Positions 1 to 64,000 of a stretch of 64,000 nucleotides of DNA are shown here, piece by piece. This DNA is from Meghimatium bilineatum (taxonomy: Eukaryota; Mollusca; Gastropoda; Stylommatophora; Philomycidae), in the NCBI GenBank assembly GCA_034231615.1, contig CM067316.1:29255714-29319713 (forward strand), read 5' to 3'. Numbering within the stretch: the first letter of the stretch is position 1; each line of letters starts with the position of its first letter. The notes beneath the pieces are model-generated. The model was given only the letters and a program-made list of their open reading frames with translations. It did no database searches and was not told where the DNA came from. Made by a program: the position numbers and the translations under genes.

Positions 1-1149
1 TTAAATGAGTACAATACTACAATGACAGATTCATAAACAAATATTGGTGAATTTCTAGTATAGCCTATAGGTCTCCGTTGGGCTATAAATAGCACACTGT
101 TTACATTAACGTCACAAATTTCCCTTGAAAAACCAATCATATCAACCTTGAAAAACCAATCATATCAATTCACGCCTTAGATGAGAATTCATAGATGATT
201 AATTATTAATTCTAAACACTAATTCTAACCCTTCTCCCCTCTCCCAAAAAAAAATATAAACTATAATCCTTTTAACCCCCCCTCCCAAAATCTATAATCT
301 TACACAACTTATCTAACACTGCAGAGGTTAGGTAATACCTCAAAAGTAGAACAAAGGTCACAACGGAGACCATTACTATAAATTGGCCCAAATATCAATT
401 CAATGTGGTTGTGCCCTTGGGCCCTATAGTTTACATGACTCATAGTAGGCCTAACTTAAATATAAAATTGTGAAAATATATATAAAATGGTGGATACAAT
501 TATTCATTAAATAGGCCTAGGGCCTAAACAATTTCTTACTAAACAATCTCCCAATATTAATATATGCCTACTAGTAATAAAATTAATAAACAGTCATGAA
601 AGGGAAAAAGACTCATAACAGTAATTTACTGTTTACTCAGTAAACACAGAGAAGATTCCAGAGTGTTACTGTTGGTTATTAAACAAACTATACCTGTTTA
701 GGGCGCATCTGCCGTTTAAGATAGCATTGGTGGGAAACATTGGGATGACAACGTTCTGGAGAGAATATAACCAGATCATAATAAATAACGTCACATTTAA
801 TTTATTTTATTAGCTTTCTGAAAGCCTTTCAGAAAAAAGTTCAACTGACTGCAATTACTTACACGAATGTGTCTTTTTTGTATTAGTTTTCCTTGGATAT
901 ACAATAGCTACTACTGCACACCTTTACTTGTTTATTTCTGTAGTTATTGTAAGTGGGAATTGGTCTATACTATAATCTATTAAATTAAATATTTATTCGT
1001 GTAACAAAGTCTACAACACTTGTCAACAGTGTTGCCAACTCCTTTCATCATAAAAGCACCAGAACGTCTTTAAAAAGTACTAAACAATTTTTTAGAACAC
1101 TAAAAAAAGCACAATCAATACAAGGTAACTGCGTGAAACGTAACAACAA
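1..1149. other. AT-rich non-coding left flank
   Basis: AT-rich sequence with no ORF of useful length and no recognisable gene, RNA or mobile-element signature on either strand. It contains short homopolymer runs (for example the A-run near 246-256) and one small perfect tandem duplication, listed separately. It differs completely in composition and texture from the satellite that begins near 3130, so it is best read as ordinary intergenic or old degenerate repeat DNA beside the array. Confidence 0.6.
123..168. repeat. Two tandem copies of a 23-bp unit
   Basis: The 23-bp unit starting CCTTGAAAAACCAATCATAT occurs at 123-145 and again immediately at 146-168 with no mismatch. This is a simple local duplication. 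The unit contains a CCAAT box-like pentamer on the plus strand, but there is no neighbouring gene to regulate, so no function is assigned. Confidence 0.8.
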
Positions 1150-1286
1150 TTAGACTTACGTAAAACACAGATTTATATTTCCTCTCAATGGGACACGATA
1201 GACTATATCTAAAACTAGTGGGTAATGATGGGCAATGATGAGCACACAAGAAATCATAAAAATTACAATACACAAATCACATTCAA

Positions 1287-1312
1287 CGTTTCAACCAAAA
1301 GGTCTTATCAAG
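1287..1312 (-). other. Degenerate hammerhead-like motif, left arm
   Basis: On the minus strand the left arm reads CTTGATAAGACC, a TTTT loop, then GGTTGAAACG. This resembles the hammerhead ribozyme core order (CUGAUGA, stem-loop II, GAAA), with GACC able to pair with GGTT through a G-T wobble. The core heptamer is altered, including the position of the catalytic G, so an active ribozyme is not expected. It could be a fossil of a Penelope-like or related element end, or chance similarity. Confidence 0.3.
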
Positions 1313-1575
1313 ATACAAACAAAACATTAAAAGACGACGAATAGAAAAATTACCACAACGTCCAACGGAAATATGGAAATGATATGCCGGAAGGTCAGAA
1401 AATACATAAAAACGTAAATATATGTAGAAATATATTTACTTAATATATTTTCGTTTCGTTTCCACATATATTTACGTTTTTATATACTTTCTGACCTTCC
1501 GGCATATCATTTCCATATTTCCGTTGAACGTTGTGATACTTTTCTATTCGTCGTCTTTTAATGTTTTGTTTGTGT

Positions 1576-1602
1576 CTTGATAAAGACCTTTTGGTTGAAA
1601 CG
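1576..1602 (+). other. Degenerate hammerhead-like motif, right arm
   Basis: This is the plus-strand counterpart of the left-arm motif: CTTGATAAAGACC, a TTTT loop, then GGTTGAAACG. It has one more A than the left-arm version, so the arms have diverged slightly. The same caveat applies: the layout recalls a hammerhead core but the conserved CUGAUGA is not intact. Confidence 0.3.
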
Positions 1603-1746
1603 TTGAATGTGATTTGTGTAATGTAATTTTTATGATTTCTTGTGTGCTCATCATTGCCCATCATTGATCATTACCCACTAGTTTTAGATATAGTCTATCG
1701 TATCCCATTGAGACGAAATATAAACATGTGTTTTACGTATGTCTAA

Positions 1747-2093
1747 AAAAAAAGCACCAAATGTTTTCCTTAAAATAATACAAGATAACACATTATAATT
1801 TAGTAATATCAGTTAATATTTTTAATATTTTTATTCCAGATTGCTTGATCACAGTCAGACAATTTTTTTTTCATTTTATGTCTTTTTCCTGGTGCATAAC
1901 AGTATTTTAGTTTTGTCAATATATTTTTGCCAAAAAGCACTAGTCTCATGCCAAGAATGCACACACAAAATAATGAGATAACCCCCCCCCCCCCAAAAAA
2001 AAACCCAAAAAAAACAACATAATATTCACAATATGTTTCAAGTTTTCACATTATAGTTCTTGATTACCAGTTAATATTAGAAATATGTTATTT
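1747..2093. other. AT-rich spacer with poly-C/poly-A tract
   Basis: Non-coding spacer between the foldback element and the LINE fragment. A homopolymeric stretch at about 1981-2013 consists of a run of 13 C followed by A-runs broken by short C-runs. No gene or RNA is visible. The homopolymers are a likely place for sequencing or assembly length errors. Confidence 0.65.
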
Positions 2094-3010
2094 CTTCTTC
2101 ATCGTCGTTCTTCAGTCAGATATCAGGTCACAGCACCAATAGCTATAATGAATTGTGTGATTCGCTTCAGGTCATCCATGGAACCCCTCAAGTCTGGAAG
2201 CCGTGCCGTCTCAGTAGGCCATATTTTCTCCCTCTCTTCTTGGTAGAATTGACAGGCATGAAGAATGTGTTTTGCAGTCTCTGGGCTCAGTCCACAGTTG
2301 CACAGGTCTGTCTCGCCAATCTTCAGCTTTCGGAACATGTGACTTCTCAGTCTGTTGTGGCCAGTTCGTAGTCTGAAGATGATGGTTTGTTCCTTGTGTG
2401 ACATATGATGACAGGGGTTATTTTGTTCTGCAGTTTGGTGCATCTCCTTCCACTTTTTCTTATATTTTGCTTTTAACATGGTCTTACATTCATAGTACGT
2501 GTTATCACTTTCTATTTGTTCCAGTGATCCCTTTTCCTTGCCAGGAGATCAGCTTTTTCATTTCCATGTATGCCACAGTTACCAGGGATCCACTGCAGCA
2601 CTGTTTCTTTGGTAGTACTGCTGAGGTGTAGTAGTTGGCAGGCCATACGGCTCAAGCTCTTTGGATCTTTCAATGCCTGCAACACTGACTTTACATCTGT
2701 TAGAAAGACTACATGCCTGTTGTGACTCGGCAAGCAATCTATAAGCATTTTGGCTGCCTCTATTATGGCTTCCATCTCTGCATTGAAATTTGTGGAATGT
2801 TTGCCTGTGAGTATGTATTTTCTATTTCTTTTCCATCTGGTATTATATATATTACCGATCCTCCATCTAATACTGCTTCTTTCGCTGATATATCTGTATA
2901 TACATGTATCCATATATCCTTTAGGTACGCTTTCTGCATGTGACTCTTAGTTGTCTCTTTTAGTACTTGTATAGTAGTTTCTGTTTTTGAAATAATGCTT
3001 GGTATATTGT
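2094..3010 (-). pseudogene. Decayed LINE 3' fragment: RNase H plus C-terminal Cys/His domain
   Basis: The minus strand encodes, across several frames, the 3' end of a non-LTR retrotransposon of the same family as the three copies inside the array. From its 5' side: a stretch with VYTDIS (RNase H first Asp, DGS changed to DIS) at ~2890-2905; a frameshift near 2810; then NAEMEAI and FLTDVKSVLQAL (second and third acidic motifs) and WIPGNCGIHGNEKAD, where the usual His is Asn. After a further break a 118-codon frame (2123-2479) carries RLRTGHNRLRSHM and CNCG...H...C, matching the intact copies. Its 3' tail after the stop (GAACGACGATGAAGAAGAA) resembles theirs. RT is missing. Frameshifts and the altered residues make it an inactive, older relative. 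Confidence 0.85.
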
Positions 3011-3129
3011 GTTGTTTTGTAATGTTTTGTAGTATTTTGTATAGTTTTGTAATGTTTTTGAGAGTTTTTCTAGTGTTTTGTTAGTGTTTTGTAAAGTTTT
3101 TTTTAGTATTTTGTAGTGTTTTTGAGTAT
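3008..3129 (+). repeat. T/G-rich degenerate minisatellite at the array edge
   Basis: Irregular tandem iterations of TGTTTTGTAATG / TAGTATTTTGTA-like units, about 8-18 bp, on the plus strand. The minus strand gives a low-complexity 62-codon frame rich in Lys, Thr and Asn (2960-3148), which is a by-product. It separates the LINE fragment from the first recognisable satellite unit. It is not a canonical telomere repeat. Confidence 0.7.
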
Positions 3130-5450
3130 TAGTGCATTCTTGACACACAAATATGGTCTATTGTAGCTTTCTATGTCAGAACTGGCGTATTAGACAAGAA
3201 TTGGGTGTATTGCAGTTTAGTATGTCAGAACTACGTGTATTCTGGTCTATTACACATGATTTCGTTGTATTGCAGCTTAATACTACAGTACACTGGCGTA
3301 TAACACACAAAGTAGGTCTCTTGTTGTTTAGTACGTCAAAACTCGGTGTATTCTGACATATTACTCACAAATTCGGTGTACTGCAGCTTACTACACCAGA
3401 AATTGTATTCTGGACAACGAATTTGGTGTATTGTAGCTCACTGCGTCAGAACGGTGTATTCTGGCATATTACTCACAAATTGAATGTACTGTAACTTACT
3501 AAAACAGAACTCTCTATATCCTGGCCTATTACACATGATTTCGTTGTATTGCAGCTTAATACGTCAGAACACTGGCGTATCACACACAAATTAGGTCTCT
3601 TTCTGTTTAGTACGCCAAAAATCGGTGTATTTAACATATTACTCACAAATTCAATGTACTGAAGCTTACTCAACTAGAATTGAGTGTATTCTGGCATATT
3701 ACACATGATTTCGTTGTTTTGCAGCTTACCACGTCAGAACACTGACGTATTACACACAAATTAGGTCTCTTGCTGTTTAGTACGTCAAAACTCGGTGTAT
3801 TTTGGCATATTACTCACAAATTCAATGTACTGAAGCTTACTACACCATAACAGTGCATTCTTGACACACGAATATGGTATATTGTAGCTTTCTATGCCAG
3901 AACTGGCGTATTACAAAACAATTGGGTGTATTGCAGTTTAGTATGTGAGAACTCGGTGTATTCTGGCATATTACTCACAAATTCAATGTACCCAAGCTTA
4001 CTACACAAGAATTGAGTGTATTCTGGTCTATTACACATGATTTCGTTGTATTGCAGCTTAATACGTCAGAACACTGGCATATTACACACAAATTAGGTCT
4101 CTTGCTGTTTAGTACGCCAAAACTCGGTGTCTTCTGGCATATTACTCACAAATTCGGTGTACTGCAGCTTACTACACCAGAAATTGTATTCTGGACAACG
4201 AATTTGGTGTATTGTAGCTTACTACGTCAGAACGGTGTATTCTGGCATATTACTCACAAATTGAATGTACTGTAACTTACAACAACAGAACTCAGTATAT
4301 CCTGGCAATTTACACACTAAATTGGTATATTGCAGCTTACTACGTCAGAACACTGGCCTATTACACACAAATTAGGTCTCTTGCTGTTTAGTACGTCAAA
4401 ACTCTGTATTCTGAATATTCTGTAATCTGGCATATTAGTCACAAATTTGGTGTATTGCAGCTTACTACACCAGAAATTATTCTGGACACACGAGTTTGGT
4501 GTATTGTAGCTTACTACGTCAGAACTGACGTATTCACACGAATTGGGTGTATTGCAGTTCAGTACGCCACAAATCAGTGTATTCTGGAATATTAATCACA
4601 AATTCAATGTACTGAAGGTTACTACACTAGAATTGAGTGTATTATGGCCGATTAAACATGATTTCGTTGTATTGCAACATAATACGTCAGAACACAGGCG
4701 TATTACACACAAATTAGGTCTCTTGCTGTTTAGTACGCCAAAACTCGGTGTATTCTGGCATATTACTCACAAATTCGGTGTACTGCAGCTTACTACACCA
4801 GAAATTGTATTCTGGACAACGAATTTGGTGTATTGTAGCTCACTGCGCCAGAACGGTGTATTCTGGCATATTACTCACAAATTGAATGTACTGTAACTTA
4901 CTACAACAGAACTCTCTATATCATGGCCTATTACACATGATTTCGTTGTATTGCAGCTTAATACGTCAGAACACTGGCGTATCACACACAAATTAGGTCT
5001 CTTTCTGTTTAGTACGTCAAAAATCGGTGTATTTAACATATTACTCACAAATTCAATGTACTGAAGCTTACTCAACTAGAATTTAGTGTATTCTGGCATA
5101 TTACACATGATTTCGTTGTTTTGCAGCTTACCACGTCAGAACACTGACGTATTACACACAAATTAGGTCTCTTGCTGTTTAGTACGTCAAAACTCGGTGT
5201 ATTTTGGCATATTACTCACAAATTCAATGTACTGAAGCTTACTACACCATAACAGTGCACTCTTGACACACGAATATGGTATATTGTAGCTTTCTATGTC
5301 AGAACTGGCGTATTACAAAACAATTGGGTGTATTGCAGTTTAGTATGTGAGAACTCGGTGTATTCTGGCATATTACTCACAAATTCAATGTACCCAAGCT
5401 TACTACTCAAGAATTGAGTGTATTCTGGCCTATTACACATGATTTCGCTG
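3130..5450 (+). repeat. Diverged edge of the satellite array
   Basis: From TAGTGCATTCTTGACACAC onward the sequence is recognisably the satellite (GTATTCTGGCATATTACTCA, TTGCAGCTTA and TACGTCAGAAC boxes) but units vary in length (~49-60 bp) and differ from each other far more than in the main array. A ~1.4-kb segment repeats: a 66-codon minus frame at 3473-3673 recurs at 4875-5075 (offset 1,402) with only two residue changes. Local scrambling occurs near 4401-4440. High divergence at the border is what unequal crossing-over models predict for a satellite edge. It contains no gene. Confidence 0.9.
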
Positions 5451-6454
5451 TAGTGCAGCTTAATGCGTCAGAACACTGGCGTATACACACGAATTGGGTG
5501 TACTGCAGTTTAGTACGCTAAAACACGTTGTATTCTGGAACATTACTCACAATTTCATTGTACCGCAGCTTACTACACTGGAATTGAGTGTATGCTGGCC
5601 TATTACACATAATTTCGTTGTAGTGCAGCTTAATACTTCAGATAACAGTCGTATTACACACGAATTGGGTGTATTGCAGTTGACTACGTCACAACTCGTA
5701 GTATTCTGGCATATTACTCACAAATTCATTGTACTGAAGCTTACTACACTAGAATTGAGTGTATTTTGGCCTATAACACATGATTTCGTTGTACTGCAGC
5801 TTAATACATCAGAACACTGGCGTATTACACAAGAATTGGGTGTATTGCAGTTTAGTACGCTAAAACTCGTTGTATTCTGGCATATTACTCACAAATTCAT
5901 TGTACTGAAGCTTACTACACTAGAATTGAGTGTATTCTGGCCTATTACACATGATTTCGCTGTAGTGCAGCTTAATACTTCAGAACACTGGCGGATTACA
6001 CACGAATTGGGTGTATTGCAGTTTACTACGTCAGAACTCGTTGTATTCTGGCATATTACTCACAAATGTATTGTACTGAAGCTTACCACACTAGAATTGA
6101 GTCTATTCTGGCCTATTACACATGATTTCGTTGTATTGCAGCTTAATACTTCAGAACACTGGCGGAATATACACGAACTGGGTGTACTGCAGTTTAGTAC
6201 GCCAAAACTCGTTGTATTCTGGAATATTACTCACAAGTTCATTGCACTGAAGCTTACTACACTAGAATTGAGGGTATTCTGGCCTATTACACATGATTTC
6301 GTTGTACTGCAGCTTAATACATCAGAACACTGGCGTATTACACAAGAATTGGGTGTATTGCAGTTTAGTACGCTAAAACTCGTTGTATTCTGGCATATTA
6401 ATCACAAATTCATTGCACTGAAGCTTACTACACTAGAATTGAGTGTATACTAGC
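5451..6454 (+). repeat. Satellite, 171-bp monomers, proximal block
   Basis: First homogeneous monomers. A representative monomer is 5872-6042; the next begins exactly 171 bp later at 6043 with the same GTATTCTGGCATATTACTCA. Each monomer contains three related sub-units, two of 60 nt and one of 51 nt, and carries HindIII (AAGCTT) and frequent PstI (CTGCAG) sites. The frame 5494-6453 is open for 319 codons. This block recurs at 34751-35710 at an offset of 29,257 bp. Confidence 0.93.
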
Positions 6455-8863
6455 CTATTGCACATGATGTAGTTGTATTGCAGCGTAACACGTCAGAACA
6501 ATGGCGTATCACATACGAATTGGGTGTATTCAGTTTAGTACGCCAAAACTCGTTGTATTCTGGTATATTACTCACAAATTCATTGTACTGAAGCTTACTA
6601 CACTAGAATTGAGTGTATTTTGGCCTATTACACATGATTTCGTTGTATTGCAGCTTAATGCGTCAGAACACTGGCGTATACACACGAATTGGGTGTACTG
6701 CAGTTTAGTACGCTAAAACTCGTTGTATTATGGCATATTACTCACAAATTCATTGTACTGAAGCTTACTACACTAGAATTGAGTGTATTCTGGCCTATTA
6801 CACATGATTTCGCTGTAGTGCAGCTTAATACTTCAGAACACTGGCGGATTACACACGAATTGTGTGTATTGCAGTTTACTACGTCAGAACTCGTAGTATT
6901 CTGGCATATTACTCACAAATTCATTGTACTGAAGCTTACTACATTAGAATTGAGTGTATTCTGGCCCATTACACAAGATTTCGTTGTATTGCAGGTTAAT
7001 ACTTCAGAACACAAACGTATTAAACACGAATTGGGTGTAATGCAGTTTAGTACGCCAAAACTCGTTGTATTCTGGAATATTACTCACAAGTTCATTGCAC
7101 TGAAGCTTACTACACTAGAATTGAGGGTATTCTGGCCTATTACACATGATTTCGTTGTACTGCAGCTTAATACATCAGAACACTGGCGTATTACACAAGA
7201 ATTGGGTGTATTGCAGTTTAGTACGCTAAAACTCGTTGTATTCTGGCATATTACTCATAAATTCATTGTACTGAAGCTTACTACACTAGAATTGAGTGTA
7301 TTCTGGCCTATTACACATGATTTCGCTGTAGTGCAGCTTAATTCTTCAGAACACTGGCGGATTACACACGAATTGGGTGTATTGCAGTTTACTACGTCAG
7401 AACTCGTTGTATTCTGGCATATTACTCACAAATGTATTGTACTGAAGCTTACCACACTAGAATTGAGTCTATTCTGGCCTATTACACATGATTTCGTTGT
7501 ATTGCAGCTTAATACTTCAGAACACTGGCGGATTAAACACGAATTGGTTGTACTGCAGTTTAGTACGCCAAAACACGTTGTATTCTGGAATATTACAAGT
7601 TCATTGCACTGAAGCTTACTACACTAGAATTGAGGGTATTCTGGCCTATTACACATGATTTAGTTGTACTGCAGTTTAATACATCAGAACACTGGCGTAT
7701 TACACAAGAATTGGGTGTATTGCAGTTTAGTACGCTAAAACTCGTTGTATTCTGGCATATTAATCACAAATTCATTGCACTGAAGCTTACTACACTAGAA
7801 TTGAGTGTATACTAGCCTATTGCACATGATGTAGTTGTATTGCAGCGTAACACGTCAGAACAATGGCGTATCACATACGAATTGGGTGTATTCAGTTTAG
7901 TACGCCAAAACTCGTTGTATTCTGGTATATTACTCACAAATTCATTGTACTGAAGCTTACTACACTAGAATTGAGTGTATTTTGGCCTATTACACATGAT
8001 TTCGTTGTATTGCAGCTTAATGCGTCAGAACACTGGCGTATACACACGAATTGGGTGTACTGCAGTTTAGTACGCTAAAACTCGTTGTATTATGGCATAT
8101 TACTCACAAATTCATTGTACTGAAGCTTACTACACTAGAATTGAGTGTATTCTGGCCTATTACACATGATTTCGCTGTAGTGCAGCTTAATACTTCAGAA
8201 CACTGGCGGATTACACACGAATTGGGTGTATTGCAGTTTACTACGTCAGAACTCGTTGTATTCTGGCATATTACTCACAAATTTATTGTACTGAAGCTTA
8301 CCACACTAGAATTGAGTCTATTCTGGCCTATTACACATGATTTCGTTGTATTGCAGCTTAATACTTCAGAGCACTGTCGTATTACACACGAATTGGGTGT
8401 ATTGCAGTTTACTACGTCACAACTCGTAGTATTCTGGCATATTACTCACAAATACATTGTACTGAAGCTTACTACACTAGAATTGAGTGTATTCTAGCCT
8501 ATTGCACATGATTTCGTTGTATTGCAGCTTAATACTTCAAAACACTGTCGTATTACACAAGAATTGGGTGTATTGCAGTTTACTATGTCACAATTCGTTG
8601 TATTCTGGCATATTACTCACAAATTCATTGTACTGAAGCTTACTACACTAGAATTGAGTGTATTCTAGCCTATTGCACATGATTTCGTTGTATTGCAGCT
8701 TAATACGTCAGAACACTGGCATATTACACAAGAATTGTGTGTATTGCAGTTTAGTACGCCAAAACAAGTTGTATTCAGGGATATTACTCACAAATTCATT
8801 GTACTGAAGCTTACGACACTAGAATTGAGTGTATTCTAGCCTATTACACATGATTTCGTTGTA
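6455..8863 (+). repeat. 2,557-bp HOR, first (partial) copy, variant X
   Basis: Satellite higher-order repeat. Marker variants ATGGCGTATCACATACGAAT at 6501 and 7863 recur exactly 5,114 bp later (11615, 12977), that is two HOR lengths. The unit is about 15 monomers; 2,557 is 8 bp short of 15 x 171 because of fixed small deletions. The rare variant GATTTAGTTG (near 7660) marks this X form, which is seen again near 12770 and 60800. Confidence 0.88.
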
Positions 8864-11420
8864 GTGCAGCTTAATACTTCAGAACACTGGCGGATTAAAC
8901 ACGAATTGGGTGTACTGCAGTTTAGTACGCCAAAACTCGTTGTATTCCTGAATATTAATCACAAGTTCATTGCACTGAAGCTTACTACACTAGAATTGAG
9001 GGTATTCTGGCCTATTACACATGATTTCGTTGTACTGCAGCTTAATACATCAGAACACTGGCGTATTACATACGAATTGGGTGTATTCAGTTTAGTACGC
9101 CAAACTCGTTGTATTCTGGTATATTACTCACAAATTCATTGTACTGAAGCTTACTACATTAGCATTGAGTGTATTCTGGCCCATTACTCATGATTTCGTT
9201 GTACTGCAGCTTAATACATCAGAACACTGGCGTATTACACAAGAATTGGGTGTATTGCAGTTTAGTAAATCAAATCTCGTTGTATTCTGGGACATTACTC
9301 ATAAATTCATTGTAGTGAAGATTACTACACTAGAATTGAGTGTATTCTGGCCTATTACACATTATTTCTCTGTAGTGCAGCTTAATACTTCAGAACACTG
9401 GCGGATTACACACGAATTGGGTGTACTGCAGTTTAGTACGCTAAAACTCGTTGTATTATGGCATATTACTCACAAATTCATTGTACTGAAGCTTACTACA
9501 CTAGAATTGAGTGTATTCTGGCCTATTACACATGATTTCGCTGTAGTGCAGCTTAATACTTCAGAACACTGGCGGATTACACACGAATTGGGTGTATTGC
9601 AGTTTACTACGTCAGAACTCGTTGAATTCTGGCATATTACTCACAAATTCATTGTACTGAAGCTTACTACATTAGAATTGAGTGTATTCTGGCCCATTAC
9701 ACAAGATTTCGTTGTATTGCAGGTTAATACTTCAGAACACAAACGTATTAAACACGAATTGGGTGTAATGCAGTTTAGTACGCCAAAACTCGTTGTATTC
9801 TGGCATATTACTCATAAATTCATTGTACTGAAGGTTACTACACTAGAATTGAGTGTATTCTGGCCTATTACACATGATTTCGCTGTAGTGCAGCTTAATT
9901 CTTCAGAACACTGGCGGATTACACACGAATTGGGTGTATTGCAGTTTACTACGTCAGAACTCGTTGTATTCTGGCATATTACTCACAAATGTATTGTACT
10001 GAAGCTTACCACACTAGAATTGAGTCTATTCTGGCCTATTACACATGATTTCGTTGTATTGCAGCTTAATACTTCAGAACACTGGCGGATTAAACACGAA
10101 TTGGTTGTACTGCAGTTTAGTACGCCAAAACACGTTGTATTCTGGAATATTACAAGTTCATTGCACTGAAGCTTACTACACTAGAATTGAGGGTATTCTG
10201 GCCTATTACACATGATTTCGTTGTACTGCAGCTTAATACATCAGAACACTGGCGTATTACACAAGAATTGGGTGTATTGCAGTTTAGTACGCTAAAACTC
10301 GTTGTATTCTGGCATATTAATCACAAATTCATTGCACTGAAGCTTACTACACTAGAATTGAGTGTATACTAGCCTATTGCACATGATGTAGTTGTATTGC
10401 AGCGTAACACGTCAGAACAATGGCGTATCACATACGAATTGGGTGTATTCAGTTTAGTACGCCAAAACTCGTTGTATTCTGGTATATTACTCACAAATTC
10501 ATTGTAATGAAGCTTACTACACTAGAATTGAGTGTATTTTGGCCTATTACACATGATTTCGTTGTATTGCAGCTTAATGCGTCAGAACACTGGCGTATAC
10601 ACACGAATTGGGTGTACTGCAGTTTAGTACGCTAAAACTCGTTGTATTATGGCATATTACTCACAAATTCATTGTACTGAAGCTTACTACACTAGAATTG
10701 AGTGTATTCTGGCCTATTACACATGATTTCGCTGTAGTGCAGCTTAATACTTCAGAACACTGGCGGATTACACACGAATTGTGTGTATTGCAGTTTACTA
10801 CGTCAGAACTCGTTGTATTCTGGCATATTACTCACAAATTTATTGTACTGAAGCTTACCACACTAGAATTGAGTCTATTCTGGCCTATTACACATGATTT
10901 CGTTGTATTGCAGCTTAATACTTCAGAGCACTGTCGTATTACACACGAATTGGGTGTATTGCAGTTTACTACGTCACAACTCGTAGTATTCTGGCATATT
11001 ACTCACAAATACATTGTACTGAAGCTTACTACACTAGAATTGAGTGTATTCTAGCCTATTGCACATGATTTCGTTGTATTGCAGCTTAATACTTCAAAAC
11101 ACTGTCGTATTACACAAGAATTGGGTGTATTGCAGTTTACTATGTCACAATTCGTTGTATTCTGGCATATTACTCACAAATTCATTGTACTGAAGCTTAC
11201 TACACTAGAATTGAGTGTATTCTAGCCTATTGCACATGATTTCGTTGTATTGCAGCTTAATACGTCAGAACACTGGCATATTACACAAGAATTGTGTGTA
11301 TTGCAGTTTAGTACGCCAAAACAAGTTGTATTCAGGGATATTACTCACAAATTCATTGTACTGAAGCTTACGACACTAGAATTGAGTGTATTCTAGCCTA
11401 TTACACATGATTTCGTTGTA
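8864..11420 (+). repeat. 2,557-bp HOR, copy 2, variant Y
   Basis: Begins at the GTGCAGCTTAATACTTCAG marker (8864) that recurs at 11421, 13978, 16535 and 19092, each exactly 2,557 bp apart. Variant Y has GCGTATTACATACGAATTGG at offset ~194 where X has the ATGGCGTATCACATAC form. A 334-codon open frame (9165-10169) lies inside and is repeated in the other Y copies. Confidence 0.9.
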
Positions 11421-13977
11421 GTGCAGCTTAATACTTCAGAACACTGGCGGATTAAACACGAATTGGGTGTACTGCAGTTTAGTACGCCAAAACTCGTTGT
11501 ATTCCTGAATATTAATCACAAGTTCATTGCACTGAAGCTTACTACACTAGAATTGAGTGTATACTAGCCTATTGCACATGATGTAGTTGTATTGCAGCGT
11601 AACACGTCAGAACAATGGCGTATCACATACGAATTGGGTGTATTCAGTTTAGTACGCCAAAACTCGTTGTATTCTGGTATATTACTCACAAATTCATTGT
11701 ACTGAAGCTTACTACACTAGAATTGAGTGTATTTTGGCCTATTACACATGATTTCGTTGTATTGCAGCTTAATGCGTCAGAACACTGGCGTATACACACG
11801 AATTGGGTGTACTGCAGTTTAGTACGCTAAAACTCGTTGTATTATGGCATATTACTCACAAATTCATTGTACTGAAGCTTACTACACTAGAATTGAGTGT
11901 ATTCTGGCCTATTACACATGATTTCGCTGTAGTGCAGCTTAATACTTCAGAACACTGGCGGATTACACACGAATTGTGTGTATTGCAGTTTACTACGTCA
12001 GAACTCGTAGTATTCTGGCATATTACTCACAAATTCATTGTACTGAAGCTTACTACATTAGAATTGAGTGTATTCTGGCCCATTACACAAGATTTCGTTG
12101 TATTGCAGGTTAATACTTCAGAACACAAACGTATTAAACACGAATTGGGTGTAATGCAGTTTAGTACGCCAAAACTCGTTGTATTCTGGAATATTACTCA
12201 CAAGTTCATTGCACTGAAGCTTACTACACTAGAATTGAGGGTATTCTGGCCTATTACACATGATTTCGTTGTACTGCAGCTTAATACATCAGAACACTGG
12301 CGTATTACACAAGAATTGGGTGTATTGCAGTTTAGTACGCTAAAACTCGTTGTATTCTGGCATATTACTCATAAATTCATTGTACTGAAGCTTACTACAC
12401 TAGAATTGAGTGTATTCTGGCCTATTACACATGATTTCGCTGTAGTGCAGCTTAATTCTTCAGAACACTGGCGGATTACACACGAATTGGGTGTATTGCA
12501 GTTTACTACGTCAGAACTCGTTGTATTCTGGCATATTACTCACAAATGTATTGTACTGAAGCTTACCACACTAGAATTGAGTCTATTCTGGCCTATTACA
12601 CATGATTTCGTTGTATTGCAGCTTAATACTTCAGAACACTGGCGGATTAAACACGAATTGGTTGTACTGCAGTTTAGTACGCCAAAACACGTTGTATTCT
12701 GGAATATTACAAGTTCATTGCACTGAAGCTTACTACACTAGAATTGAGGGTATTCTGGCCTATTACACATGATTTAGTTGTACTGCAGTTTAATACATCA
12801 GAACACTGGCGTATTACACAAGAATTGGGTGTATTGCAGTTTAGTACGCTAAAACTCGTTGTATTCTGGCATATTAATCACAAATTCATTGCACTGAAGC
12901 TTACTACACTAGAATTGAGTGTATACTAGCCTATTGCACATGATGTAGTTGTATTGCAGCGTAACACGTCAGAACAATGGCGTATCACATACGAATTGGG
13001 TGTATTCAGTTTAGTACGCCAAAACTCGTTGTATTCTGGTATATTACTCACAAATTCATTGTACTGAAGCTTACTACACTAGAATTGAGTGTATTTTGGC
13101 CTATTACACATGATTTCGTTGTATTGCAGCTTAATGCGTCAGAACACTGGCGTATACACACGAATTGGGTGTACTGCAGTTTAGTACGCTAAAACTCGTT
13201 GTATTATGGCATATTACTCACAAATTCATTGTACTGAAGCTTACTACACTAGAATTGAGTGTATTCTGGCCTATTACACATGATTTCGCTGTAGTGCAGC
13301 TTAATACTTCAGAACACTGGCGGATTACACACGAATTGGGTGTATTGCAGTTTACTACGTCAGAACTCGTTGTATTCTGGCATATTACTCACAAATTTAT
13401 TGTACTGAAGCTTACCACACTAGAATTGAGTCTATTCTGGCCTATTACACATGATTTCGTTGTATTGCAGCTTAATACTTCAGAGCACTGTCGTATTACA
13501 CACGAATTGGGTGTATTGCAGTTTACTACGTCACAACTCGTAGTATTCTGGCATATTACTCACAAATACATTGTACTGAAGCTTACTACACTAGAATTGA
13601 GTGTATTCTAGCCTATTGCACATGATTTCGTTGTATTGCAGCTTAATACTTCAAAACACTGTCGTATTACACAAGAATTGGGTGTATTGCAGTTTACTAT
13701 GTCACAATTCGTTGTATTCTGGCATATTACTCACAAATTCATTGTACTGAAGCTTACTACACTAGAATTGAGTGTATTCTAGCCTATTGCACATGATTTC
13801 GTTGTATTGCAGCTTAATACGTCAGAACACTGGCATATTACACAAGAATTGTGTGTATTGCAGTTTAGTACGCCAAAACAAGTTGTATTCAGGGATATTA
13901 CTCACAAATTCATTGTACTGAAGCTTACGACACTAGAATTGAGTGTATTCTAGCCTATTACACATGATTTCGTTGTA
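11421..13977 (+). repeat. 2,557-bp HOR, copy 3, variant X
   Basis: Same length as its neighbours but of the X form, with ATGGCGTATCACATAC markers at 11615 and 12977 and a 307-codon frame at 11803-12726 identical in translation to the one at 6689-7612. X and Y alternate here (X-Y-X-Y-Y), which is the basis of the 5,114-bp super-period. Confidence 0.9.
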
Positions 13978-16534
13978 GTGCAGCTTAATACTTCAGAACA
14001 CTGGCGGATTAAACACGAATTGGGTGTACTGCAGTTTAGTACGCCAAAACTCGTTGTATTCCTGAATATTAATCACAAGTTCATTGCACTGAAGCTTACT
14101 ACACTAGAATTGAGGGTATTCTGGCCTATTACACATGATTTCGTTGTACTGCAGCTTAATACATCAGAACACTGGCGTATTACATACGAATTGGGTGTAT
14201 TCAGTTTAGTACGCCAAACTCGTTGTATTCTGGTATATTACTCACAAATTCATTGTACTGAAGCTTACTACATTAGCATTGAGTGTATTCTGGCCCATTA
14301 CTCATGATTTCGTTGTACTGCAGCTTAATACATCAGAACACTGGCGTATTACACAAGAATTGGGTGTATTGCAGTTTAGTAAATCAAATCTCGTTGTATT
14401 CTGGGACATTACTCATAAATTCATTGTAGTGAAGATTACTACACTAGAATTGAGTGTATTCTGGCCTATTACACATTATTTCTCTGTAGTGCAGCTTAAT
14501 ACTTCAGAACACTGGCGGATTACACACGAATTGGGTGTACTGCAGTTTAGTACGCTAAAACTCGTTGTATTATGGCATATTACTCACAAATTCATTGTAC
14601 TGAAGCTTACTACACTAGAATTGAGTGTATTCTGGCCTATTACACATGATTTCGCTGTAGTGCAGCTTAATACTTCAGAACACTGGCGGATTACACACGA
14701 ATTGGGTGTATTGCAGTTTACTACGTCAGAACTCGTTGAATTCTGGCATATTACTCACAAATTCATTGTACTGAAGCTTACTACATTAGAATTGAGTGTA
14801 TTCTGGCCCATTACACAAGATTTCGTTGTATTGCAGGTTAATACTTCAGAACACAAACGTATTAAACACGAATTGGGTGTAATGCAGTTTAGTACGCCAA
14901 AACTCGTTGTATTCTGGCATATTACTCATAAATTCATTGTACTGAAGGTTACTACACTAGAATTGAGTGTATTCTGGCCTATTACACATGATTTCGCTGT
15001 AGTGCAGCTTAATTCTTCAGAACACTGGCGGATTACACACGAATTGGGTGTATTGCAGTTTACTACGTCAGAACTCGTTGTATTCTGGCATATTACTCAC
15101 AAATGTATTGTACTGAAGCTTACCACACTAGAATTGAGTCTATTCTGGCCTATTACACATGATTTCGTTGTATTGCAGCTTAATACTTCAGAACACTGGC
15201 GGATTAAACACGAATTGGTTGTACTGCAGTTTAGTACGCCAAAACACGTTGTATTCTGGAATATTACAAGTTCATTGCACTGAAGCTTACTACACTAGAA
15301 TTGAGGGTATTCTGGCCTATTACACATGATTTCGTTGTACTGCAGCTTAATACATCAGAACACTGGCGTATTACACAAGAATTGGGTGTATTGCAGTTTA
15401 GTACGCTAAAACTCGTTGTATTCTGGCATATTAATCACAAATTCATTGCACTGAAGCTTACTACACTAGAATTGAGTGTATACTAGCCTATTGCACATGA
15501 TGTAGTTGTATTGCAGCGTAACACGTCAGAACAATGGCGTATCACATACGAATTGGGTGTATTCAGTTTAGTACGCCAAAACTCGTTGTATTCTGGTATA
15601 TTACTCACAAATTCATTGTAATGAAGCTTACTACACTAGAATTGAGTGTATTTTGGCCTATTACACATGATTTCGTTGTATTGCAGCTTAATGCGTCAGA
15701 ACACTGGCGTATACACACGAATTGGGTGTACTGCAGTTTAGTACGCTAAAACTCGTTGTATTATGGCATATTACTCACAAATTCATTGTACTGAAGCTTA
15801 CTACACTAGAATTGAGTGTATTCTGGCCTATTACACATGATTTCGCTGTAGTGCAGCTTAATACTTCAGAACACTGGCGGATTACACACGAATTGTGTGT
15901 ATTGCAGTTTACTACGTCAGAACTCGTTGTATTCTGGCATATTACTCACAAATTTATTGTACTGAAGCTTACCACACTAGAATTGAGTCTATTCTGGCCT
16001 ATTACACATGATTTCGTTGTATTGCAGCTTAATACTTCAGAGCACTGTCGTATTACACACGAATTGGGTGTATTGCAGTTTACTACGTCACAACTCGTAG
16101 TATTCTGGCATATTACTCACAAATACATTGTACTGAAGCTTACTACACTAGAATTGAGTGTATTCTAGCCTATTGCACATGATTTCGTTGTATTGCAGCT
16201 TAATACTTCAAAACACTGTCGTATTACACAAGAATTGGGTGTATTGCAGTTTACTATGTCACAATTCGTTGTATTCTGGCATATTACTCACAAATTCATT
16301 GTACTGAAGCTTACTACACTAGAATTGAGTGTATTCTAGCCTATTGCACATGATTTCGTTGTATTGCAGCTTAATACGTCAGAACACTGGCATATTACAC
16401 AAGAATTGTGTGTATTGCAGTTTAGTACGCCAAAACAAGTTGTATTCAGGGATATTACTCACAAATTCATTGTACTGAAGCTTACGACACTAGAATTGAG
16501 TGTATTCTAGCCTATTACACATGATTTCGTTGTA
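13978..16534 (+). repeat. 2,557-bp HOR, copy 4, variant Y
   Basis: Near-identical to the copy at 8864-11420. The embedded 334-, 148-, 109-, 71- and 61-codon frames have the same translations at +5,114 bp. This level of identity over 2.5 kb points to recent amplification, or to an assembly duplication that should be excluded. Confidence 0.9.
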
Positions 16535-19091
16535 GTGCAGCTTAATACTTCAGAACACTGGCGGATTAAACACGAATTGGGTGTACTGCAGTTTAGTACG
16601 CCAAAACTCGTTGTATTCCTGAATATTAATCACAAGTTCATTGCACTGAAGCTTACTACACTAGAATTGAGGGTATTCTGGCCTATTACACATGATTTCG
16701 TTGTACTGCAGCTTAATACATCAGAACACTGGCGTATTACATACGAATTGGGTGTATTCAGTTTAGTACGCCAAACTCGTTGTATTCTGGTATATTACTC
16801 ACAAATTCATTGTACTGAAGCTTACTACATTAGCATTGAGTGTATTCTGGCCCATTACTCATGATTTCGTTGTACTGCAGCTTAATACATCAGAACACTG
16901 GCGTATTACACAAGAATTGGGTGTATTGCAGTTTAGTAAATCAAATCTCGTTGTATTCTGGGACATTACTCATAAATTCATTGTAGTGAAGATTACTACA
17001 CTAGAATTGAGTGTATTCTGGCCTATTACACATTATTTCTCTGTAGTGCAGCTTAATACTTCAGAACACTGGCGGATTACACACGAATTGGGTGTACTGC
17101 AGTTTAGTACGCTAAAACTCGTTGTATTATGGCATATTACTCACAAATTCATTGTACTGAAGCTTACTACACTAGAATTGAGTGTATTCTGGCCTATTAC
17201 ACATGATTTCGCTGTAGTGCAGCTTAATACTTCAGAACACTGGCGGATTACACACGAATTGGGTGTATTGCAGTTTACTACGTCAGAACTCGTTGAATTC
17301 TGGCATATTACTCACAAATTCATTGTACTGAAGCTTACTACATTAGAATTGAGTGTATTCTGGCCCATTACACAAGATTTCGTTGTATTGCAGGTTAATA
17401 CTTCAGAACACAAACGTATTAAACACGAATTGGGTGTAATGCAGTTTAGTACGCCAAAACTCGTTGTATTCTGGCATATTACTCATAAATTCATTGTACT
17501 GAAGGTTACTACACTAGAATTGAGTGTATTCTGGCCTATTACACATGATTTCGCTGTAGTGCAGCTTAATTCTTCAGAACACTGGCGGATTACACACGAA
17601 TTGGGTGTATTGCAGTTTACTACGTCAGAACTCGTTGTATTCTGGCATATTACTCACAAATGTATTGTACTGAAGCTTACCACACTAGAATTGAGTCTAT
17701 TCTGGCCTATTACACATGATTTCGTTGTATTGCAGCTTAATACTTCAGAACACTGGCGGATTAAACACGAATTGGTTGTACTGCAGTTTAGTACGCCAAA
17801 ACACGTTGTATTCTGGAATATTACAAGTTCATTGCACTGAAGCTTACTACACTAGAATTGAGGGTATTCTGGCCTATTACACATGATTTCGTTGTACTGC
17901 AGCTTAATACATCAGAACACTGGCGTATTACACAAGAATTGGGTGTATTGCAGTTTAGTACGCTAAAACTCGTTGTATTCTGGCATATTAATCACAAATT
18001 CATTGCACTGAAGCTTACTACACTAGAATTGAGTGTATACTAGCCTATTGCACATGATGTAGTTGTATTGCAGCGTAACACGTCAGAACAATGGCGTATC
18101 ACATACGAATTGGGTGTATTCAGTTTAGTACGCCAAAACTCGTTGTATTCTGGTATATTACTCACAAATTCATTGTAATGAAGCTTACTACACTAGAATT
18201 GAGTGTATTTTGGCCTATTACACATGATTTCGTTGTATTGCAGCTTAATGCGTCAGAACACTGGCGTATACACACGAATTGGGTGTACTGCAGTTTAGTA
18301 CGCTAAAACTCGTTGTATTATGGCATATTACTCACAAATTCATTGTACTGAAGCTTACTACACTAGAATTGAGTGTATTCTGGCCTATTACACATGATTT
18401 CGCTGTAGTGCAGCTTAATACTTCAGAACACTGGCGGATTACACACGAATTGTGTGTATTGCAGTTTACTACGTCAGAACTCGTTGTATTCTGGCATATT
18501 ACTCACAAATTTATTGTACTGAAGCTTACCACACTAGAATTGAGTCTATTCTGGCCTATTACACATGATTTCGTTGTATTGCAGCTTAATACTTCAGAGC
18601 ACTGTCGTATTACACACGAATTGGGTGTATTGCAGTTTACTACGTCACAACTCGTTGTATTCTGGCATATTACTCACAAATACATTGTACTGAAGCTTAC
18701 TACACTAGAATTGAGTGTATTCTAGCCTATTGCACATGATTTCGTTGTATTGCAGCTTAATACTTCAAAACACTGTCGTATTACACAAGAATTGGGTGTA
18801 TTGCAGTTTACTATGTCACAATTCGTTGTATTCTGGCATATTACTCACAAATTCATTGTACTGAAGCTTACTACACTAGAATTGAGTGTATTCTAGCCTA
18901 TTGCACATGATTTCGTTGTATTGCAGCTTAATACGTCAGAACACTGGCATATTACACAAGAATTGTGTGTATTGCAGTTTAGTACGCCAAAACAAGTTGT
19001 ATTCAGGGATATTACTCACAAATTCATTGTACTGAAGCTTACGACACTAGAATTGAGTGTATTCTAGCCTATTACACATGATTTCGTTGTA
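16535..19091 (+). repeat. 2,557-bp HOR, copy 5, variant Y
   Basis: Directly repeats copy 4 with exact 2,557-bp spacing of all markers. A small difference (CTCGTAGTATTC in copy 4 near 16094, CTCGTTGTATTC here near 18651) shows it is not a literal copy. It is the last complete unit before the LINE-bearing units. Confidence 0.9.
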
Positions 19092-19889
19092 GTGCAGCTT
19101 AATACTTCAGAACACTGGCGGATTAAACACGAATTGGGTGTACTGCAGTTTAGTACGCCAAAACTCGTTGTATTCCTGAATATTAATCACAAGTTCATTG
19201 CACTGAAGCTTACTACACTAGAATTGAGGGTATTCTGGCCTATTACACATGATTTCGTTGTACTGCAGCTTAATACATCAGAACACTGGCGTATTACACA
19301 AGAATTGGGTGTAATGCAGTTTAGTACATCAAATCTCGTTGTATTCTGGGACATTAATCACAAATTAATTGCACTGAAGCTTACTACACTAGAATTGAGT
19401 GTATACTAGCCTATTGCACATGATGTAGTTGTATTGCAGCGTAATACGTCAGAACAATGGCGTATCACATACGAATTGGGTGTATTCAGTTTAGTACGCC
19501 AAAGTCGTTGTATTCTGGTATATTACTCACAAATTCATTGTACTGAAGCTTACTACATTAGCATTGAGTGTATTCTGGCCCATTACTCATGATTTCGTTG
19601 TACTGCAGCTTAATACATCAGAACACTGGCGTATTACACAAGAATTGGGTGTATTGCAGTTTAGTAAATCAAATCTCGTTGTATTCTGGGACATTACTCA
19701 TAAATTCATTGTAGTGAAGATTACTACACTAGAATTGAGTGTATTCTGGCCTATTACACATTATTTCGCTGTAGTGCAGCTTAATACTTCAGAACACTGG
19801 CGGATTACACACGAATTGGGTGTATTGCAGTTTACAACGTCAGAACTCGTATTCTGGCATATTACTCACAAATTTATTGTACTGAAGCT
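19092..19889 (+). repeat. Partial 2,557-bp HOR unit interrupted by the LINE
   Basis: Follows the HOR for about 800 bp, then stops within CTGAAGCT at the LINE 5' junction. Just upstream it carries two junction-specific variants: TTTACAACG instead of TTTACTACG, and a 3-bp deletion giving CTCGTATTCTGG. Both are shared by the flanks of LINE copies 2 and 3, which marks a common origin. Confidence 0.9.
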
Positions 19890-22140
19890 GGTCCACAGGT
19901 AATGTACCACAGGCGTGGAGAGAAGCAATAATGATACCACTCCTCAAATCAGGAAAAGATGGCAACACAGTCTCCAACTACAGGCCCATCAGCCTCACAA
20001 GCTGTCTATGTAAAACAATGGAACGCATTATCAATCTTAGGATGCAGTGGTACCTTGAAAGTGAAAACCTTCTGGTATCACAGCAAGCAGGTTTCAGACA
20101 GTGCTACTCTACTGAAGATCAGGCAACCTACCTCTCCCAAGAGATTGAGGATGCCTTCCAAGAAAAGAAACTGGTACTAGCAGCATGGATAGACCTCAGG
20201 AAAGCATTTGATAAGGTCTGGAAAGAAGGGCTCCTAAAGAAATTGCGAAATTGCAGGGTTAGCTCAAGAATGTACAAATGGGTAAAAGCATACCTGCATA
20301 ATAGAAGAGCCAGGGTACAATTAGATGGTCGCAAGAGCAAGAAAGTTCTACTGCGTCATGGAGTCCCCCAGGGAGGAGTCCTGTCACCCACACTTTTCTT
20401 GGTTTACATCAATGACCTAGTTGCTGAACTACCTCACGGGATCAAAGTGGCAATGTATGCTGACGACCTGGTGATCTGGTGCACGGAAGAACATGCAACA
20501 GTGGCCACTAAACAAATACAAAGAGCTATCGATGCCCTAACCTTATGGGCTAATAGATGGTGCGTCAGCATTAACACAGATAAGTGCAGCACTACACTCT
20601 TTACCCTCTCACCAAAACAAAAAGCTGGTCATATCAAGATAGATGGAGAGCTCTTGAAAGAAGACAAACAACCCACATACCTCGGAGTTACTTTTGATGA
20701 TAAGCTGACATGGAAGCAGCACATAAACAAAGCAACAACAAAAGCCAGGAGGAAGCTAGCTATCCTGAGAAAACTAAGTGGAACCACATGGGGAGCCAGT
20801 GGAAATATACTCAGTAAAGTTTACCAGCAAGGCATAAGACCACACCTGGAATACGGTTCAGCTGCGTGGTGTCCTGCATCAAACACCACATTACAAGATC
20901 TAGATAAAGTGCAAAACCAGGCACTTAGAATAATGTTGGGAGCAATGAAATCAACACCCATAGCAGAGATGCAGAAAATGGGAAGAATGCAAACACTTGG
21001 CGAACGCAGAGACACAAAAGTACTAATTCAAGCAGAAAAGTTTCAGTGTATGCCAAGTCATCCAATGAAGGAAAGATTCCAAAATCTAGCAATGGGACGA
21101 CTGAAAAGGAGCAGCTTTATCCATCAAGCTAAACGACTCCGTAGACAACTTACAGACCTACCTGAAGTTGGCAGCCCCTTAAGGTCTGTACCAGAGCAAA
21201 TCCCGTGGAGTGAAAGCCATGGAATGCCAATATACATTCAGACCCATGTGAAAGGAATACTAAGCGAGGACGAACAGAACAGTGTGCAGCGAATGACAAT
21301 CACCCTCAGTTTCCTGGATGAGGAATATCCACAAGATATATGGGTCAGAGTGTACACAGATGGGTCAGCACAGAATGCTGTGAGGAATGGAGGTGCAGGT
21401 GTATATATAGAATATCCACACAAGCCTAGAGATACAATCAGAACACCGACAGGAAAATTCTGCAATAATTATGATGCAGAAATCCAGGCAATTAGTGTGG
21501 CAGCTAAAAAACTGCTGAACTCCAACTCTGACCTACAGCCTGTGGTATTCCTGACAGATGCAAGGTCAGTGCTTCAAGCTCTCCAGTCTGGAAAACTAAC
21601 AGACTTAAAAAAACTACTTAGCGAATTGTCTTACCAGTATAGGGTAACCATGCAGTGGATACCCTCTCACTGTGGAATACCAGGAAATGAAAAAGCAGAC
21701 CAACTGGCTAAGGAAGGTGCTGCCGAAGACCAACCAGATATACCAATCACCTACCATCAGAAAAAACAGATGATAAAGTCAATAAGAAAGCCACAAACAC
21801 CAACACAAGATGACTATCACAATATGAACAGATCAGAACAAGTTATAATTCTACGTCTCAGAACAGGACACAACCGACTCCGCAGTCACATGTATACAAA
21901 GTTCAAGATTGGCAACACGGCCATGTGTACATGTGGACAGGCAGCACAGAGTGCCAAACATATACTTCAAGAGTGTTCTGAGCATGAAACGCTGAGGCAG
22001 ACATATTGGCCAGAGGAAACAACACTGGAATCAAAACTCTATGGGACACTGTATGAACTACAAAAGACAGTGAGTTTTATTAAGGAGACAGAATTACAGA
22101 TATAGACATGTTTCAAGTGAACGAAAGAAGAAGACGAAGA
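19890..22140 (+). mobile_element. 5'-truncated RNase H-bearing LINE, copy 1
   Basis: About 2.25 kb of non-satellite, more GC-rich sequence. At the 5' end the reading frame begins inside the RT N-terminal region (in-frame codons before the ATG read like GNVPQAWREAI), so the endonuclease, any ORF1 and the 5' UTR are absent. The 3' UTR is only ~35 bp and ends in a GAA-rich tail (AAGAAGAAGACGAAGA), not poly-A. Comparing with HOR copy 5, the satellite resumes about 431 bp further along the unit than it stopped, so target DNA is missing at this site. No target-site duplication is evident. Confidence 0.92.
19931..22105 (+). CDS. LINE ORF2 fragment: reverse transcriptase - RNase H, copy 1
   Basis: 724 residues, uninterrupted. 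RT: NYRPISLTS (16-24), QQAGFR (51-56), motif A WIDLRKAFD with D88, HGVPQGGVLSP (143-153), motif C YADD (177-180), then LGVTFDDKLTW (251-261, thumb side). RNase H: YTDGS (D477), DAEIQAI (E517), FLTDARS (D543), WIPSHCGIPGNEKAD (H580, D590); all catalytic acidic residues are present. C-terminus: RLRTGHNRLRSHM (642-654) and a C-x-C-x8-H-x4-C motif (666-682) typical of I-group/RNase H LINEs. The APE endonuclease is missing, so it cannot mobilise by itself in the normal way. The ATG is the first in frame after a satellite TGA; the native start lay further upstream. The exact clade (I, Nimb or similar) is not determined. Residue 311 is Ala here, Val in the other copies. Confidence 0.93.
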   Translation: MIPLLKSGKDGNTVSNYRPISLTSCLCKTMERIINLRMQWYLESENLLVSQQAGFRQCYSTEDQATYLSQEIEDAFQEKKLVLAAWIDLRKAFDKVWKEGLLKKLRNCRVSSRMYKWVKAYLHNRRARVQLDGRKSKKVLLRHGVPQGGVLSPTLFLVYINDLVAELPHGIKVAMYADDLVIWCTEEHATVATKQIQRAIDALTLWANRWCVSINTDKCSTTLFTLSPKQKAGHIKIDGELLKEDKQPTYLGVTFDDKLTWKQHINKATTKARRKLAILRKLSGTTWGASGNILSKVYQQGIRPHLEYGSAAWCPASNTTLQDLDKVQNQALRIMLGAMKSTPIAEMQKMGRMQTLGERRDTKVLIQAEKFQCMPSHPMKERFQNLAMGRLKRSSFIHQAKRLRRQLTDLPEVGSPLRSVPEQIPWSESHGMPIYIQTHVKGILSEDEQNSVQRMTITLSFLDEEYPQDIWVRVYTDGSAQNAVRNGGAGVYIEYPHKPRDTIRTPTGKFCNNYDAEIQAISVAAKKLLNSNSDLQPVVFLTDARSVLQALQSGKLTDLKKLLSELSYQYRVTMQWIPSHCGIPGNEKADQLAKEGAAEDQPDIPITYHQKKQMIKSIRKPQTPTQDDYHNMNRSEQVIILRLRTGHNRLRSHMYTKFKIGNTAMCTCGQAAQSAKHILQECSEHETLRQTYWPEETTLESKLYGTLYELQKTVSFIKETELQI

Positions 22141-23927
22141 ACACACGAATTGGGTGTATTGCAGTTTACTACGCCAAAACACGTTGTATTCTGGAATATT
22201 ACAAGTTCATTGCACTGAAGCTTACTACACTAGAATTGAGGGTATTCTGGCCTATTACACATGATTTCGTTGTACTGCAGCTTAATACATCAGAACACTG
22301 GCGTATTACACAAGAATTGGGTGTATTGCAGTTTAGTACGCTAAAACTCGTTGTATTCTGGCATATTAATTACAAATTCATTGCACTGAAGCTTACTACA
22401 CTAGAATTGAGTGTATACTAGCCTATTGCACATGATGTAGTTGTATTGCAGCGTAACACGTCAGAACAATGGCGTATCACATACGAATTGGGTGTATTCA
22501 GTTTAGTACGCCAAAACTCGTTGTATTCTGGTATATTACTCACAAATTCATTGTACTGAAGCTTACTACACTAGAATTGAGTGTATTTTGGCCTATTACA
22601 CATGATTTCGTTGTATTGCAGCTTAATGCGTCAGAACACTGGCGTATACACACGAATTGGGTGTACTGCAGTTTAGTACGCTAAAACTCGTTGTATTATG
22701 GCATATTACTCACAAATTCATTGTACTGAAGCTTACTACACTAGAATTGAGTGTATTCTGGCCTATTACACATGATTTCGCTGTAGTGCAGCTTAATACT
22801 TCAGAACACTGGCGGATTACACACGAATTGGGTGTATTGCAGTTTACTACGTCAGAACTCGTAGTATTCTGGCATATTACTCACAAATTTATTGTACTGA
22901 AGCTTACCACACTAGAATTGAGTCTATTCTGGCCTATTACACATGATTTCGTTGTATTGCAGCTTAATACTTCAGAGCACTGTCGTATTACACACGAATT
23001 GGGTGTATTGCAGTTTACTACGTCACAACTCGTTGTATTCTGGCATATTACTCACAAATACATTGCACTGAAGCTTACTACACTAGAATTGAGTGTATTC
23101 TAGCCTATTGCACATGATTTCGTTGTATTGCAGCTTAATACTTCAAAACACTGTCGTATTACACAAGAATTGGGTGTATTGCAGTTTACTATGTCACAAT
23201 TCGTTGTATTCTGGCATATTACTCACAAATACATTGTACTGAAGCTTACTACACTAGAATTGAGTGTATTCTAGCCTATTGCACATGATTTCGTTGTATT
23301 GCAGCTTAATACGTCAGAACACTGGCATATTACACAAGAATTGTGTGTATTGCAGTTTAGTACGCCAAAACAAGTTGTATTCAGGGATATTACTCACAAA
23401 TTCATTGTACTGAAGCTTACGACACTAGAATTGAGTGTATTCTAGCCTATTACACATGATTTCGTTGTAGTGCAGCTTAATACTTCAGAACACTGGCGGA
23501 TTAAACACGAATTGGGTGTACTGCAGTTTAGTACGCCAAAACTCGTTGTATTCCTGAATATTAATCACAAGTTCATTGCACTGAAGCTTACTACACTAGA
23601 ATTGAGGGTATTCTGGCCTATTACACATGATTTCGTTGTACTGCAGCTTAATACATCAGAACACTGGCGTATTACACAAGAATTGGGTGTATTGCAGTTT
23701 AGTACATCAAATCTCGTTGTATTCTGGGACATTAATCACAAATTAATTGCACTGAAGCTTACTACACTAGAATTGAGTGTATACTAGCCTATTGCACATT
23801 ATTTCGCTGTAGTGCAGCTTAATACTTCAGAACACTGGCGGATTACACACGAATTGGGTGTATTGCAGTTTACAACGTCAGAACTCGTATTCTGGCATAT
23901 TACTCACAAATTTATTGTACTGAAGCT
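22141..23927 (+). repeat. Satellite between LINE copies 1 and 2
   Basis: Resumes at ACACACGAATTGGGTGTATT and follows the second half of the 2,557-bp HOR (marker at 22469), then the next unit's start at 23470. Near 23785-23810 a jump from GCCTATTGCACAT to TATTTCGCTGTAG removes ~340 bp (two monomers) that are present before LINE copy 1. This accounts exactly for the 4,038-bp LINE1-LINE2 period against the 4,378-bp spacing of the 19092 and 23470 markers. Confidence 0.9.
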
Positions 23928-26178
23928 GGTCCACAGGTAATGTACCACAGGCGTGGAGAGAAGCAATAATGATACCACTCCTCAAATCAGGAAAAGATGG
24001 CAACACAGTCTCCAACTACAGGCCCATCAGCCTCACAAGCTGTCTATGTAAAACAATGGAACGCATTATCAATCTTAGGATGCAGTGGTACCTTGAAAGT
24101 GAAAACCTTCTGGTATCACAGCAAGCAGGTTTCAGACAGTGCTACTCTACTGAAGATCAGGCAACCTACCTCTCCCAAGAGATTGAGGATGCCTTCCAAG
24201 AAAAGAAACTGGTACTAGCAGCATGGATAGACCTCAGGAAAGCATTTGATAAGGTCTGGAAAGAAGGGCTCCTAAAGAAATTGCGAAATTGCAGGGTTAG
24301 CTCAAGAATGTACAAATGGGTAAAAGCATACCTGCATAATAGAAGAGCCAGGGTACAATTAGATGGTCGCAAGAGCAAGAAAGTTCTACTGCGTCATGGA
24401 GTCCCCCAGGGAGGAGTCCTGTCACCCACACTTTTCTTGGTTTACATCAATGACCTAGTTGCTGAACTACCTCACGGGATCAAAGTGGCAATGTATGCTG
24501 ACGACCTGGTGATCTGGTGCACGGAAGAACATGCAACAGTGGCCACTAAACAAATACAAAGAGCTATCGATGCCCTAACCTTATGGGCTAATAGATGGTG
24601 CGTCAGCATTAACACAGATAAGTGCAGCACTACACTCTTTACCCTCTCACCAAAACAAAAAGCTGGTCATATCAAGATAGATGGAGAGCTCTTGAAAGAA
24701 GACAAACAACCCACATACCTCGGAGTTACTTTTGATGATAAGCTGACATGGAAGCAGCACATAAACAAAGCAACAACAAAAGCCAGGAGGAAGCTAGCTA
24801 TCCTGAGAAAACTAAGTGGAACCACATGGGGAGCCAGTGGAAATATACTCAGTAAAGTTTACCAGCAAGGCATAAGACCACACCTGGAATACGGTTCAGT
24901 TGCGTGGTGTCCTGCATCAAACACCACATTACAAGATCTAGATAAAGTGCAAAACCAGGCACTTAGAATAATGTTGGGAGCAATGAAATCAACACCCATA
25001 GCAGAGATGCAGAAAATGGGAAGAATGCAAACACTTGGCGAACGCAGAGACACAAAAGTACTAATTCAAGCAGAAAAGTTTCAGTGTATGCCAAGTCATC
25101 CAATGAAGGAAAGATTCCAAAATCTAGCAATGGGACGACTGAAAAGGAGCAGCTTTATCCATCAAGCTAAACGACTCCGTAGACAACTTACAGACCTACC
25201 TGAAGTTGGCAGCCCCTTAAGGTCTGTACCAGAGCAAATCCCGTGGAGTGAAAGCCATGGAATGCCAATATACATTCAGACCCATGTGAAAGGAATACTA
25301 AGCGAGGACGAACAGAACAGTGTGCAGCGAATGACAATCACCCTCAGTTTCCTGGATGAGGAATATCCACAAGATATATGGGTCAGAGTGTACACAGATG
25401 GGTCAGCACAGAATGCTGTGAGGAATGGAGGTGCAGGTGTATATATAGAATATCCACACAAGCCTAGAGATACAATCAGAACACCGACAGGAAAATTCTG
25501 CAATAATTATGATGCAGAAATCCAGGCAATTAGTGTGGCAGCTAAAAAACTGCTGAACTCCAACTCTGACCTACAGCCTGTGGTATTCCTGACAGATGCA
25601 AGGTCAGTGCTTCAAGCTCTCCAGTCTGGAAAACTAACAGACTTAAAAAAACTACTTAGCGAATTGTCTTACCAGTATAGGGTAACCATGCAGTGGATAC
25701 CCTCTCACTGTGGAATACCAGGAAATGAAAAAGCAGACCAACTGGCTAAGGAAGGTGCTGCCGAAGACCAACCAGATATACCAATCACCTACCATCAGAA
25801 AAAACAGATGATAAAGTCAATAAGAAAGCCACAAACACCAACACAAGATGACTATCACAATATGAACAGATCAGAACAAGTTATAATTCTACGTCTCAGA
25901 ACAGGACACAACCGACTCCGCAGTCACATGTATACAAAGTTCAAGATTGGCAACACGGCCATGTGTACATGTGGACAGGCAGCACAGAGTGCCAAACATA
26001 TACTTCAAGAGTGTTCTGAGCATGAAACGCTGAGGCAGACATATTGGCCAGAGGAAACAACACTGGAATCAAAACTCTATGGGACACTGTATGAACTACA
26101 AAAGACAGTGAGTTTTATTAAGGAGACAGAATTACAGATATAGACATGTTTCAAGTGAACGAAAGAAGAAGACGAAGA
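23928..26178 (+). mobile_element. 5'-truncated RNase H-bearing LINE, copy 2
   Basis: Same 5' truncation point, same satellite junctions and same tail (AAGAAGAAGACGAAGA) as copy 1, 4,038 bp downstream. Apart from one C-to-T change (Ala311Val) I saw no difference from copy 1 by eye. Sharing both junctions means it arose by duplication of the LINE together with flanking satellite, not by a new retrotransposition. Confidence 0.92.
23969..26143 (+). CDS. LINE ORF2 fragment: reverse transcriptase - RNase H, copy 2
   Basis: 724-residue open frame, with all RT (D88, YADD 177-180) and RNase H (D477, E517, D543, H580, D590) key residues intact. Its translation equals copy 1 except Val at 311, within the GSVAWC segment downstream of the RT core, and equals copy 3 throughout. 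The upstream in-frame codons again run straight into satellite, so no promoter or endonuclease region was captured. Expression would depend on read-through from satellite transcription. Intactness probably reflects recent amplification rather than selection. Confidence 0.93.
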   Translation: MIPLLKSGKDGNTVSNYRPISLTSCLCKTMERIINLRMQWYLESENLLVSQQAGFRQCYSTEDQATYLSQEIEDAFQEKKLVLAAWIDLRKAFDKVWKEGLLKKLRNCRVSSRMYKWVKAYLHNRRARVQLDGRKSKKVLLRHGVPQGGVLSPTLFLVYINDLVAELPHGIKVAMYADDLVIWCTEEHATVATKQIQRAIDALTLWANRWCVSINTDKCSTTLFTLSPKQKAGHIKIDGELLKEDKQPTYLGVTFDDKLTWKQHINKATTKARRKLAILRKLSGTTWGASGNILSKVYQQGIRPHLEYGSVAWCPASNTTLQDLDKVQNQALRIMLGAMKSTPIAEMQKMGRMQTLGERRDTKVLIQAEKFQCMPSHPMKERFQNLAMGRLKRSSFIHQAKRLRRQLTDLPEVGSPLRSVPEQIPWSESHGMPIYIQTHVKGILSEDEQNSVQRMTITLSFLDEEYPQDIWVRVYTDGSAQNAVRNGGAGVYIEYPHKPRDTIRTPTGKFCNNYDAEIQAISVAAKKLLNSNSDLQPVVFLTDARSVLQALQSGKLTDLKKLLSELSYQYRVTMQWIPSHCGIPGNEKADQLAKEGAAEDQPDIPITYHQKKQMIKSIRKPQTPTQDDYHNMNRSEQVIILRLRTGHNRLRSHMYTKFKIGNTAMCTCGQAAQSAKHILQECSEHETLRQTYWPEETTLESKLYGTLYELQKTVSFIKETELQI

Positions 26179-27795
26179 ACACACGAATTGGGTGTATTGC
26201 AGTTTACAACGCCAAAACACGTTGTATTCTGGAATATTACAAGTTCATTGCACTGAAGCTTACTACACTAGAATTGAGGGTATTCTGGCCTATTACACAT
26301 GATTTCGTTGTACTGCAGCTTAATACATCAGAACACTGGCGTATTACACAAGAATTGGGTGTATTGCAGTTTAGTACGCTAAAACTCGTTGTATTCTGGC
26401 ATATTAATTACAAATTCATTGCACTGAAGCTTACTACACTAGAATTGAGTGTATACTAGCCTATTGCACATGATGTAGTTGTATTGCAGCGTAACACGTC
26501 AGAACAATGGCGTATCACATACGAATTGGGTGTATTCAGTTTAGTACGCCAAAACTCGTTGTATTATGGCATATTACTCACAAATTCATTGTACTGAAGC
26601 TTACTACACTAGAATTGAGTGTATTCTGGCCTATTACACATGATTTCGCTGTAGTGCAGCTTAATACTTCAGAACACTGGCGGATTACACACGAATTGGG
26701 TGTATTGCAGTTTACTACGTCAGAACTCGTTGTATTCTGGCATATTACTCACAAATTTATTGTACTGAAGCTTACCACACTAGAATTGAGTCTATTCTGG
26801 CCTATTACACATGATTTCGTTGTATTGCAGCTTAATACTTCAGAGCACTGTCGTATTACACACGAATTGGGTGTATTGCAGTTTACTACGTCACAACTCG
26901 TTGTATTCTGGCATATTACTCACAAATACATTGTACTGAAGCTTACTACACTAGAATTGAGTGTATTCTAGCCTATTGCACATGATTTCGTTGTATTGCA
27001 GCTTAATACTTCAAAACACTGTCGTATTACACAAGAATTGGGTGTATTGCAGTTTACTATGTCACAATTCGTTGTATTCTGGCATATTACTCACAAATAC
27101 ATTGTACTGAAGCTTACTACACTAGAATTGAGTGTATTCTAGCCTATTGCACATGATTTCGTTGTATTGCAGCTTAATACGTCAGAACACTGGCATATTA
27201 CACAAGAATTGTGTGTATTGCAGTTTAGTACGCCAAAACAAGTTGTATTCAGGGATATTACTCACAAATTCATTGTACTGAAGCTTACGACACTAGAATT
27301 GAGTGTATTCTAGCCTATTACACATGATTTCGTTGTAGTGCAGCTTAATACTTCAGAACACTGGCGGATTAAACACGAATTGGGTGTACTGCAGTTTAGT
27401 ACGCCAAAACTCGTTGTATTCCTGAATATTAATCACAAGTTCATTACACTGAAGCTTACTACACTAGAATTGAGGGTATTCTGGCCTATTACACATGATT
27501 TCGTTGTACTGCAGCTTAATACATCAGAACACTGGCGTATTACACAAGAATTGGGTGTATTGCAGTTTAGTACATCAAATCTCGTTGTATTCTGGGACAT
27601 TAATCACAAATTAATTGCACTGACGCTTACTACACTAGAATTGAGTGTATACTAGCCTATTGCACATTATTTCGCTGTAGTGCAGCTTAATACTTCAGAA
27701 CACTGGCGGATTACACACGAATTGGGTGTATTGCAGTTTACAACGTCAGAACTCGTATTCTGGCATATTACTCACAAATTTATTGTACTGAAGCT
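26179..27795 (+). repeat. Satellite between LINE copies 2 and 3
   Basis: Same arrangement as the stretch between copies 1 and 2 but about 170 bp shorter. One monomer is lost near 26540-26570, where CAGTTTAGTACGCC runs directly into CTCGTTGTATTATGG, fusing two frames into a 154-codon one at 26507-26971. This gives the 3,868-bp LINE2-LINE3 period. The start after the LINE has TTTACAACGCC, echoing the TTTACAACG variant upstream of the LINE. Confidence 0.9.
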
Positions 27796-30046
27796 GGTCC
27801 ACAGGTAATGTACCACAGGCGTGGAGAGAAGCAATAATGATACCACTCCTCAAATCAGGAAAAGATGGCAACACAGTCTCCAACTACAGGCCCATCAGCC
27901 TCACAAGCTGTCTATGTAAAACAATGGAACGCATTATCAATCTTAGGATGCAGTGGTACCTTGAAAGTGAAAACCTTCTGGTATCACAGCAAGCAGGTTT
28001 CAGACAGTGCTACTCTACTGAAGATCAGGCAACCTACCTCTCCCAAGAGATTGAGGATGCCTTCCAAGAAAAGAAACTGGTACTAGCAGCATGGATAGAC
28101 CTCAGGAAAGCATTTGATAAGGTCTGGAAAGAAGGGCTCCTAAAGAAATTGCGAAATTGCAGGGTTAGCTCAAGAATGTACAAATGGGTAAAAGCATACC
28201 TGCATAATAGAAGAGCCAGGGTACAATTAGATGGTCGCAAGAGCAAGAAAGTTCTACTGCGTCATGGAGTCCCCCAGGGAGGAGTCCTGTCACCCACACT
28301 TTTCTTGGTTTACATCAATGACCTAGTTGCTGAACTACCTCACGGGATCAAAGTGGCAATGTATGCTGACGACCTGGTGATCTGGTGCACGGAAGAACAT
28401 GCAACAGTGGCCACTAAACAAATACAAAGAGCTATCGATGCCCTAACCTTATGGGCTAATAGATGGTGCGTCAGCATTAACACAGATAAGTGCAGCACTA
28501 CACTCTTTACCCTCTCACCAAAACAAAAAGCTGGTCATATCAAGATAGATGGAGAGCTCTTGAAAGAAGACAAACAACCCACATACCTCGGAGTTACTTT
28601 TGATGATAAGCTGACATGGAAGCAGCACATAAACAAAGCAACAACAAAAGCCAGGAGGAAGCTAGCTATCCTGAGAAAACTAAGTGGAACCACATGGGGA
28701 GCCAGTGGAAATATACTCAGTAAAGTTTACCAGCAAGGCATAAGACCACACCTGGAATACGGTTCAGTTGCGTGGTGTCCTGCATCAAACACCACATTAC
28801 AAGATCTAGATAAAGTGCAAAACCAGGCACTTAGAATAATGTTGGGAGCAATGAAATCAACACCCATAGCAGAGATGCAGAAAATGGGAAGAATGCAAAC
28901 ACTTGGCGAACGCAGAGACACAAAAGTACTAATTCAAGCAGAAAAGTTTCAGTGTATGCCAAGTCATCCAATGAAGGAAAGATTCCAAAATCTAGCAATG
29001 GGACGACTGAAAAGGAGCAGCTTTATCCATCAAGCTAAACGACTCCGTAGACAACTTACAGACCTACCTGAAGTTGGCAGCCCCTTAAGGTCTGTACCAG
29101 AGCAAATCCCGTGGAGTGAAAGCCATGGAATGCCAATATACATTCAGACCCATGTGAAAGGAATACTAAGCGAGGACGAACAGAACAGTGTGCAGCGAAT
29201 GACAATCACCCTCAGTTTCCTGGATGAGGAATATCCACAAGATATATGGGTCAGAGTGTACACAGATGGGTCAGCACAGAATGCTGTGAGGAATGGAGGT
29301 GCAGGTGTATATATAGAATATCCACACAAGCCTAGAGATACAATCAGAACACCGACAGGAAAATTCTGCAATAATTATGATGCAGAAATCCAGGCAATTA
29401 GTGTGGCAGCTAAAAAACTGCTGAACTCCAACTCTGACCTACAGCCTGTGGTATTCCTGACAGATGCAAGGTCAGTGCTTCAAGCTCTCCAGTCTGGAAA
29501 ACTAACAGACTTAAAAAAACTACTTAGCGAATTGTCTTACCAGTATAGGGTAACCATGCAGTGGATACCCTCTCACTGTGGAATACCAGGAAATGAAAAA
29601 GCAGACCAACTGGCTAAGGAAGGTGCTGCCGAAGACCAACCAGATATACCAATCACCTACCATCAGAAAAAACAGATGATAAAGTCAATAAGAAAGCCAC
29701 AAACACCAACACAAGATGACTATCACAATATGAACAGATCAGAACAAGTTATAATTCTACGTCTCAGAACAGGACACAACCGACTCCGCAGTCACATGTA
29801 TACAAAGTTCAAGATTGGCAACACGGCCATGTGTACATGTGGACAGGCAGCACAGAGTGCCAAACATATACTTCAAGAGTGTTCTGAGCATGAAACGCTG
29901 AGGCAGACATATTGGCCAGAGGAAACAACACTGGAATCAAAACTCTATGGGACACTGTATGAACTACAAAAGACAGTGAGTTTTATTAAGGAGACAGAAT
30001 TACAGATATAGACATGTTTCAAGTGAACGAAAGAAGAAGAAGAAGA
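27796..30046 (+). mobile_element. 5'-truncated RNase H-bearing LINE, copy 3
   Basis: Third copy with the same ends, 3,868 bp after copy 2. The tail differs by one base, giving a purer GAA repeat (AAGAAGAAGAAGAAGA) where copies 1 and 2 have GACGAAGA. It is the last LINE-bearing unit; beyond about 30180 the satellite changes to another HOR type. Confidence 0.92.
27837..30011 (+). CDS. LINE ORF2 fragment: reverse transcriptase - RNase H, copy 3
   Basis: 724 residues, translation identical to copy 2. Domain order and catalytic residues are as in copy 1: RT motif A D88, YADD at 177-180, RNase H D477/E517/D543/D590, C-terminal C-x-C-x8-H-x4-C at 666-682. Copies 2 and 3 share Val311 while copy 1 has Ala, so 2 and 3 are the closest pair, consistent with their sharing the 340-bp upstream satellite deletion. 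The endonuclease is missing, as in the others. Confidence 0.93.
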   Translation: MIPLLKSGKDGNTVSNYRPISLTSCLCKTMERIINLRMQWYLESENLLVSQQAGFRQCYSTEDQATYLSQEIEDAFQEKKLVLAAWIDLRKAFDKVWKEGLLKKLRNCRVSSRMYKWVKAYLHNRRARVQLDGRKSKKVLLRHGVPQGGVLSPTLFLVYINDLVAELPHGIKVAMYADDLVIWCTEEHATVATKQIQRAIDALTLWANRWCVSINTDKCSTTLFTLSPKQKAGHIKIDGELLKEDKQPTYLGVTFDDKLTWKQHINKATTKARRKLAILRKLSGTTWGASGNILSKVYQQGIRPHLEYGSVAWCPASNTTLQDLDKVQNQALRIMLGAMKSTPIAEMQKMGRMQTLGERRDTKVLIQAEKFQCMPSHPMKERFQNLAMGRLKRSSFIHQAKRLRRQLTDLPEVGSPLRSVPEQIPWSESHGMPIYIQTHVKGILSEDEQNSVQRMTITLSFLDEEYPQDIWVRVYTDGSAQNAVRNGGAGVYIEYPHKPRDTIRTPTGKFCNNYDAEIQAISVAAKKLLNSNSDLQPVVFLTDARSVLQALQSGKLTDLKKLLSELSYQYRVTMQWIPSHCGIPGNEKADQLAKEGAAEDQPDIPITYHQKKQMIKSIRKPQTPTQDDYHNMNRSEQVIILRLRTGHNRLRSHMYTKFKIGNTAMCTCGQAAQSAKHILQECSEHETLRQTYWPEETTLESKLYGTLYELQKTVSFIKETELQI

Positions 30047-30393
30047 ACACACGAATTGGGTGTATTGCAGTTTACAACGCCAAAACACGTTGTATTCTGG
30101 AATATTACAAGTTCATTGCACTGAAGCTTACTACACTAGAATTGAGGGTATTCTGGCCTATTACACATGATTTCGTTGTATTGCAGCTTAATACTTCAAA
30201 ACACTGGCGTATTACACACGAATTGGGTGTATTGCAGTTTATTATGTCACAATTCGTTGTATTCTGGCATATTACTCACAAATTCATTGTACTGAAGCTT
30301 ACTACACTAGAATTGAGTGTATTCTAGCCTATTGCACATGATGTCGTTGTATTGCAGCTTAATACGTCAGAACACTGGCATATTACACAAGAA
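30047..30393 (+). repeat. Satellite, transition after LINE block
   Basis: 171-bp family monomers. The first ~130 bp match the sequence after LINE copies 1 and 2, then the array switches to monomers with TTCAAAACACTGGCG and TTTATTATGTCACAATTC variants before the diverged island begins. Confidence 0.85.
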
Positions 30394-31271
30394 TTGGGTG
30401 TACTGCAGTTCAGTACGCCACAAATCAGTGTATTCTGGAATATTAATCACAAATTCAATGTACTGAAGCTTACTACACTAGAATTTAGTGTATTATGGCC
30501 GATTAAACATGATTTCGTTGTATTGCAACATAATACGTCAGAACACAGGCGTATTACACACAAATTAGGTCTCTTGCTGTTTAGTACGCCAAAACTCGGT
30601 GTATTCTGGCATATTACTCACAAATTCGGTGTACTGCAGCTTACTACACCAGAAATTGTATTCTGGACAACGAATTTGGTGTATTGTAGCTCACTGCGCC
30701 AGAACGGTGTATTCTGGCATATTACTCACAAATTGAATGTACTGTAACTTACTACAACAGAACTCTCTATATCATGGCCTATTACACATGATTTCGTTGT
30801 ATTGCAGCTTAATACGTCAGAACACTGGCGTATCACACACAAATTAGGTCTCTTTCTGTTTAGTACGTCAAAAATCGGTGTATTTAACATATTACTCACA
30901 AATTCAATGTACTGAAGCTTACTCAACTAGAATTTAGTGTATTCTGGCATATTACACATGATTTCGTTGTTTTGCAGCTTACCACGTCAGAACACTGACG
31001 TATTACACACAAATTAGGTCTCTTGCTGTTTAGTACGTCAAAACTCGGTGTTCTTTGGCATATTACTCACAAATTCAATGTACTGAAGCTTACTACACCA
31101 TAACAGTGCACTCTTGACACACGAATATGGTATATTGTAGCTTTCTATGTCAGAACTGGCGTATTACAAAACAATTGGGTGTATTGCAGTTTAGTATGTG
31201 AGAACTCGGTGTATTCTGGCATATTACTCACAAATTCAATGTACCCAAGCTTACTACTCAAGAATTGAGTG
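30394..31271 (+). repeat. Island of old diverged satellite (copy of 4543-5420)
   Basis: About 880 bp of the diverged satellite type otherwise confined to the left edge. It aligns with 4543-5420 at an offset of 25,851 bp: the 66-codon minus frame at 30726-30926 has the same translation as 4875-5075, and distinctive strings such as CTCTCTATATCATGGCC and GCCGATTAAACATG are shared. It lies inside homogeneous satellite, so it was moved or duplicated as a block. Confidence 0.9.
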
Positions 31272-34105
31272 TATTCTGGTCTATTACACATGATTTCGTT
31301 GTATTGCAGCTTAATACTTCAGAACACTGGCGGATTACACACGAATTGGGTGTATTGCAGTTTACTATGTCAGAACTCGTTGTATACTGGTATATTACTC
31401 ACAAATTCATTGTACTGACGTTTACTACACTAGAATTGAGTGTATTTTGGCCTATTACACATGATTTCGTTGTATTGCAGCTTAATGCGTCAGAACACTG
31501 GCGTATACACACAAATTGGGTGTACTGCAGTTTAGTACGCTAAAACACGTTGTATTCTGGAACATTACTCACAATTCCATTGTACCGAAGCTTACTACAC
31601 TGGAATTGAGTGTATTCTGGCCTATTACACATAATTTCGTTGTAGTGCAGCTTAATACTTCAGATAACTGTCGTATTACACACGAATTGGGTGTATTGCA
31701 GTTGACTACGTCACAACTCGTTGTATTCTGGCATATTACTCACAAATGTATTGTACTGAAGCTTACCACACTAGAATTGAGTCTATTCTGGCCTATTACA
31801 CATGATTTCGTTGTATTGCAGCTTAATACTTCAGAACACTTGCGGAATATACACGAACTGGGTGTACTGCAGTTTAGTACGCCAAAACTCGTTGTATTCT
31901 GGAATATTACTCACAAGTTCATTGCACTGAAGCTTACTACACTAGAATTGAGGGTATTCTGGCCTATTACACATGATTTCGTTGTACTGCAGCTTAATAC
32001 ATCAGAACACTGGCGTATTACACAAGAATTGGGTGTATTGCAGTTTAGTACGCTAAAACACGTTGTATTCTGGAACATTACTCACAATTTCATTGTACCG
32101 CAGCTTACTACACTGGAATTGAGTGTATGCTGGCCTATTACACATAATTTCGTTGTAGTGCAGCTTAATACTTCAGATAACAGTCGTATTACACACGAAT
32201 TGGGTGTATTGCAGTTGACTACGTCACAACTCGTAGTATTCTGGCATATTACTCACAAATTCATTGTACTGAAGCTTACTACACTAGAATTGAGTGTATT
32301 TTGGCCTATAACACATGATTTCGTTGTACTGCAGCTTAATACATCAGAACACTGGCGTATTACACAAGAATTGGGTGTATTGCAGTTTAGTACGCTAAAA
32401 CTCGTTGTATTCTGGCATATTACTCACAAATTCATTGTACTGAAGCTTACTACACTAGAATTGAGTGTATTCTGGCCTATTACACATGATTTCGCTGTAG
32501 TGCAGCTTAATACTTCAGAACACTGGCGGATTACACACGAATTGGGTGTATTGCAGTTTACTACGTCAGAACTCGTTGTATTCTGGCATATTACTCACAA
32601 ATGTATTGTACTGAAGCTTACCACACTAGAATTGAGTCTATTCTGGCCTATTACACATGATTTCGTTGTATTGCAGCTTAATACTTCAGAACACTGGCGG
32701 AATATACACGAACTGGGTGTACTGCAGTTTAGTACGCCAAAACTCGTTGTATTCTGGAATATTACTCACAAGTTCATTGCACTGAAGCTTACTACACTAG
32801 AATTGAGGGTATTCTGGCCTATTACACATGATTTCGTTGTACTGCAGCTTAATACATCAGAACACTGGCGTATTACACAAGAATTGGGTGTATTGCAGTT
32901 TAGTACGCTAAAACTCGTTGTATTCTGGCATATTAATCACAAATTCATTGCACTGAAGCTTACTTCACTAGAATTGAGTGTATACTAGCCTATTGCACAT
33001 GATGTAGTTGTATTGCAGCGTAACACGTCAGAACAATGGCGTATCACATACGAATTGGGTGTATTCAGTTTAGTACGCCAAAACTCGTTGTATTCTGGTA
33101 TATTACTCACAAATTCATTGTACTGAAGCTTACTACACTAGAATTGAGTGTATTTTGGCCTATTACACATGATTTCGTTGTATTGCAGCTTAATGCGTCA
33201 GAACACTGGCGGATTACACACGAATTGGGTGTATTGCAGTTTACTATGTCAGAACTCGTTGTATACTGGTATATTACTCACAAATTCATTGTACTGACGT
33301 TTACTACACTAGAATTGAGTGTATTTTGGCCTATTACACATGATTTCGTTGTATTGCAGCTTAATGCGTCAGAACACTGGCGTATACACACAAATTGGGT
33401 GTACTGCAGTTTAGTACGCTAAAACACGTTGTATTCTGGAACATTACTCACAATTCCATTGTACTGAAGCTTACTACACTGGAATTGAGTGTATTCTGGC
33501 CTATTACACATAATTTCGTTGTAGTGCAGCTTAATACTTCAGATAACTGTCGTATTACACACGAATTGGGTGTATTGCAGTTGACTACGTCACAACTCGT
33601 AGTATTCTGGCATATTACTCACAAATTCATTGTACTGAAGCTTACTACACTAGAATTGAGTGTATTTTGGCCTATAACGCATGATTTCGTTGTACTGCAG
33701 CTTAATACATCAGAACACTGGCGTATTACACAAGAATTGGGTGTATTGCAGTTTAGTACGCTAAAACTCGTTGTATTCTGGCATATTACTCACAAATTCA
33801 TTGTACTGAAGCTTACTACACTAGAATTGAGTGTATTCTGGCCTATTACACATGATTTCGCTGTAGTGCAGCTTAATACTTCAGAACACTGGCGGATTAC
33901 ACACGAATTGGGTGTATTGCAGTTTACTACGTCAGAACTCGTTGTATTCTGGCATATTACTCACAAATGTATTGTACTGAAGCTTATCACACTAGAATTG
34001 AGTCTATTCTGGCCTATTACACATGATTTCGTTGTATTGCAGCTTAATACTTCAGAACACTTGCGGAATATACACGAACTGGGTGTACTGCAGTTTAGTA
34101 CGCCA
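31272..34105 (+). repeat. Satellite, 3,235-bp HOR copy 1 (main part)
   Basis: 171-bp monomers of the type seen at 5494-6453, with CTGGAATTGAGT and TCAGATAACTGTCG variants. Markers at 31265 and 31516 recur at 34500 and 34751 (3,235 bp). An additional three-monomer (513-bp) block makes the open frame here 490 codons where the downstream copy has 319. It ends where old-type sequence (AAAAATCGGTGTATTTAACA) is joined at about 34106. Confidence 0.85.
31516..32988 (+). other. 490-codon satellite-borne open frame
   Basis: Uninterrupted frame encoding ~8.6 repeats of a 57-residue unit (segments such as ITHDFVVLQLNTSEHWR and FIVLKLTTLELSVFWP). Three sub-units per repeat share the pattern V-L-x-(L/F)-x-T. 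No signal peptide, no known domain and no start context. The frame ends at GTATACTAG, a recurrent satellite variant. Many monomer differences are synonymous in this frame (ACA/ACT/ACG, TTG/CTG, CGT/CGG) but many are not. Most likely an accidental ORF of a 171-nt repeat, whose length is divisible by three; a repeat protein cannot be fully excluded. Confidence 0.3.
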
Positions 34106-34516
34106 AAAATCGGTGTATTTAACATATTACTCACAAATTCAATGTACTGAAGCTTACTCAACTAGAATTTAGTGTATTCTGGCATATTACACATGATTTC
34201 GTTGTTTTGCAGCTTACCACGTCAGAACACTGACGTATTACACACAAATTAGGTCTCTTGCTGTTTAGTACGTCAAAACTCGGTGTTCTTTGGCATATTA
34301 CTCACAAATTCAATGTACTGAAGCTTACTACACCATAACAGTGCACTCTTGACACACGAATATGGTATATTGTAGCTTTCTATGTCAGAACTGGCGTATT
34401 ACAAAACAATTGGGTGTATTGCAGTTTAGTATGTGAGAACTCGGTGTATTCTGGCATATTACTCACAAATTCAATGTACCCAAGCTTACTACTCAAGAAT
34501 TGAGTGTATTCTGGTC
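34106..34516 (+). repeat. Second island of old diverged satellite
   Basis: About 410 bp matching 30871-31281 and the left-edge segment around 5020-5430 (GTGTATTTAACATATTAC, CAGTGCACTCTTGACACACG). The left junction is inside CAGTTTAGTACGCCAAAA, joining young monomer to old type at a conserved box. This is what out-of-register homologous exchange would produce. Confidence 0.88.
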
Positions 34517-37500
34517 TATTACACATGATTTCGTTGTATTGCAGCTTAATACTTCAGAACACTGGCGGATTACACACGAATTGGGTGTATTGCAGTTTAC
34601 TATGTCAGAACTCGTTGTATACTGGTATATTACTCACAAATTCATTGTACTGACGTTTACTACACTAGAATTGAGTGTATTTTGGCCTATTACACATGAT
34701 TTCGTTGTATTGCAGCTTAATGCGTCAGAACACTGGCGTATACACACAAATTGGGTGTACTGCAGTTTAGTACGCTAAAACACGTTGTATTCTGGAACAT
34801 TACTCACAATTCCATTGTACCGAAGCTTACTACACTGGAATTGAGTGTATTCTGGCCTATTACACATAATTTCGTCGTAGTGCAGCTTAATACTTCAGAT
34901 AACTGTCGTATTACACACGAATTGGGTGTATTGCAGTTGACTACGTCACAACTCGTAGTATTCTGGCATATTACTCACAAATTCATTGTACTGAAGCTTA
35001 CTACACTAGAATTGAGTGTATTTTGGCCTATAACGCATGATTTCGTTGTACTGCAGCTTAATACATCAGAACACTGGCGTATTACACAAGAATTGGGTGT
35101 ATTGCAGTTTAGTACGCTAAAACTCGTTGTATTCTGGCATATTACTCACAAATTCATTGTACTGAAGCTTACTACACTAGAATTGAGTGTATTCTGGCCT
35201 ATTACACATGATTTCGCTGTAGTGCAGCCTAATACTTCAGAACACTGGCGGATTACACACGAATTGGGTGTATTGCAGTTTACTACGTCAGAACTCGTTG
35301 TATTCTGGCATATTACTCACAAATGTATTGTACTGAAGCTTACCACACTAGAATTGAGTCTATTCTGGCCTATTACACATGATTTCGTTGTATTGCAGCT
35401 TAATACTTCAGAACACTTGCGGAATATACACGAAATGGGTGTACTGCAGTTTAGTACGCCAAAACTCGTTGTATTCTGGAATATTACTCACAAGTTCATT
35501 GCACTGAAGCTTACTACACTAGAATTGAGGGTATTCTGGCCTATTACACATGATTTCGTTGTACTGCAGCTTAATACATCAGAACACTGGCGTATTACAC
35601 AAGAATTGGGTGTATTGCAGTTTAGTACGCTAAAACTCGTTGTATTCTGGCATATTAATCACAAATTCATTGCACTGAAGCTTACTACACTAGAATTGAG
35701 TGTATACTAGCCTATTGCACATGATGTAGTTGTATTGCAGCGTAACACGTCAGAACAATGGCGTATCACATACGAATTGGGTGTATTCAGTTTAGTACGC
35801 CAAAACTCGTTGTATTCTGGTATATTACTCACAAATTCATTGTACTGAAGCTTACTACACTAGAATTGAGTGTATTTTGGCCTATTACACATGATTTCGT
35901 TGTATTGCAGCTTAATGCGTCAGAACACTGGCGTATACACACGAATTGGGTGTACTGCAGTTTAGTACGCTAAAACTCGTTGTATTATGGCATATTACTC
36001 ACAAATTCATTGTACTGAAGCTTACTACACTAGAATTGAGTGTATTCTGGCCTATTACACATGATTTCGCTGTAGTGCAGCTTAATACTTCAGAACACTG
36101 GCGGATTACACACGAATTGTGTGTATTGCAGTTTACTACGTCAGAACTCGTTGAATTCTGGCATATTACTCACAAATTCATTGTACTGAAGCTTACTACA
36201 TTAGAATTGAGTGTATTCTGGCCCATTACACAAGATTTCGTTGTATTGCAGGTTAATACTTCAGAACACAAACGTATTAAACACGAATTGGGTGTAATGC
36301 AGTTTAGTACGCCAAAACTCGTTGTATTCTGGAATATTACTCACAAGTTCATTGCACTGAAGCTTACTACACTAGAATTGAGGGTATTCTGGCCTATTAC
36401 ACATGATTTCGTTGTACTGCAGCTTAATACATCAGAACACTGGCGTATTACACAAGAATTGGGTGTATTGCAGTTTAGTACGCTAAAACTCGTTGTATTC
36501 TGGCATATTACTCATAAATTCATTGTACTGAAGCTTACTACACTAGAATTGAGTGTATTCTGGCCTATTACACATGATTTCGCTGTAGTGCAGCTTAATT
36601 CTTCAGAACACTGGCGGATTACACACGAATTGGGTGTATTGCAGTTTACTACGTCAGAACTCGTTGTATTCTGGCATATTACTCACAAATGTATTGTACT
36701 GAAGCTTACCACACTAGAATTGAGTCTATTCTGGCCTATTACACATGATTTCGTTGTATTGCAGCTTAATACTTCAGAACACTGGCGGATTAAACACGAA
36801 TTGGTTGTACTGCAGTTTAGTACGCCAAAACACGTTGTATTCTGGAATATTACAAGTTCATTGCACTGAAGCTTACTACACTAGAATTGAGGGTATTCTG
36901 GCCTATTACACATGATTTCGTTGTACTGCAGCTTAATACATCAGAACACTGTCGTATTACACAAGAATTGTGTGTATTGCAGTTTAGTACGCCAAAACAA
37001 GTTGTATTCAGGGATATTACTCACAAATTCATTGTACTGAAGCTTACGACACTAGAATTGAGTGTATTCTAGCCTATTACACATGATTTCGTTGTAGTGC
37101 AGCTTAATACTTCAGAACACTGGCGGATTAAACACGAATTGGGTGTACTGCAGTTTAGTACGCCAAAACTCGTTGTATTCCTGAATATTAATCACAAGTT
37201 CATTGCACTGAAGCTTACTACACTAGAATTGAGGGTATTCTGGCCTATTACACATGATTTCGTTGTACTGCAGCTTAATACATCAGAACACTGGCGTATT
37301 ACACAAGAATTGGGTGTATTGCAGTTTAGTACATCAAATCTCGTTGTATTCTGGGACATTAATCACAAATTAATTGCACTGAAGCTTACTACACTAGAAT
37401 TGAGTGTATACTAGCCTATTGCACATGATGTAGTTGTATTGCAGCGTAATACGTCAGAACAATGGCGTATCACATACGAATTGGGTGTATTCAGTTTAGT

Positions 37501-38120
37501 ACGCCAAACTCGTTGTATTCTGGTATATTACTCACAAATTCATTGTACTGAAGCTTACTACATTAGCATTGAGTGTATTCTGGCCCATTACTCATGATTT
37601 CGTTGTACTGCAGCTTAATACATCAGAACACTGGCGTATTACACAAGAATTGGGTGTATTGCAGTTTAGTAAATCAAATCTCGTTGTATTCTGGGACATT
37701 ACTCATAAATTCATTGTAGTGAAGATTACTACACTAGAATTGAGTCTATTCTGGCCTATTACACATGATTTCGTTGTATTGCAGCTTAATACTTCAGAAC
37801 ACTGTCGTATTACACACGAATTGGGTGTATTGCAGTTTACTACGTCACAACTCGTTGTATTCTGGCATATTACTCACAAATACATTGTACTGAAGCTTAC
37901 TACACTAGAATTGAGCGTATTCTAGCCTATTGCACATGATTTCGTTGTATTGCAGCTTAATACTTCAAAACACTGTCGTATTACACACGAATTGGGTGTA
38001 TTGCAGTTTATTATGTCACAATTCGTTGTATTCTGGCATATTACTCACAAATTCATTGTACTGAAGCTTACTACACTAGAATTGTGTGTATTCTAGCCTA
38101 TTGCACATGATGTCGTTGTA
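34517..38120 (+). repeat. Satellite, block shared with 5.5-7.7 kb, then mixed monomers
   Basis: Frames at 34751, 35758, 35946 and 36887 repeat those at 5494, 6501, 6689 and 7630 with a constant offset of 29,257 bp, so at least ~2.1 kb is a long-range duplicate. After about 36940 the monomers switch to those of the Y-type 2,557-bp HOR (marker at 37097) and then to the 3,072-bp family. No gene content. Confidence 0.87.
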
Positions 38121-39183
38121 TTGCAGCTTAATACGTCAGAACACTGGCATATTACACAAGAATTGTGTGTATTGCAGTTTAGTACGCCAAAACAAGTTGT
38201 ATTCTGGGATATTACTCACAAATTCATTGTACTGAAGCTTACGACACTAGAATTGAGTGTATTCTGGCCTATTACACATGATTTCGTTGTAGTGCAGCTT
38301 AATACTTCAGAACACTGGCGGATTAAACACGAATTGAGTGTACTGCAGTTTAGTTCGCCAAACTCGTTGTATTCTGGAATATTACTCACAAGTTCATTGC
38401 ACTGAAGCTTACTACACTAGAATTCAGGGTATTCTGGCCTATTACACATGATTTCGTTGTACTGCAGCTTAATACATCAGAACAATGGCGTATTACACAA
38501 GAATTGGGTGTATTGCAGTTTAGTACGCTAAAACTCGTTGTATTCTGGCATATTAATCACAAATTAATTGCACTGAAGCTTACTACACTAGAATTGAGTG
38601 TATACTAGCCTATTGCACATGATGTAGTTGTATTGCAGCGTAATACGTCAGAACACTGGCGTATCACATACGAATTGGGTGTATTCAGTTTAGTACGCCA
38701 AAACTCGTTGCATTCTGGCATATTAATCACAAATTCATTGCACTGAAGCTTACTACACTAGAATTGAGTGTATACTAGCCTATTGCACATGATGTAGTTG
38801 TATTGCAGCGTAAAACGTCAGAACACTGGCGTATCACATACGAATTGGGTGTATTCAGTTTAGTACGCCAAAACTCGTTGCATTCTGGCATATTAATCAC
38901 AAATTCATTGCACTGAAGCTTACTACTCTAGAATTGAGTGTATACTAGCCTATTGCACATGATGTAGTTGTATTGCAGCGTAACACGTCAGAACAATGGC
39001 GTATCACATACGAATTGGGTGTATTCAGTTTAGTACGCCAAAACTCGTTGTATTCTGGTATATTACTCACAAATTCATTGTACTGAAGCTTACTACACTA
39101 GAATTGAGTGTATTTTGGCCTATTACACATGATTTCGTTGTATTGCAGCTTAATGCGTCAGAACACTGGCGTATACACACGAA

Positions 39184-40656
39184 TTGGGTGTACTGCAGTT
39201 TAGTACGCTAAAACTCGTTGTATTATGGCATATTACTCACAAATTCATTGTACTGAAGCTTACTACACTAGAATTGAGTGTATTCTGGCCTATTACACAT
39301 GATTTCGCTGTAGTGCAGCTTAATACTTCAGAACACTGGCGGATTACACACGAATTGGGTGTATTGCAGTTTACTACGTCAGAACTCGTTGAATTCTGGC
39401 ATATTACTCACAAATTCATTGTACTGAAGCTTACTACATTAGAATTGAGTGTATTCTGGCCCATTACACAAGATTTCGTTGTATTGCAGGTTAATACTTC
39501 AGAACACAAACGTATTAAACACGAATTGGGTGTAATGCAGTTTAGTACGCCAAAACTCGTTGTATTCTGGAATATTACTCACAAGTTCATTGCACTGAAG
39601 CTTACTACACTAGAATTGAGGGTATTCTGGCCTATTACACATGATTTCGTTGTACTGCAGCTTAATACATCAGAACACTGGCGTATTACACAAGAATTGG
39701 GTGTATTGCAGTTTAGTACGCTAAAACTCGTTGTATTCTGGAACATTACTCACAATTTCATTGTACCGAAGCTTACTACACTGGAATTGAGTGTATGCTG
39801 GCCTATTACACATAATTTCGTTGTAGTGCAGCTTAATACTTCAGATAACTGTCGTATTACACACGAATTGGGTGTATTGCAGTTGACTACGTCACAACTC
39901 GTAGTATTCTGGCATATTACTCACAAATTCATTGTACTGAAGCTTACTACACTAGAATTGAGTGTATTTTGGCCTATAACACATGATTTCGTTGTACTGC
40001 AGCTTAATACATCAGAACACTGGCGTATTACACAAGAATTGGGTGTATTGCAGTTTAGTACGCTAAAACTCGTTGTATTCTGGCATATTACTCACAAATT
40101 CATTGTACTGAAGCTTACTACACTAGAATTGAGTGTATTCTGGCCTATTACACATGATTTCGCTGTAGTGCAGCTTAATACTTCAGAACACTGGCGGATT
40201 ACACACGAATTGGGTGTATTGCAGTTTACTACGTCAGAACTCGTTGTATTCTGGCATATTACTCACAAATGTATTGTACTGAAGCTTACCACACTAGAAT
40301 TGAGTCTATTCTGGCCTATTACACATGATTTCGTTGTATTGCAGCTTAATACTTCAGAACACTGGCGGAATATACACGAACTGGGTGTACTGCAGTTTAG
40401 TACGCCAAAACTCGTTGTATTCTGGAATATTACTCACAAGTTCATTGCACTGAAGCTTACTACACTAGAATTGAGGGTATTCTGGCATATTACACATGAT
40501 TTCGTTGTACTGCAGCTTAATACATCAGAACACTGGCGTATTACACAAGAATTGGGTGTATTGCAGTTTAGTACGCTAAAACTCGTTGTATTCTGGCATA
40601 TTAATCACAAATTCATTGCACTGAAGCTTACTACACTAGAATTGAGTGTATACTAG
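39184..40656 (+). other. 490-codon satellite-borne open frame
   Basis: Second long open frame of the 57-residue repeat. It combines HORs of different origin: its first half carries the GAACACAAACGTATTAAAC variant, its middle the TCAGATAACTGTCG variant. Like the others it terminates at the GTATACTAG variant. No evidence of a promoter, splice structure or start signal; treated as a by-product of the satellite period being a multiple of three. Confidence 0.25.
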
Positions 40657-42768
40657 CCTATTGCACATGATGTAGTTGTATTGCAGCGTAACACGTCAGA
40701 ACAATGGCGTATCACATACGAATTGGGTGTATTCAGTTTAGTACGCTAAAACTCGTTGTATTCTGGTATATTACTCACAAATTCATTGTACTGAAGCTTA
40801 CTACACTAGAATTGAGTGTATTCTGGCCTATTACACATGATTTCGTTGTATTGCATCTTAATACTTCAGAACACTGTCGTATTACACACGAATTGGGTGT
40901 ATTGCAGTTTACTACGTCACAACTCGTTGTATTCTGGCATATTACTCACAAATACATTGTACTGAAGCTTACTACACTAGAATTGAGCGTATTCTAGCCT
41001 ATTGCACATGATTTCGTTGTATTGCAGCTTAATACTTCAAAACACTGTCGTATTACACACGAATTGGGTGTATTGCAGTTTATTATGTCACAATTCGTTG
41101 TATTCTGGCATATTACTCACAAATTCATTGTACTGAAGCTTACTACACTAGAATTGAGTGTATTCTAGCCTATTGCACATGATGTCGTTGTATTGCAGCT
41201 TAATACGTCAGAACACTGGCATATTACACAAGAATTGTGTGTATTGCAGTTTAGTACGCCAAAACAAGTTGTATTCTGGGATATTACTCACAAATTCATT
41301 GTACTGAAGCTTACGACACTAGAATTGAGTGTATTCTGGCCTATTACACATGATTTCGTTGTACTGCAGCTTAATACTTCAGAACACTGGCGGATTAAAC
41401 ACGAATTGAGTGTACTGCAGTTTAGTTCGCCAAACTCGTTGTATTCTGGAATATTACTCACAAGTTCATTGCACTGAAGCTTACAACACTAGAATTCAGG
41501 GTATTCTGGCCTATTACACATGATTTCGTTGTACTGCAGCTTAATACATCAGAACAATGGCGTATTACACAAGAATTGGGTGTATTGCAGTTTAGTACGC
41601 TAAAACTCGTTGTATTCTGGCATATTAATCACAAATTAATTGCACTGAAGCTTACTACACTAGAATTGAGTGTATACTAGCCTATTGCACATGATGTAGT
41701 TGTATTGCAGCGTAATACGTCAGAACACTGGCGTATCACATACGAATTGGGTGTATTCAGTTTAGTACGCCAAAACTCGTTGCATTCTGGCATATTAATC
41801 ACAAATTCATTGCACTGAAGCTTACTACACTAGAATTGAGTGTATACTAGCCTATTGCACATGATGTAGTTGTATTGCAGCGTAATACGTCAGAACACTG
41901 GCGTATCACATACGAATTGGGTGTATTCAGTTTAGTACGCCAAAACTCGTTGCATTCTGGCATATTAATCACAAATTCATTGCACTGAAGCTTACTACTC
42001 TAGAATTGAGTGTATACTAGCCTATTGCACATGATGTAGTTGTATTGCAGCGTAACACGTCAGAACAATGGCGTATCACATACGAATTGGGTGTATTCAG
42101 TTTAGTACGCCAAAACTCGTTGTATTCTGGTATATTACTCACAAATTCATTGTACTGAAGCTTACTACACTAGAATTGAGTGTATTTTGGCCTATTACAC
42201 ATGATTTCGTTGTATTGCAGCTTAATGCGTCAGAACACTGGCGTATACACACGAATTGGGTGTACTGCAGTTTAGTACGCTAAAACTCGTTGTATTATGG
42301 CATATTACTCACAAATTCATTGTACTGAAGCTTACTACACTAGAATTGAGTGTATTCTGGCCTATTACACATGATTTCGCTGTAGTGCAGCTTAATACTT
42401 CAGAACACTGGCGGATTACACACGAATTGGGTGTATTGCAGTTTACTACGTCAGAACTCGTTGAATTCTGGCATATTACTCACAAATTCATTGTACTGAA
42501 GCTTACTACATTAGAATTGAGTGTATTCTGGCCCATTACACAAGATTTCGTTGTATTGCAGGTTAATACTTCAGAACACAAACGTATTAAACACGAATTG
42601 GGTGTAATGCAGTTTAGTACGCCACAACTCGTTGTATTCTGGAATATTACTCACAAGTTCATTGCACTGAAGCTTACTACACTAGAATTGAGGGTATTCT
42701 GGCCTATTACACATGATTTCGTTGTACTGCAGCTTAATACATCAGAACACTGACGTATTACACAAGCA

Positions 42769-44070
42769 TTGGGTGTATTGCAGTTTAGTACGCTAAAACT
42801 CGTTGTATTCTGGAACATTACTCACAATTTCATTGTACCGAAGCTTACTACACTGGAATTGAGTGTATGCTGGCCTATTACACATAATTTCGTTGTAGTG
42901 CAGCTTAATACTTCAGATAACTGTCGTATTACACACGAATTGGGTGTATTGCAGTTGACTACGTCACAACTCGTAGTATTCTGGCATATTACTCACAAAT
43001 TCATTGTACTGAAGCTTACTACACTAGAATTGAGTGTATTTTGGCCTATAACACATGATTTCGTTGTACTGCAGCTTAATACATCAGAACACTGGCGTAT
43101 TACACAAGAATTGGGTGTATTGCAGTTTAGTACGCTAAAACTCGTTGTATTCTGGCATATTACTCACAAATTCATTGTACTGAAGCTTACTACACTAGAA
43201 TTGAGTGTATTCTGGCCTATTACACATGATTTCGCTGTAGTGCAGCTTAATACTTCAGAACACTGGCGGATTACACACGAATTGGGTGTATTGCAGTTTA
43301 CTAAGTCAGAACTCGTTGTATTCTGGCATATTACTCACAAATTCATTGTACTGAAGCTTACCACACTAGAATTGAGTCTATTCTGGCCTATTACACATGA
43401 TTTCGTTGTATTGCAGCTTAATACTTCAGAACACTGGCGGAATATACACGAACTGGGTGTACTGCAGTTTAGTACGCCAAAACTCGTTGTATTCTGGAAT
43501 ATTACTCACAAGTTCATTGCACTGAAGCTTACTACACTAGAATTGAGGGTATTCTGGCCTATTACACATGATTTCGTTGTACTGCAGCTTAATACTTCAG
43601 AACACTGGCGGATTACACACGAATTGGGTGTATTGCAGTTTACTACGTCAGAACTCGTTGAATTCTGGCATATTACTCACAAATTCATTGTACTGAAGCT
43701 TACTACACTAGAATTGAGTGTATTCTGGCCTATTACACATGATTTCGTTGTATTGCAGCTTAATACTTCAGAACACTGGCGGAATATACACGAACTGGGT
43801 GTACTGCAGTTTAGTACGCCAAAACTCGTTGTATTCTGGAATATTACTCACAAGTTCATTGCACTGAAGCTTACTACACTAGAATTGAGGGTATTCTGGC
43901 CTATTACACATGATTTCGTTGTACTGCAGCTTAATACATCAGAACACTGGCGTATTACACAAGAATTGGGTGTATTGCAGTTTAGTACGCTAAAACTCGT
44001 TGTATTCTGGCATATTAATCACAAATTCATTGCACTGAAGCTTACTACACTAGAATTGAGTATATTCTAG
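42769..44070 (+). other. 433-codon satellite-borne open frame
   Basis: Equivalent to part of the frame at 39184-40656, 3,072 bp downstream, but a G-to-A change creates an in-frame TGA at ~42752 (CACTGACG), breaking the longer version in two, and a three-monomer insertion extends the second part. The nonsense change in one HOR copy and not the other suggests the frame is not maintained. Confidence 0.25.
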
Positions 44071-45140
44071 CCTATTGCACATGATGTCGTTGTATTGCAG
44101 CTTAATACGTCAGAACACTGGCATATTACACAAGAATTGTGTGTATTGCAGTTTAGTACGCCAAAACAAGTTGTATTCTGGCATATTAATCACAAATTCA
44201 TTGCACTGAAGCTTACTACACTAGAATTGAGTATATTCTAGCCTATTGCACATGATGTCGTTGTATTGCAGCTTAATACGTCAGAACACTGGCATATTAC
44301 ACAAGAATTGTGTGTATTGCAGTTTAGTACGCCAAAACAAGTTGTATTCTGGGATATTACTCACAAATTCATTGTACTGAAGCTTACGACACTAGAATTG
44401 AGTGTATTCTGGCCTATTACACATGATTTCGTTGTAGTGCAGCTTAATACTTCAGAACACTGGCGGATTAAACGGGAATTGAGTGTACTGCAGTTTAGTT
44501 CGCCAAACTCGTTGTATTCTGGAATATTACTCACAAGTTCATTGCACTGAAGCTTACTACACTAGAATTCAGGGTATTCTGGCCTATTACACATGATTTC
44601 GTTGTACTGCAGCTTAATACATCAGAACAATGGCGTATTACACAAGAATTGGGTTTATTGCAGTTTAGTACGCTAAAACTCGTTGTATTCTGGCATATTA
44701 ATCACAAATTAATTGCACTGAAGCTTACTACACTAGAATTGAGTGTATACTAGCCTATTGCACATGATGTAGTTGTATTGCAGCGTAATACGTCAGAACA
44801 CTGGCGTATCACATACGAATTGGGTGTATTCAGTTTAGTACGCCAAAACTCGTTGCATTCTGGCATATTAATCACAAATTCATTGCACTGAAGCTTACTA
44901 CACTAGAATTGAGTGTATACTAGCCTATTGCACATGATGTAGTTGTATTGCAGCGTAATACGTCAGAACACTGGCGTATCACATACGAATTGGGTGTATT
45001 CAGTTTAGTACGCCAAAACTCGTTGCATTCTGGCATATTAATCACAAATTCATTGCACTGAAGCTTACTACACTAGAATTGAGTGTATACTAGCCTATTG
45101 CACATGATGTAGTTGTATTGCAGCGTAACACGTCAGAACA

Positions 45141-48056
45141 ATGGCGTATCACATACGAATTGGGTGTATTCAGTTTAGTACGCCAAAACTCGTTGTATTC
45201 TGGTATATTACTCACAAATTCATTGTACTGAAGCTTACTACACTAGAATTGAGTGTATTTTGGCCTATTACACATGATTTCGTTGTATTGCAGCTTAATG
45301 CGTCAGAACACTGGCGTATACACACGAATTGGGTGTACTGCAGTTTAGTACGCTAAAACTCGTTGTATTATGGCATATTACTCACAAATTCATTGTACTG
45401 AAGCTTACTACACAAGAATTGAGTGTATTCTGGCCTATTACACATGATTTCGCTGTAGTGCAGCTTAATACTTCAGAACACTGGCGGATTACACACGAAT
45501 TGGGTGTATTGCAGTTTACTACGTCAGAACTCGTTGAATTCTGGCATATTACTCACAAATTCATTGTACTGAAGCTTACTACATTAGAATTGAGTGTATT
45601 CTGGCCCATTACACAAGATTTCGTTGTATTGCAGGTTAATACTTCAGAACACAAACGTATTAAACACGAATTGGGTGTAATGCAGTTTAGTACGCCAAAA
45701 CTCGTTGTATTCTGGAATATTACTCACAAGTTCATTGCACTGAAGCTTACTACACTAGAATTGAGGGTATTCTGGCCTATTACACATGATTTCGTTGTAC
45801 TGCAGCTTAATACATCAGAACACTGGCGTATTACACAAGAATTGGGTGTATTGCAGTTTAGTACGCTAAAACTCGTTGTATTCTGGAACATTACTCACAA
45901 TTTCATTGTACCGAAGCTTACTACACTGGAATTGAGTGTATGCTGGCCTATTACACATAATTTCGTTGTACTGCAGCTTAATACATCAGAACACTGGCGT
46001 ATTACACAAGAATTGGGTGTATTGCAGTTTAGTACGCTAAAACTCGTTGTATTCTGGCATATTACTCACAAATTCATTGTACTGAAGCTTACTACACTAG
46101 AATTGAGTGTATTCTGGCCTATTACACATGATTTCGCTGTAGTGCAGCTTAATACTTCAGAACACTGGCGGATTACACACGAATTGGGTGTATTCAGTTT
46201 AGTACGCCAAAACTCGTTGTATTCTGGTATATTACTCACAAATTCATTGTACTGAAGCTTACTACACTAGAATTGAGTGTATTTTGGCCTATTACACATG
46301 ATTTCGTTGTATTGCAGCTTAATGCGTCAGAACACTGGCGTATACACACGAATTGGGTGTACTGCAGTTTAGTACGCTAAAACTCGTTGTATTCTGGCAT
46401 ATTAATCACAAATTAATTGCACTGAAGCTTACTACACTAGAATTGAGTGTATACTAGCCTATTGCACATGATGTAGTTGTATTGCAGCGTAATACGTCAG
46501 AACACTGGCGTATCACATACGAATTGGGTGTATTCAGTTTAGTACGCCAAAACTCGTTGCATTCTGGCATATTAATCACAAATTCATTGCACTGAAGCTT
46601 ACTACACTAGAATTGAGTGTATACTAGCCTATTGCACATGATGTAGTTGTATTGCAGCGTAATACGTCAGAACACTGGCGTATCACATACGAATTGGGTG
46701 TATTCAGTTTAGTACGCCAAAACTCGTTGCATTCTGGCATATTAATCACAAATTCATTGCACTGAAGCTTACTACACTAGAATTGAGTGTATACTAGCCT
46801 ATTGCACATGATGTAGTTGTATTGCAGCGTAACATGTCAGAACAATGGCGTATCACATACGAATTGGGTGTATTCAGTTTAGTACGCCAAAACTCGTTGT
46901 ATTCTGGTATATTACTCACAAATTCATTGTACTGAAGCTTACTACACTAGAATTGAGTGTATTTTGGCCTATTACACATGATTTCGTTGTATTGCAGCTT
47001 AATGCGTCAGAACACTGGCGTATACACACGAATTGGGTGTACTGCAGTTTAGTACGCTAAAACTCGTTGTATTATGGCATATTACTCACAAATTCATTGT
47101 ACTGAAGCTTACTACACAAGAATTGAGTGTATTCTGGCCTATTACACATGATTTCGCTGTAGTGCAGCTTAATACTTCAGAACACTGGCGGATTACACAC
47201 GAATTGGGTGTATTGCAGTTTACTACGTCAGAACTCGTTGAATTCTGGCATATTACTCACAAATTCATTGTACTGAAGCTTACTACATTAGAATTGAGTG
47301 CATTCTGGCCCATTACACAAGATTTCGTTGTATTGCAGGTTAATACTTCAGAACACAAACGTATTAAACACGAATTGGGTGTAATGCAGTTTAGTACGCC
47401 AAAACTCGTTGTATTCTGGAATATTACTCACAAGTTCATTGCACTGAAGCTTACTACACTAGAATTGAGGGTATTCTGGCCTATTACACATGATTTCGTT
47501 GTACTGCAGCTTAATACATCAGAACACTGGCGTATTACACAAGAATTGGGTGTATTGCAGTTTAGTACGCTAAAACTCGTTGTATTCTGGAACATTACTC
47601 ACAATTTCATTGTACCGAAGCTTACTACACTGGAATTGAGTGTATGCTGGCCTATTACACATAATTTCGTTGTACTGCAGCTTAATACATCAGAACACTG
47701 GCGTATTACACAAGAATTGGGTGTATTGCAGTTTAGTACGCTAAAACTCGTTGTATTCTGGCATATTACTCACAAATTCATTGTACTGAAGCTTACTACA
47801 CTAGAATTGAGTGTATTCTGGCCTATTACACATGATTTCGCTGTAGTGCAGCTTAATACTTCAGAACACTGGCGGATTACACACGAATTGGGTGTATTCA
47901 GTTTAGTACGCCAAAACTCGTTGTATTCTGGTATATTACTCACAAATTCATTGTACTGAAGCTTACTACACTAGAATTGAGTGTATTTTGGCCTATTACA
48001 CATGATTTCGTTGTATTGCAGCTTAATGCGTCAGAACACTGGCGTATACACACGAA
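45141..48056 (+). repeat. Satellite, 1,704-bp HOR pair
   Basis: Markers at 45141 and 45329 recur at 46845 and 47033 (1,704 bp, ten monomers less 6 bp). The 308-codon frames at 45329-46255 and 47033-47959 differ by one residue (SVFW / SAFW). Both share the unusual CACAAGAATTGAGTG variant near their start. Confidence 0.87.
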
Positions 48057-51000
48057 TTGGGTGTACTGCAGTTTAGTACGCTAAAACTCGTTGTATTATG
48101 GCATATTACTCACAAATTCATTGTACTGAAGCTTACTACACTAGAATTGAGTGTATTCTGGCCTATTACACATGATTTCGCTGTAGTGCAGCTTAATACT
48201 TCAGAACACTGGCGGATTACACACGAATTGGGTGTATTGCAGTTTACTACGTCAGAACACGTTGAATTCTGGCATATTACTCACAAATTCATTGTACTGA
48301 AGCTTACTACACTAGAATTGAGTGTATTCTGGCCTATTACACATGATTTCGCTGTAGTGCAGCTTAATACTTCAGAACACTGGCGGATTACACACGAATT
48401 GGGTGTATTGCAGTTTACTACGTCAGAACTCGTTGTATTCTGGCATATTACTCACAAATGTATTGTACTGAAGCTTACCACACTAGAATTGAGTCTATTC
48501 TGGCCTATTACACATGATTTCGTTGTATTGCAGCTTAATACTTCAGAACACTGGCGGAATATACACGAACTGGGTGTACTGCAGTTTAGTACGCCAAAAC
48601 TCGTTGTATTCTGGAATATTACTCACAAGTTCATTGCACTGAAGCTTACTACACTAGAATTGAGGGTATTCTGGCCTATTACACATGATTTCGTTGTACT
48701 GCAGCTTAATACATCAGAACACTGGCGTATTACACAAGAATTGGGTGTATTGCAGTTTAGTACGCTAAAACTCGTTGTATTCTGGCATATTAATCACAAA
48801 TTCATTGCACTGAAGCTTACTACACTACAATTGAGTGTATACTAGCCTATTGCACATGATGTAGTTGTATTGCAGCGTAACACGTCAGAACAATGGCGTA
48901 TCACATACGAATTGGGTGTATTCAGTTTAGTACGCCAAAACTCGTTGTATTCCGGTATATTACTCACAAGTTCATTGTACTGAAGCTTACTACACTAGAA
49001 TTGAGTGTATTTTGGCCTATTACACATGATTTCGTTGTATTGCAGCTTAATGCGTCAGAACACTGGCGTATACACACGAATTGGGTGTACTGCAGTTTAG
49101 TACGCTAAAACTCGTTGTATTATGGCATATTACTCACAAATTCATTGTACTGAAGCTTACTACATTAGAATTGAGTGTATTCTGGCCCATTACACAAGAT
49201 TTCGTTGTATTGCAGGTTAATACTTCAGAACACAAACGTATTAAACACGAATTGGGTGTAATGCAGTTTAGTACGCCAAAACTCGTTGTATTCTGGAATA
49301 TTACTCACAAGTTCATTGCACTGAAGCTTACTACACTAGAATTGAGGGTATTCTGGCCTATTACACATGATTTCGTTGTACTGCAGCTTAATACATCAGA
49401 ACACTGGCGTATTACACAAGAATTGGGTGTATTGCAGTTTAGTACGCTAAAACTCGTTGTATTTTGGAACATTACTCACAATTTCATTGTACCGAAGCTT
49501 ACTACACTGGAATTGAGTGTATGCTGGCCTATTACACATAATTTCGTTGTAGTGCAGCTTAATACTTCAGATAACTGTCGTATTACACACGAATTGGGTG
49601 TATTGCAGTTGACTACGTCACAACTCGTAGTATTCTGGCATATTACTCACAAATTCATTGTACTGAAGCTTACTACACTAGAATTGAGTGTATTTTGGCC
49701 TATAACACATGATTTCGTTGTACTGCAGCTTAATACATCAGAACACTGGCGTATTACACAAGAATTGGGTGTATTGCAGTTTAGTACGCTAAAACTCGTT
49801 GTATTCTGGCATATTACTCACAAATTCATTGTACTGAAGCTTACTACACTAGAATTGAGTGTATTCTGGCCTATTACACATGATTTCGCTGTAGTGCAGC
49901 TTAATACTTCAGAACACTGGCGGATTACACACGAATTGGGTGTATTCAGTTTAGTACGCCAAAACTCGTTGTATTCTGGTATATTACTCACAAATTCATT
50001 GTACTGAAGCTTACTACACTAGAATTGAGTGTATTTTGGCCTATTACACATGATTTCGTTGTATTGCAGCTTAATGCGTCAGAACACTGGCGTATACACA
50101 CGAATTGGGTGTACTGCAGTTTAGTACGCTAAAACTCGTTGTATTATGGCATATTACTCACAAATTCATTGTACTGAAGCTTACTACACTAGAATTGAGT
50201 GTATTCTGGCCTATTACACATGATTTCGCTGTAGTGCAGCTTAATACTTCAGAACACTGGCGGATTACACACGAATTGGGTGTATTGCAGTTTACTACGT
50301 CAGAACACGTTGAATTCTGGCATATTACTCACAAATTCATTGTACTGAAGCTTACTACACTAGAATTGAGTGTATTCTGGCCTATTACACATGATTTCGC
50401 TGTAGTGCAGCTTAATACTTCAGAACACTGGCGGATTACACACGAATTGGGTGTATTGCAGTTTACTACGTCAGAACTCGTTGTATTCTGGCATATTACT
50501 CACAAATGTATTGTACTGAAGCTTACCACACTAGAATTGAGTCTATTCTGGCCTATTACACATGATTTCGTTGTATTGCAGCTTAATACTTCAGAACACT
50601 GGCGGAATATACACGAACTGGGTGTACTGCAGTTTAGTACGCCAAAACTCGTTGTATTCTGGAATATTACTCACAAGTTCATTGCACTGAAGCTTACTAC
50701 ACTAGAATTGAGGGTATTCTGGCCTATTACACATGATTTCGTTGTACTGCAGCTTAATACATCAGAACACTGGCGTATTACACAAGAATTGGGTGTATTG
50801 CAGTTTAGTACGCTAAAACTCGTTGTATTCTGGCATATTAATCACAAATTCATTGCACTGAAGCTTACTACACTACAATTGAGTGTATACTAGCCTATTG
50901 CACATGATGTAGTTGTATTGCAGCGTAACACGTCAGAACAATGGCGTATCACATACGAATTGGGTGTATTCAGTTTAGTACGCCAAAACTCGTTGTATTC

Positions 51001-52152
51001 CGGTATATTACTCACAAGTTCATTGTACTGAAGCTTACTACACTAGAATTGAGTGTATTTTGGCCTATTACACATGATTTCGTTGTATTGCAGCTTAATG
51101 CGTCAGAACACTGGCGTATACACACGAATTGGGTGTACTGCAGTTTAGTACGCTAAAACTCGTTGTATTATGGCATATTACTCACAAATTCATTGTACTG
51201 AAGCTTACTACACTAGAATTGAGTGTATTCTGGCCTATTACACATGATTTCGCTGTAGTGCAGCTTAATACTTCAGAACACTGGCGGATTACACACGAAT
51301 TGGGTGTATTGCAGTTTACTACGTCAGAACTCGTTGTATTCTGGCATATTACTCACAAATGTATTGTACTGAAGCTTACCACACTAGAATTGAGTCTATT
51401 CTGGCCTATTACACATGATTTCGTTGTATTGCAGCTTAATACTTCAGAACACTGGCGGAATATACACGAACTGGGTGTACTGCAGTTTAGTACGCCAAAA
51501 CTCGTTGTATTCTGGAATATTACTCACAAGTTCATTGCACTGAAGCTTACTACACTAGAATTGAGGGTATTCTGGCCTATTACACATGATTTCGTTGTAC
51601 TGCAGCTTAATACATCAGAACACTGGCGTATTACACAAGAATTGGGTGTATTGCAGTTTAGTACGCTAAAACTCGTTGTATTCTGGCATATTAATCACAA
51701 ATTCATTGCACTGAAGCTTACTACACTACAATTGAGTGTATACTAGCCTATTGCACATGATGTAGTTGTATTGCAGCGTAACACGTCAGAACAATGGCGT
51801 ATCACATACGAATTGGGTGTATTCAGTTTAGTACGCCAAAACTCGTTGTATTCCGGTATATTACTCACAAGTTCATTGTACTGAAGCTTACTACACTAGA
51901 ATTGAGTGTATTTTGGCCTATTACACATGATTTCGTTGTATTGCAGCTTAATGCGTCAGAACACTGGCGTATACACACGAATTGGGTGTACTGCAGTTTA
52001 GTACGCTAAAACTCGTTGTATTATGGCATATTACTCACAAATTCATTGTACTGAAGCTTACTACACAAGAATTGAGTGTATTCTGGCCTATTACACATGA
52101 TTTCGCTGTAGTGCAGCTTAATACTTCAGAACACTGGCGGATTACACACGAA
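48057..52152 (+). repeat. Satellite, 2,048-bp HOR, two tandem copies
   Basis: Frames at 48057, 48893 and 49081 recur at 50105, 50941 and 51129 (2,048 bp, twelve monomers less 4 bp). Shared private variants, CTACAATTGAGTG and ATTCCGGTATATTAC, identify the pair and a following 853-bp (five-monomer) derivative starting at 51794. Confidence 0.88.
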
Positions 52153-55100
52153 TTGGGTGTATTGCAGTTTACTACGTCAGAACTCGTTGAATTCTGGCAT
52201 ATTACTCACAAATTCATTGTACTGAAGCTTACTACATTAGAATTGAGTGTATTCTGGCCCATTACACAAGATTTCGTTGTATTGCAGGTTAATACTTCAG
52301 AACACAAACGTATTAAACACGAATTGGGTGTAATGCAGTTTAGTACGCCAAAACTCGTTGTATTCTGGAATATTACTCACAAGTTCATTGCACTGAAGCT
52401 TACTACACTAGAATTGAGGGTATTCTGGCCTATTACACATGATTTCGTTGTACTGCAGCTTAATACATCAGAACACTGGCGTATTACACAAGAATTGGGT
52501 GTATTGCAGTTTAGTACGCTAAAACTCGTTGTATTCTGGCATATTACTCATAAATTCATTGTACTGAAGCTTACTACACTAGAATTGAGTGTATTCTGGC
52601 CTATTACACATGATTTCGCTTTAGTGCAGCTTAATTCTTCAGAACACTGGCGGATTACACACGAATTGGGTGTATTGCAGTTTACTACGTCACAACTCGT
52701 TGTATTCTGGCATATTACTCACAAATACATTGTACTGAAGCTTACTACACTAGAATTGAGTGTATTCTAGCCTATTGCACATGATTTCGTTGTATTGCAG
52801 CTTAATACGTCAGAACACTGGCATATTACACAAGAATTGTGTGTATTGCAGTTTAGTACGCCAAAACAAGTTGTATTCTGGGATATTACTCACAAATTCA
52901 TTGTACTGAAGCTTACGACACTAGAATTGAGTGTATTCTGACCTATTACACATGATTTCGTTGTAGTGCAGCTTAATACTTCAGAACACTGGCGGATTAA
53001 ACACGAATTGAGTGTACTGCAGTTTAGTTCGCCAAACTCGTTGTATTCTGGAATATTACTCACAAGTTCATTGCACTGAAGCTTACTACACTAGAATTCA
53101 GGGTATTCTGGCCTATTACACATTATTTCGTTGTACTGCAGCTTAATACATCAGAACAATGGCGTATTACACAAGAATTGGGTGTATTGCAGTTTAGTAC
53201 GCTAAAACTCGTTGTATTCTGGCATATTAATCACAAATTAATTGCACTGAAGCTTACTACACTAGAATTGAGTGTATACTAGCCTATTGCACATGATGTA
53301 GTTGTATTGCAGCGTAATACGTCAGAACACTGGCGTATCACATACGAATTGGGTGTATTCAGTTTAGTACGCCAAAACTCGTTGCATTCTGGCATATTAA
53401 TCACAAATTCATTGCACTGAAGCTTACTACACTAGAATTGAGTGTATACTAGCCTATTGCACATGATGTAGTTGTATTGCAGCGTAATACGTCAGAACAC
53501 TGGCGTATCACATACGAATTGGGTGTATTCAGTTTAGTACGCCAAAACTCGTTGCATTCTGGCATATTAATCACAAATTCATTGCACTGAAGCTTACTAC
53601 TCTAGAATTGAGTGTATACTAGCCTATTGCACATGATGTAGTTGTATTGCAGCGTAACACGTCAGAATAATGGCGTATCACATACGAATTGGGTGTATTC
53701 AGTTTAGTACGCCAAAACTCGTTGTATTCTGGTATATTACTCACAAATTCATTGTACTGAAGCTTACTACACTAGAATTGAGTGTATTTTGGCCTATTAC
53801 ACATGATTTCGTTCTATTGCAGCTTAATGCGTCAGAACACTGGCGTATACACACGAATTGGGTGTACTGCAGTTTAGTACGCTAAAACTCGTTGTATTAT
53901 GGCATATTACTCACAAATTCATTGTACTGAAGCTTACTACACTAGAATTGAGTGTATTCTGGCCTATTACACATGATTTCGCTGTAGTGCAGCTTAATAC
54001 TTCAGAACACTGGCGGATTACACACGAATTGGGTGTATTGCAGTTTACTACGTCAGAACTCGTTGAATTCTGGCATATTACTCACAAATTCATTGTACTG
54101 AAGCTTACTACATTAGAATTGAGTGCATTCTGGCCCATTACACAAGATTTCGTTGTATTGCAGGTTAATACTTCAGAACACAAACGTATTAAACACGAAT
54201 TGGGTGTAATGCAGTTTAGTACGCCAAAACTCGTTGTATTCTGGAATATTACTCACAAGTTCATTGCACTGAAGCTTACTACACTAGAATTGAGGGTATT
54301 CTGGCCTATTACACATGATTTCGTTGTACTGCAGCTTAATACATCAGAACACTGGCGTATTACACAAGAATTGGGTGTATTGCAGTTTAGTACGTTAAAA
54401 CTCGTTGTATTCTGGAACATTACTCACAATTTCATTGTACCGAAGCTTACTACACTGGAATTGAGTGTATGCTGGCCTATTACACATAATTTCGTTGTAG
54501 TGCAGCTTAATACTTCAGATAACTGTCGTATTACACACGAATTGGGTGTATTGCAGTTGACTACGTCACAACTCGTAGTATTCTGGCATATTACTCACAA
54601 ATTCATTGTACTGAAGCTTACTACACTAGAATTGAGTGTATTTTGGCCTATAACACATGATTTCGTTGTACTGCAGCTTAATACATCAGAACACTGGCGT
54701 ATTACACAAGAATTGGGTGTATTGCAGTTTAGTACGCTAAAACTCGTTGTATTCTGGCATATTACTCACAAATTCATTGTACTGAAGCTTACTACACTAG
54801 AATTGAGTGTATTCTGGCCTATTACACATGATTTCGCTGTAGTGCAGCTTAATACTTCAGAACACTGGCGGATTACACACGAATTGGGTGTATTGCAGTT
54901 TACTACGTCAGAACTCGTTGTATTCTGGCATATTACTCACAAATGTATTGTACTGAAGCTTACCACACTAGAATTGAGTCTATTCTGGCCTATTACACAT
55001 GATTTCGTTGTATTGCAGCTTAATACTTCAGAACACTGGCGGAATATACACGAACTGGGTGTACTGCAGTTTAGTACGCCAAAACTCGTTGTATTCTGGA

Positions 55101-56571
55101 ATATTACTCACAAGTTCATTGCACTGAAGCTTACTACACTAGAATTGAGGGTATTCTGGCCTATTACACATGATTTCGTTGTACTGCAGCTTAATACATC
55201 AGAACACTGGCGTATTACACAAGAATTGGGTGTATTGCAGTTTAGTACGCTAAAACTCGTTGTATTCTGGCATATTAATCACAAATTCATTGCACTGAAG
55301 CTTACTACACTAGAATTGAGTGTATACTAGCCTATTGCACATGATGTAGTTGTATTGCAGCGTAACACGTCAGAACAATGGCGTATCACATACGAATTGG
55401 GTGTATTCAGTTTAGTACGCCAAAACTCGTTGTATTCTGGTATATTACTCACAAATTCATTGTACTGAAGCTTACTACACTAGAATTGAGTGTATTTTGG
55501 CCTATTACACATGATTTCGTTGTATTGCAGCTTAATGCGTCAGAACACTGGCGTATACACACGAATTGGGTGTACTGCAGTTTAGTTCGCTAAAACTCGT
55601 TGTATTATGGCATATTACTCACAAATTCATTGTACTGAAGCTTACTACACTAGAATTGAGTGTATTCTGGCCTATTACACATGATTTCGCTGTAGTGCAG
55701 CTTAATACTTCAGAACACTGGCGGATTACACACGAATTGGGTGTATTGCAGTTTACTACGTCAGAACTCGTTGAATTCTGGCATATTACTCACAAATTCA
55801 TTGTACTGAAGCTTACTACACTAGAATTGAGTGTATTCTGGCCTATTACACATGATTTCGCTGTAGTGCAGCTTAATACTTCAGAACACTGGCGGATTAC
55901 ACACGTATTGGGTGTATTGCAGTTTACTACGTCAGAACTCGTTGTATTCTGGCATATTACTCACAAATGTATTGTACTGAAGCTTACCACACTAGAATTG
56001 AGTCTATTCTGGCCTATTACACATGATTTCGTTGTATTGCAGCTTAATACTTCAGAACACTGGCGGAATATACACGAACTGGGTGTACTGCAGTTTAGTA
56101 CGCCAAAACTCGTTGTATTCTGGAATATTACTCACAAGTTCATTGCACTGAAGCTTACTACACTAGAATTGAGGGTATTCTGGCCTATTACACATGATTT
56201 CGTTGTACTGCAGCTTAATACATCAGAACACTGGCGTATTACACAAGAATTGGGTGTATTGCAGTTTAGTACGCTAAAACTCGTTGTATTCTGGCATATT
56301 AATCACAAATTCATTGCACTGAAGCTTACTACACTAGAATTGAGTGTATTCTAGCCTATTGCACATGATATCGTTGTATTGCAGCTTAATACGTCAGAAC
56401 ACTGGCGTATCACATACGAATTGGGTGTATTCAGTTTAGTACGCCAAAACTCGTTGCATTCTGGCATATTAATCACAAATTCATTGCACTGAAGCTTACT
56501 ACACTAGAATTGAGTGTATACTAGCCTATTGCACATGATGTAGTTGTATTGCAGCGTAATACGTCAGAACA
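52153..56571 (+). repeat. Satellite, mixed HOR blocks
   Basis: Monomers of the 2,557-bp X form (52153-52770), then the 3,072-bp family including its short GTATACTAG-ending sub-repeats (53050-53640), then a 1,708-bp unit (53670 to 55378). Point variants such as CAGAATAATGGCG (53665) and GTTCTATTGCAG (53811) are unique in the window. No gene content. Confidence 0.83.
53858..55330 (+). other. 490-codon satellite-borne open frame
   Basis: Near-identical in translation to 39184-40656, differing by only a few residues (for example SVFW/SAFW and WPITHD against WHITHD). Open frames of identical length at distant sites result from HOR duplication, not independent conservation. No known domain. Confidence 0.25.
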
Positions 56572-59500
56572 CTGGCGTATCACATACGAATTGGGTGTAT
56601 TCAGTTTAGTACGCCAAAACTCGTTGCATTCTGGCATATTAATCACAAATTCATTGCACTGAAGCTTACTACACTAGAATTGAGTGTATACTAGCCTATT
56701 GCACATGATGTAGTTGTATTGCAGCGTAACACGTCAGAACAATGGCGTATCACATACGAATTGGGTGTATTCAGTTTAGTACGCCAAAACTCGTTGTATT
56801 CTGGTATATTACTCACAAATTCATTGTACTGAAGCTTACTACACTAGAATTGAGTGTATTCTGGCCTATTACACATGATTTCGCTGTAGTGCAGCTTAAT
56901 ACTTCAGAACACTGGCGGATTACACACGAATTGGGTGTATTGCAGTTTACTACGTCAGAACTCGTTGAATTCTGGCATATTACTCACAAATTCATTGTAC
57001 TGAAGCTTACTACACTAGAATTGAGTGTATTCTGGCCTATTACACATGATTTCGCTGTAGTGCAGCTTAATACTTCAGAACACTGGCGGATTACACACGA
57101 ATTGGGTGTATTGCAGTTTACTACGTCAGAACTCGTTGTATTCTGGCATATTACTCACAAATGTATTGTACTGAAGCTTACCACACTAGAATTGAGTCTA
57201 TTCTGGCCTATTACACATGATTTCGTTGTATTGCAGCTTAATACTTCAGAACACTGGCGGAATATACACGAACTGGGTGTACTGCAGTTTAGTACGCCAA
57301 AACTCGTTGTATTCTGGAATATTACTCACAAGTTCATTGCACTGAAGCTTACTACACTAGAATTGAGGGTATTCTGGCCTATTACACATGATTTCGTTGT
57401 ACTGCAGCTTAATACATCAGAACACTGGCGTATTACACAAGAATTGGGTGTATTGCAGTTTAGTACGCTAAAACTCGTTGTATTCTGGCATATTAATCAC
57501 AAATTCATTGCACTGAAGCTTACTACACTAGAATTGAGTGTATACTAGCCTATTGCACATGATGTAGTTGTATTGCAGCGTAACACGTCAGAACAATGGC
57601 GTATCACATACGAATTGGGTGTATTCAGTTTAGTACGCCAAAACTCGTTGTATTCTGGTATATTACTCACAAATTCATTGTACTGAAGCTTACTACACTA
57701 GAATTGAGTGTATTTTGGCCTATTACACATGATTTCGTTGTATTGCAGCTTAATGCGTCAGAACACTGGCGTATACACACAAATTGGGTGTACTGCAGTT
57801 TAGTACGCTAAAACTCGTTGTATTATGGCATATTACTCACAAATTCATTGTACTGAAGCTTACTACACTAGAATTGAGTGTATTCTGGCCTATTACACAT
57901 GATTTCGCTGTAGTGCAGCTTAATACTTCAGAACACTGGCGGATTACACACGAATTGGGTGTATTGCAGTTTACTACGTCAGAACTCGTTGAATTCTGGC
58001 ATATTACTCACAAATTCATTGTACTGAAGCTTACTACACTAGAATTGAGTGTATTCTGGCCTATTACACATGATTTCGCTGTAGTGCAGCTTAATACTTC
58101 AGAACACTGGCGGATTACACACGAATTGGGTGTATTGCAGTTTACTACGTCAGAACTCGTTGTATTCTGGCATATTACTCACAAATGTATTGTACTGAAG
58201 CTTACCACACTAGAATTGAGTCTATTCTGGCCTATTACACATGATTTCGTTGTATTGCAGCTTAATACTTCAGAACACTGGCGGAATATACACGAACTGG
58301 GTGTACTGCAGTTTAGTACGCCAAAACTCGTTGTATTCTGGAATATTACTCACAAGTTCATTGCACTGAAGCTTACTACACTAGAATTGAGGGTATTCTG
58401 GCCTATTACACATGATTTCGTTGTACTGCAGCTTAATACATCAGAACACTGGCGTATTACACAAGAATTGGGTGTATTGCAGTTTAGTACGCTAAAACTC
58501 GTTGTATTCTGGCATATTAATCACAAATTCATTGCACTGAAGCTTACTACACTAGAATTGAGTGTATACTAGCCTATTGCACATGATGTAGTTGTATTGC
58601 AGCGTAACACGTCAGAACAATGGCGTATCACATACGAATTGGGTGTATTCAGTTTAGTACGCCAAAACTCGTTGTATTCTGGTATATTACTCACAAATTC
58701 ATTGTACTGAAGCTTACTACACTAGAATTGAGTGTATTTTGGCCTATTACACATGATTTCGTTGTATTGCAGCTTAATGCGTCAGAACACTGGCGTATAC
58801 ACACAAATTGGGTGTACTGCAGTTTAGTACGCTAAAACTCGTTGTATTATGGCATATTACTCACAAATTCATTGTACTGAAGCTTACTACACTAGAATTG
58901 AGTGTATTCTGGCCTATTACACATGATTTCGCTGTAGTGCAGCTTAATACTTCAGAACACTGGCGGATTACACACGAATTGGGTGTATTGCAGTTTACTA
59001 CGTCAGAACTCGTTGAATTCTGGCATATTACTCACAAATTCATTGTACTGAAGCTTACTACACTAGAATTGAGTGTATTCTGGCCTATTACACATGATTT
59101 CGCTGTAGTGCAGCTTAATACTTCAGAACACTGGCGGATTACACACGAATTGGGTGTATTGCAGTTTACTACGTCAGAACTCGTTGTATTCTGGCATATT
59201 ACTCACAAATGTATTGTACTGAAGCTTACCACACTAGAATTGAGTCTATTCTGGCCTATTACACATGATTTCGTTGTATTGCAGCTTAATACTTCAGAAC
59301 ACTGGCGGAATATACACGAACTGGGTGTACTGCAGTTTAGTACGCCAAAACTCGTTGTATTCTGGAATATTACTCACAAGTTCATTGCACTGAAGCTTAC
59401 TACACTAGAATTGAGGGTATTCTGGCCTATTACACATGATTTCGTTGTACTGCAGCTTAATACATCAGAACACTGGCGTATTACACAAGAATTGGGTGTA

Positions 59501-59831
59501 TTGCAGTTTAGTACGCTAAAACTCGTTGTATTCTGGCATATTAATCACAAATTCATTGCACTGAAGCTTACTACACTAGAATTGAGTGTATACTAGCCTA
59601 TTGCACATGATGTAGTTGTATTGCAGCGTAACACGTCAGAACAATGGCGTATCACATACGAATTGGGTGTATTCAGTTTAGTACGCCAAAACTCGTTGTA
59701 TTCTGGTATATTACTCACAAATTCATTGTACTGAAGCTTACTACACTAGAATTGAGTGTATTTTGGCCTATTACACATGATTTCGTTGTATTGCAGCTTA
59801 ATGCGTCAGAACACTGGCGTATACACACGAA
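56572..59831 (+). repeat. Satellite, 1,024-bp six-monomer HOR
   Basis: Clean tandem: markers at 57596, 58620 and 59644, and frames at 57784, 58808 and 59832, are each exactly 1,024 bp apart. 1,024 is 6 x 171 minus 2; the two missing bases are the recurrent 1-bp deletions in GTATTCAGTTTAG (normally GTATTGCAG) and GCGTATACACACG (normally GCGTATTACACACG). Most copies have 262-, 71- and similar-length frames with identical translations. Probably the most recently amplified HOR in the window. Confidence 0.9.
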
Positions 59832-62800
59832 TTGGGTGTACTGCAGTTTAGTACGCCAAAACTCGTTGTATTATGGCATATTACTCACAAATTCATTGTA
59901 CTGAAGCTTACTACACTAGAATTGAGTGTATTCTGGCCTATTACACATGATTTCGCTGTAGTGCAGCTTAATACTTCAGAACACTGGCGGATTACACACG
60001 AATTGGGTGTATTGCAGTTTACTACGTCAGAACTCGTTGAATTCTGGCATATTACTCACAAATTCATTGTACTGAAGCTTACTACATTAGAATTGAGTGT
60101 ATTCTGGCCCATTACACAAGATTTCGTTGTATTGCAGGTTAATACTTCAGAACACAAACGTATTAAACACGAATTGGGTGTAATGCAGTTTAGTACGCCA
60201 AAACTCGTTGTATTCTGGAATATTACTCACAAGTTCATTGCACTGAAGCTTACTACACTAGAATTGAGGGTATTCTGGCCTATTACACATGATTTCGTTG
60301 TACTGCAGCTTAATACATCAGAACACTGGCGTATTACACAAGAATTGGGTGTATTGCAGTTTAGTACGCTAAAACTCGTTGTATTCTGGCATATTACTCA
60401 TAAATTCATTGTACTGAAGCTTACTACACTAGAATTGAGTGTATTCTGGCCTATTACACATGATTTCGCTGTAGTGCAGCTTAATTCTTCAGAACACTGG
60501 CGGATTACACACCAATTGGGTGTATTGCAGTTTACTACGTCAGAACACGTTGTATTCTGGCATATTACTCACAAATGTATTGTACTGAAGCTTACCACAC
60601 TAGAATTGAGTCTATTCTGGCCTATTACACATGATTTCGTTGTATTGCAGCTTAATACTTCAGAACACTGGCGGATTAAACACGAATTGGTTGTACTGCA
60701 GTTTAGTACGCCAAAACACGTTGTATTCTGGAATATTACAAGTTCATTGCACTGAAGCTTACTACACTAGAATTGAGGGTATTCTGGCCTATTACACATG
60801 ATTTAGTTGTACTGCAGTTTAATACATCAGAACACTGGCGTATTACACAAGAATTGGGTGTATTGCAGTTTAGTACGCTAAAACTCGTTGTATTCTGGCA
60901 TATTAATCACAAATTCATTGCACTGAAGCTTACTACACTAGAATTGAGTGTATACTAGCCTATTGCACATGATGTAGTTGTATTGCAGCGTAACACGTCA
61001 GAACAATGGCGTATCACATACGAATTGGGTGTATTCAGTTTAGTACGCCAAAACTCGTTGTATTCTGGTATATTACTCACAAATTCATTGTACTGAAGCT
61101 TACTACACTAGAATTGAGTGTATTTTGGCCTATTACACATGATTTCGTTGTATTGCAGCTTAATGCGTCAGAACACTGGCGTATACACACAAATTGGGTG
61201 TACTGCAGTTTAGTACGCTAAAACTCGTTGTATTATGGCATATTACTCACAAATTCATTGTACTGAAGCTTACTACACTAGAATTGAGTGTATTCTGGCC
61301 TATTACACATGATTTCGCTGTAGTGCAGCTTAATACTTCAGAACACTGGCGGATTACACACGAATTGGGTGTATTGCAGTTTACTACGTCAGAACTCGTT
61401 GTATTCTGGCATATTACTCACAAATTTATTGGACTGAAGCTTACCACACTAGAATTGAGTCTATTCTGGCCTATTACACGTGATTTCGTTGTATTGCAGC
61501 TTAATACTTCAGAACACTGTCGTATTACACACGAATTGGGTGTATTGCAGTTTACTACGTCACAACTCGTTGTATTCTGGCATATTACTCACAAATACAT
61601 TGTACTGAAGCGTACTACACTAGAATTGAGTGTATTCTAGCCTATTGCACATGATTTCGTTGTATTGCAGCTTAATACTTCAAAACACTGTCGTATTACA
61701 CAAGAATTGGGTGTATTGCAGTTTACTATGTCACAATTCGTTGTATTCTGGCATATTACTCACAAATTCATTGTACTGAAGCTTACTACACTAGAATTGA
61801 GTGTATTCTAGCCTATTGCACATGATTTCGTTGTACTGCAGCTTAATACATCAGAACACTGGCGTATTACACAAGAATTGGGTGTATTGCAGTTTAGTAA
61901 ATCAAATCTCGTTGTATTCTGGGACATTACTCATAAATTCATTGTAGTGAAGATTACTACACTAGAATTGAGTGTATTCTGGCCTATTACACATTATTTC
62001 GCTGTAGTGCAGCTTAATACTTCAGAACACTGGCGGATTACACACGAATTGGGTGTATTGCAGTTTACTACGTCAGAACTCGTTGTATTCTGGCATATTA
62101 CTCACAAATTTATTGTGCTGAAGCTTACTACACTAGAATTGAGCGTATTCTAGCCTATTGCACATGATTTCGTTGTATTGCAGCTTAATACTTCAAAACA
62201 CTGTCGTATTACACACGAATTGGGTGTATTGCAGTTTATTATGTCACAATTCGTTGTATTCTGGCATATTACTCACAAATTCATTGTACTGAAGCTTACT
62301 ACACTAGAATTGAGTGTATTCTAGCCTATTGCACATGATTTCGTTGTATTGCAGCTTAATGCGTCAGAACACTGGCGTATACACACAAATTGGGTGTACT
62401 GCAGTTTAGTACGCTAAAACTCGTTGTATTATGGCATATTACTCACAAATTCATTGTACTGAAGCTTACTACACTAGAATTGAGTGTATTCTGGCCTATT
62501 ACACATGATTTCGCTGTAGTGCAGCTTAATACTTCAGAACACTGGCGGATTACACACGAATTGGGTGTATTGCAGTTTACTACGTCAGAACTCGTTGTAT
62601 TCTGGCATATTACTCACAAATTTATTGGACTGAAGCTTACCACACTAGAATTGAGTCTATTCTGGCCTATTACACATGATTTCGTTGTATTGCAGCTTAA
62701 TACTTCAGAACACTGTCGTATTACACACGAATTGGGTGTATTGCAGTTTACTACGTCACAACTCGTTGTATTCTGGCATATTACTCACAAATACATTGTA

Positions 62801-64000
62801 CTGAAGCGTACTACACTAGAATTGAGTGTATTCTAGCCTATTGCACATGATTTCGTTGTATTGCAGCTTAATACTTCAAAACACTGTCGTATTACACAAG
62901 AATTGGGTGTATTGCAGTTTACTATGTCACAATTCGTTGTATTCTGGCATATTACTCACAAATTCATTGTACTGAAGCTTACTACACTAGAATTGAGTGT
63001 ATTCTAGCCTATTGCACATGATTTCGTTGTATTGCAGCTTAATACGTCAGAACACTGGCATATTACACAAGAATTGTGTGTATTGCAGTTTAGTACGCCA
63101 AAACAAGTTGTATTCAGGGATATTACTCACAAATTCATTGTACTGAAGCTTACGACACTAGAATTGAGTGTATTCTAGCCTATTACACATGATTTCGTTG
63201 TAGTGCAGCTTAATACTTCAGAACACTGGCGGATTAAACACGAATTGGGTGTACTGCAGTTTAGTACGCCAAAACTCGTTGTATTCCTGAATATTAATCA
63301 CAAGTTCATTGCACTGAAGCTTACTACACTAGAATTGAGGGTATTCTGGCCTATTACACATGATTTCGTTGTACTGCAGCTTAATACATCAGAACACTGG
63401 CGTATTACACAAGAATTGGGTGTATTGCAGTTTAGTACATCAAATCTCGTTGTATTCTGGGACATTAATCACAAATTAATTGCACTGAAGCTTACTACAC
63501 TAGAATTGAGTGTATACTAGCCTATTGCACATGATGTAGTTGTATTGCAGCGTAATACGTCAGAACAATGGCGTATCACATACGAATTGGGTGTATTCAG
63601 TTTAGTACGCCAAACTCGTTGTATTCTGGTATATTACTCACAAATTCATTGTACTGAAGCTTACTACATTAGCATTGAGTGTATTCTGGCCCATTACTCA
63701 TGATTTCGTTGTACTGCAGCTTAATACATCAGAACACTGGCGTATTACACAAGAATTGGGTGTATTGCAGTTTAGTAAATCAAATCTCGTTGTATTCTGG
63801 GACATTACTCATAAATTCATTGTAGTGAAGATTACTACACTAGAATTGAGTGTATTCTGGCCTATTACACATTATTTCGCTGTAGTGCAGCTTAATACTT
63901 CAGAACACTGGCGGATTACACACGAATTGGGTGTATTGCAGTTTACTACGTCACAACTCGTTGTATTCTGGCATATTACTCACAAATTTATTGTGCTGAA
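59832..64000 (+). repeat. Satellite, 2,557-bp-family HOR reappears; runs off the window
   Basis: Frames at 59832, 60773, 61006 and 61194 match 11803, 12744, 12977 and 13165 at a constant offset of 48,029 bp, including the rare GATTTAGTTG variant of the X form. A 1,196-bp (seven-monomer) duplication follows (61194 and 62390), then Y-type sequence to the window end (marker at 63203). The array clearly continues beyond 64000. Confidence 0.88.

Follow-up and report, generated by a model that had tools for sequence, protein, structure and literature searches.

Within a stretch of 64,000 nucleotides of Meghimatium bilineatum DNA (hereafter the window), three copies of a LINE lie close together in a satellite array. 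We asked whether these copies inserted separately or descend from one insertion that was multiplied along with the satellite, and by what process the multiplication would have occurred.

The satellite has a period of 171 bp and its array extends from ~3.2 kb to the end of the window. Cutting the array at a conserved anchor yielded 312 intervals, 126 of them distinct, and 33 clusters at a 4% threshold. To the left of the LINE block the array is LINE-free and its higher-order unit is 2,557 bp, as the marker ATTACAAGTTC occurs at five sites separated by this step (7592, 10149, 12706, 15263 and 17820). Positions 7635-9000 match 12749-14114 over 1,366 bp without a difference, and 10192-11557 is identical to 15306-16671. 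The segments composed of monomers KNOLQRST in this region (7635-16671) are of two exact types in alternation, with no differences at a spacing of 5,114 bp, a sign that a double 2,557-bp unit was amplified recently. Past the array edge, the only long stretches of rare 11-mers were the three LINE copies; a few moderately rare 200-bp bins near 30.6, 31.0 and 34.2 kb were divergent satellite. Open frames of up to 500 codons run along the satellite between 5464 and 60755; the 171-bp period is a multiple of 3, and these frames look spurious. An Rfam search gave no matches, and no papers were found when three satellite words were looked up in the literature.

The LINE copies were located as follows.
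19890..22141, + strand, LINE copy 1, 5′-truncated, with reverse transcriptase (RT) and RNase H; open frame 19886-22105
23928..26179, + strand, LINE copy 2
27796..30047, + strand, LINE copy 3

Each copy is 2,252 bp long and carries an open frame of 739 codons, or 724 counted from the first Met. The frame contains an RVT_1 domain (7.4e-40), a YADD motif, an RNase_H domain placed after the RT (residues 487-612, 7.7e-16) and a C-terminal Cys-His motif, CTCG...HILQEC, and the best PDB matches of the protein include LINE-1 ORF2 chains (E ~2e-14). Each copy is a 3′ piece of a non-LTR retrotransposon with a LINE-type RT, which we take to belong to the RNase H-bearing I group. ORF1 and the endonuclease domain are absent from the copies, which are truncated to the RT start; because they begin at this domain, they retain neither an endonuclease nor a promoter region. 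Comparison of the 2,252-bp copy with itself revealed no internal repeat, a result of little weight given that truncation would remove a 5′ repeat. The 3′ end, GAAGAAGACGAAGAA, is similar to GAAGAACGACGATGAAGAAGAA, the end of a minus-strand relative at ~2.1-3.0 kb, and thus suggests a natural 3′ terminus. This relative (2147-2966) is a degraded 3′ fragment of a related LINE that also bears RNase H, and it adjoins the array edge; its frame is broken, its 3′ end is of a similar GAAGAAGAA type, and its amino-acid identity to the LINE is 42% and 50% in the two main pieces and 28% in a third. Apart from this distant relative, no fourth LINE copy was found within the 64-kb window, and no relatives were confirmed among viral contigs or prokaryote genomes, in keeping with the eukaryotic nature of the element. 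Also just outside the array is a nested inverted-repeat hairpin (1150-1746; arms of 80, 83, 44 and 85 nt, 93-99% complementary) that is perhaps a foldback element.

Only two positions vary among the copies over 2,252 bp. Position 973 is C in copy 1 and T in copies 2 and 3, resulting in an Ala/Val change, and position 2246, in the 3′ tail outside the frame, is C, C and A in copies 1, 2 and 3, respectively. The start-to-start spacings are 4,038 and 3,868 bp, of which 1,786 and 1,616 bp is intervening satellite. These values agree with an initial annotation of this sequence, which had described one residue difference in 724 and units composed of the LINE plus 1.6-1.8 kb of satellite. That annotation had also claimed that the copies share the same 5′ truncation and the same satellite junctions, and had named differing truncation points or flanks as evidence against a common origin. 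When we compared the copies, the start and end bases were identical in all three. At the 5′ junction, ...CTGAAGCT is followed by the LINE sequence GGTCCACAGG, and at the 3′ junction ...GAAGAA is followed by the satellite sequence CACACGAATTGGG.

The satellite on either side of each LINE, and the comparable sites elsewhere in the window, are listed here.
19740..19889, + strand, left part of the interrupted W-like monomer, copy 1, including a candidate 82-bp target-site duplication (19808-19889)
22142..22240, + strand, right part of the interrupted monomer, copy 1; W/L-like for ~30 bp and M-like thereafter
23778..23927, + strand, left part of the interrupted monomer, copy 2, with the N/W join of a 340-bp loss; 5 bp in common, 23795-23799
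26180..26278, + strand, right part of the interrupted monomer, copy 2, with the TTTACAACG variant
27646..27795, + strand, left part of the interrupted monomer, copy 3
30048..30146, + strand, right part of the interrupted monomer, copy 3
61973..62143, + strand, complete, uninterrupted insertion-site-type (W-like) monomer with no LINE; a V-type monomer precedes it, as at copy 1
63340..64000, + strand, X-N-V-W stretch that matches 19229-19889 but lacks the private flank changes; cut off by the window end 3 bases before the insertion point

Sequence variants at the junctions are private to the LINE copies. CTCGTATTCTGG occurs at three sites in the window, each beside a 5′ junction. TTTACAACG occurs at 5 of 245 comparable sites, and every one adjoins a LINE junction, three beside the 5′ junctions and two just past the 3′ junctions of copies 2 and 3. 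Junction-specific satellite variants had been reported before and both do adjoin the junctions, although the presence of TTTACAACG on both sides had gone unmentioned. The private changes at the 5′ junction (TTTACAACG and a 3-bp loss resulting in CTCGTATTC) were present in all three copies and in no other left-flank-type context in the window. Compared with X, N, V and the 150 bp of W-like sequence that flank copy 1 on the left, the stretch at 63340-64000 has 2 mismatches over X-N-V, and its W portion has 3 mismatches and a 3-bp gap. This site cannot be called empty because the window stops 3 bases short of the insertion point.

No clean short target-site duplication was seen at the LINE junctions. 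Instead, the insertion may have generated a duplication of ~82 bp, or it may have deleted roughly 86-89 bp of satellite by our arithmetic. Up to 82 bp of the left flank may recur on the right side. In copy 2 the first 32 of these are identical (23846-23877 and 26180-26211), the right flank of copy 3 matches that of copy 2 over these 32 bp, and copy 1 has one difference there. The duplication is favored by the finding that TTTACAACG stands on both sides of the LINE. However, this reading is weakened because the right side of copy 1 has TTTACTACG in place of TTTACAACG and because all three right flanks become M-like past ~30 bp.

The monomer order across the block is ...M KNOLQRSTX NV (LINE1) KNOLQRSTX (LINE2) KNLQRSTX (LINE3) R Z H A B C, with the following segments.
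17863..19399, + strand, array segment of nine monomers, K N O L Q R S T X, presumed to be the left flank before duplication; differs from spacer 1 by 7 mismatches in 1,537
19400..19739, + strand, monomers N and V (169+171 = 340 bp), which lie left of copy 1 but of neither copy 2 nor copy 3
22241..23777, + strand, spacer 1, nine monomers K N O L Q R S T X
26279..27645, + strand, spacer 2, with eight monomers and lacking O (170 bp); tract shared at the join, 26551-26565
30147..31269, + strand, outer flank on the right, an R-like monomer followed by Z H A B C, taken as ancestral; differs from spacers 1 and 2 past 30180

The variant ATTAATTACAAATTC is private to the block, where it occurs at two sites, both in the spacers; the usual form occurs at 34 sites elsewhere. 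Taken together, the shared truncation and junctions, the LINE-free target-type monomer, the private spacer variant and the length differences of exactly whole monomers support the view that the three copies come from one insertion that was co-amplified with the satellite, as the initial annotation had proposed. The region to the right of copy 3 (30149-31440) is 92% identical to the irregular block at the array edge (4298-5588), and edge-type monomers thus turn up again within the array.

We were also able to map where the first duplication would have occurred.
17793..17896, + strand, upstream (source) end of the putative unequal exchange, M/K monomer tract; 104 bp identical to the outer right flank of copy 3
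22171..22274, + strand, putative tract in which the crossover of the first duplication took place; same sequence as 17793-17896 and 30077-30180

After copy 1 the flank of the LINE switches to upstream array sequence inside this 104-bp tract, and the 201 bp to the right of copy 1 (22170-22370) equal the upstream sequence at an offset of 4,378. This is the pattern that a single unequal exchange of the right flank of the LINE with the upstream M/K monomers would produce, with tandem units in the same orientation and one novel junction in homologous sequence. An original unit of 4,378 bp also predicts both observed spacings, since subtracting N and V (340 bp) gives 4,038 and subtracting O (170 bp) from that gives 3,868. 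The exact sequence shared at the joins is 5 bp for the N-V loss and 15 bp for the O loss, and the satellite register is kept at both. For random breakpoints in a 171-bp unit, we estimate that each loss would fall in register about 1 time in 171. Copies 2 and 3 are likely the younger pair because they have T at LINE position 973 and the absence of N-V in common; a shared right-flank base of ambiguous polarity, in TTTACAACG, may also group them. The duplicated block reported previously at 19092-30180 is therefore real but larger, as the sequence copied into the duplicated flank extends leftward to about 17,793.

The following sequence of events would account for this structure. LINE RNA would have been reverse-transcribed into one W-like monomer of the 171-bp satellite, presumably by target-primed insertion, leaving a 5′-truncated, dead-on-arrival copy. 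Misaligned chromatids would then have exchanged in register, with the M-like right flank of the LINE pairing with the upstream M/K monomers within the 104-bp identical tract. This first exchange would have duplicated the 4,378-bp unit, satellite plus LINE. One unit would subsequently have lost two whole monomers (340 bp) and been duplicated again, and in the last step one spacer would have lost one further monomer (170 bp). The common truncation and junctions, the grouping of the copies, the mapped tract and the length steps of whole monomers are seen directly; we infer target-primed insertion, unequal exchange over another homologous process, and the order of events. The mechanism can be narrowed because the first crossover tract and the later whole-monomer losses map in satellite register, and in-register unequal exchange between misaligned satellite copies is the likeliest. 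We consider it probable that a single truncated insertion was followed by in-register unequal exchange and whole-monomer losses.

Some features of the block fit this history less well. Exact identity at the join of the 340-bp loss extends over only 5 bp, and pairing there would therefore have been between diverged monomers, which counts against the explanation. Over K-T, spacer 1 has 6 differences from 17863-19228 and 7 from each of the four units further left; it is thus only marginally nearer to the adjacent left flank than to the more distant units, which also counts against the explanation. Spacers 1 and 2 aligned from the LINE end differ at 5 of 1,464 bases. Units 1 and 2 have 1 difference in 2252 LINE positions vs 5 in 1464 satellite positions (Fisher p = 0.038, a single post hoc test with the 3 N/W-join differences excluded), and a LINE that differs less than the satellite would not be predicted by simple duplication alone. 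When four spacer differences were checked, one had both states elsewhere in the array and three had a state found only here; conversion may have added changes to the spacers.

We considered three other origins for the copies. An excised circle of satellite plus LINE could have been copied by rolling circle and reinserted, or break-induced replication with re-invasion could have produced the extra copies. Both processes have been proposed for satellites in the available part of a review (PMC8122249), and being homology-driven they would equally be expected to give tandem units in register. However, the units are not uniform, as N-V is still present on the left of unit 1 and one spacer has a monomer fewer than the other, and the left source sequence is still in place beside copy 1. 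We regard this origin as unlikely. An assembler could also have strung together a single LINE copy or its allelic copies in such a highly repetitive region, and our analysis covered the assembled sequence. Base changes and whole-monomer indels (340 and 170 bp) distinguish the copies, and the outer flanks on the two sides are unlike each other. We consider an artefact very unlikely, although juxtaposed haplotypes could still yield these differences among copies. Site-specific LINEs in tandem repeats do exist, such as R2 in rDNA (PMC3542110, available text), and three insertions at one satellite position could be imagined on that pattern. Independent insertions would be expected to have differing truncation points, and the identical internal 5′ truncation contradicts this, as do the private flank variants in all three copies and the private variant shared by the spacers. 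We therefore rejected three independent insertions as an extremely improbable origin. In-register unequal exchange following one insertion is the reading that we retain.

Whether the block amounts to a composite higher-order repeat, as had been suggested, depends on scale. A local tandem triplication of ~10 kb is present, but the LINE-bearing unit occurs only three times in 64 kb, whereas a satellite higher-order repeat has a unit repeated many times across the array. These units could instead mark the start of a new composite satellite, with ~4-kb LINE-bearing units spreading in this array and perhaps others, seeded by an insertion with an unusually long (~82 bp) target-site duplication. We think this quite improbable. 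The copy 1 X-N-V-W context recurs at the window end and breaks off 3 bases before the insertion point, which leaves room for a further LINE copy beyond; the private flank changes are absent there.

The LINE acts as a unique tag among near-identical repeats, so that a single assembly suffices to read one exchange tract and the sequence in which events occurred. The locus is thus a compact test case for satellite turnover by in-register exchange and whole-monomer gains and losses. Elements can insert into satellite arrays (PMC12628747, available text). According to the accessible part of PMC9659126, satellite units that carry element sequence include the mariner Mboumar in Messor satellite DNA and CR1 in the chicken HinfI repeat; these resemble our case in that element sequence is carried in a tandem unit, but they are listed as named satellites, whereas ours consists of three units in one 10-kb block. 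The G2/Jockey-3 islands of Drosophila centromeres likewise place LINEs inside tandem-repeat blocks, but as far as the available text of PMC6516634 goes those copies lack a single origin, in contrast to the three copies probably derived from one insertion here. The accessible portions of PMC13103737 and PMC10804481 contained nothing on an element co-amplified in satellite, and the papers that we read on such elements gave no case closer than R2 in rDNA. In the available text of PMC3542110, 5′ truncations were used likewise in Drosophila rDNA to show crossovers that duplicate R2 insertions. Among 386 R2 truncations, 335 occurred once, 41 twice, 9 three times and 1 four times, and the 51 present more than once were termed infrequent. 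The two systems are alike in that a LINE lies within a tandem array, a distinctive 5′ truncation marks one insertion, and crossover adds copies. They differ in that the host array here is a 171-bp satellite with higher-order structure and the LINE is one without demonstrated site specificity. The process is thus already documented, and the present case is a well-resolved further example, in satellite.
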